Translations under genes and position numbers: made by a program
The notes under the pieces: generated by a model
What the model saw: the letters and a program-made list of their open reading frames with translations, nothing else
Database searches by the model: none
What the model was told of the DNA's origin: nothing
Part shown: positions 1 to 58,060 of the stretch, one piece after another
Position numbering within the stretch: the first letter of the stretch is position 1
Layout of the letters: each line of letters starts with the position of its first letter
Source of the DNA: Desulfobacteraceae bacterium
GTDB lineage: Bacteria; Desulfobacterota; Desulfobacteria; Desulfobacterales; UBA2174
NCBI GenBank assembly: GCA_028700185.1
Contig: JAQVTF010000003.1
Location: forward strand, 1 to 58,060
Reading direction: 5' to 3'
Length of the DNA stretch: 58,060 bases

Positions 1-2
1 AT

Positions 3-1127
<1,125 letters not shown>

Positions 1128-1240
1128 TCGGTTCACCAACCGACAGGATATCGTGGGTGTGGAATTGGCTCGGCCGACGGCCAATCCTCCCTCCGCGGGC
1201 CTGTGGCCCGTCAACCCGCGGCCAGCCAGTTCTGCCACCG

Positions 1241-1293
1241 CCCTCCGGCGGGCGTTGATCCAATCCGTCGGCGCCCGCCGGAGGGGTTCTTTT
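1241..1293 (+). terminator. Rho-independent terminator downstream of cstA
   Basis: Perfect 14-bp stem CCCTCCGGCGGGCG (1241-1254) / CGCCCGCCGGAGGG (1272-1285) followed by a short T-rich tract (GTTCTTTT). Confidence 0.75.
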
Positions 1294-1351
1294 GCAGAGA
1301 GGTCGGCAGAAATCATGATCGTTGAGGTTTCATTGACGGGAAAAGGATTTC

Positions 1352-1798
1352 ATGATGGCGGACCTCAAACAAGCGTACTATCGCCGTCTGCTGCCGGCCC
1401 TGGTCGCCCTTGCCGCGGCAGCGGCGATCCGTGGATTGGGGTCGGCGGTGGGCCTCTCACCGGTGGCGGCCAAGGCGATAGGGGCCGTTCTTTTCGCGGG
1501 AGCGGTTATTGCCGCCGTTGGGCTGCCGATCTGGATCCGTGCGGTTTTCGCCAACCGGGTGCGGATGCAGCACAGCGTTGACGAAGAGAACTTTAATCGA
1601 TTCCAGCGCCGGTTGATCACAGCGGCCCTGACGGCCCCTTATCTGGCGGCCGTCGCCCTGTCCTTTCAGTTGGATGCGTTTTACCAGGGGGGTGCGATGC
1701 TGGCGGCTCTTTATGGCATCTACTACCATTACCCCTCCCAGCGGCGCATCGCCTTTGACCGGCGGCTGTTTCGGGCAGGAAAATCCCAAACATGCTGA
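1352..1798 (+). CDS. Small integral membrane protein, unknown function
   Basis: 148 aa ORF with several hydrophobic segments; overlaps start of next ORF, upstream of ArsA-like gene. Confidence 0.6.
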   Translation: MMADLKQAYYRRLLPALVALAAAAAIRGLGSAVGLSPVAAKAIGAVLFAGAVIAAVGLPIWIRAVFANRVRMQHSVDEENFNRFQRRLITAALTAPYLAAVALSFQLDAFYQGGAMLAALYGIYYHYPSQRRIAFDRRLFRAGKSQTC

Positions 1799-2073
1799 GT
1801 CGCATTTTCAAACAATTGCGCAGCGTCTACCAGATTACCGACGCCGTGTTCCGGGACAAGGCCTGCGACACCGTGGAGCACGAACTGGAGGAGCTGGAGC
1901 ACATCTTCGCCTTGCTGGTGCTCGGCAGCTTCGTGGGCATCCCGTCGCCGCCGATTCAGATCACCATGGAGATGATGCCGGTGATGGAGCGCGAGTTCGC
2001 CCTGATGCTCGACAAGGTCACCACGGCCCACGACCCGCTGGGAGAGCTGTTTTCGGTGTTTTCCATCGACTGA
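1792..2073 (+). CDS. Small soluble protein of unknown function, coupled to ArsA-like ATPase
   Basis: 93 aa ORF overlapping upstream ORF, 18 bp before ArsA-like CDS. Confidence 0.65.
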   Translation: MLSRIFKQLRSVYQITDAVFRDKACDTVEHELEELEHIFALLVLGSFVGIPSPPIQITMEMMPVMEREFALMLDKVTTAHDPLGELFSVFSID

Positions 2074-2091
2074 CGTCGGAAAGGCAGTGGA

Positions 2092-3000
2092 ATGCCGCAA
2101 CTGCATTTTTTCGTGGGCAAGGGCGGGGTGGGAAAATCCACTTCGTCGGCCCTGTCGGCCTTGTATATGGCCGCTTCGGGGAAAAACACCCTCCTGGTGT
2201 CGATGGACCCGGCCCACAACCAGCGTGATCTCTTCGAGACCGAATTTGCCGAAAAGCCGCGAACGGTACGCCGGGGGTTGGCGGTGAAGGAGATCGACAC
2301 CGCCTACTGGATCCGTACCTACCTCAAGCAGACCCGGGAGCACCTGAGCAAATCCTACCTCTATCAGAGCGCCTTCAACCTCCAGGACCATTTCAAGGTC
2401 TTGCAGTTTTCGCCGGGGCTCGAAGAGTACGCCCTGCTGCTGGCCTTTGAAAATGTGCTCGCCAGCGCCAAAAACACCGATGCCATCATCTTCGACATGG
2501 CGCCCACGGCCCTGACCCTGCGGTTTTTTTCGCTTCCGGCCATCACCTTGACCTGGTTGGGCGAACTGCTCAAGCTGCGCAACGAGATCTGCCACAAAAA
2601 GGAGATCATCTCCAAAATCCGCATCGGGACCTGCGAGCTGGAAAGCGACCGGGTCAGGAGCAAGCTCCAAACCCTCATCGCCGGCCACACCCGCCTGCGG
2701 GACCTGCTCCTGGCCGAATCGGCCTGGATCCATCTTGTGCTCAACGCCGACCGCTTGTCACTGGCCGAGGCCCTGCGCATCCGCACCCGCATGGCGGAAA
2801 TCGGCAAGCCGATTCACCGGGTGGTGGTCAACAAGTGCCCCGGATCACGGGTACCGGAGTCCATCGCCGATGCCTTTTCCGCGGAAGAAAAGGCCATTCA
2901 GCCGCGTTATGAAGGCGCCGGCCTCCAGGGCCTTGCCACCCTGGAAGCCTTTGTCAACCGCCACCAGGAGGCGTTCGAGGGGTTGGCTCCGAGCTTGTAG
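2092..3000 (+). CDS. ArsA/Get3-family ATPase (anion-transporting ATPase-like)
   Basis: Deviant P-loop GKGGVGKST, SMDPAHNQRDLF, FDMAPTALTLRFF motifs. Confidence 0.85.
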   Translation: MPQLHFFVGKGGVGKSTSSALSALYMAASGKNTLLVSMDPAHNQRDLFETEFAEKPRTVRRGLAVKEIDTAYWIRTYLKQTREHLSKSYLYQSAFNLQDHFKVLQFSPGLEEYALLLAFENVLASAKNTDAIIFDMAPTALTLRFFSLPAITLTWLGELLKLRNEICHKKEIISKIRIGTCELESDRVRSKLQTLIAGHTRLRDLLLAESAWIHLVLNADRLSLAEALRIRTRMAEIGKPIHRVVVNKCPGSRVPESIADAFSAEEKAIQPRYEGAGLQGLATLEAFVNRHQEAFEGLAPSL

Positions 3001-3220
3001 AAAGCGTTCCTCGAAAGATGGCCTCACGCCTATTCGCTGCTTGACCCGTCGCATGTCGGATAGCGTGCGACAAATCGCCGCATGGCGACCATCGCGGGCG
3101 TCGGCCGGCTGCCGGGCGGCGGTTGATTTGCCCTGCAATTCCATGGTAGCCAACACGCGATCAACACGCGCCAAATATCAACCTGAAACCTGATCGCGCC
3201 CTCGGCGCAGAGCCGCTGCC

Positions 3221-4234
3221 ATGAACTCGACTGCCCGCACCGTTGAATTTTCCCGCGACGCCACCAACGTCTTTTTCCACATTCTCACCCGCTGCAACCT
3301 GCGCTGCCGGCACTGCTACATCAACCCGGCCCAGCACGGCGCCGCCGATCTGCCCCTGGCCACCATCGAAACCTGGCTGGGGATATTTGCCGGTCGCGGT
3401 CCGCAGGCCAACGTGATCTTTCTCGGCGGTGAGCCGACCCTGCACCCGGATCTTGCCGGGGCGATCCGGGCCGCCCGGCGCCTGGGATACGCTTCGGTCA
3501 CCGTGGATACCAACGGCTACCTCTTCCACGACATCCTGAACCAGGTCACCCCCCAGGACGTCGATTTTTTCAGCTTCAGTCTCGACGGTCCCGCGCCGGC
3601 GGTCAACGACCCCATCCGCGGCAAGGGGAGCTTCGCCCACTGCACCGCCGGACTCCGGGCCGCTCGCCGGCGGGGGTTCCGAACCAGTTTGATCTACACG
3701 GTGAGCAGCGACAATATCGAGGCCCTGAAAGACATGCCGCCCCTTCTGGCCGAGCTGGGCGTGGAGCGGTTTTTCATCCAGGTGATCGGGATCCGGGGCA
3801 AGTCGGCCCAGCGGGCCGACCACCAGGAGCAGCTCCAGGTCTCCAGGGTGGATTGGCTCGCCGCGGTGGCCCCGGTGGCCCAGGCCGTGGCCGACCTGGG
3901 GATCACCGTCACCTGGCCCAAGGTGTATCTCGACCTGGCCGAGCCCTTCGAATGCGCCGGTCGGGTAGCGGAGAACTTCTTCATCTTTCCCAACGGTCGG
4001 GTGTACCGCTGTCCCCTGTGCGAGGACTTTCCCCTGCACGCCTTTGCCATCGAGGACCAGCGGTTGGTGGCCACCGGCAAAATCAACGAAGCGGATCTCT
4101 TCAATCTGGAGATCCCGGAAGGCTGCGTGATGAACCGGCTGATCCAGCCGGCCAACATCGAGTACGACGCCGACGGCAAACCGCTGCATCGCATTGCCTG
4201 CTGCCTGTTGAAGGAAGAGATCGCCCCGGGATGA
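3221..4234 (+). CDS. Radical SAM protein (SPASM-like C-terminal Cys cluster)
   Basis: CNLRCRHC (CxxxCxxC), GGEPTLHPD motif, C-terminal Cys residues (CPLCEDF, ACCLL). Confidence 0.85.
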   Translation: MNSTARTVEFSRDATNVFFHILTRCNLRCRHCYINPAQHGAADLPLATIETWLGIFAGRGPQANVIFLGGEPTLHPDLAGAIRAARRLGYASVTVDTNGYLFHDILNQVTPQDVDFFSFSLDGPAPAVNDPIRGKGSFAHCTAGLRAARRRGFRTSLIYTVSSDNIEALKDMPPLLAELGVERFFIQVIGIRGKSAQRADHQEQLQVSRVDWLAAVAPVAQAVADLGITVTWPKVYLDLAEPFECAGRVAENFFIFPNGRVYRCPLCEDFPLHAFAIEDQRLVATGKINEADLFNLEIPEGCVMNRLIQPANIEYDADGKPLHRIACCLLKEEIAPG

Positions 4235-4245
4235 CCGGGCAGCTG

Positions 4246-5760
4246 TTACTTGGACGGCGAAGACGGCGCGGCGGAAGGCGTGGTCTTTCCAGGGCGGGCG
4301 CATCGCAGCTTGCGAAACAAGGTGGAGCGATCCACCTTGAGCCGCCGGGCGGTTTCGCCGATGGAGCCATGGGTCTGGATGGCCTCCTTGAGAATGGCGC
4401 ATTCGACGTCGGTGATGATTTCCTTCAGCGACCGTCCGCTTTTCCCGAGCATTTGGTAGAGATTGACGCCAACGTCCGGGCCGTTTCTGCCGGACGGGAC
4501 CATCCCGGCGGGGACACCCGGCGCTTCTTCATGGCGGAGGGAGGCCGATTGCCCCGCCATGGACCCGGGGAGGTCGCACGGTCTGATGGTTCCGGTGTCG
4601 TTGCCGATCACTAGACCTTGAATCAGGTTTTCCAGCTCCCGGACATTTCCCGGCCATGGATGGGCCAGCCATATCTGCTCGGTCTCGGGGCTGAGCCGCA
4701 CCGTCTTTTTGTAGCGTGCATTGTTGCGTTCGAGAAAATGCCGGGCCAGGGGAAGGATGTCTTCCCGGCGTTCCCGCAAAGGAGGAATGTGGAGGACCGC
4801 CACGCGGAGGCGATAGAACAGGTCGCCGCGGAAGCGGCCCGAGCGCACGTCCTGCTCCAGATCGCGATGGGTGGCAGCCACGATGCGCACATCCACCGGG
4901 CGCACCCGGGTGGCGCCCAGGCGCATGATTTCCGAATCCTGAAGCACCCGCAGCAGTTTGGTTTGCAGGGACAAGGGCAGTTCGCCGATTTCATCCAGAA
5001 ACAAGGTGCCCTTGTCGGCCAGCTCGAAAAAGCCGACCTTGCCTTTGGTGCTGGCACCGGAAAAGGCCCCCGGCGCATAGCCGAACAGCTCCGACTCGAT
5101 GAGGGATTCAGGGATGCTGGGACAATCCACCTTGAAGAAGGCCCGGTCATGACGGGGGCTGGTCTGGTGGATGCGGCGCGCGAGGATATCCTTGCCCACG
5201 CCGGTTTCTCCCTGTAGAAGGACCGTGGCGTCGGTGGCGGCCACATTTTCCAGCCGGACCATCAGTGCCGCCATGACCGGACTGCTGGAGATGATCGGAT
5301 ATTTTTTGCGTCTCTCCTCATTGGCGTACCGGACGCTGGTGCGGTAGTGTTCGATGAGGCGGCGTTGGGCGGCGAGTTGTTCCGTCAATTGGGTCATGAG
5401 GGTCACGTCACGCACGAAGGTGACCACCAGTTCCACCCGGCCCTCGGCATCCAGGAGCGGATAGCCGTTCAAGACCCGTTTGTTGCCCCGGTCGTCGGTC
5501 TGTACCGAGGCGGCCGGTTTGCCCGTTTTCACGATCTGGGGGTTGAGGACGGTATCAAACCCCCGGCGGACGAGCTCCTCGACATGCCGCCCCACCAGGT
5601 CGGCCTTTTTCAGGCCGGTGAGCCGCTCGTACATGTCATTGACGGCCAGGGTGTTGCCGTCCCGGTCGGAAATGTAGACCCCGTCCGCCAGAAGATCGAG
5701 AATGCGCTGGCAATATTGTTGCACCGAGGGGTTCGCCTTGCGTTGGTCCATTGCCATCAT
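4246..5760 (-). CDS. PAS-domain sigma54-dependent transcriptional activator (Fis-type HTH)
   Basis: PAS N-terminus, GETGVGKD Walker A, ELFGYAPGAFSGA (GAFTGA variant), C-terminal Fis HTH. Confidence 0.9.
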   Translation of the reverse strand: MMAMDQRKANPSVQQYCQRILDLLADGVYISDRDGNTLAVNDMYERLTGLKKADLVGRHVEELVRRGFDTVLNPQIVKTGKPAASVQTDDRGNKRVLNGYPLLDAEGRVELVVTFVRDVTLMTQLTEQLAAQRRLIEHYRTSVRYANEERRKKYPIISSSPVMAALMVRLENVAATDATVLLQGETGVGKDILARRIHQTSPRHDRAFFKVDCPSIPESLIESELFGYAPGAFSGASTKGKVGFFELADKGTLFLDEIGELPLSLQTKLLRVLQDSEIMRLGATRVRPVDVRIVAATHRDLEQDVRSGRFRGDLFYRLRVAVLHIPPLRERREDILPLARHFLERNNARYKKTVRLSPETEQIWLAHPWPGNVRELENLIQGLVIGNDTGTIRPCDLPGSMAGQSASLRHEEAPGVPAGMVPSGRNGPDVGVNLYQMLGKSGRSLKEIITDVECAILKEAIQTHGSIGETARRLKVDRSTLFRKLRCARPGKTTPSAAPSSPSK

Positions 5761-5867
5761 GTTCTTTCAGCGTTGCAAAAATTTTATTACTTTACCCATG
5801 CCTCGCCGTCCTTGTCAAACCGCGCCGGAGGCGGCGACGATGGCCTGAAACGTTTGAAAAAAGGGGG

Positions 5868-7025
5868 ATGAGGATGATCAAATCCTTTCAAAGCATGCGA
5901 CGGATCGTCTTTGGAGTGGGAAGCCTGGAAGGATTGGGCGAGGAAATCCGGCGCCTCGGGGGCACCAAGGTCCTGGTGGTCACGGATCCGGGGTTGAAAA
6001 AGGCCGGGGTGGTGGATCAGGTGACCGCCGTCCTGGAAAAGGAGAAGTTCGGTTTTTCCGTTTTTGCCGACGTCGAGCCCGATCCCAAGGTGGACGTCGC
6101 CCTGGCCAGTGCCGCGGCGGCCAAGGCATGGGGTCCGGATGTCATTGTCGGCCTGGGCGGGGGGAGCTCGCTGGATATCGCCAAGGTCACCTCGGTGATG
6201 CTCACCAACCCGGGGGGCATCGAACCGTATTTCGGCATGGAACGGGTGCCCAAGCCGGGGGTGCCGCTGATCCTCGTTCCCACCACCGCCGGCACCGGCA
6301 GCGAGATGACCTCCATCTGCGTCCTGTCGGATACGAAAAACCGGGTGAAAAAGGGGGTCGTCAGCGAGCATATGTACGCCCGGACGGCGCTGCTGGATCC
6401 CCAATTGACCGTGGCCCTGCCGCCCCGGATCACCGCCATGACCGGCATGGACGCCCTGGTGCATGCCATCGAATCCTTCGTGGGCCGCCTGGGCACGGTT
6501 TTCACGGACACGCTGAACCTGAAGGCGATACAACTGGCGGCCGCCAACCTCCGGCTGGCCTACGCCCAGGGCGAGAATCTGGCGGCCCGGGAAAACATGT
6601 TGCACGCCTCCGCCATGGCGGGCATGGCCTTTTCCAACACCCAGACGGGGTTGGCCCATGCCATCGCCCTGGCCATCGGGGGGCGGCACCCCCTGCCCCA
6701 CGGATTGCTCACGGCGCTCATCATCCCCTGGGTGATGGCGTACAACCTCATCGCCAGCCCGGCCAAATTCGTCCAGATCGCCGAGGCCTTCGGGGAAAAG
6801 ACCGCCGCGTTGCCCCAGATCGAGGCGGCGCGGCTGTCGGTCAAGGCGGTGAAAAGCCTGCTGGACGACGTGGGGATTTCCTACAAGCTGAGCGATTACG
6901 GCGTGCCCCCCGAACAGTTCCCGGAAATCGCCAGGGATGCGGCGGGGGCACAGCGCTTCATGCGCAACAACCCGCGGGCCGTCACCGAGGCGGATGTCAT
7001 CGGCCTGTTGGAGGCCAACTATTGA
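5868..7025 (+). CDS. Iron-containing alcohol dehydrogenase
   Basis: GGGSSLDIAK, PTTAGTGSE, H-rich metal site region (HAIESFVG, HGLLTALI); start ATG at 5868 after AAGGGGG. Confidence 0.9.
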   Translation: MRMIKSFQSMRRIVFGVGSLEGLGEEIRRLGGTKVLVVTDPGLKKAGVVDQVTAVLEKEKFGFSVFADVEPDPKVDVALASAAAAKAWGPDVIVGLGGGSSLDIAKVTSVMLTNPGGIEPYFGMERVPKPGVPLILVPTTAGTGSEMTSICVLSDTKNRVKKGVVSEHMYARTALLDPQLTVALPPRITAMTGMDALVHAIESFVGRLGTVFTDTLNLKAIQLAAANLRLAYAQGENLAARENMLHASAMAGMAFSNTQTGLAHAIALAIGGRHPLPHGLLTALIIPWVMAYNLIASPAKFVQIAEAFGEKTAALPQIEAARLSVKAVKSLLDDVGISYKLSDYGVPPEQFPEIARDAAGAQRFMRNNPRAVTEADVIGLLEANY

Positions 7026-7070
7026 CTGGGCCGGCCGGTTTGCGAGGCCCCTCTGGCAGGCGCCTGCCGC

Positions 7071-8006
7071 CTATTGGACCAGTGGCAGGTCCGGATGACG
7101 GTGGTGCACCATCTGCTTCAACTGGGTCATCCTGCCGTCGGCCAACGCGGTTTCAGCGATTTCATAGGTGCGCCCCAGGTAGCCGTATTTGGGCGTTCCC
7201 ATCCGGTGATAGGCGAGCATTTCGTAACGCACCCGGGGCATCCCGGCGATGAAGTCGACGATGGCGGCGATGGCCTCCGCGTTGTCATTGATCCCCGGGA
7301 TGATCGGGGTCCGCACCAGGACCGGCAGTTGGGGGCAGGCCTGGCGTACCTGTTTCAGGTTGGAAAGGATCAGGGCGTTGGAAACGCCGGTGTACTGGCG
7401 GTGCAGCGAATCATCCATGATCTTCAGGTCGTAGATGAGGGTGTTGAGGTGGGCCGCGGCGGATACCAGATCCGCCGTCCGGCAGTGGCCGCAGGTTTCC
7501 ATGGCGGTGTTGATGCGGTGCCGACGCGCCTCTTCCAGCAGGGCGATGGCGAAGGCGGGCTGATGCATCGGTTCCCCGCCGCTGAGGGTCAGACCGCCGC
7601 CGCTTCGTGCGTAGAAAACGCCGTCCCGCTCCACCGCCTCGAGCACCTGTGCCACCGAGGTCGTTTCGCCGTAACCCCACAGCGCCTTAGCGGGGCAGGC
7701 ATCGGTACACAGCAGGCATTGGGTGCACAGGCGCCGGTCGATGCGCGGCCGGTTGTCGTCATTTTTGTGAATGGCCCCGGGGGTGCAGATTTCCAGGCAA
7801 CGGACGCAGTGGTCGAAGGTCAGGCACCGCTCCGGGTTGTAGGCCAGTTCAGGCGTTGCGGATTGACTCTCGGGGTTGGAGCACCAGATGCAGCGCAGGG
7901 GACACCCCTTGAAAAAAGCGATGGTGCGGATTCCCGGCCCATCATGGACCGAAAATTGCTGGATGTTGAACAGGATTCCTTTGACCCGGGCGTTGGGTGT
8001 TCCCAT
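7071..8006 (-). CDS. Glycyl-radical enzyme activating enzyme (radical SAM)
   Basis: FSVHDGPGIRTIAFFKGCPLRCIWCSNPES, 4Fe-4S ferredoxin insert (CTQCLLCTDACP), LSGGEP. Confidence 0.93.
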   Translation of the reverse strand: MGTPNARVKGILFNIQQFSVHDGPGIRTIAFFKGCPLRCIWCSNPESQSATPELAYNPERCLTFDHCVRCLEICTPGAIHKNDDNRPRIDRRLCTQCLLCTDACPAKALWGYGETTSVAQVLEAVERDGVFYARSGGGLTLSGGEPMHQPAFAIALLEEARRHRINTAMETCGHCRTADLVSAAAHLNTLIYDLKIMDDSLHRQYTGVSNALILSNLKQVRQACPQLPVLVRTPIIPGINDNAEAIAAIVDFIAGMPRVRYEMLAYHRMGTPKYGYLGRTYEIAETALADGRMTQLKQMVHHRHPDLPLVQ

Positions 8007-8163
8007 GGTACCTCACTTGGCGCATCGGTGCCTGGCCGGTTCGAACACGCACCGATTGCCGGCTCGATGAAGCCGGGTTGTCAAAAAGATGCACCGGCCT
8101 GGGGTAGGCGGCGGGCAACGCGCCGGTGGCCGGCCCTTCTGCCCGCCGGGCCCCTCGGGAGGC

Positions 8164-10665
8164 TCAGATGGTGCCGTGCTCGGTGCGTCGGATGAGGTCG
8201 TCCTGCAGCTCGGGCGACAGATCCACGAAGTAGGCGCTGTAGCCGGCAATCCGCACGATAAGTCCCCGATATTTTTCAGGGTCCTTCTGGGCCGCCAGCA
8301 GTGTCTCCCTGTTGATGATGTTGAATTGGATGTGCCACAGTTTCAGATCACAGAAGGTCCGCAGGAAGGAAACCAACTTGGCGGTTCCCTCTTCGCCGGC
8401 CACGGTTTTGGGCGACAGCTTGATATTGAGCAGCCGGGCGGCCCGTTCGCGATAATCGTAATTCTTGGTGTTGAAATTCGACAGGAGAATCGCCGTGGGA
8501 CCGTTGTTGTCGGCGCCGTGGGAAGCCGACGACCCATCGGACAGGGGGCTCCAGGCCTTGCGACCATTGGGGGTGGCGCTGACCACCCGGCCGAAGGGGA
8601 CGTGCGAGGTAAACGGCACGTAGCGCAGATCCAGGTGCACCCCCAGCTCCCGGGAATACTTGTGGGCGAACTGCACCGCGGCGCGGTCGATGGCCTTGCC
8701 GATCTCGTCGGCGTAGGGAGTGTTGTTGCCGTAACAGGGCACGTTCATCAGGAAGTGGCGGACATCCTCGTAGCCGTCGAAGTTGGCTTCCATGGCTTGG
8801 ATGAGCTGGGCCATGGTGAGCTTCTTTTCCTCGAAGACCAGGCGTTTGATGGCCGAGAGGGAGTCGATGACCGTTCCGTAGCCAATGCATTCAAAGTAGC
8901 CTAGGTCGATGCCGCCGGGGATCTGGGGCGTGTGCAGATCGAGGCAGTGCTCCATGCACAGGTCGTGGAGGGCTGAACCCAGCGGAAAGGCGAAATGCCG
9001 GTGCCGCAGCCGGATGATGATGTGCTGCTGAATGAAAGCGTGCTTGAGGAAGTTGGTCTGCTGGGTGAGGTAGGCGTTCCAAAACTCGTCGAAGGTCTTG
9101 AATTCCCGAGGGTCTCCGGTTTCCAGGCCGATGCGTTCGTCGCCGTAAAGCTTCATGCGGCCGTTGTACAGGGCCATTTCCAGGGCCGCGGCGAAATTGA
9201 TGTAGGCGCAGCCGCTGGTGTAGGTGTCCCGGTTCGGCATGCGGACCTCGGCGCAACCGGACCCCGAGTAGTCATAGATTTCCTCGAAGGTGGCGCCTTT
9301 GGCAAGGTGCAGGGGAATGATTTCTTCGTCGTTGAGGAGCTTGGGAAAACCGGATCCCTCCTTGATGGTTTCGGCCACTTCCCAGAGGTAACGCTCGGGG
9401 GCGCGAGCGTGGATGCGGGCGCACAGATCCGGGTAGTTGAGGGGAAACTGCTGCTTGCTGCGCAGGAAGAGATAGGTCAAGTCGTTGGTGGCATCCCGGC
9501 CGTCCTTGGTCTGGCCGCCGATGGTCACCGCTTCCCAGTGGGCATATCCCTCGTTGAAGTCCGAACCGTTGGGGGAGATATACAGGTCGATGAACTGGGC
9601 CATGGCCACCCACATGCACTCAAGCATCTCCGTGGCCTGGTCCTCGTCGATCAAGCCGGCATCAAGATCCTGCTTGTAAAAGGGGTAGAGATACTGATCC
9701 ATGCGGCCGTTGGAGATGACGGTTCCAGTTTTCTGCTCGATGCGCGACCACATCTGGGCAAACCACTGTGATTGCATGGCCTCTTGGAAATTGCGCGCCG
9801 GATGCTCGGGAACCCGGCGGCAGATCTCGGCGATGTGTTCGAGTTCGGCTTTGCGTTGCGGGTCGGATTCGGCAGCAGCCATCTGCGCCGCTAGCTCGGC
9901 ATGGCGATGAGCCCAAGTAATGATGGCCTCGCAGTCGATGATGATGGCCTCGAGGAAGGGGCGCTTCTCCATGTTGTTCACCGGACTGAAGGGGTCCAGT
10001 TCCTCCAGGCGCTGGCGGGCCTCATCGCGAATCGATGCGAATCCGCGCTTGACCACCTTCTCAAAGTCGTGCACCCACTGCAGGGAGCTGCGGAAGGAGG
10101 CGGTCTCGTTGACGATGTAGCGCGAGAGCAAAACGTTTTCGGGGTGATAGGTCAGCCGGAGGGTTTCCTCGGGCAGCGCCACCGCGAGGTCCTCATGAAA
10201 GGTCTTTCCCTTCCAGTAGGGGGCCACTTCCTCGATGAGCAGCCGGGCATCCTCATCTGTGATGTTAAATGGAGACTCGACGCGTTTGGGAAGTTGCTCG
10301 ATCGCCAATCCGAGAAAGTCGCCGTCCAACTCGGGATAGAGGATACCGTAGCGCCCAGGGCAACCGGCCCGACCCGCCAGAAGCTGGTGGGGATCGATGT
10401 ACACGGTGATGTTCTCAGCGATGCGCCGCATGGCCTTGGCCCAGCGCAGGATCAATGGCTGACCTTCGGTTTCCCTCATTGATCGGGTGAAGTAGAGGGC
10501 CCGCTCGATATCGATTTTCGGCCGCATTGCCTGAAAACTGTTCAGAATCGCACTGACCCGCTTGCGCGATGCCAGATAGGCATTTTCCCGACCCAACTGA
10601 TCTTCCTGGATCCGCCTTTCCTGGGGGGACAACACTTCACAGCGGTCGATGGTCTGAGGTTCCAC
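8164..10665 (-). CDS. Glycyl radical enzyme (pyruvate formate-lyase superfamily; possibly isethionate sulfite-lyase-like, substrate unproven)
   Basis: Thiyl Cys/Glu motif [18 protein letters not shown], glycyl radical motif [11 protein letters not shown] near C-terminus; GTG start with AAGGAG RBS. Confidence 0.9.
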
Positions 10666-10747
10666 GGGTTTTCTCCTTCACTCGGGTAAGGGTTGAGGGG
10701 AAAGAGTATCATCTTGCCGGCGATCAACCCCGGCAGGCTCCTGGCAC

Positions 10748-10763
10748 AGCAAGCCTCATGCCA
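10748..10763 (-). promoter_or_regulatory. Sigma54 (-24/-12) promoter for glycyl radical enzyme gene
   Basis: Minus strand TGGCATGAGGCTTGCT: GG-N10-GC, near consensus TGGCAYG-N4-TTGCT, ~85 nt upstream of the start. Confidence 0.75.
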
Positions 10764-11062
10764 TTTTATCCGAGCGATTCGTTCCCGCGGACGGTGCCGG
10801 CGCGGTTGCTGTTTTGACACCTGTTTTCATCGTATCGGCGAAATCGGTGGCTCAAGCCAAGTCCGGTTTTCCCATGGCGGGAAGACGTTCGGGGTTCCGG
10901 GAGGATGCAATCATGCACGCCGGGAAACGGAAAATGGGGGAAAATCCAGCCTGATTTCAACGGTGACGTTGCATTTTTGCAATATTGATGGTGGAATTTC
11001 GCCTCTCTTTTTTTGCAGATCCTTGGCGGGCGGCGGTCAAATAAACCCACGGTGGCCGGAAT

Positions 11063-12628
11063 TTAAAACTTGGTGGGCCAATTGGCCAGGCGGTGCTCAC
11101 CGATGCCGCCGTTGCGGCTGTCGCGGATGATCGAAAGCACCCGGATCAGGTAGTCCCTGGTCTGGCGCGGGTCGATGACGTCCTGGATGAAATACCCCTC
11201 GGCGGCCGGATACGGCGAGGAGTCGGCCACCATCAGGGCCACCATCTCCTGGCGCTCTTTTTCCGAGAGGTTGCCGAAGACCACATCGGCGGCGATGCTC
11301 GGTTCCATAAAGCCGAGTTCCGCGGTGGGCCAGGCCACGAAGTAGTCCGGTCCGGCGCCGGGACCGCACATGTTCGCCGCCGCCTGGCCGTAGGACTTGC
11401 GGATGACGATGGCGATCTTGGGCACCGTCACCTGGCACAGGGCCTGGAGGTTGTTCACCACCTTGGCGCCCACCCGGTTTTTTTCCGCCTCCAGGCCCAC
11501 CATGTGGCCGGGGGTGTCATGGAGAAAGATGATGGGGATGTTGAACGAATCACAGAGGCACAGGAAGCTGGTGTGCTTCTCCAGGCCGTCGGTGTCCATG
11601 GCGCCCACGTTGTGGATCGGGTTGTTGGCGATGAAGCCCACCACCTCGCCGTCGATGCGCGCCAGGCAGGTGATGAGCATCTTGCCGAAGTTGGGCTTGA
11701 GCTCGAAGATCTCGCCGCCGTCCACCATGCAGGCGATGATCCGGTGCATGTCGTAGCTGCGGTTGCGCCGCTCGGGCAGGAAATCCAGGATCCGCGCCAT
11801 GTTCCTACCCGATCCTTCGGGAACCGGCCGCCGCGGCGGACGCTGGTGGTGGTTCTGGGGCATGTAGTCGAGGAAGGCGCGGATCTGGGCGAAGCAGTCG
11901 TCTTCGTTTTCGGCCACGCGGTCGGCGATGCCGGTGATCTCGTCGTGGATGCGCCAGCCGCCCATCTCTTCGCCGGTGAAGCGCTGGCCGATGGCCCGGC
12001 TCAGGGCCCGCGGCCCGGATACGGACAGGGCGCTGCCCTTGACCTGGATCACGCAGTCGGCCAGCATGGCCTCGAAATCCGGTACCCCGTAGCACTCGCC
12101 CATGGCGGCCATGACAAAGGGCATCTGCCGGAAGTGGGTGTACTCGGCATAGAGGGTGTGGGTGCCGCCGCCGCCCAGGGTACAGATGTTGCGGGCCCCT
12201 TGGCAGTCGGGCATCCGCGCCCCGCCGGCCTCGCCGAGCCAGATCAAGGGCACCTGGTCCGCCTTGACCCGGGTCTTGAACGCGAGCATCTTCTTCAGGT
12301 TGATGCGGGCGTTGGTGGCCGCCAGAACGGTGAAATCGTTGGCGATGATACCCACCCGGCGGCCGTCGAGGCCGCCGTAGCCGCAGATGAGCCCGTCGGC
12401 GGGGGTGCGTGCCTGCATGCCCGGCATATCGGAGACGGCCAACTGGCCGAACTCGAGAAACGAGTCCGGATCCAGGAGCCGCTGGATGCGTTCCCGGGCC
12501 GTCAGCTTGCCGGCGGCATGCTGCTTGGCCACTTTTTCAGCGCCCCCCATCTCCAGGGCCCTGGCTCTTTTCTGCGCCAACTGATCGAGAAGTTCTTCAA
12601 AGGCCATCGGCTTTTTTTCCTTCAACAA
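11063..12628 (-). CDS. Acyl-CoA carboxylase carboxyltransferase subunit (PCC/MCC beta-like)
   Basis: AAGKLTARERIQRLLDPDSFLEFG, HDTPGHMVG, IRKSYGQAAANMCGPGAGPD. Confidence 0.9.
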   Translation of the reverse strand: MLKEKKPMAFEELLDQLAQKRARALEMGGAEKVAKQHAAGKLTARERIQRLLDPDSFLEFGQLAVSDMPGMQARTPADGLICGYGGLDGRRVGIIANDFTVLAATNARINLKKMLAFKTRVKADQVPLIWLGEAGGARMPDCQGARNICTLGGGGTHTLYAEYTHFRQMPFVMAAMGECYGVPDFEAMLADCVIQVKGSALSVSGPRALSRAIGQRFTGEEMGGWRIHDEITGIADRVAENEDDCFAQIRAFLDYMPQNHHQRPPRRPVPEGSGRNMARILDFLPERRNRSYDMHRIIACMVDGGEIFELKPNFGKMLITCLARIDGEVVGFIANNPIHNVGAMDTDGLEKHTSFLCLCDSFNIPIIFLHDTPGHMVGLEAEKNRVGAKVVNNLQALCQVTVPKIAIVIRKSYGQAAANMCGPGAGPDYFVAWPTAELGFMEPSIAADVVFGNLSEKERQEMVALMVADSSPYPAAEGYFIQDVIDPRQTRDYLIRVLSIIRDSRNGGIGEHRLANWPTKF

Positions 12629-12663
12629 CGGGGCTACGCAAGGCGGCGCGGCGGCAAAAACCC

Positions 12664-12693
12664 TTGTGCCCGGCGTGCAGCGTTCGCTATAAT
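12664..12693 (+). promoter_or_regulatory. Putative sigma70 promoter for TetR gene
   Basis: TTGTGC-N18-TATAAT upstream of TetR start. Confidence 0.45.
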
Positions 12694-12793
12694 GATTGCT
12701 GTTCGATTTTTAAAACCTTTGCGCACTCTCAAACCTTCTTCCGTGCCGTGGGTCCCTGTCAGGATCGATCCGGCCGGAATGCCGAGTGGCCGG

Positions 12794-13435
12794 ATGCCCA
12801 AAAAAAACACCCTGACCAAACTCAAGGCGCAGGAACGTCAGGTCCGCCGCGACCTGATCATTGATGCCGCCCAGCGGATCTTCGGTACCAAGACCTACGA
12901 TCGCACCAGCATGCGCGAAATCGCCGAGGAGGCCGGAATCGCCGCCTCGACGATCTATACCTATTTCCCCAACCAGGAAACGCTCTTCGTCGAAGCGATG
13001 GTGCGGGACACCGGCGGCCTCATCGACGAGCTGGAGCAGATGCTGACGGAAGAGGGCGACATCGATATCGAGCGGTTCATGAACCGCTACCTGGACTTTT
13101 ACATCGACCATGAAACCCACTGGCGCATGATCACGCACTTTTTTCTCTTCGGGCAGATCGGCCCCGCCTCATCGGCCCGACTCAATGAAGTGGCCCGCCG
13201 GTTGCTGAACATCTTCGATGGGATCTTCGCCCAGATGAACTATGCCGGGGACGTCCGTCTGCTCTCCCATACCTTTTTTTCCGCCCTGAGCGGGATCCTG
13301 ATCTCCTTTCGCAAGTATCCGGGCCGCGACGACGATCAGGTGCGGGCTCACATGAAACGCATCGGCAGGATGGTACGCGACATGCTCATGACCCATATCG
13401 CCGCCAGGGAGAAAACCGTCCCGCCGATGCCCTGA
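12794..13435 (+). CDS. TetR/AcrR family transcriptional regulator
   Basis: IIDAAQRIFGTKTYDRTSMREIAEEAGIAASTIYTYFPNQETLF HTH; the 780-aa ORF start upstream is antisense to the carboxyltransferase and is not used. Confidence 0.9.
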   Translation: MPKKNTLTKLKAQERQVRRDLIIDAAQRIFGTKTYDRTSMREIAEEAGIAASTIYTYFPNQETLFVEAMVRDTGGLIDELEQMLTEEGDIDIERFMNRYLDFYIDHETHWRMITHFFLFGQIGPASSARLNEVARRLLNIFDGIFAQMNYAGDVRLLSHTFFSALSGILISFRKYPGRDDDQVRAHMKRIGRMVRDMLMTHIAAREKTVPPMP

Positions 13436-13447
13436 GATTTTTTTGCA

Positions 13448-13687
13448 TCATTCCATGACCAGCAGCACCTGCTGGGCCAGAACCTTGTCGCCGGGCTTGA
13501 CCCGCACCTCGGCAACCGTCCCCGGGTCCCGGGCGCAGACGGGGTTTTCCATCTTCATGGATTCCAGAATCAACAGCTCCTGGTTTTCATCGACATTCTG
13601 TCCCGGCGCGATCAGCACCTCGATGATCGTCCCCGGCATGGGGGCCTTGATTTCCGTCATGTTTTTTTCTCCCTTGTCGTTGTGCAA
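13448..13687 (-). CDS. Biotin carboxyl carrier protein (biotin/lipoyl attachment domain)
   Basis: ESMKMENPV biotinylation motif, 79 aa. Confidence 0.92.
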   Translation of the reverse strand: MHNDKGEKNMTEIKAPMPGTIIEVLIAPGQNVDENQELLILESMKMENPVCARDPGTVAEVRVKPGDKVLAQQVLLVME

Positions 13688-13702
13688 GATCCACCGACGA
13701 CG

Positions 13703-15253
13703 TCAGATGTAGTTTTGCAACGACCGTTGCAGCTCCTTCTTGGCCACCTTGCCGATGGACGAGCGCGGCACATCGGTGGTGACGATGATCCGGCTGGGCT
13801 GCTTGTAGTCGGCCAGTCCCTTCTTGCAGTAGGCCTTGATTTCTTCACTGGTGATCGCGGCGCCTTCTTCCGGCACCACGAAGGCATAACCGGTTTCCCC
13901 CCAGATCGGATGGGGGCCGGAAACCACCGCCGAGGTATTCACCCCGGGATAGGCGTTCAGATAGATTTCGATTTCCAGGGGATAGACATTGTAGCCGCCG
14001 CTTTTGTACATCTCCTTACAGCGACCGACGTAGTGCAGATAGTTCCGTTGGTCCAGAAAGCCGAGATCGCCGGTGCGGAACCAGCCCTGGTGGAACGCCC
14101 CGGCGTTGTCCTTTTCATCCATGTAGCCTGAAATGACGCTGTCGCCCCGGATGAGCAATTCTCCCACCTCCCCGGGAGGCGCCCAGGTGTCGTCCAGTCG
14201 CATGACCCGCATCTGAAAATCCAGGGCCGGGGGCCCCTCGGTCTCGATGATGGTCTGAAAGTCGTCGTCCGGTTTTGTGAAGGTGAAGAAACCGGCGGTT
14301 TCGCTCATGCCGAAACTGGCGAAAATCGTGGCCTTGGGGAAGGCGGCATGCAGCCGTTCCATGAATTCCGGGGTCTGGGGTTCGCCGGAAACGATGAGCT
14401 TGGTCACCGAGGACGTGTCGTAGTCGGCCAGATTGCAGTTTTTGAACATCAGCCGGAACATGGTGGGGACCCCGCCGGTGAGGGTGATGCGGTGGGCCTG
14501 GATGATTTCGAGCATCTCCTTGGGGTCGAACCTCGGGCAGAGCACCGCCGTCGAGCCGGCGTAGAGCTGGTGGGCGATGAGGTCGTGGGTGCCGGCCACA
14601 TGACTGGTGGGCATGTTGATGATGGTGCGGTCGGTATGGTGGACGCCACCGGATTCCACCGTCGCCTTGGCGATGGCCCAGGAGTTTTTGTGGCTGATCA
14701 CTGCTCCCTTCGGTTTGCCGGTGGTGCCGCTGGTGAAGATGACGATCAGCGGATCGTCCGGCTTGGGGTGAAAGCGTTGGGGCACCGGGTCCGGCGCGCC
14801 CTGGAGCAGTTGCTCGAACGGCTGGGCACCCGGAGTGGATAGATTGCCGAAGTAGCTGTAAACATGGGAAAAGGAATAAAGCTGGGTCAGGGTTTCGGTC
14901 TTTTCGCGAAAGGGGTCCGGGTAGGCGAGCCCCACGAGGAGTTTCGGCTTGGCCCGTTCGCAGAGCGCCTGCATCTCCTGGGGGGTGTCCCGGGGATCCA
15001 GCGGGATGAGTACCAGCCCCATGGTGGCGGCGGCCATGTAGAGGGTCACGAAGGCCGGTGACTGGGGCAAGATGGTGGCGATGCGGTCCCCGGGAACCAG
15101 CCCCAGGGCGATCATGGCGTTGGCGGTGCGTTGGACCATCTCGTTGAACTGCCCGTAGGTGATCGACTGGCCCATGAAGATGTAAGCCACGTGATCGGGA
15201 CGGGCGGCGGCGTGATTTTCCACCAGCCTGGCAAAATAGGGAACCATGCGCAT
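13703..15253 (-). CDS. AMP-dependent acyl-CoA synthetase/ligase
   Basis: IFTSGTTGKPKGAVISH, RTGDLGFLD, GGYNVYPLEIE. Confidence 0.9.
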   Translation of the reverse strand: MRMVPYFARLVENHAAARPDHVAYIFMGQSITYGQFNEMVQRTANAMIALGLVPGDRIATILPQSPAFVTLYMAAATMGLVLIPLDPRDTPQEMQALCERAKPKLLVGLAYPDPFREKTETLTQLYSFSHVYSYFGNLSTPGAQPFEQLLQGAPDPVPQRFHPKPDDPLIVIFTSGTTGKPKGAVISHKNSWAIAKATVESGGVHHTDRTIINMPTSHVAGTHDLIAHQLYAGSTAVLCPRFDPKEMLEIIQAHRITLTGGVPTMFRLMFKNCNLADYDTSSVTKLIVSGEPQTPEFMERLHAAFPKATIFASFGMSETAGFFTFTKPDDDFQTIIETEGPPALDFQMRVMRLDDTWAPPGEVGELLIRGDSVISGYMDEKDNAGAFHQGWFRTGDLGFLDQRNYLHYVGRCKEMYKSGGYNVYPLEIEIYLNAYPGVNTSAVVSGPHPIWGETGYAFVVPEEGAAITSEEIKAYCKKGLADYKQPSRIIVTTDVPRSSIGKVAKKELQRSLQNYI

Positions 15254-15292
15254 TGCTCCTTTTTGGCTTTGGCGTTGTTGGCTTCTCTTCCG

Positions 15293-16855
15293 TTAACAGC
15301 GCATCCCCCGGCCTTTGGGGCCCAGATGCAGCCGTTCTCCTTCGAAGGCCAGCGCCACCCAGCGGCAGAGCAGGGGGCGGGTGTCCCGGGGGTCGATGAT
15401 GTCCTCGATGCCGAAGTGTTCAGCGGCCCGGAAGGGTTGGGCGAAACCGGCGTAGTAGGCCTGGAGGGCTTCATGCCGGGCCATGGGATCGGGGTCCGCC
15501 AGGATTTCGGCCTTGTGGGCGGCAAAGACGCCGCCTTCGATGGGAATGTTGCCCCAGTAGGCCGAAGGCCAAGCGTAGCGCCAGTTGAGTTTGCGCGGAT
15601 CGCTCTGGGCCCCGCCGGCCACCCCGAAACATTTGCGGATGTAAATCGAGGCCCAGGGAATGGTGGCCTGGAGCACGGCGAAACTGGCCCGTACCCCCTT
15701 GCGGATCGTGCCCTGGTGTTCGGCTTCGACGCCGATGAAAAAGCCCGGCTGGTCGATGAGGTTGACCACGGGCAGATGAAACGTGTCGCACAGGTCCACG
15801 AAACGCTGGAACTTTTCGGCCACGTCCCAGGAAAAGGCCCCGGCCTTGTGGCGCACGTCGCTGGCCAGGACCCCCACGGGATAGCCGTCCAGGCGCGCCA
15901 GGGCCGTGATCTGGGAGCAGCCCTGGTCCCGGCCGATTTCGAAGATCGAGTCGCGGTCGAACACCGCCGTCATGATCCGGCGCATGTCGTAGGTTTTTTT
16001 CCCCTCCCGGGGCACGATGGAAAGGAGGCTTTCATCCCGGCGGTCCGGGTCATCGCGTTCGGCGTATTTGCGTTGGGGCATCTCCCAGACGTTGGCGGGC
16101 AGGTAGTCGAGAAAGCGGCGGGTCTGGGCCATGGCGTCGGCTTCATCCTCGGCCAGGTTGTCCACCACCCCGCTGATGCGGGTGTGAATCTTGTACCCGC
16201 CCAGCTCCTCCTTGGTGACGCGCTGCCCCTGGGCCCATTCCACCAGCGGCGGGCCGCCGACGAAGACCTGGCTCTTTTCCTTCACCATGACGGAAAAATG
16301 GGATTCCACCGTGAGCAGGGCACCGATCCCCGATACCGGCCCGAGCACCAGGGACACCATCGGCACCCGGGACATCATGTCGGCGAGCATCCCGGGCGCC
16401 ACGTCGTTGATGTAGGGCAACTCCAGGTAGCCGATCTGGGCCACCTCGCGGATGGTGCCGCCGGCGCCGTCGAGGAGGCGAATCAACGGCAGGCGCAGTT
16501 CGTAGGCCATCTTGCCGTTGTAGGCCAGCTTGGCCTTGTACATCCGGCCCACCGAAGCGCCCCGGATGGTGAAATCGTCTCCCTGGACCACCACCGGCCG
16601 GCCGTCGATGCGGCCGAGACCCATGACGATGGGACACGGCGTGAACGCTTCCAGGTGGCGGTTCTGGGCGTCGTAGCGCCCTTCGCCGGTAAGGGCCCCG
16701 GTTTCGCTGAACGAATCCGGGTCGAGCAGCGCCGCGATCCGCTCACGAACCGTCATTTTGCCGGCGGCATGCTGGCGGGCCACCGATTCGGCGCCCCCCA
16801 TTTCCTCTGCCCGGGCCTTGCGCCGGGCCAGTTCCTCAACTTCTTTTTGCCACAT
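15293..16855 (-). CDS. Acyl-CoA carboxylase carboxyltransferase subunit (second paralog)
   Basis: AAGKMTVRERIAALLDPDSFSETG, LIDQPGFFIGVEAE, IRKCFGVAGGAQSD. Confidence 0.9.
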   Translation of the reverse strand: MWQKEVEELARRKARAEEMGGAESVARQHAAGKMTVRERIAALLDPDSFSETGALTGEGRYDAQNRHLEAFTPCPIVMGLGRIDGRPVVVQGDDFTIRGASVGRMYKAKLAYNGKMAYELRLPLIRLLDGAGGTIREVAQIGYLELPYINDVAPGMLADMMSRVPMVSLVLGPVSGIGALLTVESHFSVMVKEKSQVFVGGPPLVEWAQGQRVTKEELGGYKIHTRISGVVDNLAEDEADAMAQTRRFLDYLPANVWEMPQRKYAERDDPDRRDESLLSIVPREGKKTYDMRRIMTAVFDRDSIFEIGRDQGCSQITALARLDGYPVGVLASDVRHKAGAFSWDVAEKFQRFVDLCDTFHLPVVNLIDQPGFFIGVEAEHQGTIRKGVRASFAVLQATIPWASIYIRKCFGVAGGAQSDPRKLNWRYAWPSAYWGNIPIEGGVFAAHKAEILADPDPMARHEALQAYYAGFAQPFRAAEHFGIEDIIDPRDTRPLLCRWVALAFEGERLHLGPKGRGMRC

Positions 16856-16885
16856 GTGGCTTCTTTCCTTTCCCAGGGACTGTTT

Positions 16886-18574
16886 TCATCCCTTGCGCCG
16901 GGCCGCCTCCATGTCGCGCAACTGTTTGCGCAACACCTTCTGGATGGGCGACTTGGGCAGTTGATCGATGAATTCCACCTGGCGTGGATACTTGTAGGCG
17001 GCCATGTTGGCCTTGCCGTAGGCGATGATATCCGCCTCGGTGACCTTTCCCCTGTAGGCATCGGCCAGGACCACGAAGGCCTTGACCGTCTCGCCGCGGT
17101 ATTCGTCCGGCACTCCGATCACCGCCACCTCCTGGATTGCCGGATGCCGCAGCAGGACCGATTCGACGTCCGCCGGCGCGATATTGTAAGCCGAAGCGAT
17201 GATCAGGTCCTTTTCCCGGTCCACGAAATAGAGAAACCCGTCCTCGTCCATGGTGCCGATGTCGCCGGTGCGCAGCCACCCGTCCACGAAGGTTTTGGCC
17301 GTCTCTTCGGGCTTGTTCCAGTATCCCTTGGCCACCTGGGGGCCTCTGAACCAGATTTCGCCCCGCTCGCCGATGGGTACCGGACGGCCCTGGCTGTCGG
17401 CGATTTTGACCTCTCCGCCCAGCGGAACGCCCAGGGCATCGAGGTTATACTTGTTGGGCAGGGAGACGATGGCGCCGGCGGTGGTTTCCGTCAGCCCGTA
17501 GCCGTTGAGCAGGTCAAGATTGGTGCGTTGGCGCCACCGGGCCTGAATCGCCTGGGGCACCGGTGCGCCGGAAGCGCCGGAAATCCGCAGGGCCGAAAGG
17601 TCGTAGCGGTCCAGGTCGGGGAGGGCGAGAAAGGCGATGTACACCGTCGGGGGGGCAAAAAAAATCGTCACCCGGTATTTGTCGAGAATCCGGACGTAAC
17701 GCCTGGCGTCGAAGCGCGGTTCCAGGATGGTGGTGCCGCCGTCGTAGAACATGCAGATGGTGGCCAGCAGGTAGCCGGAGATGTGAAACAGGGGAAAGAG
17801 CACCAGGTTGATGTCTTCGGGGGTCATGGCGAAGTTTTCCGCCTGGTTGGCCGCGTTGTAGACGAAATTGCGGTGGGTGAGCATCACCCCCTTGCTCTTG
17901 CCGGTGGTACCGGCGGTATAGAGGATCATCATGGTGGCGTCGAAATCGACCTCCGCCGTGGGCGCCGGGGCCGGACCGCCGGTGTTGAGCAGGTCGAGGT
18001 AGCGGTGGATGTTTTTGCCGAAGGCGACTTTGGGGCGGCTGCCGTCCAGGCGGCTCTTGACCCGGTAGAGCAGATTTTTGGGGAAACCGAGAAAATCGTC
18101 GATGCCGGTGACCACGATGCGTTCCACCGCCGTATCCGCTGCCGCCGCCTTCACGTTTTCGAAGAACAGGTCCAGGGTCACCACGAGGCGAATGCCGGCG
18201 TCCTCGAAAATGTAGCGAAGCTCCTCCGGGCCGTACATCACGTTGGCCGGTACGTGGATGGCCCCCAGCCGGTTGGCGGCCAGAAAAGCGATGATATGCT
18301 GGGGGCAGTTGGGCAGCACCACCCCGACGCGGTCTCCCGCCTTGATCCCGAAATTCGCAAGAGCCGCGGCAAAACGGCCCACCTCATCGTCCAGGGCACG
18401 GTAGGAGATGGACCGATCCAGGAAGATCAGGGCCGGTTTTTGCGGGTGGTGGCGGGCACTGCGGGCGAACATGGCATAGGTGGTCATTTCATCGACTGGC
18501 GGAGTGGGCCTCAGCCCCCAGGACGGATCGTAAGACACTCGGGAAAGGGATGTCATGGTTTCCTCCGGCCGCAA
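16886..18574 (-). CDS. Long-chain-fatty-acid-CoA ligase-like AMP-dependent synthetase
   Basis: LYTAGTTGKSKGVMLTHRN, GYGLTET, LRTGDIGTMDEDGF. Confidence 0.92.
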   Translation of the reverse strand: MRPEETMTSLSRVSYDPSWGLRPTPPVDEMTTYAMFARSARHHPQKPALIFLDRSISYRALDDEVGRFAAALANFGIKAGDRVGVVLPNCPQHIIAFLAANRLGAIHVPANVMYGPEELRYIFEDAGIRLVVTLDLFFENVKAAAADTAVERIVVTGIDDFLGFPKNLLYRVKSRLDGSRPKVAFGKNIHRYLDLLNTGGPAPAPTAEVDFDATMMILYTAGTTGKSKGVMLTHRNFVYNAANQAENFAMTPEDINLVLFPLFHISGYLLATICMFYDGGTTILEPRFDARRYVRILDKYRVTIFFAPPTVYIAFLALPDLDRYDLSALRISGASGAPVPQAIQARWRQRTNLDLLNGYGLTETTAGAIVSLPNKYNLDALGVPLGGEVKIADSQGRPVPIGERGEIWFRGPQVAKGYWNKPEETAKTFVDGWLRTGDIGTMDEDGFLYFVDREKDLIIASAYNIAPADVESVLLRHPAIQEVAVIGVPDEYRGETVKAFVVLADAYRGKVTEADIIAYGKANMAAYKYPRQVEFIDQLPKSPIQKVLRKQLRDMEAARRKG

Positions 18575-18634
18575 AAAAGTTGTGAAGATGGCACAACCGC
18601 CAAGGCAAGATCCAAGAAGAACTAGATGCGATTC

Positions 18635-18663
18635 GCTATATCGAACGGCGTTCAGGGTGTCAA
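18635..18663 (-). promoter_or_regulatory. Sigma70-like promoter for ligase/carboxyltransferase/BCCP operon
   Basis: Minus strand TTGACA-N17-TATAGC, upstream of 18574. Confidence 0.6.
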
Positions 18664-18824
18664 ACGCATTTTTTGCCGCCGGTGACAGGGGACAAATCCC
18701 TTGCCTGGAACCGGCGGGCCGGGTATTTTAAAATTTTTAAAAAGCAGGACGGTTTGGGAAGAGGGGAACTGGCGTGCCGACTGGACCGCGCCCGGCGCTC
18801 AGCGGGTGGACAGAGGACTGAAAG

Positions 18825-20084
18825 ATGACGCATCCCATCGATTACAGGGGGTTTTACCTCGTTTTTCGCGAAATCAGCCGCCTGGTGCACTCCACCAGCA
18901 GCGTGGACGAGGTGATTCGGCTGGCCGTGTACAAGACCACCGAACTCCTCTACGCCAAAGGCACGTTGATGCGGGTGCGCAATCCGGACACCGGTGAATT
19001 CGAGGTGGCCGCGGCCTGCGGCATTGCCGAACGCTTTCTCGACAAGCCTCCCGTCTCCTGCGAAAAGATCATGGAAGACCTCCAGGGGGGCGAAAAGGTG
19101 CGGATCTTTCGCGACATCTGGGCCGCCCCGCGAACCGATTCCCCCCAGCAGGTCTGGGATGAAGGGGTGCGCATGATCCTGGACGTGCCCCTTTACCATG
19201 ACGAGGAATTGCTCGGCCTGATCCGGGCCTACCTGTCCGACGCCCATGGTTTCGAACAGGCCGAACTCGATTTTGTCGTCTCCCTGGGGGAACAGTGCGC
19301 CTGTGCCCTCAACAAGGCCCGCCTCATCGAAACCCAGCGTAGCCAGTACAATCGGCTGGTTTTGCAAACGGAGAAGCTTTCGGCCCTCGGGCGCATGGCC
19401 GCCGGCATCGCCCATGAGATCAACAATCCGCTGGCGGGGATCCTGCTCTACAGCTCCAACATGCTCAAGAAGGCGGGGCCGGAGAGCCCGTTTCGCCAGG
19501 GGTTGGAGATCATCGTTCGCGAAACGAGCCGGTGCAAGGGGATCATTCAGGAACTCTTGGAGTTTTCCCGTCACAAACCGCCCAAGAAATGTCCGGCCAA
19601 AATCAACGAGATCATCGAAAAGGCGCTGAGCATCGTGGACAACGAAATGATGCTGCGTCATATCAAGGTGGAAAAGCGTCTGGCCCGGGACATGGAGAAT
19701 ATTCTCCTCGACGGCAACCAGATGGAGCAGGTCTTCATCAACCTGCTGCTCAATGCGGCCCAGGCCATCGACAAGAACGGTCACATCGTCATCGAAACGC
19801 GGATGGACCCTTGCCGGCGGATAGAGATCGTGGAGATCACCGATGACGGTTGCGGGATTGCCCCCATAGATGCCACCCGGCTTTTCGAACCGTTCTATTC
19901 CAACAAGAACACCGGCACCGGCCTGGGTCTGGCGGTGAGCTACGGCATCGTGCGCAACCACAACGGCCACATCAAAGTGGCGAGCAAGCTGGGCGGCGGG
20001 ACCCGTTTCACCATCGAGTTGCCGGTCCACGTCGGCTCCGGTGCCGATACCTCCGACAGAGGAACCGAGCATGGAACCCCTTGA
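18825..20084 (+). CDS. GAF-domain sensor histidine kinase
   Basis: AAGIAHEINNPLAGIL H-box, NLLLNAAQAI N-box, TDDGCGIAP, GTGLGLAVSYGIV. Confidence 0.92.
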   Translation: MTHPIDYRGFYLVFREISRLVHSTSSVDEVIRLAVYKTTELLYAKGTLMRVRNPDTGEFEVAAACGIAERFLDKPPVSCEKIMEDLQGGEKVRIFRDIWAAPRTDSPQQVWDEGVRMILDVPLYHDEELLGLIRAYLSDAHGFEQAELDFVVSLGEQCACALNKARLIETQRSQYNRLVLQTEKLSALGRMAAGIAHEINNPLAGILLYSSNMLKKAGPESPFRQGLEIIVRETSRCKGIIQELLEFSRHKPPKKCPAKINEIIEKALSIVDNEMMLRHIKVEKRLARDMENILLDGNQMEQVFINLLLNAAQAIDKNGHIVIETRMDPCRRIEIVEITDDGCGIAPIDATRLFEPFYSNKNTGTGLGLAVSYGIVRNHNGHIKVASKLGGGTRFTIELPVHVGSGADTSDRGTEHGTP

Positions 20085-21471
20085 TATTCTGGTCATTGAC
20101 GACGAACCGGTCATTTGTGACGGTTGCCGGTTGGTGCTCAACGATGCCGGTCACCGGGTAAAGACCCATGTGAGCGGCTGTGCCGGATTGGACGCTTTTT
20201 TCCAGGGCCGCTTCGACGTGGTACTGCTGGACCTCAAGCTCCCCGATGCGGACGGAATGGAGATTCTGGAGGCGATTCACAGTCGCAACCCGAACGTATA
20301 TGTCATCGTCATGACGGGATATTCCACCGTCAGCAACGCCATTGCGGCCATGAAGGCGGGGGCCTTCGATTTCTTGCCCAAACCTTTCAGCGACGACGAG
20401 TTGAATATCGTTCTGGATCGGGTCCTGGAAAATCGTCGCCTGGTGATGGAAAACCTCTCCATGCGGCGCCAGCTCACCGAACCGTTTCATTTTCACAACA
20501 TCATCGGTGAGAATCCGGCCATCCTGAAAATCTTCGATCAAATCAAAAAGGTGGCCCCCACCGACAGCACCGTGCTCATCTACGGCGAAAGCGGAACGGG
20601 CAAGGAGCTCTTCGCCCGGGCAATCCACGCCTACAGCCAGCGGGCGGCGCACCAACTCGTGGCCCTGGACTGTAGCACCCTGGCACCCGGGGTGCTGGAG
20701 AGCGAGCTCTTCGGACACGTCCGCGGATCTTTTTCCGGAGCGGTCAAGGACAAGCCGGGGATCTTCGAAGTGGCCAGCGCCAGCACCCTTTTTCTGGACG
20801 AAATCTCCGGCTTGAGCCTGGAGATCCAGGGCAAGCTCCTGAGGGTGATGGAATCGGGGGAATTCAAGCGGGTCGGTGCCACGACGGAGCAAAAGACCAA
20901 GGCGCGCATCATCGCCGCCTCCAACCGGGACCTGAAGGCCATGGTGGACGAGGGGCGCTTCCGTGAGGACCTCTTTTACCGGCTCAGCGTTTTTCCCATT
21001 TTCATCCCCCCGCTGCGGGAGCGGCGGGACGACATCCCGCGTCTGGCCAACCATTTTTTGAAACTCTTTAACAAGAAAACCAGCAAGCGCATCGACGGGT
21101 TCACCGACGAGGCGATGGATCTGCTGGTCAACCAGAACTGGCCAGGCAACGTGCGCCAGCTCAAAAACGTCGTCGAACGCCTCGTGATTCTCTCCGACCG
21201 CCGTTTCCTGGACATCGTCTACCTGCTTGACAACCTTCAGTCCCGGCCCAGCGCCGACGCCCCCAGCGTTCCCGAGTCCCTCGCCGAACTCAAGGCTGCC
21301 AAACAGCAACTCCTCGATGAAACTTTCGGGCAGATAGAAAAGGCCTTCATCCTCAAGGCCCTCCAGGAAACCAAGGGCAACATCAGCCAGGCGGCGGCCA
21401 AGGTGGGCATGCAGCGGTCCAACTTTCACGCGCTGATGCGCAAGCATGGCATCAGCGGCGATCAAGTCTGA
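20071..21471 (+). CDS. Sigma54-dependent response regulator (NtrC/AtoC-type)
   Basis: Receiver DILVIDDEPVICDG, GESGTGKELFARAIH, ELFGHVRGSFSGA, Fis HTH; overlaps kinase gene end. Confidence 0.92.
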   Translation: MEPLDILVIDDEPVICDGCRLVLNDAGHRVKTHVSGCAGLDAFFQGRFDVVLLDLKLPDADGMEILEAIHSRNPNVYVIVMTGYSTVSNAIAAMKAGAFDFLPKPFSDDELNIVLDRVLENRRLVMENLSMRRQLTEPFHFHNIIGENPAILKIFDQIKKVAPTDSTVLIYGESGTGKELFARAIHAYSQRAAHQLVALDCSTLAPGVLESELFGHVRGSFSGAVKDKPGIFEVASASTLFLDEISGLSLEIQGKLLRVMESGEFKRVGATTEQKTKARIIAASNRDLKAMVDEGRFREDLFYRLSVFPIFIPPLRERRDDIPRLANHFLKLFNKKTSKRIDGFTDEAMDLLVNQNWPGNVRQLKNVVERLVILSDRRFLDIVYLLDNLQSRPSADAPSVPESLAELKAAKQQLLDETFGQIEKAFILKALQETKGNISQAAAKVGMQRSNFHALMRKHGISGDQV

Positions 21472-21540
21472 GCACCTGATGCGGATCGTCCCCAGGCGGC
21501 GAATCCCCTTGCGGCTGGATTCATCGCGGGGATTCGGGGC

Positions 21541-21627
21541 GTATGATTTTTTATACATTTTGAAATAATTTAGGTTTTTATCGTTTTTAGCGATTTTCAC
21601 CCCTTGCTTGTATGATCCTTTATACAG
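21541..21627 (+). promoter_or_regulatory. Pair of AT-rich inverted repeats (candidate upstream activator sites)
   Basis: GTATGATTTTTTATACAT (21541-21558) and GTATGATCCTTTATACAG (21610-21627), 15/18 identical, each with GTAT-N8-ATAC dyad, 69 bp apart. Confidence 0.6.
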
Positions 21628-21723
21628 TATAGAGGACGGCAGACCATTTCGGCGCGAAGTCGAAAAACGCGTAATCGTTTGAGTTTGTTATTAAATATTA
21701 TTTTTTGGACCCGGCGTCTCGTC

Positions 21724-21740
21724 TCGGCACGCCCTTTGCT
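21724..21740 (+). promoter_or_regulatory. Sigma54 promoter driving receiver/hdrA/mvhD/fdh operon
   Basis: TCGGCACGCCCTTTGCT: GG-N10-GC, matches GGCACG-N4-TTGCT; 77 bp before ATG. Confidence 0.78.
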
Positions 21741-21816
21741 CCTGGAAAAGGCAACGCTCGATTGCAGTCAACCTTTTCCAACTTTATTTATAATTCATAC
21801 TATTAAGGAGGAGCAA

Positions 21817-22506
21817 ATGAACGCACAGGCCCAAACCGTGGACAGAGACGAAGCACAGGACGTACGGATCCTTTTGATGGAAGACGAGAACGTGGTGGCT
21901 GAAGGCTTGAAGATGATCCTTTCCGAGGACGGCTACCGGGTTGAGATCGCCGGCACGGGCAACGGCGCCCTGGAGCAGTTTCACAGTCAATCCTACGACC
22001 TGTTGGTGGCGGATTTGCGCCTGCCGGACATCGACGGCATGGAGGTCATCAAGCAGATCAAGGCCGAAAAGCCGGAGACCAACGTGATTGTGATCACCGG
22101 CTACTCCACGGTGGACACGGCGGTGGAGGCGATGCGTTACGGCGCGTCGGACTACCTGGCCAAACCGTTCACCGAGGAGCAGATTCGATCGGCGGTGGAA
22201 AAGACCCTCAAGGGCAAGAAAACCCGCACCGCGCCGATGGAAACCCCGGCGGCGGACGAGGCGTCGCGGGCGCTCATCGAGAAACGCGAGGTGATGCGGG
22301 TGCTCAACCGCACCAGCGAGGACGGGGCCTTCTGGAATGCCCTGATGGAAAAAGGATCCGATGCGCTGGTCAACTACGAACTGTCCGACGAGGCCAAGGC
22401 GGCCATCGTTTCCGGTGACCTGGGATGGATCAACGCCCACATCGGTGAACTGACCCAAAAACAACTCATGTTCATCTACAAGCGTCTGGAGCGGGAGGCC
22501 TGGTAA
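21817..22506 (+). CDS. Response regulator (receiver domain) with small C-terminal domain
   Basis: [53 protein letters not shown] before ATG 21817. Confidence 0.88.
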
Positions 22507-22564
22507 AAACCGGGCCACCGGCCTCGGCGCGGATCGATTTCAACGCCCAACCGTGGAGTTCGAC

Positions 22565-25500
22565 ATGACGATTTCCAACGCAGCGCAACCCAAGGGGGCG
22601 GTCCTGGTCGCCGGTGGCGGCATCGCCGGCATGCAGGCCGCCCTGGACATGGCAGACGCGGGATTTTTCGTTTATTTGGTGGAACGCTCGCCGTCCATCG
22701 GCGGCGTGATGGCCCAGCTGGACAAGACTTTCCCCACCAACGATTGCTCGATGTGAATCCTGGCCCCCAAACTGGTCGAGGTCGGCCGGCACAACAACAT
22801 CGAGCTGATTACCCTGGCGGAAGTCGAGTCCATCCAAGGCGCTCCGGGCGATTTCCAGGTGCAGGTGCGCCAGCACCCGCGCTACGTGGATATGGACAAG
22901 TGCATCGCCTGTGGCCAATGCGCCGCCAAATGTCCCAAGAAGGTCGATGACGAGTACAACGCGGGGCTCAACAAGCGTAAGGCGATTTACGTGCCCTACA
23001 GCCAGGCGGTGCCCCTGAAGTACGCCATCGATCCGCGCTACTGCATCTACCTGCAAAAGGGGCGCTGCGGGGTCTGCGCCAAGGTTTGTCCCTCGGGTGC
23101 CATCAATTTTGAAGACACCGAGAAGATGCGGACCATCGAGGTGGGGTCGGTGATCCTGGCCCCGGGGTTTCGCAGCTTCGATCCCGGTCGTCTCGATACT
23201 TACAGCTACGGCCAGGCTCCCAATGTAATCACGGCCGTGGAGTTTGAGCGCATCCTTTCAGCCACTGGTCCCTTCGGCGGCCACCTGGTGAAACCGTCGG
23301 CGGCCAAGGCGGGCACGGCGCCCAAAAAAATCGCCTGGATTCAGTGCGTCGGTTCCCGGGATATCAACCGCTGCGATCACGGTTACTGTTCGTCGGTGTG
23401 CTGCATGTATGCCGTCAAACAGGCCGTGATGGCTCGCGATCACAGCAGCGGCGATCTGGAGTGCGCCATTTTCTACATGGACATGCGCACCCAGGGCAAG
23501 GATTTCGACCGTTACCTGGAAAACGCCAAAAAGAGCGGGATCCGTTTCGAGCGTGCCCGGGTGCACTCGGTGGCGCCGCCCCAGCACGGCGATGACCTCA
23601 CGTTGCGCTACGCCCGGCAGAACGGGGACATCGCGGAGGAAACCTTCGATATCGTCGTGCTTTCCACCGGTCTTGAAATCGCTCCCGAATCGGTGGCCCT
23701 GGCCGAAAAACTTGGTGTCCCCCTCAACTCCGACCACTTCGCCGCCACCGACAGCTTCGCCCCGGTGGCCACGGGAAAACCGGGCATTTTCGCCTGCGGG
23801 GCCTTCACCGGGCCCAAGGATATCCCCCACTCGGTGATGGAGGCCAGCGCGGCGGCGGCGGCGGCCACCGAATCGCTGTCCGTGGCCCGCCACAGCCAAA
23901 CGCATACATTGGTTCTGCCGAAGGAAACCGACGTCAGCGGTCAGGCGCCGCGGATCGGGGTCTTCGTCTGCAACTGCGGCATCAACATCGGCGGGGTGGT
24001 GCGGGTGCCGGAGGTGGCCGAGTACGCCCGCACGCTGCCCAACGTCACCTACGTGGAGGAAAATCTCTTCACCTGCTCCCAGGACACCCAGGACAAGATG
24101 GCCGAGGTCATCGCCCGCGAAAAGCTCAACCGGGTGGTGGTGGCGGCCTGCACGCCCCGGACCCACGAGCCGCTCTTCCAGGCCACCCTGGCCAGCGCCG
24201 GGCTCAACCGCTACCTCTTCGAAATGGCCAACATCCGCAATCAGGACTCCTGGGTCCATGCCAACGATCCGGATGCCGCCACGCGCAAGGCCAAGGACCT
24301 GGTGGCCATGGCCGTGGCCAAGGCGGCCCTGCTCACCCCGTTGACCCAGACCGAGCTGCCCATGAGCCGCAACGCGCTGGTGGTGGGCGGCGGCATCGCC
24401 GGCCTGACGGCGGCCCGGGCTCTGGCACGCCAGGGTTTCCCGGTTCACCTGGTGGAAAAGAGCGATGTTTTGGGCGGCCACGGCCGGCGCCTGCGCGCCA
24501 CTTGGCGCGGTGAGCCGGTGGGCGAGCGTCTCGCCGGATTGATCGCCGATCTCGAGGCCGATCCTTTGGTGCATATCCACACCAACACCGCCGTGACCGA
24601 AGTGGACGGCTTTGTGGGCAATTTCAAGACCCGGATTTCCACCGGCGGCGGCAGCGAAACCATCGACCACGGGGTGGCGATCCTGGCCACCGGAGCCAAG
24701 GAGTACAAGCCCAAGGAGTATCTGTACGGCCAGCATCCGGCCGTGGTGACCCAGACGGAACTCGATGACCTCATCGGCGCTGGCGACGAGCGCCTGGCCG
24801 GCGCCACCGATGTCGTCTTCATCCAGTGCGTCGGGTCGCGCAACGCCGAACGGCCCTACTGTTCCAAGGTCTGCTGCACCCACGCCCTGCGCAACGCCCT
24901 GGCCATCAAGGCCGCATCGCCGGAGACCAACATCTACGTGATCTATCGGGACATGCGAACCTACGGCCTGCGCGAGGAAATCTTCCGCGAAGCCCGGGCC
25001 CAGGGGGTCATGTTCTTCCAGTACGATCCCGAAGCGCCGCCTGCGGTGGAGGCCGAAGGCGACCGGGTGCGGGTGACCTTCCACGACCATATCCTGAACC
25101 GTCCGGTGGCGGTGGATGCCGACTTGCTGGCCCTGGCGGCGGCGGTGGTTTCCGATGCGGAAAACGGCCTGGCCCAGTTTTTCAAGGTGCCGGTGGACGG
25201 CGACGGATGGCTCCTGGAAGCCCACCAGAAGCTGCGGCCGGTGGATTTCGCCACCGACGGGGTGTTCCTCTGCGGGCTGGCCCACTATCCCAAGCCCATC
25301 GATGAGAGCGTTTCCCAGGCCCTGGCCGCGGCGGCCCGGGCGGCCACCTTTCTCGCCCGGGACACGATCCTGGTGGGCGGGGTGGTTTCCTGGATCGATC
25401 CGGCGCTTTGCACCGGTTGTGGCGGGTGCATTCAGGTCTGTCCGTACAACGCCATTGCCATGTCGGAAATCACCGGCATGGCCGAGGTCAACCCGGCCCT

Positions 25501-25612
25501 CTGCAAGGGATGCGGCGCCTGCGCGGCGGCCTGCCCGAGCGAGGCACCGATTTTGATGGGATTCAACAACCGGCAGCTTTACGCGCAGATTCACAGCGCC
25601 TTGGCCGCCTGA
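22565..25612 (+). CDS. hdrA: HdrA-type heterodisulfide reductase subunit A, selenoprotein (UGA 22754-22756 read as Sec); long form with second FAD-binding half
   Basis: [22 protein letters not shown]...[26 protein letters not shown]; multiple CxxCxxC clusters; second [25 protein letters not shown]; frame unchanged across TGA. Confidence 0.92.
22754..22789 (+). promoter_or_regulatory. Sec codon and candidate bacterial SECIS hairpin in hdrA
   Basis: UGA, then 7-bp stem CTGGTCG (22772-22778)/CGGCCGG (22783-22789, with G.U pairs), loop AGGU 22 nt after UGA. Confidence 0.7.
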
Positions 25613-25634
25613 AACGGTATCGAGGGGGAAAACA

Positions 25635-26162
25635 GTGAACCCGGAACCATTCGAACCGAAGATTGTCGCTTTTTTCTGTAACTGGTGCACTTACGGGGCC
25701 GCGGACCTCGCCGGCGTCAGCCGCCTGAGCTATCCGCCCAACATCCGGGCCATCCGGGTGATGTGCTCGGCGACCGTGTCCCCCCACCACGTGCTCAAGG
25801 CCTTCCAAGAGGGGGCCGACGGTGTTCTGGTGGGCGGGTGACACATCGGCGACTGCCATTACCTGTACGGTAATCACATGACATTGAAACGGATGACCTT
25901 TCTCCAGCACCTGCTTACCTTCATGGGGCTGGAGGGACGGCTCCACCTGGAATGGATCTCTTCAGCCGAGGCTCAGAAATTCGTCGCCACGGTCACCGGA
26001 TTCACCGAAACGATCCGTCGGCTCGGCCCCAGTCCGCTGAGGATCGCCGCCTCGCGGCAAGCGGATGACGCAACGATGTCGCCAATGCCCCAAAGCGGAT
26101 GCCTCGACTTGCCCAAAACCGATGCCGTGCCGGAGACCGGCGTCCAGATCGCCAACGGATGA
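25635..26162 (+). CDS. mvhD: MvhD-family electron-transfer protein, selenoprotein (UGA 25839-25841 read as Sec)
   Basis: [36 protein letters not shown]...[21 protein letters not shown]; frame continuous across TGA to 26162. Confidence 0.92.
25839..25874 (+). promoter_or_regulatory. Sec codon and candidate SECIS hairpin in mvhD
   Basis: UGA followed by perfect 6-bp stem ATTACC (25858-25863)/GGTAAT (25869-25874), loop UGUAC beginning 22 nt after UGA. Confidence 0.65.
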
Positions 26163-26992
26163 GTGCCATGACACCGATTCAAGAACAAGTGCACCAGTGG
26201 CTGGAAGAAGAGCGGGTGGACATTTTTTTGGCCTACCGCATCGTCGAGGGCCATCCCTTGCCCTATGCCTTTACCCGTGAGCACATCGAGGAAACCGGGG
26301 AGTTGGTCACCGGACCGGCCCGTTACAGCCTGGAAAAATTTGCCACCCACATCGCCTCCCGCTACCCCGACGCCCGCATCGGCATGGTGGCCCGGGACTG
26401 CAACCAGCGGGCGTTGAACGTGCTGCGGGTGTGGAACCAGCTCAAGGAAGGCCAGGTGGAGACAGTGTCGGTGAACTGCTGTCCCTCGGACCTTCGCGCC
26501 CACGCGGACTGTTCCTACCTGGAACGCCGTCCGGTGGGGGTGGTGAAGCAGCAACTCGGCCAGGTGCCCAACCAAGCCGTGGCCGATGTTGACGCCCAGC
26601 CGTCGGCCGAACGTTTCGATCGCTGGATGTACGAGTTTCAGAAATGCATCAAATGTTACGGTTGCCGCAACATCTGCCCGGTGTGCTTTTGCAACGAATG
26701 CAGCCTGGAGCATGCCGAGCTCATCGGCACCGGCCATCTGCCCCCCGACATCCCGATCTTTCATCTAGTGCGGGCCGTCCACATGGCCGGCCGCTGTATC
26801 GACTGCGGTCTCTGCGAGGATGCCTGCCCCGCTGAAATTCCCCTGCGGCTGCTTTACCGCAAGGTTAACGCCATCGTTAAAGATCTCTTTGAATACGAAA
26901 CGGGCTCCGGCGACACCCTGCCGCCCTTTTCCATTCTGGGCCCAAAGCCCACGATGAGCCCGACGCCGCTATTGGCGGTTGCACAGGAGTAA
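26159..26992 (+). CDS. 4Fe-4S dicluster electron-transfer subunit (FdhB/Hdr-associated ferredoxin-like)
   Basis: CIKCYGCRNICPVCFCNEC and CIDCGLCEDACP; ATGA overlap with mvhD stop. Confidence 0.85.
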   Translation: MSAMTPIQEQVHQWLEEERVDIFLAYRIVEGHPLPYAFTREHIEETGELVTGPARYSLEKFATHIASRYPDARIGMVARDCNQRALNVLRVWNQLKEGQVETVSVNCCPSDLRAHADCSYLERRPVGVVKQQLGQVPNQAVADVDAQPSAERFDRWMYEFQKCIKCYGCRNICPVCFCNECSLEHAELIGTGHLPPDIPIFHLVRAVHMAGRCIDCGLCEDACPAEIPLRLLYRKVNAIVKDLFEYETGSGDTLPPFSILGPKPTMSPTPLLAVAQE

Positions 26993-26996
26993 CGGC

Positions 26997-29048
26997 ATGG
27001 AAATGAAATTTGTTCCTTCGATCTGTTCCTACTGTGGCACCGGGTGCGGGGTGCTTTTCGAGGTGCTCGACGGCGAGCTGGTGGGCACCCTGCCGATGAA
27101 GACCCACCCGGTCAACCACGGAAAATTATGCATCAAGGGCTGGAATCTGCACGAGCACATCAACAGCCCCCTGCGCCTCAAGAATCCGTTGCTGAAAACC
27201 TTCGGCCGTTTCACCAAGGTGGATTGGGACAAGGCGATGGATGTCACCGCCGATCGGCTCAAGGCGGTTATCGCCGCCCACGGTCCCGACAGCGTGGGGG
27301 TGCTTGTCTCGGCCAAAATGACCAACGAGGAGAACTACCTGGCCCAGAAGTTCGCCCGGGCCGCCATCGGCACCAACAACGTGGATCACTGCGCCCGGCT
27401 CTGACATGCCTCCACGGTGGCCGGTCTGGCCGCCGCATTCGGCAGTGGTGCCATGACGAATTCCTACGACGACCTGGAAACCGCCGGTTGCATCTTTGTG
27501 GTCGGTTCCAACACCACGGCGTGCCACCCCTTGATTGCCACCCGCATCTACCGCGCCAAGGAACGCGGTGCCCGGGTGATCGTGGCCGATCCGCGTCAGA
27601 CCCAGATCGGAAACCTGGCGGACCTGTCGGTTCACCACCGGCTCGGCAGCGATGTCGCGTTGCTCAACGGGATGATGCACTGGATCATCGAAAACGATTG
27701 GCATGACAAGGATTACATCGCCGCCCGCACCGAGGGCTTCGAGGCGCTGGCGGCCACGGTGGCGGCGTATTCGCCCCAACGGGTCCAAGACATCACTGGG
27801 GTGCCGGCGGATGACATCAAAAAGATGGCCGAGCTCTATGCCACCTGCGGATCCGCGGCCTTACTCTACGCCATGGGCATCACCCAGCACACCACCGGCG
27901 TGGACAATGTCAAGTCGTGCTGCAACATCGCCCTGCTCTGCGGCAACGTGGGGGTGGCCGGCGGAGGCGTCAATCCGCTGCGCGGCCAGAACAACGTCCA
28001 GGGGGCCTGTGACATGGGCGGACTGCCCAACGTGTTCACCGGCTATCAGCCGGTGAGCGATCCGGCCGTGGTGGAAAAATTCTCCAAGGCCTGGGGACGC
28101 CCCCTGTCCGACAAGCCGGGCATGACCATCACCGACATGATCAGCGCCATGCTCGACGGTCGTCTCAAGGCCCTGTACGTCATCGGCGAGAATCCCAAGC
28201 TCTCCGATCCGGATTGGAACCATCTCCAGCATGCCCTCAACCGCCTCGACCTGCTCATCGTCCAGGAGCTGTTCCTGTCGGAAACAGCCCAGATCGCGGA
28301 CGTGGTCCTGCCGGCGGCCTCGGTGGCGGAAAAAGAAGGCACCTTCACCAATTCAGAGCGCCGTTGCAGCCGCATCCAGAAGGCCATCGAGCCGGTGGGC
28401 AACGCCCTGGCCGACTGGCAGATCATCTGCAAGTTGTCCACCGCCATGGGATACCCGATGGATTATCCCGGCGGCCCGGAGCAGATCTTCGATGAGATGG
28501 CGGCCCTGACGCCCAAGAGCTATGCCGGCATGTCCTACCAGCGGATGGGCCTCAATGGCCTGCAATGGCCATGCCCCGACGCAAATCACCCCGGGACCCC
28601 GATTCTGCATACCCAGCAGTGTACCCGGGGGCTCGGAAAGTTCCATGCCATCGAATATCAGGATCCGGCCGAGATGCCCGATGAGGAATATCCTTATTTC
28701 CTGACCACCGGGCGCATGTTTGCTCATTTTCACACCGGCACCATGACGCGTATTTCGTCCCACCTGGATCACGAGCAGCGCAGCGGGTACGTGACCATTC
28801 ACCCGGACGACGCCGCCCGCCTGGAGATCGCCGAAGGAGACCTGGTGGCCATCACGTCGCGTCGCGGCCAGATGGAGGCGCCGGCTCAGATCAGCGCCGA
28901 GGTGCCGCCGGGAAACCTCTTTTTACCGATTCACTTCGGCGAGTACCCGGCCAACATGCTCACCAGCGCCGAGGCCTTCGATCCCCTGGCCAAAATTCCC
29001 GAGTTCAAGGTCAGCGCGGTGCGTATCGCCAAGGCCCAAGCGGCCTGA
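26997..29048 (+). CDS. fdhA: Formate dehydrogenase catalytic subunit, selenoprotein (UGA 27402-27404 read as Sec)
   Basis: CSYCGTGCGVLFEV N-terminal 4Fe-4S, [33 protein letters not shown], molybdopterin oxidoreductase body; frame continuous to 29048. Confidence 0.95.
27402..27434 (+). promoter_or_regulatory. Sec codon and SECIS hairpin in fdhA
   Basis: 7-bp stem GGTGGCC (27416-27422)/GGCCGCC (27428-27434), loop GGUCU starting 18 nt after UGA, as recalled for E. coli fdhF. Confidence 0.85.
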
Positions 29049-29093
29049 GATGTCTGAGGGGGGAAAAAGAACGCCGAAGCATTGTGATTAGGT

Positions 29094-29184
29094 CACGGGG
29101 CGACCGCACCCGGTGGAAGGAGGCAAATCCGGATGCTGATCGCCCCGTGGCGGGGTAAGTGCCACCGTTGCGCACGGCGCAAAC
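29094..29184. other. Structured intergenic region between convergent genes
   Basis: Perfect 10-bp stem CACGGGGCGA/TCGCCCCGTG (29094-29103/29140-29149), overlapping alternative hairpin GTGGC/GCCAC (29147-29151/29161-29165), hairpin TTGCGC-ACG-GCGCAA (29168-29182). Confidence 0.55.
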
Positions 29185-29211
29185 GGCGAGCACCAGGGGG
29201 GCGAAGAAAGG

Positions 29212-29532
29212 TCAGCGGGAAACGATTTCGGCTTCCAGCTTTTGGGCGATGGTCATGGATTGATCCAGGGCGTCGTTGATGTTGAACAGTTGGATTTTGA
29301 GGGTTTTGAGACTCGCCGGTGTCGCCTTGATCGAAGCCCCGCTCTCCAGGATGGACTTCAACTCCCGGGCCTTGTCGGTGAGCCCGGTGAGCTTGTCGGT
29401 AAAGGTGCCGACCTCTTTGGCCCATTTGGCCCGTTCATCGGGGGGAAACAGGATGGGCTGAGCGCCCAGACCGGTCACAAGGGCCTCGATGCCGTATTCT
29501 TCCGGATCCGCGATGATTTCGTAAGTGGACAT
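29212..29532 (-). CDS. Hypothetical protein (small, helical)
   Basis: 107 aa from MSTYEIIADPEEYGIEAL; antisense ORFs less plausible. Confidence 0.6.
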   Translation of the reverse strand: MSTYEIIADPEEYGIEALVTGLGAQPILFPPDERAKWAKEVGTFTDKLTGLTDKARELKSILESGASIKATPASLKTLKIQLFNINDALDQSMTIAQKLEAEIVSR

Positions 29533-29821
29533 GTCTCTGCTCCTTTCCAGAACCGTTGGTCTATCGTGGAAAGCCCCGGTTTGTCCCCGGTGAGGACACC
29601 ATGAAGGGTCGCCCGGAACGCGCGGGGGGCCGCCCTGTCCACATACAGATTCAATTCGCATGCCAAAGTGATGGATATTCAGATAACTGCTTGCCCGGTC
29701 TCCTGATCATCTCGTCTCAAACCCTGCCACCGTCATTTTTCACCCTCGATCGGCCGACAACCGGTGCACAGGCCTTGGACATTCATCGTACAGGCTGAAG
29801 CCCGATTCAGTTGTGAACCGG

Positions 29822-30403
29822 TTAGAGGGTTCCCCGCAGGCCGATGGCATCGGCTGCCGAGCGCATCCCCGCGATGGTCTCTTCGATGAGGGCCCCAAGG
29901 TCCATGTCCAGCATGGCAGCCCCTTTTTCGATGATGCCCCGGTCCACGCCGGCGGCAAAGCGCTTGTCTTTCCACTTTTTCTTGATCGATTTGGCCGTCA
30001 GGTCCATCACCGAGCGGGACGGGCGCACCAGGGCCGCGGCCGCCACCAGTCCCGTGAGCTCATCCACGGCAAAGAGGACTTTTTCCATCTCGCTCTCCGG
30101 CCGCACGTCGGAGCAGATCCCCCAGCCGTGACTGACCACCGCCCGAATATAATCCTCCGGCCATCGGTTCTCCCTCAGGATTCGTTCGCTCTGGCGGCAG
30201 TGTTCCTGGGGGTACTGCTCGTAGTCCAGGTCGTGGAGCAACCCCACGATACCCCACATCTCTTCGTCGGCGCCGCGTTGGCGGGCCATGTGGCGCATCA
30301 CGGCCTCCACGGCCAGGGCATGCCGAATCAGGCTTTCGGACTGGTTGTACTGGTTCAGCAGCGCCCAGGCTTGATCACGGGTCGGTGCGGCGTTGTCATT
30401 CAT
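29822..30403 (-). CDS. HD-domain hydrolase (HDIG-type)
   Basis: RHALAVEAVMRHMA...GLLHDLDYEQYP, VSHGWG. Confidence 0.85.
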   Translation of the reverse strand: MNDNAAPTRDQAWALLNQYNQSESLIRHALAVEAVMRHMARQRGADEEMWGIVGLLHDLDYEQYPQEHCRQSERILRENRWPEDYIRAVVSHGWGICSDVRPESEMEKVLFAVDELTGLVAAAALVRPSRSVMDLTAKSIKKKWKDKRFAAGVDRGIIEKGAAMLDMDLGALIEETIAGMRSAADAIGLRGTL

Positions 30404-30620
30404 GGCATAATTCTCCAGATTGGTTTATGATTAAAAAAATCGGCGGCTGATCAACCGATTGCATAGTCCGCCGATGGGCGGGTGTCAATCGAAGGGCGGA
30501 AGATTTCGTTGACACCCATCCGTCCATGCCTAGGTTAAAAGGAAGGTGATGGCCGGCGCCCGGATGGCCGATGGCGCTGGCCGTCGAAACGATTCACCTC
30601 ATGGCAGGAGGAAGGCATCT

Positions 30621-30932
30621 ATGCAGGTAGCGCTGACGTTCAAGAATCTGGATGCATCCGAGCACTTCAAACAGTACGTTCAGGAGAAACTCGACCGGGT
30701 GGACAAGCTCCTGGACAAGCCTGCGTCCGCGGAGGTGGTCCTCGGCACCGAAAATCTTCACCAGGTGGCCGAGGTGCGCTTGGCCAGCGGCGGCTTGAGC
30801 GTTCAGGCCAAGGCGGATGCGGACGATTTGCATGCGGCCATCGACCAGATGGTGGACCGGGTACGTCGTCAGATTACCAAACAGAAGGAAAAGGTGCGCG
30901 AGCGACGTCCGGCGGTTCCGTTGGCCAATTGA
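30621..30932 (+). CDS. hpf: Ribosome hibernation promoting factor / sigma54 modulation protein
   Basis: MQVALTFKNLDASEHFKQYVQEKLDRVDKLL, QAKADADDLHAAIDQMVDRVRRQITKQKEK. Confidence 0.9.
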   Translation: MQVALTFKNLDASEHFKQYVQEKLDRVDKLLDKPASAEVVLGTENLHQVAEVRLASGGLSVQAKADADDLHAAIDQMVDRVRRQITKQKEKVRERRPAVPLAN

Positions 30933-30986
30933 TCGGCCCCCGGCATCTAGTTGGTCGTTCTTCGTGTTGACCACGGTGATCAGAAG

Positions 30987-31025
30987 AATCCCCGCAGAGT
31001 GCTTCCACTTTGCGGGGATTTTCAG
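30987..31025 (+). terminator. Rho-independent terminator after hpf
   Basis: 10-bp stem AATCCCCGCA (30987-30996)/TGCGGGGATT (31011-31020) followed by TTC. Confidence 0.65.
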
Positions 31026-31189
31026 TGGGGCGGTTTGGTTTGACGCGCCATGCGCTCCTTCGATACAGAACTGTTTGAAAACCCTTCGGGTTGGTGATAG
31101 TCTGCAATTTCTTTTTTTCCGGCGACGTTTCCGCTTGTTCTTTGGTGGCGGAGGATGACGCTTCGACCTTTCTCACCACCGCGAAAATT

Positions 31190-31474
31190 ATGAAAAGCTC
31201 AGGGTTTCGAAGTTTTGACGCGGTGGCCGGTGCTTTTTTCGTCGCGCTCGGCATCGGCGGCGTCCTTTTTTTCGATTGGGGAGAGTTGCGCCTTGCCTTT
31301 CTGCTGCTGATCTACGTTTTGTTGATCATCGGTTTCCGTCTCGATGAGATCAGCCGCCGCCTCGCCGCCATCGACCGGCGCCTGGCGCTGCAGTATCAAA
31401 GGCAGGTGGAGCTGGATGCCGCCAGCTTTTCGTCCGAAGCCCCTCCTCCTTCCCCCTCCGTGAAATCCCAATGA
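31190..31474 (+). CDS. Small membrane protein, unknown function
   Basis: 95 aa with two hydrophobic segments, overlaps next start. Confidence 0.6.
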   Translation: MKSSGFRSFDAVAGAFFVALGIGGVLFFDWGELRLAFLLLIYVLLIIGFRLDEISRRLAAIDRRLALQYQRQVELDAASFSSEAPPPSPSVKSQ

Positions 31475-32325
31475 GCCTCCAATCCGGCAGAATCGCCCGG
31501 GTATCGGTGCATGGCGGCCACAGCGGCCAGTTTTGCTGCCATGCCGCCGACGATCTGGCCTCGATGGTGGCAGCTTACGCGGATCAAGGATTCGCCTGGG
31601 TGGGATTGACTGAACACATGCCACCACCGGATGATCGCTTTCTCTATCCAGAGGAACGGCAGGCGGGGCTCGACGCCGCCGCCCTGCGTCATCGCTTTGC
31701 CGCATACATGGCCGAGGCCCGGCGCCTGCAGCGCCGGTGGGCGTCCACGTTGCCCATTCGGGTGGGCTTCGAGACCGAGGCTTACAGCGGCGCTTTCGAC
31801 CTTGCCCGCCGATTGATCGAAGATTTTCATCCGGACTACATCGTGGGATCCGTGCATCATGTGGCCAACATTCCCATCGATTTTTCTCCCGCGGTCTACG
31901 CCGAAGCCGTTGCCCGCTGCGGCGGCCTCCAGGAGCTGTACCTGGCCTATTTCGATCTTCAACTGGAAATGATCGAAACCCTTGAACCCCAGGTGATCGG
32001 TCACTTCGACCTGGTGCGTATCTTCGACCCCGACTACCCGCAACGGCTGGCCTCGGTGCCGGTGGTCGGGCGCATTGCCCGCAATCTGGAGAAAATCCGC
32101 CAACTCGGAGCGATACTCGATTTGAATGTGGCCGCCTGGGACAAGGGGGCCAGCGAACCGTATCCGGCCGCGGTGATTCGCCGCCAGGCGCGGCGACTGG
32201 GGATAGCCTTGGTTCCAGGCGACGACAGTCACGGCGTAGCCATGGTGGGGCGCCACTTCGACCAGGCCGCCGCCCTGCTGGAGGCCGAAGGTTTTTCCAC
32301 CGACTGGCCGGTGCCGGGGGTGTAA
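31471..32325 (+). CDS. PHP-domain phosphoesterase (histidinol-phosphatase HisK-like)
   Basis: VHGGHSGQFC, VGLTEHMPP, VGSVHHV, GDDSHG metal-binding motifs. Confidence 0.85.
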   Translation: MSLQSGRIARVSVHGGHSGQFCCHAADDLASMVAAYADQGFAWVGLTEHMPPPDDRFLYPEERQAGLDAAALRHRFAAYMAEARRLQRRWASTLPIRVGFETEAYSGAFDLARRLIEDFHPDYIVGSVHHVANIPIDFSPAVYAEAVARCGGLQELYLAYFDLQLEMIETLEPQVIGHFDLVRIFDPDYPQRLASVPVVGRIARNLEKIRQLGAILDLNVAAWDKGASEPYPAAVIRRQARRLGIALVPGDDSHGVAMVGRHFDQAAALLEAEGFSTDWPVPGV

Positions 32326-32387
32326 CGAGGCCGTTGCCGCTGCCCGGGGCGATGTGCTAATAATTTTTGCTCCGAGTGAGTGTCCCG

Positions 32388-32975
32388 ATGGCCGAAAAAA
32401 AGACTGTTGCCGAAAGACAGGGGGGTTGCATGCCCGCCGAGGGGTGTTCTCCTGACGGCGGTCGGCCGCGGGGGCTTCTTAAACGCGCCTACGGGCGCTT
32501 CATCAAGCTGAGGGGCTGTCCGCGAGAAATCGCCAGAGGATTCGCCGTGGGGATTTTCGTGGGGTTCACTCCCACCCTGGGGGCCCAGATGCTCATCGCC
32601 GTGCCGTTGGCCGCCTTGCTGAAGTCCAACAAGTTGGCCGCGGCGGCGGGGGTCTGGATCACCAATCCGGTGACGGTCCCCTTCATCTATGGGCTGACCT
32701 ATTTGGTCGGATCGCAGCTGACGGGCCTCTCGGGCCACCCCTCTATCGGATTTGTTCCGGAGATCACGCTGGTGGAAATTGCCGCCAAGGCGCCCCACAT
32801 CTTTTGGACCTTGGGTGTCGGTGGCATCGTGGTGGGCCTTCCCATGGCGGTGGCTGGATACTACTTCTCCCTGGCCGCCGTCACCCGGTATCGGGAACGT
32901 ATCCAGCAAAAGATCGCTGCGGGCAAGGAAAGGCTGATTCATCACCACCGCATCAGGGGCAAGAAACGCAGATAG
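32388..32975 (+). CDS. DUF2062-domain membrane protein
   Basis: GCPREIARGFAVGIFVGFTPTLGAQMLIAVPLAALLKSNKLAAAAGVWITNPVT. Confidence 0.85.
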   Translation: MAEKKTVAERQGGCMPAEGCSPDGGRPRGLLKRAYGRFIKLRGCPREIARGFAVGIFVGFTPTLGAQMLIAVPLAALLKSNKLAAAAGVWITNPVTVPFIYGLTYLVGSQLTGLSGHPSIGFVPEITLVEIAAKAPHIFWTLGVGGIVVGLPMAVAGYYFSLAAVTRYRERIQQKIAAGKERLIHHHRIRGKKRR

Positions 32976-32993
32976 AATCGTCGTATCGCCGGG

Positions 32994-34721
32994 ATGATGC
33001 CCAAGGACCTTGGAATGCCCCAGATTTGCCTGGTACAGCCGCCGATCCGTGATTTTTACCTCACCGCCAAGCGTACCTTCCCCGCCGGTCTGGCCGCCAT
33101 CGCCGGCGCGTTGCGCGCCGCCGGCTTCACCGTGAATATCGTGGACGCCTTGGCCGCTTCCAAGCGCCGGGTCAAACCGCTGCCTCCCGAGCTGGCGGAG
33201 CTGGCAGGCTTTTATGGGCCGCCGGACCGATCCCCCTTCGGCCTTTTTTCCGCCTGGGCCCATCATGGTCTCAGTTTCGAGACCGTCGCTCATCGCGTGA
33301 GTGAGATGAAACCGTTTCTGGTGGGGATTTCCAGTCTGTTTACCGCCTATGCCGACGAGGCCCTGGCCACCGCCGAGGTGGTGCGACGACACCTTCCCGA
33401 TGCGCGAATCGTGGTGGGGGGCCACCATGCCACGGCCCTGCCCGAGCAGGTGATGGCCTGTGCGGCGGTGGATTTCGTCATCCGGGGCGAAGGGGAAGAA
33501 GCGATGGTGGCCCTGGCCCTGGCGTTGGAGGGCCGCGGCAATCTCGATGGGGTGCCCGGGCTGGTGGGGCGCCGATCCGGAGTTGACCTGTGGATGAACC
33601 CGCCGGTTTGGGTTGCCGATCTGGATGGCCTGCCCCCCGCCGCCTTCGATCTGGTGGCTCGCCGGGCCTACCGCCGCGGCGGGCGCGGGGCGGTTCAGAT
33701 CACCGCCAGCCGCGGATGCCCCTACCGGTGTTCCTACTGCGCCTTCGGCGACGCGGCCGCACCGCCGTACCGGCGCCGTTCGGTGGCCTCGGTGCTGGCG
33801 GAGATCGACGCTGCCGCTGATCAGGACGACCTCGGATTCATCGATTTCGAAGACGAGAACCTCAGCCTGGATCGCGGTTGGTTCGTGGCGTTGCTGGAAG
33901 GGATCTGCCGGCGCTTTGCACCGGGGACCGTGGAACTGCGGGCCATGAACGGGCTGATGCCCTCCACCCTCGACGATGACCTGCTCCGCTTGATGCAAGC
34001 GGCCGGTTTTCGCTCGCTGAATCTGTCGCTGGGGACCGCTGTCCCCCGGCGGACGCGGTTTTTCCGGCGTCCGGATCTACGCCGGGCTTTCGACCGGGCG
34101 CTTGTCACCGCGGCGCGACTGGGCATGACGGCCGTGGGTTACATCATCGTGGGCGCGCCGGGACAGCCGGCTGGCGAGAGTCTCTCCGATCTGCTTTTTC
34201 TGGCACGGCGACCGGTGCTGGCGGGCCTTTCGGTGTACTATCCGGTACCCGGAACCCTGGATTTCGATCGCTGTCGGCAGATGGGGCTGTTGCCTTCCAC
34301 CTTTGCCCGCATGCGCGCGACGGCCCTGCCCGTGGGCGACGACGCCAGCCGTCATCGCACCGTCACCCTCCTGCGCCTGGGCCGCCTGCTCAACTTCATC
34401 AAGGCCCTCAAGGACGGTGGCGTGCCGCTGCCGTCGCCGACCCCCCTGGATGACGGGCCGATTTCGCCCCCCGCCGACCGGGCGATCCTGGGCCGTCGTC
34501 TCCTGGCGGCTTTTCTGCACGACGGCAAGCTACGAGGCGCCGATGCGGCGGGAAACGTCTGGATTCATCCCTGCGACACGGCGCTATCGGAACGTTTCCG
34601 GCGAGCCCTGCGCCACGTGCCGGTCTGTCCAGCAGGCACCGGACCGCGAGGCATGCAACCCGGATGGCGGGGGCCTCAGACGCCTTCTGAAGGCGAAGTC
34701 CCGCTTGGTGCCTACAGATAG
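32994..34721 (+). CDS. B12-binding-domain radical SAM protein
   Basis: GGHHATALPEQVM (B12-like fold), SRGCPYRCSYCAFG (CxxxCxxC). Confidence 0.88.
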   Translation: MMPKDLGMPQICLVQPPIRDFYLTAKRTFPAGLAAIAGALRAAGFTVNIVDALAASKRRVKPLPPELAELAGFYGPPDRSPFGLFSAWAHHGLSFETVAHRVSEMKPFLVGISSLFTAYADEALATAEVVRRHLPDARIVVGGHHATALPEQVMACAAVDFVIRGEGEEAMVALALALEGRGNLDGVPGLVGRRSGVDLWMNPPVWVADLDGLPPAAFDLVARRAYRRGGRGAVQITASRGCPYRCSYCAFGDAAAPPYRRRSVASVLAEIDAAADQDDLGFIDFEDENLSLDRGWFVALLEGICRRFAPGTVELRAMNGLMPSTLDDDLLRLMQAAGFRSLNLSLGTAVPRRTRFFRRPDLRRAFDRALVTAARLGMTAVGYIIVGAPGQPAGESLSDLLFLARRPVLAGLSVYYPVPGTLDFDRCRQMGLLPSTFARMRATALPVGDDASRHRTVTLLRLGRLLNFIKALKDGGVPLPSPTPLDDGPISPPADRAILGRRLLAAFLHDGKLRGADAAGNVWIHPCDTALSERFRRALRHVPVCPAGTGPRGMQPGWRGPQTPSEGEVPLGAYR

Positions 34722-34895
34722 AAAATCGGCGTGTTTCCCCGGAATTTGGGAGACGCCGGAGGAGCGGCGCCGTCTGGTTCAGGCACTGAAGGACCGGGTT
34801 AGAAACGAACGTTAACCTCCTTTGACCCGTTTTCGGCCAAGTCTGCTAACCCAGGGGGGGTGACATTTCTGCCTGTGTCATCTCAACAGCCCATG

Positions 34896-35510
34896 TCAAA
34901 AGCGGTAACGGATGCCGAATCCCAGGCCGTTGGACGCGTCGCGAACCCCGTTGTAGAGCCCGAAGACGCCGGAGCGGTGATGGATCCGAATCACCACTTC
35001 CCATCGGGGCAAGGAAGGGGCGGCGAAGGCCAGCTCCAGCAGGATGTAGTTCAGCCATTGCTGACCTTTGTTTTCAAGGGTCGGGTCGGCGGTGGCGTAG
35101 GAAATACCTTCCCCCACGGCAAAGCTGGTGTCGATGTAACGGTCCCAGGGAAAGGGCAGCCAGCGCGCCACGATGAGGGCGTTGAACTCCTCGTGGTCCT
35201 GGTCGCCGAAATGCTTCACCGCCTGGCCTTCGATTTCGAAGCCGATGAAGTCCTTGAAGGCGCCAATTTTTCGGGAAAGGCCGAGTCCCACAAGGTGGGC
35301 ATCCGCGTAGGTCGCTTCTCCGAAAAGGGTGTCGCCGAAGGAGTTGGTGGTCAGTCGGGCGCCGAACAAGGTGGTGCCCCACCGGGGCTCGGCGCCGACG
35401 GCGGCCGGGATCAGGAGCGTGCCGACAAGCAAAAGGAGGACCCAGTGCAAGGCCGCAGCGGTGCCACGCCTTTGCAAAATCCCCTTTTTCTCATCATGAT
35501 CATCAATCAT
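34896..35510 (-). CDS. Outer-membrane beta-barrel, PagL/acyloxyacyl hydrolase-like
   Basis: Signal-like N-terminus, C-terminal IRIHHRSGVFGLYNGVRDASNGLGFGIRYRF. Confidence 0.7.
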   Translation of the reverse strand: MIDDHDEKKGILQRRGTAAALHWVLLLLVGTLLIPAAVGAEPRWGTTLFGARLTTNSFGDTLFGEATYADAHLVGLGLSRKIGAFKDFIGFEIEGQAVKHFGDQDHEEFNALIVARWLPFPWDRYIDTSFAVGEGISYATADPTLENKGQQWLNYILLELAFAAPSLPRWEVVIRIHHRSGVFGLYNGVRDASNGLGFGIRYRF

Positions 35511-35568
35511 AACGCAGTTCTTCTCCTTTACGGGTCAGCACCAGTCCATTCAGCCAAATTCATCCCGT

Positions 35569-36306
35569 TCATCGTGCCAGGCCGCCGCTGACATGGGTCG
35601 CGATGGTGTTGCGGACCATTTCCGCCGTTGCCGGCGGATTCAGGTGCTTGAAGACGCTGTAGGCAATGGGATCCAGCACCCGCAGCCGGATGTGGTGACG
35701 GCCGTGGAAGTTGAGGCTGTACTTGGGCAACGCATGGCGTGTGCCGTCGATGGCGATGGGCAGGATGGGAAGGCGCATCTCATGGGCCAGAACGAAGGCG
35801 CCCGGTTTGAACGGCTTGAGCGCGCCGTCGCGCGAGCGGGTGCCCTCGGGAAAAAAGAACACCGAGCTGCCCCGGGCCAGGTGGCGGCGGCATGCCGCCA
35901 TCATGCGCGCGACGCTCTCCTTGTCGCCCCGGCGCAGCTTGACGTATTGGTTGAGCGCCATGTTCCAGCCAACGAAAGGCAGGTTGAAGACCTCGGCCTT
36001 GGAAACCCACTTGAAAGGAAAAAAGAGGCGAAAGGCCACGAGAATGTCCAGCTGGGACTGGTGGTTGGAAACGATGAGGTAGGTTTCCCGTCGTCGGATT
36101 TTTTCGCGTCCCTCCAGCGATACCCGCCAGGCCGGCATGGTCCACAGATAGAGGCAGGCCCAGAATGAAGTGAACTGGTGCAGTACCACCAGACGCCGGT
36201 CGAAGGGGCTGGTCAGTGCCCAGATCACCAGGGCGATGACAAAAAAAATGACGGAGGTAACAGCGATGTAGGTTAGAAAAAAGAAGGCGATGACACGATT
36301 GATCAT
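35569..36306 (-). CDS. 1-acyl-sn-glycerol-3-phosphate acyltransferase family (PlsC-like)
   Basis: SNHQSQLD (HxxxxD-type) and FFPEGTRSRDG. Confidence 0.9.
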   Translation of the reverse strand: MINRVIAFFFLTYIAVTSVIFFVIALVIWALTSPFDRRLVVLHQFTSFWACLYLWTMPAWRVSLEGREKIRRRETYLIVSNHQSQLDILVAFRLFFPFKWVSKAEVFNLPFVGWNMALNQYVKLRRGDKESVARMMAACRRHLARGSSVFFFPEGTRSRDGALKPFKPGAFVLAHEMRLPILPIAIDGTRHALPKYSLNFHGRHHIRLRVLDPIAYSVFKHLNPPATAEMVRNTIATHVSGGLAR

Positions 36307-36331
36307 GATGGTGCGATCCTCCCTATTATTT

Positions 36332-37663
36332 TCAATCGGCCAGGTGGGCGGCCTCGATGCGACCGCAAGTTTCGTCCACCCGTGAAAACAGCACCAGGCC
36401 GACGAGAAACAGCACCACCACCGATCCCAGGCTCAGGCGGGTGGCAAGCTGGCCCACGGCCTGGATTTGTTCCGCGCTGGGATTCGGGGGCATCATCAAT
36501 CGTCGCACGGTCAGGCCCACGATGCCCATGAGGGCCGGGCCCATGATGGTGGCGAATTTTCCCAGCATGTTGTAGAAGCCGAAAAATTCGGCGGCTTTGT
36601 CCTTGGGGATGATCCGGGTGTAGTACGAGCCGCTCAACGCCTGGATACCTCCCTGGACCAGGCCGATGACGCCAGCGAGGACGAAAAATTCATGCCGCTG
36701 GCGCATCAGGGTACCCCACAAGGTGATGCCGATGTAGATGCCGATGCCCAGGTAGATGGCCCGGCGCACACCCCAGCGCTCGCCGAGCCGGCCGAAGACC
36801 AAGGCCGCCGGGAAGCCGACAAACTGCACCAACAGCAGGGCCACGATGAGATCGTTGGCTTCGAATCCCAGGGACATGCCGTAGTCCACGGCCATGCGGA
36901 TGATGGTGTCCACGCCGTCGATGTAGAACCAATAGGCCAGCAGAAATAGGCTCACGGTTTTCAAATGGCGCGCCCGGCGGAAGGTATCCGCCAGTTGGCG
37001 CCACCCGGCCCTCAGCGCCGACGGGCCCTGCTTCACGGGTCCGGCGGAAGGCTCCGGGACCCAGAGAATGGTGATCAGGGTAAAGGCGCCCCACCATAGG
37101 GCCACGGTGAGAAACGAGAGGCGAACCGCCGCGGCGGAATCAATCAGACCGAAACGCTGGGGCATTAGGGTCATGAGGACGTTGACCAAAAAGAGAAGGC
37201 CACCGCCGAGGTAACCGAGGGAGAAGCCGAGGCTCGATACCCGGTCCACACGGCCTTCGCCGGCGATTCCGGGCAGAAGGGCATCGTAGAAGATGTTGGC
37301 CCCGGAAAAGCCGATCACCCCGAGGATATAGACGAAGATCGCCAGGGGCCATTGGCCCTTGGCCACGAAAAAGAGGCCGGCGCTGGCCAGTACCCCCATG
37401 TAGGCGAACCAGATGAGAAGCTTTTTTCGTGCCTCACCCCGGTCGGCGATGGCGCCCAGCAACGGGGCCATGAGGGCCACTATCAGTCCGGCCAGGGCGT
37501 TGCCGAATCCGAGTTGGGCCGTGCTGAGGTTTACGTCGGTGCCGTGGCTCCAGTACTGTTTGAAAAAAATAGGGAAAAATCCGGCCATGACCGTGGTGGC
37601 GAAGGCCGAGTTGGCCCAATCGTAAATCGCCCAGCCCCAGACGGCGCGCTTTTCAGGTGTCAT
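36332..37663 (-). CDS. MFS transporter, UMF1/Atg22-like family
   Basis: WGWAIYDWANSAFATTVMAGFFPIFF, IGFSGANIFYDALLP. Confidence 0.88.
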   Translation of the reverse strand: MTPEKRAVWGWAIYDWANSAFATTVMAGFFPIFFKQYWSHGTDVNLSTAQLGFGNALAGLIVALMAPLLGAIADRGEARKKLLIWFAYMGVLASAGLFFVAKGQWPLAIFVYILGVIGFSGANIFYDALLPGIAGEGRVDRVSSLGFSLGYLGGGLLFLVNVLMTLMPQRFGLIDSAAAVRLSFLTVALWWGAFTLITILWVPEPSAGPVKQGPSALRAGWRQLADTFRRARHLKTVSLFLLAYWFYIDGVDTIIRMAVDYGMSLGFEANDLIVALLLVQFVGFPAALVFGRLGERWGVRRAIYLGIGIYIGITLWGTLMRQRHEFFVLAGVIGLVQGGIQALSGSYYTRIIPKDKAAEFFGFYNMLGKFATIMGPALMGIVGLTVRRLMMPPNPSAEQIQAVGQLATRLSLGSVVVLFLVGLVLFSRVDETCGRIEAAHLAD

Positions 37664-37832
37664 GAGTCCGGCTTTTCCTTCATCGGTTCATGGTTTCGGC
37701 GGAATCGTATCTTTATGAACGGTCTTCGGCTATGATTGCAACTCAAAAAAGTCGACGCCCGACGCGGCGAGTTTTTCCCGACCCGGGACAGAAACCGCCG
37801 CGGTTTCCCCGGTCTTGAAATTTGACGACGCG

Positions 37833-39053
37833 ATGACACGCATTCCTTCCTTTGTCGCCGCCTTGTGTCTGGCGGAAATCCTCTCGCTGGCCGGGGCGAT
37901 GTTTTTCCCGGCCCTCCAGCCCGTCTTCGAAGCGCAGTGGCAGTTGAGCGGCACGGCCGCCGGCTGGATCAACGGCGTCTACTTCGCCGGCTATGCCGCT
38001 GCCACGCCGCTGCTCGTCGGGCTTACCGATCGCTTGGATCCCCGATGGATCTATCTGCCCTCGGTGCTTCTGGCCGCCGTCGCCATGTTTCTTTTCGCCG
38101 CCCTGGCCCACGGCCTCTGGTCGGCCGCCGCCTTGCGGCTGTTGGCCGGCATCGGTCTGGCCGGCACCTATATGCCGGGGTTGCGGGCCTTGAGCGACAA
38201 GGTCGCCGGACCGCGCCAGAGCCGCTACGTGGCGTTTTACACGGCATCCTTCAGCATCGGCACCGCCATGTCGGTCTGTTTCGCCGGTGCCCTGATGCCC
38301 GCCGTGGGCTGGCGCCATGCCGCCTGGATCCTGGGGCTCGGCCCCTTGGCGGGCGCAGCGGTGTTCGCGGCTTTCGTTCCCCGCCGCCGGTTCCGGCCGG
38401 CGGCGCCCCCAACAAGGGGCGCGAAGATGGACCGGCCCCTGGTGAAGGCCGTGGTGTCCAACCGGAAGGCCATGGGCTACGTACTCGCCTATGCGGTGCA
38501 TTGCTGGGAGTTGTTCGGCTACCGGTCCTGGCTGGTGGCGTTCCTGGTGTTTTGCGCCGGCCTTCAGCCCGGCTGGTCGGCATCGGTGAACCTGCAGGGC
38601 GTTGCCACCGTCATCATGCTCTTGGGGGTACCGGCGAGCCTCTTGGGCAACGAGGGGGCCATGGTTCTGGGCCGACGCCGGGCCATCTCCGGTTACATGC
38701 TCGTTTCCGGAGTGGTGGGGGCGACCATCGGATTTACTGCCGGCCGGTCCATGATCTTGATCATCGCGCTGGCATTTGTCTATGGAATCACCGTGATGCT
38801 CGACAGCGGCGCCCTCACCGCCGGTCTGGTGGCCAGCGCGGAAGACGATCGGCGGGGCGCCACCATGGCGCTGTATTCTTTTTGCGGGTTCGGCATGGCC
38901 TTTCTGGCGCCGCTGGTCTTCGGGATCATTCTGGACGTCGCCGGGCGCAGTGCGACGGGGTGGGGGCTGGCCTTTGCCGCCCTGGGGCTCACCGCCATGA
39001 CCGGCATTCTTTGGCTGCGGCTGTTCCGGCGACCGGGTAAGCCGACGGACTAG
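37833..39053 (+). CDS. MFS transporter (NreB/CynX-like)
   Basis: Twelve-TM-like hydrophobic profile, GLTDRLDPRW motif. Confidence 0.82.
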   Translation: MTRIPSFVAALCLAEILSLAGAMFFPALQPVFEAQWQLSGTAAGWINGVYFAGYAAATPLLVGLTDRLDPRWIYLPSVLLAAVAMFLFAALAHGLWSAAALRLLAGIGLAGTYMPGLRALSDKVAGPRQSRYVAFYTASFSIGTAMSVCFAGALMPAVGWRHAAWILGLGPLAGAAVFAAFVPRRRFRPAAPPTRGAKMDRPLVKAVVSNRKAMGYVLAYAVHCWELFGYRSWLVAFLVFCAGLQPGWSASVNLQGVATVIMLLGVPASLLGNEGAMVLGRRRAISGYMLVSGVVGATIGFTAGRSMILIIALAFVYGITVMLDSGALTAGLVASAEDDRRGATMALYSFCGFGMAFLAPLVFGIILDVAGRSATGWGLAFAALGLTAMTGILWLRLFRRPGKPTD

Positions 39054-39071
39054 TGGCGACGCCCGGCGTTT

Positions 39072-40025
39072 TCAGGACCGGTTGTGCAGGTAGCGCACTT
39101 CCGGCTCAAGCTGGACCCCGTGACGGCATCGCACCAGGCGGGCCATCTGGTCGGCCAAAGCCAGAATGTCCGCCGCCGTGGCGCCGCCGGTGTTGACGAT
39201 GATGTTGGCATGGCGGTGGAAGACGGCGGCGCCGCCCCGGCGCAGGCTTTTGGCACCGCAGCGATCCAGCAGAAGCCCGGCGGCGATGCGCGATGCGCCG
39301 GGGCTCGGCGGCGGCAGATTCTTGAAATACGATCCGGCGCAAGGCAAATCGGACGGGGGATGCTTGCCGGCCCGGTCGGCCCGGATGGCGGCAATGCGGT
39401 TCATCAGACCGGCTGCGGTGTCCGCCTGGAAACCGCCAAAGGTCACTTCCAGCACAATCTGCCCGCACCTCAGGATATCGCTGTCGCGGTAACCCACGCC
39501 CAGGGTGTTTACCGGAAGCGTGTCCATGGTGCCGTCCGGGGAGAGCACCCTCGCCCGGCACGCCATTTCGGCCAAAAGACGGCCGTAGGCGCCGGCCCCT
39601 CCCGCCAACGCCCCACCCACCGTGCCGGGAATCCCGGCGGCAAAAGTCAAGTCTCCCCATCCCCGAAACGATACCGCTTCCACGAGCCGATCCAGGGAAA
39701 AGCCGGCACCGGCGGTCACCTGACGTCTCTTTTCGTCCCAGTTCAGATGCGTCACTCGGTTGACCACCACCAGTCCGGCCAAACCGGCGTCGTCGATGAC
39801 GACGTTGCTGCCGTCGCCCAGCAGTGTAAAGGGTGCGCGGCAGCCGCGGCAGATGGCGTGGGCGGCTGCCAGGTCTTCGATGTGCTCGACCTCCACGAGG
39901 AACTCGGCGGGCCCGCCGACCTTCATCCAAGTCCACGGCGCCAGTACCTCATCCCACCGGAGGGCCGAACCAAAACGCTGTGCCAGTTGTTTGCCAAAAA
40001 CGGTCATGGGACTGTTTTCATCCAC
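39072..40025 (-). CDS. murB: UDP-N-acetylenolpyruvoylglucosamine reductase MurB
   Basis: APWTWMKVGGPAEFLVEVE, LGDGSNVVIDD, GIPGTVGGALAGGAGAYG. Confidence 0.93.
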   Translation of the reverse strand: MDENSPMTVFGKQLAQRFGSALRWDEVLAPWTWMKVGGPAEFLVEVEHIEDLAAAHAICRGCRAPFTLLGDGSNVVIDDAGLAGLVVVNRVTHLNWDEKRRQVTAGAGFSLDRLVEAVSFRGWGDLTFAAGIPGTVGGALAGGAGAYGRLLAEMACRARVLSPDGTMDTLPVNTLGVGYRDSDILRCGQIVLEVTFGGFQADTAAGLMNRIAAIRADRAGKHPPSDLPCAGSYFKNLPPPSPGASRIAAGLLLDRCGAKSLRRGGAAVFHRHANIIVNTGGATAADILALADQMARLVRCRHGVQLEPEVRYLHNRS

Positions 40026-41184
40026 TCCGTTTCCGTTCCGAAACCATAAAAGCAGAGAGCATGGCCAGGGTCAGGCCCGCGATGGTCAGGTAGAGGGTCA
40101 GCAGATCGAAATGGGCCAACAGAGAGGTGGCCATCATGGGGCCAGCCGCATTTCCCACGAAACGCCCGGAGTTGAGAAATCCCAGCGTGGTGCCCCCTCC
40201 CTTGTCGGCAAAAGAGGCGATCACCAGGGGAATGACACCGGCGATCATGCCGGTTTGCACCGAGCGCAGCAGGGTGAACATAAAAACACCATTGCTCAGG
40301 TAGAGCAAGCATTGGAGCGCGCCAGCCACCAGGCAGGCGAAGACGATGAGCCGGGTGAGGGGCATGCGGGACGAGTAGCTCACCAACAGGTAGTTGCCGG
40401 CAATGGCCGCCGCCATGTAGATCATCATGATGGTTCCCGCCGTGCCGACGGCGACGTCCCCGGTGAGGTGAAAGTTTTCAAGAATCTGGGGAAGGATGCT
40501 GGGCAGGAACATGAGCTGAATGGTGCCAACGCAGATCAGCCCCCACCCCCAGAGAATTCCCGTGGGAGAAGCGCCTGGCCGCCGCTCTGTTTTAGGCCGC
40601 GGCGGAATATCCCGTACAAACCGGTGGCAGGCGGCGATGGACAAAAGCAGGACGCCAAGGGCGATAACGAAGGGCGCGCGGTAGCCAAAAAGCGTTACGG
40701 CATAGGCGCCGATGGGGGGGCCGGCGAGTTGTCCGGCCGTCATCGAATTTTGAAAATGGCCGATGTGCCTGGCCAGCCTGGACTTTGATGCGGAGCCGGC
40801 GATCAGGACCAGGCCGATGGTGGAAATTCCGCCGAAAGCACCCTGAATCAACCGCAGGGCCAAAATCAGGGGCAGGCTGTCGGAAAACCCCATGATGAAA
40901 AAAATCACCCCGGTACAGAACATGCCGCTTTGAAAGAGCAGTTTCGGTCGGATGCGGGCCGTCAGACTCCCCCAAAAAGGAGCGGCCAGCGCCGCCACAA
41001 GGGACGTGCCCCCCATGATCAGGCCCGTCCACAGGATGGTTGCCTTCATGCTGTAGTGGCTGACCTTCAAAATATAAAACGGCATGAAGGACATGATGCA
41101 GTTGAAACAGAAGGCGATGCCGAACTGGGAAAGGGCAATAAAGTAGATGCCCTTTTCGCTGTCCCGGGGATCCGGAATCTCCAT
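40018..41184 (-). CDS. MFS transporter
   Basis: Multi-TM, WGSLTARIRPKLLFQSG motif; start near 41184. Confidence 0.82.
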   Translation of the reverse strand: MEIPDPRDSEKGIYFIALSQFGIAFCFNCIMSFMPFYILKVSHYSMKATILWTGLIMGGTSLVAALAAPFWGSLTARIRPKLLFQSGMFCTGVIFFIMGFSDSLPLILALRLIQGAFGGISTIGLVLIAGSASKSRLARHIGHFQNSMTAGQLAGPPIGAYAVTLFGYRAPFVIALGVLLLSIAACHRFVRDIPPRPKTERRPGASPTGILWGWGLICVGTIQLMFLPSILPQILENFHLTGDVAVGTAGTIMMIYMAAAIAGNYLLVSYSSRMPLTRLIVFACLVAGALQCLLYLSNGVFMFTLLRSVQTGMIAGVIPLVIASFADKGGGTTLGFLNSGRFVGNAAGPMMATSLLAHFDLLTLYLTIAGLTLAMLSAFMVSERKRSG

Positions 41185-41339
41185 TTCGACGGAGGTGTTC
41201 ACCGGCGATGCCTGATTATGCACCCGTCCTGGAAAACTTGCGGCGCCCCCTCCCCTGGTTCGGGATGGCGATGCGGGGCTTTCTGGCAACTCCCCGGAAA
41301 ACTCTGCTCGCCGGCGCGGTTGGTCCTCCGGAGATTCCA

Positions 41340-42758
<1,419 letters not shown>

Positions 42759-42851
42759 GGGGCGCTCTCCATCGGCGATGTGTCGGCATCAAACGTCAAG
42801 CCCGGCCGTGCCGTGCAGAGCCGGGCATCTTCCAACCTTGTTCAAACTGTA

Positions 42852-42880
42852 TAGCTAAGGAATTCCACCTGCATTGTCAA
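42852..42880 (-). promoter_or_regulatory. Putative promoter of ahcY
   Basis: Minus strand TTGACA-N17-TAGCTA(TAC); perfect -35, weak -10. Confidence 0.4.
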
Positions 42881-43173
42881 CCCGGCGCGGTCCCGTCAAA
42901 GTCCTGCGGGCAATCGGCGGTCGGAAAGATCAGCGGGAAACAGCGACCCTCGGAATGATTCCGCTCCGGTAGGGAAGCAGGCGGACTCCATTGTTGATAC
43001 AGCGCACCGAGGCGCCGGATTGACGCATTTGCGTTCTCCCTGTAAAAGACGGTTGGCCGTCCGGCGCCCCGGCCGCTGGAACAAGCCCAGGGTTTTCGTC
43101 CGGATGCTCCGCGCCGGAGGTCGTCGATGGCGGCGATAGCGGCCGGCTGGAGGACTGAAATCAAAAATGACAG

Positions 43174-43851
43174 ATGCACCATGGCGCGATGGTGATGAAA
43201 AATCCCTGGCTTGATATTCCCCTGGAAGACTACGAAGGCCACATGGCCCTGCCCCAGGTGGCCCAGGCCCAGATGCTGGCGCAGGTCTTCGAAGATGCTT
43301 TGAACCGGTATCTGCCGGCCTCGGTGGCGGTTCTCGGCTGCGCCGGCGGCAACGGGTTCGACCGGATTCCCTCGGCGACAACCCACCGGGTGGTGGGCAT
43401 CGACCTCCATCCCGCCTATGTACGGCGTGCCCGTGAGCGCTACCACGGGCGCATCCCCGGTCTGCAGCTCCTGGCGGGAGACGCCCTGGCGGCGGACCTG
43501 GTTTTCCCCCCGGTCCGGCTGGTGTTTGCCGGACTCTTCTTCGAGTACGTCGACCTGGCCGCGGCCTTGTCCCGGATCCGCCGGTGCATGCTGTCGCCCG
43601 GAGGAATGTTGGTCTCGGTGGTTCAGCTTCCCAGTGCGCGCGTTCCCGAGGTGACGCCTTCCCCTTACACCCGGTTGGGGACCCTTGCCGCGGTGATGCG
43701 CCTCGTTTCTCCCGATGGGCTGGCGAAGCTGGCGGCGGACAACGACTTTTCTCTCATCGAGGATCGGACCGTGGTGGCCGGCGGCGGCAAACGGTTCCAG
43801 GTCCAGGATTTTCGCCTCGCCAGCAACGGCCCGCAGCAACAACGCCGTTGA
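43174..43851 (+). CDS. Class I SAM-dependent methyltransferase-like protein
   Basis: ASVAVLGCAGGNGFDRI, VVGIDLHPAYVRRAR. Confidence 0.8.
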   Translation: MHHGAMVMKNPWLDIPLEDYEGHMALPQVAQAQMLAQVFEDALNRYLPASVAVLGCAGGNGFDRIPSATTHRVVGIDLHPAYVRRARERYHGRIPGLQLLAGDALAADLVFPPVRLVFAGLFFEYVDLAAALSRIRRCMLSPGGMLVSVVQLPSARVPEVTPSPYTRLGTLAAVMRLVSPDGLAKLAADNDFSLIEDRTVVAGGGKRFQVQDFRLASNGPQQQRR

Positions 43852-44060
43852 CCAGGGTTTCTGGACGACTTGACAGTGGTTCCAACTGCTTTATTTTTAT
43901 ATCTTTTTTAGAGGGTTTGCCGCCGCCTTCGGGTTGACAGGCCAAGTCCTCTTGCCTATAAAACGGGCAATTTCGCCGGTGTGAAGCATCGATGCGCCAG
44001 CCGGCACCGAATGGCGGGAAGGAGCGGATGGGCATACAACCGGTTTCCAGGGAAAACGAA

Positions 44061-44996
44061 ATGATCCAGGTTGAATCGCTGACCAAGCAGTTCGGGACTT
44101 TTCGGGCCGTCAACGGTATCAGTTTCAACATCGCCCGGGGAGAGATTCTTGGCTTGCTCGGACCCAACGGGGCCGGCAAGACCACGACCCTGCGCATGCT
44201 CACCGGTTTTCTCAAGCCGACATCGGGCACCATCCGGGTGGCGGGCCAGCCCATGAGCGATCAGGGTCTGGCGGTGAAGCGGATGATGGGCTATCTGCCC
44301 GAATCGGCGCCCCTGTACCACGACCTGCTCGTCTTCGATTACCTGCGCTACGTGGCCGAGATCCGGGGACTGAAGGCCGGGGCGCGGACCGAGCGGATCC
44401 GCCGACTGGCGGAGATTTGTCAGATCAACGACGTGATGCACAAACCCATCGGGGTGCTTTCCAAGGGCTACAAGCAGCGCGTGGGGTTGGCCCATGCCAT
44501 GATGAGCGATCCCCAGATCCTGATTCTCGACGAGCCCACCAGCGGCCTGGATCCCAACCAGATCGTGGAAATCCGCGAGATCATCCGGCAGATCGGCCGG
44601 GAAAAAACCGTGGTGCTTTCCACCCACATTCTTCCGGAGGCCGAAGCCACCTGTGACCGGATTCTCATTATCCACCAGGGTGCCATCGTGGCCGACGGGG
44701 CCACGGACCAGATCAAGCGCTCGGCCGCTGGGGGGCACCGGATTCATCTCTCCATCGCCAACGCCGATCCCGGGGCGGTGCGCAGCCGGCTGGCAACCAT
44801 CGACGGGGTGGCCGAGGTGATCACCGAAGCCTCCGTCAACGGTGTGCTGGCGGTGGTGCTGGTGTGCCATGGCGAAGCGGACCTGCGAGGGCCCGTTTAC
44901 CGGGAAGTCCGGCACACCGACTGGGATTTGCTGGAGTTCTACCAGGAAACCCAGACCCTGGAGACCATTTTCCGCAAGCTGACCCGGGAGGACTAG
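44061..44996 (+). CDS. ABC transporter ATP-binding protein (GldA-like)
   Basis: GLLGPNGAGKTTTLRMLTG, LSKGYKQRVGLA, LILDEPTSGLDPNQ. Confidence 0.93.
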   Translation: MIQVESLTKQFGTFRAVNGISFNIARGEILGLLGPNGAGKTTTLRMLTGFLKPTSGTIRVAGQPMSDQGLAVKRMMGYLPESAPLYHDLLVFDYLRYVAEIRGLKAGARTERIRRLAEICQINDVMHKPIGVLSKGYKQRVGLAHAMMSDPQILILDEPTSGLDPNQIVEIREIIRQIGREKTVVLSTHILPEAEATCDRILIIHQGAIVADGATDQIKRSAAGGHRIHLSIANADPGAVRSRLATIDGVAEVITEASVNGVLAVVLVCHGEADLRGPVYREVRHTDWDLLEFYQETQTLETIFRKLTRED

Positions 44997-45000
44997 CGCA

Positions 45001-45705
45001 ATGCCCCAGGCATGGTTTGTCTTCAAGAAGGAATGGACGTCCTATTTTGCCTCGCCGGTGGCCTACATCGTTATCAGTATCTTCCTGCTGGTGACCGGCT
45101 GGTTTTTCTTCTCCACTTTTTTCATCTTCAACCAGGCGGATCTGCGGAACTTCTTCGCCATGTTGCCCCTGATCTTCGCCTTCGTTGTGCCCGCCGTCAC
45201 CATGCGGCTTTTTTCCGAAGAGCTCAACATCGGCTCCATCGAGACCCTCTTGACCCTGCCGGTGACCCGGGGGCAGGTGATTGTGGGCAAGTTCGCCGCC
45301 GCCGTGGCCTTTGTGGCCGCCATGCTTCTGCCCACGTTGGCGTATCCGGTGAGCATCGGTCTCATGGGGCACCTGGATTGGGGGCCGGTGATGGGGGGTT
45401 ACCTCGGCGCCATGCTGCTGGGGGCGGCCTTCGCCGCCGTGGGGCTCTTTGCCTCGTCGTTGACCCGCAGCCAGATCATCGCCTTCATCGTGGCCATGGC
45501 GATCTGTTTCGGCCTGACCCTCATCGGTCGCATCCTTTTCTTCTTGCCCGAAACCATGGTCGGGATATTGGCCTACCTCGGGGCGGATCACCATTTTCAG
45601 AACATCGCCAAGGGAGTCGTAGACACCCGGGACGTGGTGTACTTTGCCAGCGTGGCGTTCATTGGATTGTACGCCACCCACCTCAGCCTCCGGGAAAAGG
45701 ACTAG
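45001..45705 (+). CDS. ABC transporter permease (GldF-like)
   Basis: ABC-2 permease-like TM profile, adjacent to ATPase and GldG-like gene. Confidence 0.88.
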   Translation: MPQAWFVFKKEWTSYFASPVAYIVISIFLLVTGWFFFSTFFIFNQADLRNFFAMLPLIFAFVVPAVTMRLFSEELNIGSIETLLTLPVTRGQVIVGKFAAAVAFVAAMLLPTLAYPVSIGLMGHLDWGPVMGGYLGAMLLGAAFAAVGLFASSLTRSQIIAFIVAMAICFGLTLIGRILFFLPETMVGILAYLGADHHFQNIAKGVVDTRDVVYFASVAFIGLYATHLSLREKD

Positions 45706-45717
45706 GAGAATTCCTCG

Positions 45718-47892
45718 ATGCCGACCTTCAAGGCCGCAGCCTACGCAAAATTTTTCGTCTACCTGGTGGTGGTGCTGTTGATCAACATCGCGGGCCTGAC
45801 CCTTTTCGCGCGGGTTGATTTGACCCGAAACGACCTGTTCAGCCTGTCTTCGGCCAGCCGTCGGGTGGTCTCCTCACTGGAGGAACCGTTAACCATCAAC
45901 GTGTTCTTCACGCGTAACCTCCCCGCTCCGCACAACGGCACCGAGCGTTACCTGCACGACCTGCTGGCCGAGTATGCCCGCCACGGGGGGCGCCATTTCA
46001 ATTACCGTTTCTACGATGTGAGCCCCGATGCGGGGGACACCACGGCTGAGGCGGAGGAGAATCGCCGCCTGGCGCGCAGTTACGGTATCCATCCGGTGCA
46101 GATCCAGGTGGTGGACCGGGACGAGATCAAGTTCAAGCAGGCCTACATGGGGATGGTGATGATCCATGGCGACCTCATCGAGCGGCTCGACGCCATCACC
46201 AGCACCGACGGTCTCGAGTACCGGATCACCACCGCCATCGAAAAAATGAGCAACAAGACCAGCGCCCTGCTGGCCGTCGAGGACCAGATCCGGGTGGCGC
46301 TCTACCTCTCCGAGAGTCTGCTCTCAGTAGCGCCGCTCATGGGCCTCAACGATTTGGCCAAGCTTCCCGAGACGCTGAAGGCTGTGGTGGAACGGCTCAA
46401 CCCTCAGCACTACGGCAAGCTGCACTTCGAGACCATCGATCCGCCGGCAGACCAGGACCTGACGGAACTGGGCAACGCCCTGGACATCATGACCCTCAAA
46501 TGGCCCGATACGCCCGAGCATCAGGTGAGCGCCGGCAGCGGCGTGGTGGGGCTGGTGCTGCGCCACGGCCAGCGTCATGTCTCGCTGCCGGTGGTCCAGG
46601 TGTTCCAACTGCCCATCTTCGGCACCCAGTACCAAATGGCCGGCGAGGCCGAGTTGACCGGCATGATCGAAGACGGCGTCGAATCCCTCATCGACATCAA
46701 CGCCGACATCGGGGTCCTCGCCGGACACGGCACCCTGCCCCTGGTGGCGCCGCCGCCGCAGGGACGCCCCGAGGATGCCGACATCACGGCCTTCCGGGAC
46801 CTGGTGAGCCAGAACTACACCCTCAAAGCGGTGAATCCGACCGACGATGGCATCAGTGGGGGATTCGAGACCCTGATGATTCTCCGGCCCCAAGAAAAAC
46901 TCAGTGATTTCGCCCTCTATCAGATCGACCAGTTTCTGATGCGCGGGGGGAATCTTTTCATCGTCCTGGATGCGTTCAAGGAAGAATTTCCCGCCGGCGC
47001 CATGCCGGTCTACCGGCCGGTGGACAGCGGCCTGGAGCAGATGCTGGCGCATTGGGGCGTTGAGATCGATGCTTCCTACGTGATGGACGAGCATTGCTAC
47101 CGCCAGCGGTTGCCCCAGGACATGGGGGGCGGGGAGCAGATCATCCATTTCGCCCCGCTGATTGAAAATCAGAACATTCACAATGAACTGCCCTTCATGC
47201 GGAACATCCGCGGACTGGTGGCCTTTCGCGCCTCACCACTGGAGCTGGACCGACAGCGGCTCGACGACCTGAAGCTTTCGGCCGCAGTGCTGTTTTCTTC
47301 GTCAAATCGATCCTGGCGCATGGGCGAGCCCATCAATCTCAATCCGATGTTCTCGACGCCGCCGCCGGAAAGCGAGATGGAGGGGCCGTTGCCTTTGGCC
47401 GTGCTGGTGGAGGGTGAATTTTCCAGCTATTTCGACGGCAAGCCGATGCCGGTGCGCCCGGATAAGCCGGCCTCCGAGGCGACTGAGGAAGGGCAGGCCG
47501 GCGACCCGGAACCGTCCGCTGGCGTTCAAGGGGTGGCCGATACCGGCGTTTTTATGGCCAGGGGACGGCCGGCGAAAATCTTCGTCATGGCCAGCGCCGA
47601 GATGCTCAGTGACAAGATTCTCGAACCGGAAGGCCGCAGCCCCAACAGCATTTTCATCCTCAACACCATCGACGATCTCAACGGCCGCCAGGATGTGGCT
47701 ATTCTGCGCAGCAAGGAGCAGCGGTTCAATCCCCTGGATCCGGTGACCCCTGAAACCCGGGGACTGGTGAAAGCGGTAAACATCGCCGGATTGCCCATCC
47801 TGGTGGTCTGCTTCGGCCTGCTGGTCTGGCTGCACCGCAGCCGGCGCAAGCGCCGGATTCAGGATCTGTTTCGGCAGGAGGTGGCGCGCTGA
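45718..47892 (+). CDS. GldG-like ABC-type auxiliary membrane protein
   Basis: NIAGLTLFARVDLTRNDLFSLSSASRRVVSSLEEPLTINVFFTRNLPAP, C-terminal TM. Confidence 0.88.
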   Translation: MPTFKAAAYAKFFVYLVVVLLINIAGLTLFARVDLTRNDLFSLSSASRRVVSSLEEPLTINVFFTRNLPAPHNGTERYLHDLLAEYARHGGRHFNYRFYDVSPDAGDTTAEAEENRRLARSYGIHPVQIQVVDRDEIKFKQAYMGMVMIHGDLIERLDAITSTDGLEYRITTAIEKMSNKTSALLAVEDQIRVALYLSESLLSVAPLMGLNDLAKLPETLKAVVERLNPQHYGKLHFETIDPPADQDLTELGNALDIMTLKWPDTPEHQVSAGSGVVGLVLRHGQRHVSLPVVQVFQLPIFGTQYQMAGEAELTGMIEDGVESLIDINADIGVLAGHGTLPLVAPPPQGRPEDADITAFRDLVSQNYTLKAVNPTDDGISGGFETLMILRPQEKLSDFALYQIDQFLMRGGNLFIVLDAFKEEFPAGAMPVYRPVDSGLEQMLAHWGVEIDASYVMDEHCYRQRLPQDMGGGEQIIHFAPLIENQNIHNELPFMRNIRGLVAFRASPLELDRQRLDDLKLSAAVLFSSSNRSWRMGEPINLNPMFSTPPPESEMEGPLPLAVLVEGEFSSYFDGKPMPVRPDKPASEATEEGQAGDPEPSAGVQGVADTGVFMARGRPAKIFVMASAEMLSDKILEPEGRSPNSIFILNTIDDLNGRQDVAILRSKEQRFNPLDPVTPETRGLVKAVNIAGLPILVVCFGLLVWLHRSRRKRRIQDLFRQEVAR

Positions 47893-48884
47893 TGAAGATC
47901 CGCAAAGAAATCATCGTTCTGGTCGTGGCGGTGGTCGCCCTTTCCGGCTACCTTGTCTGGCAGCGACAGAAACCCACCGCCTACCGGTTGCCGGATCTGC
48001 CGCAAGTGGATGGAAGCGAAATCACCCATATCCGCATCGAGCGGCCGGAAACATTGCCGGTGGTTCTCAAGAAAATCGACCAAACCTGGCGCGTGGGCGA
48101 TGAACTGTTCAAGGCGGATATGGACAAGGTCAACGGGATGCTGGAGACCATCGAGACGCTGGCGCTAACGGCCCTGGCTTCCGAGACCGGCCAGCACGCG
48201 CGCTATCACCTGGACGACGGGCACCGGATCCGGGTGCAGGCCTGGGTCGGTGATGGCCTCCGGAGGGATTTTGCCATCGGCAAGACGGTGCCGACTTACC
48301 GGCACACCTTTGTCACCATGGCCGGCGATGAAAAGGTCTATCATGCCCGGGAGGATTTCCGCGGCCGTTTCGACCGCGACCTGGATCAACTGCGCGACAA
48401 GCGCGTGTTGACCTTCGACCGGGAAAAGATCCAAACGGTGAGTCTGGCGGTGGGCAAAGCCGAGCCCGTCATCTTTTCCCGGGTTGAAACTCCACCGGCG
48501 GCAGAAGAAAAGGATCGGAAGGAAGAAAACGCCAAGCCCGAAACGGCCCGTTGGCAGGGGGCCAAGGGATCACCGGTGGACGAAGAGACCCTGGAGAACC
48601 TCGTCGCGAGCCTGGCGAGCCTCGAGTGCGAGCGCTACTTTTACGATCGGACCAAGGCCGACCTGGAAGGCGGCAAGCCGGATTACATCATCGAACTGAC
48701 GACAGATCGGAAGCAGCCCCATCGCCTGCTTCTTTTCGCCCCGCTGGAAGGCGAGGAAGAGGAACGGCCGCGACCGGGGGTTTCCTCCGAAAACGATTAT
48801 CCCTTCGTGGTGTCGGCGTTCCACAGCCGGGAGTTTGCCGACCAGATTGCCAAACTGACCACCGCCAAGAAAACTGCCAATTAG
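47892..48884 (+). CDS. DUF4340-domain protein
   Basis: Position after GldG-like, N-terminal TM, repeated ITHIRIERPE / TWRVGDE-type beta segments. Confidence 0.78.
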   Translation: MKIRKEIIVLVVAVVALSGYLVWQRQKPTAYRLPDLPQVDGSEITHIRIERPETLPVVLKKIDQTWRVGDELFKADMDKVNGMLETIETLALTALASETGQHARYHLDDGHRIRVQAWVGDGLRRDFAIGKTVPTYRHTFVTMAGDEKVYHAREDFRGRFDRDLDQLRDKRVLTFDREKIQTVSLAVGKAEPVIFSRVETPPAAEEKDRKEENAKPETARWQGAKGSPVDEETLENLVASLASLECERYFYDRTKADLEGGKPDYIIELTTDRKQPHRLLLFAPLEGEEEERPRPGVSSENDYPFVVSAFHSREFADQIAKLTTAKKTAN

Positions 48885-48900
48885 GCCAAGGAGGTGCACC

Positions 48901-49896
48901 ATGACCGGCGACCCGTGGAATCCCGGCAAGCTGTTGGAAGTCTCCGGAGCCTACTGGCAAAGTTGCGCCCTGCACGCCGCCGTCAAACTGGACGTTTTTA
49001 CCCACCTTGGCGAAGGGCCGCTGGATGCGGCCCAGGTGGCGGCGCGCATCGGCGCCGAGCGGCGTGCGATCGCCATGGTGCTCAACGCCATGGCCGCCAT
49101 GGGACTGCTGGAAAAGGCCGGCGAGCTCTACGCCAACACGGAAACGGCGGCCCGTTTCCTCGTCCGGGAGGCTCCCGGCTACCTGGGGTACATGATTCTG
49201 CACCACCACCACCTGGCACCTTCCTGGAGCCAGCTGGACCAGGCGGTGCGTGCCGGGGGACCGGTGCGCGGCCGGGCCTCCTTCGGCGATCCCGAGGTGC
49301 GCGAAGCCTTTCTGATGGGCATGTTCAACAACGCCATGCTCCTGGCGCCGTCGGTGGTGGGGGCGGTGGACCTGGCTGGCCGACGGCGCTTGCTGGATCT
49401 GGGCGGCGGACCGGGAACCTACGCCATTCATTTCTGCCAAGCCAACCCCGAGTTGCGCGCCACGGTCTTCGACCTGCCCACCACCCGCCCCTTTGCCGAG
49501 CGGACCATCGCCCGCTTCGCCCTGGCCCACCGCATCGAGTTCGCCGATGGCGACCATCACAACGATCCCCTGCCCAGCGGATTCGACGCCGCCTGGCTGT
49601 CCCACGTGCTCCACGGTGAGCGCCCCGAAACGGCGGCCCGCATCGTGGCCAAGGCCGCCAAGGCCCTTACGCCGGGCGGCCTGCTGCTGGTCCATGATTT
49701 CATCCTGGACGATACCGGCGACGGACCGCTGTATCCCGCCCTGTTTTCCCTCAACATGCTCTTGGGTACCGACGGCGGTCAAAGCTACACCGACGGCGAA
49801 ATTCGCCGAATGCTGGCCGCCGCCGGCGGTCGGGACATCCGGCGCCTGGCCTTTCGCGGCCCCACCGAATCGGGGATTCTTTGCGCCACCGTTTAG
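48901..49896 (+). CDS. O-methyltransferase (acetylserotonin O-methyltransferase family)
   Basis: N-terminal winged helix, LLDLGGGPGTYAIHF, LVHDFILDDTGDGPLYPALFSLNML. Confidence 0.87.
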   Translation: MTGDPWNPGKLLEVSGAYWQSCALHAAVKLDVFTHLGEGPLDAAQVAARIGAERRAIAMVLNAMAAMGLLEKAGELYANTETAARFLVREAPGYLGYMILHHHHLAPSWSQLDQAVRAGGPVRGRASFGDPEVREAFLMGMFNNAMLLAPSVVGAVDLAGRRRLLDLGGGPGTYAIHFCQANPELRATVFDLPTTRPFAERTIARFALAHRIEFADGDHHNDPLPSGFDAAWLSHVLHGERPETAARIVAKAAKALTPGGLLLVHDFILDDTGDGPLYPALFSLNMLLGTDGGQSYTDGEIRRMLAAAGGRDIRRLAFRGPTESGILCATV

Positions 49897-50996
49897 ATGC
49901 CGAGCCCGCCGTCCTCTGGATCCGCGGCGCCCTCGGCCGGTGGTACGATACCCACCGGCGTGACCTGCCGTGGCGGCGCACCACCGATCCCTACGCCATC
50001 TGGGTTTCCGAGGTGATGCTGCAGCAGACCCAGGTGGCCACCGTCGGTTCCTACTATGCCCGCTGGCTGGAGCGGTTTCCCACTGTCGCCCATCTGGCGG
50101 CCGCCGATTTGCAGAATGTGCTCAAGTGCTGGGAAGGATTGGGCTATTACGCCCGGGCGCGAAACTTTCACCGGGCGGCGCAGATACTGGTGCGCCAACT
50201 TGGCGGTCGGGTGCCCGACGATCCGGTCGCCTTCCGGGCCTTGCCGGGGGTGGGCGATTACATCGCCGCGGCCGTGCTCAGCATCGCCTTCGGCCGCCCC
50301 CTGGCCGTGGTGGACGGCAACGTCAAGCGGGTGCTGGCGCGCTTTCTGAAGATCCATGCCCCGGCCAACGCGCCCACCGCGCACAAGATGTTTGCCCCGG
50401 TGGCGGCGCAATGGCTGGATTCAAGAGATCCGGGCCGTTTCAACCAGGCCGTGATGGAGTTGGGGGCCCTGATCTGCACACCCCGGCAGCCCCGCTGCGA
50501 GGTGTGCCCCATCGCCGACGGGTGCCGCTCGCTGGCCGAAGGTTGCCAGGCGGACTATCCCCGTCGCCTGCCGCGCCGGGCCGTGCCCGAGCATCGTCTG
50601 CTGGCGGCGGTGGTGGAAAAAGGCGGCCGGTTGCTCATCGTGCAAAGGCCGATGGACGGACTCCTCGGCGGCCTGTGGGAGTTTCCCTCGCTGCCTCTGG
50701 CCCAGGGGCAGGGGGCGGAGGCTGCCTGCAGGGCGGCCCTCTTCGAACTGCTGGGGCTTCATGTGCAGGTCGTGGGCGGGGCCGGCCGCATCCGCCATGC
50801 CTACACCCATTTCAAGATCGACGCCGAGGTGTATTGCTGCACCTGGCAGGCCGGCCGGGTGCGGCGCCGCGGGCCGGCGGCCCACCGCTGGGTGGCGCCG
50901 GACCGGCTGGCCGATTACCCTCTCACCGGGGCGGCCCACAAGGTGAAGGCACGGGTTTGGGGTTCTCGGACAAACGCTGCCGAGCGTACTCGGTGA
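49881..50996 (+). CDS. mutY: A/G-specific adenine glycosylase MutY
   Basis: RDLPWRRTTDPYAIWVSEVMLQQTQVATV, LPGVGDYIAAAVLS, CEVCPIADGC, NUDIX-like C-terminus. Confidence 0.93.
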   Translation: MRHRLDAEPAVLWIRGALGRWYDTHRRDLPWRRTTDPYAIWVSEVMLQQTQVATVGSYYARWLERFPTVAHLAAADLQNVLKCWEGLGYYARARNFHRAAQILVRQLGGRVPDDPVAFRALPGVGDYIAAAVLSIAFGRPLAVVDGNVKRVLARFLKIHAPANAPTAHKMFAPVAAQWLDSRDPGRFNQAVMELGALICTPRQPRCEVCPIADGCRSLAEGCQADYPRRLPRRAVPEHRLLAAVVEKGGRLLIVQRPMDGLLGGLWEFPSLPLAQGQGAEAACRAALFELLGLHVQVVGGAGRIRHAYTHFKIDAEVYCCTWQAGRVRRRGPAAHRWVAPDRLADYPLTGAAHKVKARVWGSRTNAAERTR

Positions 50997-51036
50997 GTCT
51001 TCGGCGCGAGGATTTTTTATCGGGCGTACTTTTCGG

Positions 51037-51162
51037 TCAACCAGTTTTCCACTTCCAAGTCCGGATAATCGCCTCACTGCCCTCCAGCTCGAAATCCTTG
51101 GGGATGCGAACAGCTTGACTTCGTCCGTTGCGAAACAGGCGCACATGTCGGACCGTCTCCAT
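51037..51162 (-). pseudogene. Truncated VapB/AbrB-type antitoxin
   Basis: 41 codons: METVRHVRLFRNGRSQAVRIPKDFELEGSEAIIRTWKWKTG*; AGGAG RBS; not in ORF track. Confidence 0.65.
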
Positions 51163-51319
51163 CGGGATCTCCTTTTGTCATATGCAAAAAAGATAGGCCA
51201 AAACGCAACCACCGGTCAACGAACGGCCACTCCCATTAAAATGTCAGTGCTACACCGCGGTTTTGTGTTGCATTCTTCTATACACCTTTTTTAAGATGTA
51301 GGCGTAAAGGAGGTGTTCC

Positions 51320-51604
51320 ATGAGTCCATCACCGTCCGCAGCATCTGTTTCCATCAATATCCGGGGCAAAGCCAAACAGCGCGATCTGATTGACCAGGCG
51401 GCGCAACGCCTCGGCCGCAGCCGATCCGAGTTCATGCTGGAAGCGGCTTGCAGCAAGGCGGAAGACGTATTGCTCGGCCAGACTTTTTTTGCCCTGGAAG
51501 CGGATGCTTTCGCCAGGTTTCAGGTCATGCTGGACGAGCCTCCGGAGGTCAATGAGCGCCTTCGCCGCTTTTTGTCCAGCCAAGCACTCCGGTTGGAAAA
51601 ATGA
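51320..51604 (+). CDS. DUF1778-family (TacA-like) antitoxin
   Basis: INIRGKAKQRDLIDQAAQRLGRSRSEFMLEAACSKAEDVLLGQTFFAL; ATGA overlap with GNAT ORF. Confidence 0.88.
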   Translation: MSPSPSAASVSINIRGKAKQRDLIDQAAQRLGRSRSEFMLEAACSKAEDVLLGQTFFALEADAFARFQVMLDEPPEVNERLRRFLSSQALRLEK

Positions 51605-51912
51605 AGTTCTGTTCCGGCTCGGCCATGGCATCCGGCGTAAAATCGATAGGGCTGGATCACGATCTGAGCCGATTCGACTGCGGCATCGATCTACTCTATC
51701 AACATCAAGGCTTGGGCAAGGCGCTGTTGTTCGATGCCGTCATGCGGACGCTTCAGGCCGGTGAGATTGCCGGCGTTACGGCGCTTCTGGTCCACGCACT
51801 GTCTGATGAGGCCAGGCGCTTCTATCTTTCCTGCGGGTTCAGGCCATCGCCGATACAGGCCATGACCCTGTGTCTCCGCCTGGCCGATGTGAATGCAGCG
51901 ATGGCCGGATAG
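51601..51912 (+). pseudogene. GNAT (TacT-like) toxin with apparent internal in-frame deletion
   Basis: N-terminal SRFDCGID joined directly to YQHQGLGKALLFDAVMRTLQAGEIAG...ALSDEARRFYLSCGF. Confidence 0.7.
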
Positions 51913-52014
51913 GTCAAACCTTACCGCATGCTGTAGTGAAAAATCTCTCCATAATCTCCCCAGCCCGTCTGAAACTGCTGAAGGGGAAGAGTGCCTGCCC
52001 CCCGGCGCTGGGAC

Positions 52015-52776
52015 TCATTTCACCGCAACGCCCCGTTCCCGCAAGTACCGCTTCAGCTCCCCGATCTGAATCATCCCGAAATGAAACATGGAGGCCGCCA
52101 GCAGGATGGTGGCCCCGGCCTGCACCGCCTCGTGGAAGTGCTCCAGCGTGCCGGCCCCGCCCGAGGCCACCACCTCGGCGGACACCGCCTGGCGGATGGC
52201 CCGGATCACCGGCAGGTCGTAGCCGGTGCGGGCCCCGTCGCCCGCCTTGCTGGTGGGCAGGATGACGGGAACCCCGTAACCGTCGATGCGTTTGGCCCAT
52301 TCGACGGCATCGGTGCCGGTGGCGGTGCGGCCGCCGTCGATCCAGACCTCGTAGCCAGAGGGCAGATCCGGGTTGCGGTCCACGTCGATGGCCACGGTGA
52401 TTTTTTCCGGGCCCAGAAGGCGGATCAGCTCGGGGATCAGTTCGGGCTGGCGAAAGGCGGCGCTGCTGATGGACACCTTGTCCGCCCCGGCTGCCAGCAC
52501 CGCCTCGGCGGACTTGGGATCGTTGATACCCCCGCCCACGGTGAACGGCACGGTGGTCACCGCGGCCACCCGCCGTACCACGTCCAACATGGTGGCCCGG
52601 CCTTCCACGGTGGCGGTGATGTCCAGCAGGGCCAGCTCGTCGGCGCCGCTGTCACAGTAAGCCCGGGCGCACTGCACCGGGTCGCCGGCGTCCTTGATGT
52701 CCACGAAATGAACGCCTTTGACCACCCGGCCGTTCTGCATGTCCAGGCAAGGCATGATGCGCACGGGTTTTTCCAT
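52015..52776 (-). CDS. hisF: HisF-like imidazole glycerol phosphate synthase cyclase (divergent paralog)
   Basis: IMPCLDMQNGRVVKGVHF, AGDPVQCARAYCDSGADELALLDI, GGGINDPKSAEAVLAAGADKVSI, VAIDVDR, ASGGAGTLEHF. Confidence 0.85.
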   Translation of the reverse strand: MEKPVRIMPCLDMQNGRVVKGVHFVDIKDAGDPVQCARAYCDSGADELALLDITATVEGRATMLDVVRRVAAVTTVPFTVGGGINDPKSAEAVLAAGADKVSISSAAFRQPELIPELIRLLGPEKITVAIDVDRNPDLPSGYEVWIDGGRTATGTDAVEWAKRIDGYGVPVILPTSKAGDGARTGYDLPVIRAIRQAVSAEVVASGGAGTLEHFHEAVQAGATILLAASMFHFGMIQIGELKRYLRERGVAVK

Positions 52777-52807
52777 GAGGGCACGCTCCTGTTTTTTGTT
52801 CATTTTT

Positions 52808-53650
52808 TTAAAGCAGCCCCGCGGCTTCCATCAGTGGCAGCAGCACGTCCCGGCTTTGGCGGCCGGCCTCCTCGGGTCGGTCCACGTAGGGATAGAGCTC
52901 CAGGCTGATGTCGCCGCGGTAATCGAGCCGTTTCATCGTTCTGAAAACGGCGGGGAAATCGATAGCCCCGAGGCCGGCGATGAGATGGTTGTGGACCCGG
53001 TCGGCCCCGATGTCCTCGATGTGCACGTGGCCGATCCATTCGAAGAGGGTCTCGAAGGCGGCCGCCGGGTCCTCGCCGGCGCAGAAGAAATGGCCGATGT
53101 CGAAGTTGATCCCCACCATGGGTGATTGAATCTCGCGGATGAACGGCAGAAACTCGCCGGTGCGCTCGATGAGCAGGTCCGGTTCGGGCTCCACCAGGAT
53201 CTTCACCCCCAGGGCTTCGGCCTCGGGGATCACTTCATCCAGCCCCTGGTGAAAGAGACGCAAGGCCTCGGAGCGGGTCTGGCCGGTTTCCAGGGGCCCT
53301 CCCGGGGGCACCGAGATGTTGGCGCAACCGAGCTTTCTAGCGATGCCCAGGCAGGCGATGGTATGCGCCACCCGGATCCGGCGCTGTTCGGGGTCCGCTT
53401 CGATCCAGGACGGCAGGTAGGTGTCCCCCACGGCAAAGAGGGTGAAACTGTTGAGGTTGGTCACCTTGAGATTGTGGCGCGCCAGGGCCGCCTGGATTTC
53501 GGCGAGTTTTTTCCCCTGGTAGTCCGGTGGGTAGAGATGGGGCCGGTCGGCCATGATCTCCACGCCGGCAAAACCGAGGGCGGCGATGCGGTGGAGGGAT
53601 TCCAGCAACGAAAATTTGACGAAGGCGTTGGTGCTGTAACCGAAGGTCAT
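52808..53650 (-). CDS. Sugar phosphate isomerase/epimerase (xylose isomerase-like TIM barrel)
   Basis: GVEIMADRPHL, VEPEPDL, INFDIGHFFCAGED, HVHIEDI. Confidence 0.87.
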   Translation of the reverse strand: MTFGYSTNAFVKFSLLESLHRIAALGFAGVEIMADRPHLYPPDYQGKKLAEIQAALARHNLKVTNLNSFTLFAVGDTYLPSWIEADPEQRRIRVAHTIACLGIARKLGCANISVPPGGPLETGQTRSEALRLFHQGLDEVIPEAEALGVKILVEPEPDLLIERTGEFLPFIREIQSPMVGINFDIGHFFCAGEDPAAAFETLFEWIGHVHIEDIGADRVHNHLIAGLGAIDFPAVFRTMKRLDYRGDISLELYPYVDRPEEAGRQSRDVLLPLMEAAGLL

Positions 53651-54801
53651 GGTCGGCTCCGGCGGCAGCGCTCGGCCAGCCGGTCCAGGGCGGCCAACTG
53701 CTGCGCGAAGGTGATGGGCGGATCGTCGCCCACCGGTTTCTTGAAGTAGAATCCCAGGTCCGACACCGGCCCGGCAATGCCGCTTTGCATCAGTGCGACG
53801 CTCCAACGGGCCAGGTCGAGCACCAGGGGGGCGGCCAGGATCGAGTCGCGGCCCTGCAGGTCGAGGCGCAGGCTCATGGGCAGGTCGAAGAGCCCGGAAA
53901 AATCGATGGCGTCCCAGGCTTCCTTGGCATCCCCGCGCGGTGGGTAGTAGTCGATGCGCACCTTGTGGGTCGATCGCCCTTGCGCGTCGGCCACCGGGTA
54001 GCCGAGGATCTCGTCGAGCAGTCGGGTCTTGTTGGCCAGCTTGCCAGCGGCCCGGCCGGGATCGTCGAGGTTGGCCCCGTCGGCGTTGCCGAGGATGTTG
54101 AGCGAGTACCAGCCGTCGACCCGCAGGCCGCGGGCCTTGAGGGCCGAGGCCAGCACCACCTTGAAGTAGGTTTGACCCGTCTTGCCGTCCCGCCCGAGCA
54201 GCGGAACGCCGGCCGCGGCGGCCATGGCGGCAACGGGGGGGATTTCCACCCGGTTGGGGGTGAAGTTGATCACCGGGATGCCGGCTTTAAGGGCCGCCAG
54301 GACGTAGGCCAGGTCGGGCAGGGTTCCGGCATCCGGGTGGGCCAGCAGCGCCTCGAGGGTGGTGCAAGCGGTCAGGTCCGGGTCCACCGCCGCCGGCAGG
54401 AGATTTGCCAGCACCGGTCTGTGGTGGGGCCAGCGCCGACGCAGTTCCTCAATATCCGTCAGCAGCGTCTCTACGCGGACCTTCAAGGGGGCGCCGACCG
54501 GCGGTGCCGACAGCAGGGGGACGGCTTCGATGCCGGAGCGAACCTCGCGCCAAATGCCACCGGGCACGATGGCCGATTTCGCCAGGGCCTCCACCAGGGG
54601 GCGGGGCTGGGTGTCCCACCCGGCCACCTGGAACGCCATGGGGGCCGGCAGGTCCGGGGCACAGACAGGGGTGGTGAGGTAGGGCGCCACCTGCTCGGGC
54701 CGGACCTGCATCAGGGTGGCGGCCGCGGCCACGGTGGTGCCGATGGCGCCGCCTAGGCCGGCGACCAAGAGCAGGATTCGGGTCTGATTTCTTTCGGGCA
54801 T
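53647..54801 (-). CDS. Inositol-3-phosphate synthase family protein
   Basis: GLGGAIGTTVAA Rossmann, INFTPN, GRDGKTGQTYFKVVLA, LNILGNADGANLDDP; ATGA overlap with isomerase gene. Confidence 0.88.
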   Translation of the reverse strand: MPERNQTRILLLVAGLGGAIGTTVAAAATLMQVRPEQVAPYLTTPVCAPDLPAPMAFQVAGWDTQPRPLVEALAKSAIVPGGIWREVRSGIEAVPLLSAPPVGAPLKVRVETLLTDIEELRRRWPHHRPVLANLLPAAVDPDLTACTTLEALLAHPDAGTLPDLAYVLAALKAGIPVINFTPNRVEIPPVAAMAAAAGVPLLGRDGKTGQTYFKVVLASALKARGLRVDGWYSLNILGNADGANLDDPGRAAGKLANKTRLLDEILGYPVADAQGRSTHKVRIDYYPPRGDAKEAWDAIDFSGLFDLPMSLRLDLQGRDSILAAPLVLDLARWSVALMQSGIAGPVSDLGFYFKKPVGDDPPITFAQQLAALDRLAERCRRSRP

Positions 54802-54839
54802 GGGTTTCATCTCAGTGAGGAGATTCCGATTTTTTCGCT

Positions 54840-55085
54840 TTAGGTGGCAACGCCGGATTTGGACGGTTCCTGCCGCCAGACCATATGTGGTTTCCGCTGG
54901 TTTACGGCACAATCTCGAAGATAGAGATTGATCAACGTTTGGTACGCAATTCCGGTTTCCTCCGCTACGGACTTGAATTAAGCGACCGTGTCACGGTCCA
55001 GGCGTATGCTGACCGGCTGTTTGAGATATTTCAGATAGGGGTTTTTGCGCCCTTTCATTTTGGAAAAATCGTAGTGCTCTCTCAT
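54840..55085 (-). pseudogene. BrnA/CopG-family antitoxin interrupted by an in-frame TAA
   Basis: MREHYDFSKMKGRKNPYLKYLKQPVSIRLDRDTVA*FKSVAEETGIAYQTLINLYLRDCAVNQRKPHMVWRQEPSKSGVAT*; TAA at 54978-54980. Confidence 0.8.
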
Positions 55086-55138
55086 CGTCGCCTCCAGTAT
55101 TCCATCTCCTCGTCCGTGTTAGCCTTTCGAGCTGAAAT
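55082..55138 (-). pseudogene. C-terminal remnant of BrnT-like toxin
   Basis: ISARKANTDEEMEYWRRR* overlapping (ATGA) the BrnA-like start. Confidence 0.6.
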
Positions 55139-55182
55139 GAATGGAAGTGCGCATGTCAACGATTGAAACGCAATGCGCCTTT

Positions 55183-57255
55183 TTATTGCGCCACGAATAT
55201 CGATGCGTCCACCGCCACCGGTTTTCCCTCAACGCAGATCAAGGGGTTGATGTCGATTTCCCGGATCTGCGGACAGGCGGTCATCAGGTCTCCCAGGCGC
55301 ACCAGGATCTCGGCCAAGGCCTCGCGGTCCACCGGGGTCGAGCCGCGAAAGCCGTTCAAGAGTGGCTGGGTCTTGAGTCGGTCGATGAGGGCCAGGGCGT
55401 CGGCGCGGCTCAGGGGCGCCACGGCAAAGGCGACGTCTTCGAGGATTTCGGCCATGACCCCGCCCAGGCCACACATCACGCAGGGACCGAACTGGGGGTC
55501 GTGCAGGGCACCGACGATCAACTCCGGCTGGCCCCGGAGCATCGGCTGAATCAGGATTTCTCCCTTTCCGTCCATGCCGGCGTGCAATTCCCCCCAGGCC
55601 GTCGCCAGCGCCTCCGGTGAAGCGATGCCCAGCCGTACCAGACCCTGCTCGGTCTTGTGCACCGCTTCCGGCAACAGTCCCTTGGCCACCACCGGAAAAC
55701 CGAATTTCTCGGCAGCGGCCAACGCCTGCGCCGAATCGGCGGCGATGGCCTCGGCGACGGTGGCGATCCCGCAGGCATCCAGAATCTGTTTGGCGCGATG
55801 TTCGTCCAGAACTCCGGCCGCCCTTTGAACCATCTCCCGGGCATTGTCCGGCACAAGGGGGGCACCGGCTGGGGCCACGCTCCGGTTACGGGGCGTGAAG
55901 ACGGCCTTGATGCATTCCACGGCGCGGGGAATTTCCCTGAATACCGGCACCCCCAGCGCCTGGACTTCAAGTTGGAAGTGCCTGGCCGCCTCCCGGCCGC
56001 CCAGGAGCCAGCAGACCATCGGTTTGCCCCGGCGCCGGGCCTCGTCGGCGACCTCCTTCAAGTCCAGGCCCAGATCGAAGCCGCCGGAAAAGGCATGGAT
56101 GAACAGAACGTCCACCTCCGGATCGGCCAAGGCGGCCCGGGCCGCGGCGGTGTAAACCATCTGGGCCCCGCTTTGTTCCACCGCCGGCCACAGGTCCACC
56201 GGGTTGGACACCGGCATCCAGTCGGGAAAAATTTTCTTTATCTCGGCGAGGGTCTGTTCGGAAAGACGCGCCAGGGGCAGGCCGAGGGCGTGGAGCCCGT
56301 CGGCGGAGATGATTCCCGAGCCGCCGGAATAGGTCAGGATCGCCACTCGGCCGCGGGCTTCGGGGCGAATTTCCGGATATTCGGCCAAGGTGCGGCAGAT
56401 GTCCACCATCTGCTTGAATCCAGCGGCCTCCACCACCCCGGCCTGGGCCATGGCGCCACTGACCACGGCACCGTCACCGGCCAGGCTGGCGGTGTGGCTC
56501 CGGGCGGCCTCGGCGCCGGCGGGGCTCTTGCCGCCCTTGAGCACCACGATGGGCTTGGGACAGCGGCGACAGAGTTCAAGAAACCGCCGTCCTTCGGGAA
56601 TGGCTTCCAGATAAAGGCCGATGGCCTCGGTGTCCGGATCTTCCGTCAGGTATTGCAGCAGGTCGCACTCGTTGACATCCACCTTGTTGCCCACCGAGCA
56701 GACCTTGCTGATGCCGGTGGTGCCGTGGGTCATCAGGTCGATGAGAAAACCCCCGGAGAGCAGGCCGCTCTGGACGATGAGCGACACCTTGCCGGGGGTG
56801 AGCCCTTCGTCCCAGATGGTGGGGGTCACAAAGGAGAAAACATAGCGCCGCCGTGCGTCCACCAGCCCCATGCAGTTGGGGCCCCAGAGACGGATGCCGG
56901 TTTCCCGGGCGATGGCCACCAACTCCTGCTGCAAGACCTGCCCTTCGGGACCGGCTTCGGCGAAACCGCTGGATTCGATCATCACTCCCCGGATTCCCCT
57001 GGCCGCACACTGACGGATGATGTCGGGAACCTTGGGGCCGGGAACAAAGACGATCGCCAGATCCACCGGGTCGGGCACCGCAGCGACGGACGGGAAACAA
57101 GGCACATCCAGAATGTTTTCGTAGCGTGGGTTGACCGGGTATACCGGCCCATCGAACCCGCGACGCAGATTGGTCAGAATCGAATGGCCGCCTTTCCTGG
57201 GGTTGGCGGTGGCCCCGATGAGGGCGATGCCCCGGGGGCGAAAGAAAAACTGCAT
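55183..57255 (-). CDS. Acyl/acetyl-CoA synthetase (ADP/NDP-forming), fused CoA-binding and ATP-grasp
   Basis: GIALIGATANPRKGGHSILTNL, QSGLLSGGFL, GKSPAGAEAARSHTASLAG, ATP-grasp half from ALAAAEKFGFPVVAKG. Confidence 0.92.
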   Translation of the reverse strand: MQFFFRPRGIALIGATANPRKGGHSILTNLRRGFDGPVYPVNPRYENILDVPCFPSVAAVPDPVDLAIVFVPGPKVPDIIRQCAARGIRGVMIESSGFAEAGPEGQVLQQELVAIARETGIRLWGPNCMGLVDARRRYVFSFVTPTIWDEGLTPGKVSLIVQSGLLSGGFLIDLMTHGTTGISKVCSVGNKVDVNECDLLQYLTEDPDTEAIGLYLEAIPEGRRFLELCRRCPKPIVVLKGGKSPAGAEAARSHTASLAGDGAVVSGAMAQAGVVEAAGFKQMVDICRTLAEYPEIRPEARGRVAILTYSGGSGIISADGLHALGLPLARLSEQTLAEIKKIFPDWMPVSNPVDLWPAVEQSGAQMVYTAAARAALADPEVDVLFIHAFSGGFDLGLDLKEVADEARRRGKPMVCWLLGGREAARHFQLEVQALGVPVFREIPRAVECIKAVFTPRNRSVAPAGAPLVPDNAREMVQRAAGVLDEHRAKQILDACGIATVAEAIAADSAQALAAAEKFGFPVVAKGLLPEAVHKTEQGLVRLGIASPEALATAWGELHAGMDGKGEILIQPMLRGQPELIVGALHDPQFGPCVMCGLGGVMAEILEDVAFAVAPLSRADALALIDRLKTQPLLNGFRGSTPVDREALAEILVRLGDLMTACPQIREIDINPLICVEGKPVAVDASIFVAQ

Positions 57256-57497
57256 GAAACCCTCCTGAAAATGCAAAAAAAGGAACGTTTTACTAAAAGC
57301 TTCTTGTAGGACAAAACAAAGGTTGGGCTCAAGCAAAAACCATCCACCGTCGATTCCCGAGGGGGTTGAGCGGTGTTTTGGCCCTGGCGGACGGCTTGCC
57401 GTCGCTTTTTCAGCGTTTCCAGATATGCTAAAATTTCTTTATCGAGAAGTTTTTCACTGCATTCCAATCAACCCTTGCCAGACAAAGGAGGATGGTC

Positions 57498-58060
57498 ATG
57501 TATGCCAATCTGTTCACGCCTCTTCCGGTGGGTCCCCTCACCCTGAAAAACAGGCTCACCATGGCGCCCCTCTATCTGGGTTACGCCGATATGGGCGGCA
57601 CGGTAAGCCCCGCGCTCCTGGCGCATTACCGGCTCATGGCCGCCAGCGGGGTGGCGCTGGTGGTGGTGGAAAACGCCACGGTGGACTTCGAAAACGGCAG
57701 CGGTTCGCCGCGGACCCTGCGTGCCGACACGGACGCCCATCTCGACGGGCTCAAACGCCTGGCGGACACGATCAAGGAAGCCGGCGCCCTGGCCTGCCTT
57801 CAGATCAACCACGCCGGTCGGTTCGCCCATGCGGCCGAACCGGTGGCCCCCTCGGTGGTGGACACCTTCGGGCGCACGCCTTCGGCTTTGACGACAGACC
57901 AGATCGCCCGGATCGTGGAGCGCTTCGCCGAAGCGGCGGGTCGTGTTCAAAAAGCCGGTTTCGACATGGTGGAGCTCCACGCTGGCACCGGCTACCTTCT
58001 GGCCGAGTTTCTCTCCCCCCACACCAACCGGCGCGATGACGCTTACGGCGGCAGTCTGGA
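57498..58060 (+). CDS. NADH:flavin oxidoreductase / Old Yellow Enzyme family, N-terminal part (truncated by window edge)
   Basis: MYANLFTPLPVGPLTLKNRLTMAPLYLGYADMGG, LQINHAGR, GFDMVELHAGTGYLLAEFLSPHTNRRDDAYGGS; open to right edge, not in ORF track. Confidence 0.9.
   Translation, partial: MYANLFTPLPVGPLTLKNRLTMAPLYLGYADMGGTVSPALLAHYRLMAASGVALVVVENATVDFENGSGSPRTLRADTDAHLDGLKRLADTIKEAGALACLQINHAGRFAHAAEPVAPSVVDTFGRTPSALTTDQIARIVERFAEAAGRVQKAGFDMVELHAGTGYLLAEFLSPHTNRRDDAYGGSL

Follow-up and report, generated by a model that had tools for sequence, protein, structure and literature searches.

The window analysed here is a 58,060-nt stretch of contig JAQVTF010000003.1 (GCA_028700185.1) from a Desulfobacteraceae bacterium, and all of the features with coordinates below lie on its + strand. 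In it, a response-regulator receiver gene (21817-22506) is followed by four genes in the order hdrA-mvhD-fdhB-fdhA. The first of the four encodes a 1015-aa HdrA (22565-25612), the second a 175-aa protein of the MvhD/FlpD family (25635-26162, with a GTG start at 25635), the third a shortened archaeal-type formate dehydrogenase beta subunit, FdhB (26168-26992), and the fourth a 683-aa formate dehydrogenase alpha subunit, FdhA (26997-29048). Upstream of the receiver gene lie a cytosolic sensor histidine kinase gene of GAF-HisKA-HATPase architecture (18825-20084; Pfam HATPase_c 83.0, HisKA 56.3 and GAF 29.2 bits), a gene for an NtrC-type sigma-54 activator with REC, AAA+ and Fis-type HTH domains (20068-21471; Sigma54_activat 215.5 bits, with Response_reg and HTH_8 matches), and a -24/-12 promoter-like element of the sigma-54 type, CGGCACGCCCTTTGCT, at 21725-21740.

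ORF calling with table 11 splits hdrA, mvhD and fdhA exactly at three TGAs, at 22754-22756, 25839-25841 and 27402-27404. The initial annotation had read these as selenocysteine (Sec) codons, and its coordinates were right: all three are in frame, and each occupies the Cys/Sec column of its family, namely residue 64 of HdrA (context NDCSM-U-ILAPK), residue 69 of MvhD (VLVGG-U-HIGDC) and residue 136 of FdhA. We compared these columns across related loci. The syntenic set comprised 23 loci, full or partial, with the window included. All 21 operons that reach the FdhA site carried TGA at all three positions, and the two further contigs, which end before that site, carried TGA at both the HdrA and the MvhD columns. 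Over the related loci together with the window, the HdrA column showed 82 TGA and 4 TGC among 88 matches, and the FdhA column showed TGA in 23 of 23; over the related loci, the MvhD column showed 69 TGA against 7 TGC or TGT. The same columns are written X, a non-standard residue, in the HdrA chain 9sfi_A and the FdhA chain 9t1s_L of the PDB, and the HdrA column is Cys in the other HdrA structures listed beside 9sfi_A. Two more distant relatives (L139 and L146) pair a Sec FdhA with a Cys MvhD, and therefore Sec in MvhD is not obligatory. In-frame TGAs that break automatic gene calls could also stem from sequencing errors, or from the decay of the genes through nonsense mutation. We rejected this reading, which we consider very improbable, on the conservation of the TGAs: the same codons recur in all 21 syntenic operons, across many genomes, and the sequence just past them shows third-position constraint and covariation.

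The open frames on both sides of each TGA would equally be expected if the organism read TGA as a sense codon throughout. However, TGA also ends hdrA, mvhD and fdhA themselves, in each case close to where the family match should end, so the recoding is site-specific rather than the product of another genetic code. Moreover, the Cys homologues use TGC or TGT at the HdrA and MvhD columns, and the genome holds the complete Sec machinery that the initial annotation had asked to be looked for. selA, selB and selD each scored above their curated cut-offs in a genome search, selD has one in-frame TGA of its own, and a tRNA-Sec with anticodon TCA scored 76.1 bits. An alternative code was therefore rejected on the TGA stops in the same genes, and we regard it as having practically no chance of being correct.

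Each TGA is followed by a hairpin of the bSECIS type, as had been proposed, with an apical loop that begins 18-22 nt downstream and contains G and U. The hairpins are CTGGTCG-AGGT-CGGCCGG in hdrA (22772-22789), ATTACC-TGTAC-GGTAAT in mvhD (25858-25874) and CGGTGGCC-GGTCT-GGCCGCCG in fdhA (27415-27435). Folding energy alone separated neither the HdrA nor the MvhD Sec site from Cys codons: ranked best first against the 69 Cys codons of the operon, the Sec sites came 40th (HdrA), 47th (MvhD) and 4th (FdhA). The terminal TGAs of the three genes lacked a strong bSECIS-type hairpin downstream; the hairpin score of the mvhD stop was about equal to that of the MvhD Sec site. An Rfam scan of the window returned no match.

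Comparison between homologues was more informative. For hdrA, all 7 pairs were kept in 79 of the 82 Sec homologues, compared with 3-4 of 7 in the 4 Cys homologues. For mvhD, all 6 pairs were kept in 63 of 69 Sec homologues, compared with 2-5 of 6 in the 7 Cys homologues; the exact hairpin was not kept in the other 6 Sec MvhD genes of this wider set. The hdrA hairpin window, with its overlapping neighbour, was the most constrained at third codon positions of 994 windows, and the mvhD hairpin window was the most constrained of 125. These two stems are nearly invariant and show little covariation of their own. In fdhA, by contrast, 98.3% of cells were paired and 4 pairs had changed on both sides, with 34 both-side-change cells compared with 9.6 in shuffles; the covariation was 0.385 compared with 0.134 in shuffles, and none of 500 shuffles reached as high a value. 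The third-position constraint in HdrA and MvhD, the compensatory changes in FdhA and the degraded hairpins of the Cys homologues indicate, at the level of sequence comparison, that all three bSECIS hairpins are under selection.

The near invariance of the hdrA and mvhD stems would also suit hairpins that act mainly in pausing or mRNA stability, with the TGAs as programmed stops that yield short products. This is highly improbable, since the position and loop of the hairpins obey the bSECIS rules, the hairpins are degraded where the codon is Cys, and the protein past the TGAs is conserved and matches solved structures. The conserved columns, the bSECIS elements and the Sec machinery together support three selenoproteins encoded in one operon, and Sec almost certainly occupies all three sites, in HdrA, MvhD and FdhA. 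At each in-frame TGA, SelB and tRNA-Sec, together with the downstream hairpin, would decode the codon as Sec.

We then assigned the subunits by profile and structure matches. HdrA scored 948.9 bits (E 2e-285) against the HdrA2 model NF040770, which also covers a fused MvhD; as this lies under the cut-off of 1100, the protein is HdrA-like but is not assigned to the model. It matched PDB HdrA chains with E down to 4e-182, and it contains two flavin-domain modules, the second with a Pyr_redox_2 match, and C-terminal 4Fe-4S motifs. MvhD scored 171.7 bits against PF02662 (cut-off 22.3) and 130.1 against the VhuD model NF045873 (cut-off 215), and because the latter score is under its cut-off we name it a member of the MvhD/FlpD family and not VhuD. 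FdhA scored 815.7 bits against TIGR01591 (cut-off 666.25) and matched PDB 9t1s_L with E 2e-230.

The initial annotation had counted three redox subunits, all of them Sec-dependent. This holds for HdrA, MvhD and FdhA, but there is a fourth, the Fe-S protein FdhB, which lies between MvhD and FdhA and contains no Sec. The FdhB profile aligned to both ends of 9t1s_M and 7bkb_E (E down to 1e-43) and lacked about 100 residues from the middle of the archaeal chain. With this central part the F420/FAD domain is absent; the FrhB_FdhB_N match was weak and found in 4 of 25 members. The protein retains 4Fe-4S motifs. Its predicted model had a mean pLDDT of 64.4 and was weak over the Fe-S part, and a Foldseek search with it ranked FdhB-type chains first. 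Overall, the operon subunits match chains of Fdh-Hdr complexes in the PDB, and homologues of HdrA, MvhD, FdhA and FdhB of the methanogen-type Fdh-HdrABC complex stand together in one operon.

These identities point to a cytoplasmic formate dehydrogenase that depends on selenium and is linked to a flavin unit of the HdrA type, an account that we hold with considerable confidence, and it is likely that FdhA, FdhB, MvhD and HdrA form one complex. Formate/CO2 chemistry would take place at the Sec-containing molybdopterin (Mo or W) site of FdhA, from which electrons would pass through the Fe-S clusters of FdhA and FdhB to MvhD and on to HdrA. The HdrA flavins may then split the electron pair of formate, with ferredoxin and a second acceptor as the two recipients, or work in reverse for CO2 reduction. 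The initial annotation had assumed such a coupling of formate oxidation to low-potential chemistry; the homology to Hdr complexes supports it, but because the operon contains neither a Mvh hydrogenase nor hdrB or hdrC, we can only infer it. DsrC, a formate-THF ligase and HdrB-like CCG proteins are encoded elsewhere in the genome and fit this account; the CCG proteins could serve as the HdrB/HdrC counterpart.

A triple-Sec complex without bifurcation is also possible, although we consider it somewhat short of an even chance. Here HdrA would be a mere conduit, and the enzyme would act as an oxidoreductase of the formate:ferredoxin or formate:NAD(P) type, or else chiefly reduce CO2 to supply a Wood-Ljungdahl-type pathway. 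The absence of hdrBC from the operon, the Pyr_redox_2 match of the second flavin module and the formate-THF ligase would fit this reading, and according to PMC6085437 it is not known what Fdh-Hdr does in sulfate reducers. Against it, HdrA and MvhD match subunits of characterised Hdr complexes, and the genome has the CCG proteins. On this evidence we lean slightly towards electron bifurcation or confurcation by the complex.

A strong dependence of the enzyme on selenium, also claimed earlier, is plausible from the gene content, as a TGA is present in each of the five FDH-alpha genes that the genome search recovered. It does not extend equally to HdrA, for which the genome has TGA-free paralogues, one of them with TGC at the Sec column.

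The receiver had been described as dedicated to this operon. Its synteny with the operon was borne out: 15 of the 16 operons linked to Fdh have the receiver gene upstream, compared with 2 of 35 other HdrA loci, and the contigs of those two end too early for classification. It does not stand alone, however, but belongs to a kinase/NtrC-type/receiver module. A kinase motif was found upstream in 15 of the 16 syntenic operons with enough sequence, and an NtrC-type activator in 12 of 16, a count that comes from a motif search and may be too low. The element at 21725-21740 is the sole zero-mismatch sigma-54 match in the window, where the three matches with at most one mismatch are not above chance. 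Across loci, 13 of 19 had a site scoring at least 10 ahead of the receiver gene, compared with 2.9% of background windows. In the window, the receiver gene is the first past the sigma-54-like site and directly precedes hdrA.

The receiver itself (Response_reg 109.7 bits) has a helical C-terminal domain (about residues 145-229) that is strongly conserved in an alignment of 18 homologues. This part gave no Pfam match, apart from a weak Frankia_peptide hit in one homologue (E 0.06). Its AlphaFold2 model had a mean pLDDT of 82.7, and Foldseek returned receiver-domain proteins but no clear relative of the C-terminal domain. The operon is probably under sigma-54 control by the neighbouring regulator, with the kinase/NtrC-type/receiver module most likely acting at this promoter. 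More tentatively, the triple-Sec HdrA operons of Desulfobacterota that are linked to Fdh might have their own signalling module, consisting of the GAF kinase, the NtrC-type activator and the receiver. By binding the complex or the kinase, the receiver may tie transcription of an enzyme that is costly in selenium to formate, redox or selenium state. Separately, we asked whether an upstream glycyl-radical enzyme could supply formate as a pyruvate formate-lyase, and rejected the idea because the protein scores as a 3-sulfopropanediol dehydratase.

Although the arrangement is genuine and conserved widely, it adds one more case to a class of selenium-dependent enzymes that was already known. Across many Desulfobacterota genomes, including the named strains Desulfopila sp. 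IMCC35006 and Desulforhopalus sp. IMCC35007, the three Sec-dependent subunits of this formate/Hdr enzyme are kept together, and the comparative case for each SECIS is strong. Since standard gene calling breaks up all three genes, the enzyme stays hidden in ordinary annotation. The short conserved FdhB and the dedicated regulatory module are concrete starting points for testing what Fdh-Hdr does in sulfate reducers.

Several known systems resemble this one in part. In Methanococcus maripaludis, the Hdr-Vhu-Fdh system has Sec in HdrA (HdrAU), VhuD and FdhA, formate electrons pass through VhuD to HdrABC, and selenium is needed for growth on formate because FdhA has no Cys isoform (PMC6019823, PMC11097638). 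It differs in being archaeal, in having HdrBC, in that no NtrC-type module is described, and in that its formate dehydrogenase is not in one operon of the window's order. The Fdh-Hdr structures 7bkb (Methanospirillum hungatei) and 9sfi/9t1s contain homologues of HdrA, MvhD, FdhB and FdhA, with X at the HdrA and FdhA columns in 9sfi/9t1s; their FdhB chains have 383-414 residues compared with 274 in the window, their HdrA is shorter, and the window's operon lacks hdrBC. Among bacteria, glpC-hdrA-frhD-frhG-frhA operons of Syntrophobacter and Desulfotalea encode several selenoproteins (Zhang et al. 2006, PMC1794560). Like the window, these deltaproteobacterial operons bring together a Sec HdrA and a Sec FrhD, which belongs to the MvhD family, but the partner there is a hydrogenase and here a formate dehydrogenase. 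An HdrBCA-MvhD-FdhBA cluster in Desulfobacula toluolica Tol2 and a deep-sea Chloroflexi single-cell genome likewise combines a Sec formate dehydrogenase associated with Hdr, an MvhD and an FdhB of the Fe-S type; unlike the window, it includes hdrBC, and the part of that paper used here does not state Sec in HdrA or MvhD (PMC5736913). A further precedent is PMC5109826.

Among the closest counterparts is the sulfate reducer Desulfobacterium autotrophicum HRM2, whose Hdr loci V and VI combine hdrA/hdrL with mvhD, fdhB and fdhA, the same gene set (Strittmatter et al. 2009, PMC2702500). The Sec genes reported for it include copies of all three kinds (hdrA1, hdrA2, hdrL1, hdrL3, mvhD1, 2, 3 and 5, and fdhA1, 3, 5 and 6); the sections of that account drawn on here do not allot them to loci V and VI and describe neither a regulatory module nor SECIS conservation. 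Gene order and Sec use were thus already known from this 2009 account, as far as those sections go, and Sec FdhA, VhuD and HdrA from M. maripaludis, whereas the operon's own regulatory genes had been little noticed before.

Translation table 11 breaks up three neighbouring genes at in-frame TGA codons (22754, 25839 and 27402), as the initial annotation had described. If TGA is taken as Sec, reading frames stay open through HdrA (22565-25612, TGA at residue 64), MvhD (25635-26162, GTG start, residue 69) and FdhA (26997-29048, residue 136), which, together with columns that are TGA across syntenic loci, upheld the Sec sites proposed in these three proteins. All three genes also end at TGA, and fdhB, between mvhD and fdhA, ends at TAA. 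A general genetic-code change is excluded, since TGA serves as Sec codon and stop within the same genes. The Sec machinery is all present in the 3.29 Mb assembly holding the window (estimated completeness 94.8%): selA (624.1 bits), selB (366.9 bits, above the cut-off), selD (378.7 bits; C264:14559-15482, locus L018) and tRNA-Sec (76.1 bits, anticodon TCA by ARAGORN). The selD gene contains one in-frame TGA, so SelD is probably itself a selenoprotein.

A genome-collection search with HdrA as the query returned 80 loci, with titles mostly from Desulfobacterota or Deltaproteobacteria lineages, and 23 loci, window included, carried fdhB of the window's type in synteny. TGA occupied all three columns in 21 of the 21 syntenic loci reaching the FdhA site (window included); in the remaining two, the contig stops short of that site and the HdrA and MvhD columns are both TGA. 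Over the related loci and the window, the HdrA column held 82 TGA and 4 TGC, the MvhD column 69 TGA and 7 TGC/TGT, and the FdhA column 23 TGA. FdhA relatives listed from 395 genomes of the phylum mostly have TGA, with none in a few. Because two more distant operon relatives (L139 and L146) pair a Cys MvhD (TGC/TGT) with a Sec FdhA, Sec in MvhD is, judging from these sequences, exchangeable. A Desulfobacula locus (L103, 10001-20146) has two hdrA-mvhD pairs, then fdhB-fdhA, and every Sec site seen there is TGA.

The bSECIS proposed after each TGA was recovered as a hairpin at each site, backed by comparison across homologues and not by energy alone. In the best hairpins for HdrA, MvhD and FdhA, the apical loop starts 22, 22 and 18 nt past the TGA, with loop sequences AGGU, UGUAC and GGUCU, respectively. 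Measured against the operon's 69 Cys codons, their folding energies ranked 40, 47 and 4, and energy by itself is therefore no proof for the first two. Across the syntenic loci, the stems of HdrA and MvhD are near-invariant even at third codon positions, whereas flanking third positions vary. Of 994 HdrA windows, the one holding the hairpin and the one overlapping it had the lowest third-position entropy; the MvhD hairpin window was lowest of 125, and the FdhA one ranked 9 of 581. Among windows with equal protein conservation, 2 of 34 (HdrA) and 1 of 25 (MvhD) reached such constraint, the hairpin windows themselves counted. Most Sec homologues keep all 7 HdrA and all 6 MvhD pairs; Cys homologues, both small samples, keep only 3-4 (n = 4) and 2-5 (n = 7). 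For FdhA, 98.3% of cells were paired over 36 distinct sequences, and two-sided changes occurred at 4 pairs, in 34 cells vs 9.6 in shuffles. Its covariation score was 0.385, compared with 0.134 in shuffles and at most 0.093 in slid controls.

A dedicated receiver gene (21817-22506) had been claimed for the operon. The receiver is indeed tied to loci of the Fdh type (15 of 16), but it belongs to a larger module that the initial annotation did not mention, with a GAF histidine kinase (18825-20084) and an NtrC-type sigma-54 activator (20068-21471) also upstream of the operon. Its C-terminal domain (22249-22503) is strongly conserved and predicted helical, without a Pfam match bar a weak Frankia_peptide similarity in one homologue. 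Upstream sequence was long enough in 16 loci of the Fdh type, where the receiver occurred in 15, the kinase motif in 15 and the NtrC-type motif in at least 12. The receiver also occurred in 2 of 35 other HdrA loci, both on contigs ending too early to show type. Among the loci compared, the conserved kinase/NtrC-type/receiver module (18825-21740) is specific to the Fdh-linked hdrA operon type. Gene order inside it varies, since in several relatives the kinase and a further single-domain receiver sit between the window-type receiver and hdrA. A sigma-54-like sequence match (21725-21740) lies ahead of the receiver; such sites scoring ≥10 were found there in 13 of 19 loci vs 2.9% of background windows. 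As the loci share ancestry, neither these counts nor those for the module genes are independent. We found no published description of the module among open-licence PMC papers. Adjoining it on the minus strand (11063-18574) are two methylmalonyl-CoA decarboxylase alpha-like carboxyltransferases, a biotin carrier protein and two acyl-CoA ligases. Also on the minus strand (7071-10665), a glycyl-radical (2S)-3-sulfopropanediol dehydratase (1547 bits, above the cut-off) with its activating enzyme suggests sulfonate use by the organism.

The initial annotation envisaged three Sec subunits of one complex. All three carry Sec, but the same operon encodes a fourth subunit without it, the Fe-S protein FdhB (26168-26992). 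Its profile aligned with the two ends of archaeal FdhB (9t1s_M, 7bkb_E) but skipped ~100 residues mid-chain, from which we infer that the F420/FAD part was lost; electrons would then go through Fe-S clusters only. FdhA is a match to the alpha subunit of formate dehydrogenases (TIGR01591; PDB 9t1s_L), MvhD is an FlpD protein (PF02662 match), and HdrA aligns with archaeal HdrA chains over three stretches. In methanogens, VhuD carries Fdh electrons to HdrABC (PMC6019823). By analogy, the best reading of the operon is a methanogen-like route, in which formate dehydrogenase electrons would pass via MvhD to HdrA. The operon contains no hdrBC, but the genome encodes formate-THF ligase, DsrC and CCG proteins elsewhere, so the electrons might run in either direction and to more than one candidate second acceptor.

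All five FDH-alpha loci found in this genome (the operon copy and those on contigs C252, C6, C216 and C15) have one TGA, so its formate chemistry looks selenium-bound. Long matches free of TGA showed only 24-29% identity. Among the HdrA paralogues, some also carry Sec, and two or more lack TGA, one of them reading TGC. On contig C267 (21428-25846; loci L116 and L113), an HdrA paralogue with TGA, its two matching parts separated by ~1.4 kb, is followed by a Sec MvhD, and DsrC lies on the same contig.

Overall, the triple-Sec operon is well supported as real and its kind was already known; the regulatory module is the new angle, a modest one. A 2006 paper described selenoprotein operons in Deltaproteobacteria and Sec-containing HdrA, FrhD (MvhD family) and FdhA (PMC1794560). 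In Desulfobacterium autotrophicum HRM2, loci run in the order hdrA/L-mvhD-fdhB-fdhA, and several hdr, several mvhD and several fdhA genes have Sec (PMC2702500). Sec-FdhA together with HdrBCA-MvhD-FdhB is known from other bacteria (PMC5736913). One paper states the Fdh-Hdr role in sulfate reducers as unknown (PMC6085437). D. multivorans also has Sec in HdrA, MvhD and FdhA, but at separate places (PMC5109826), and the apparent selenium-bound formate chemistry of our genome resembles that of M. maripaludis (PMC11097638).
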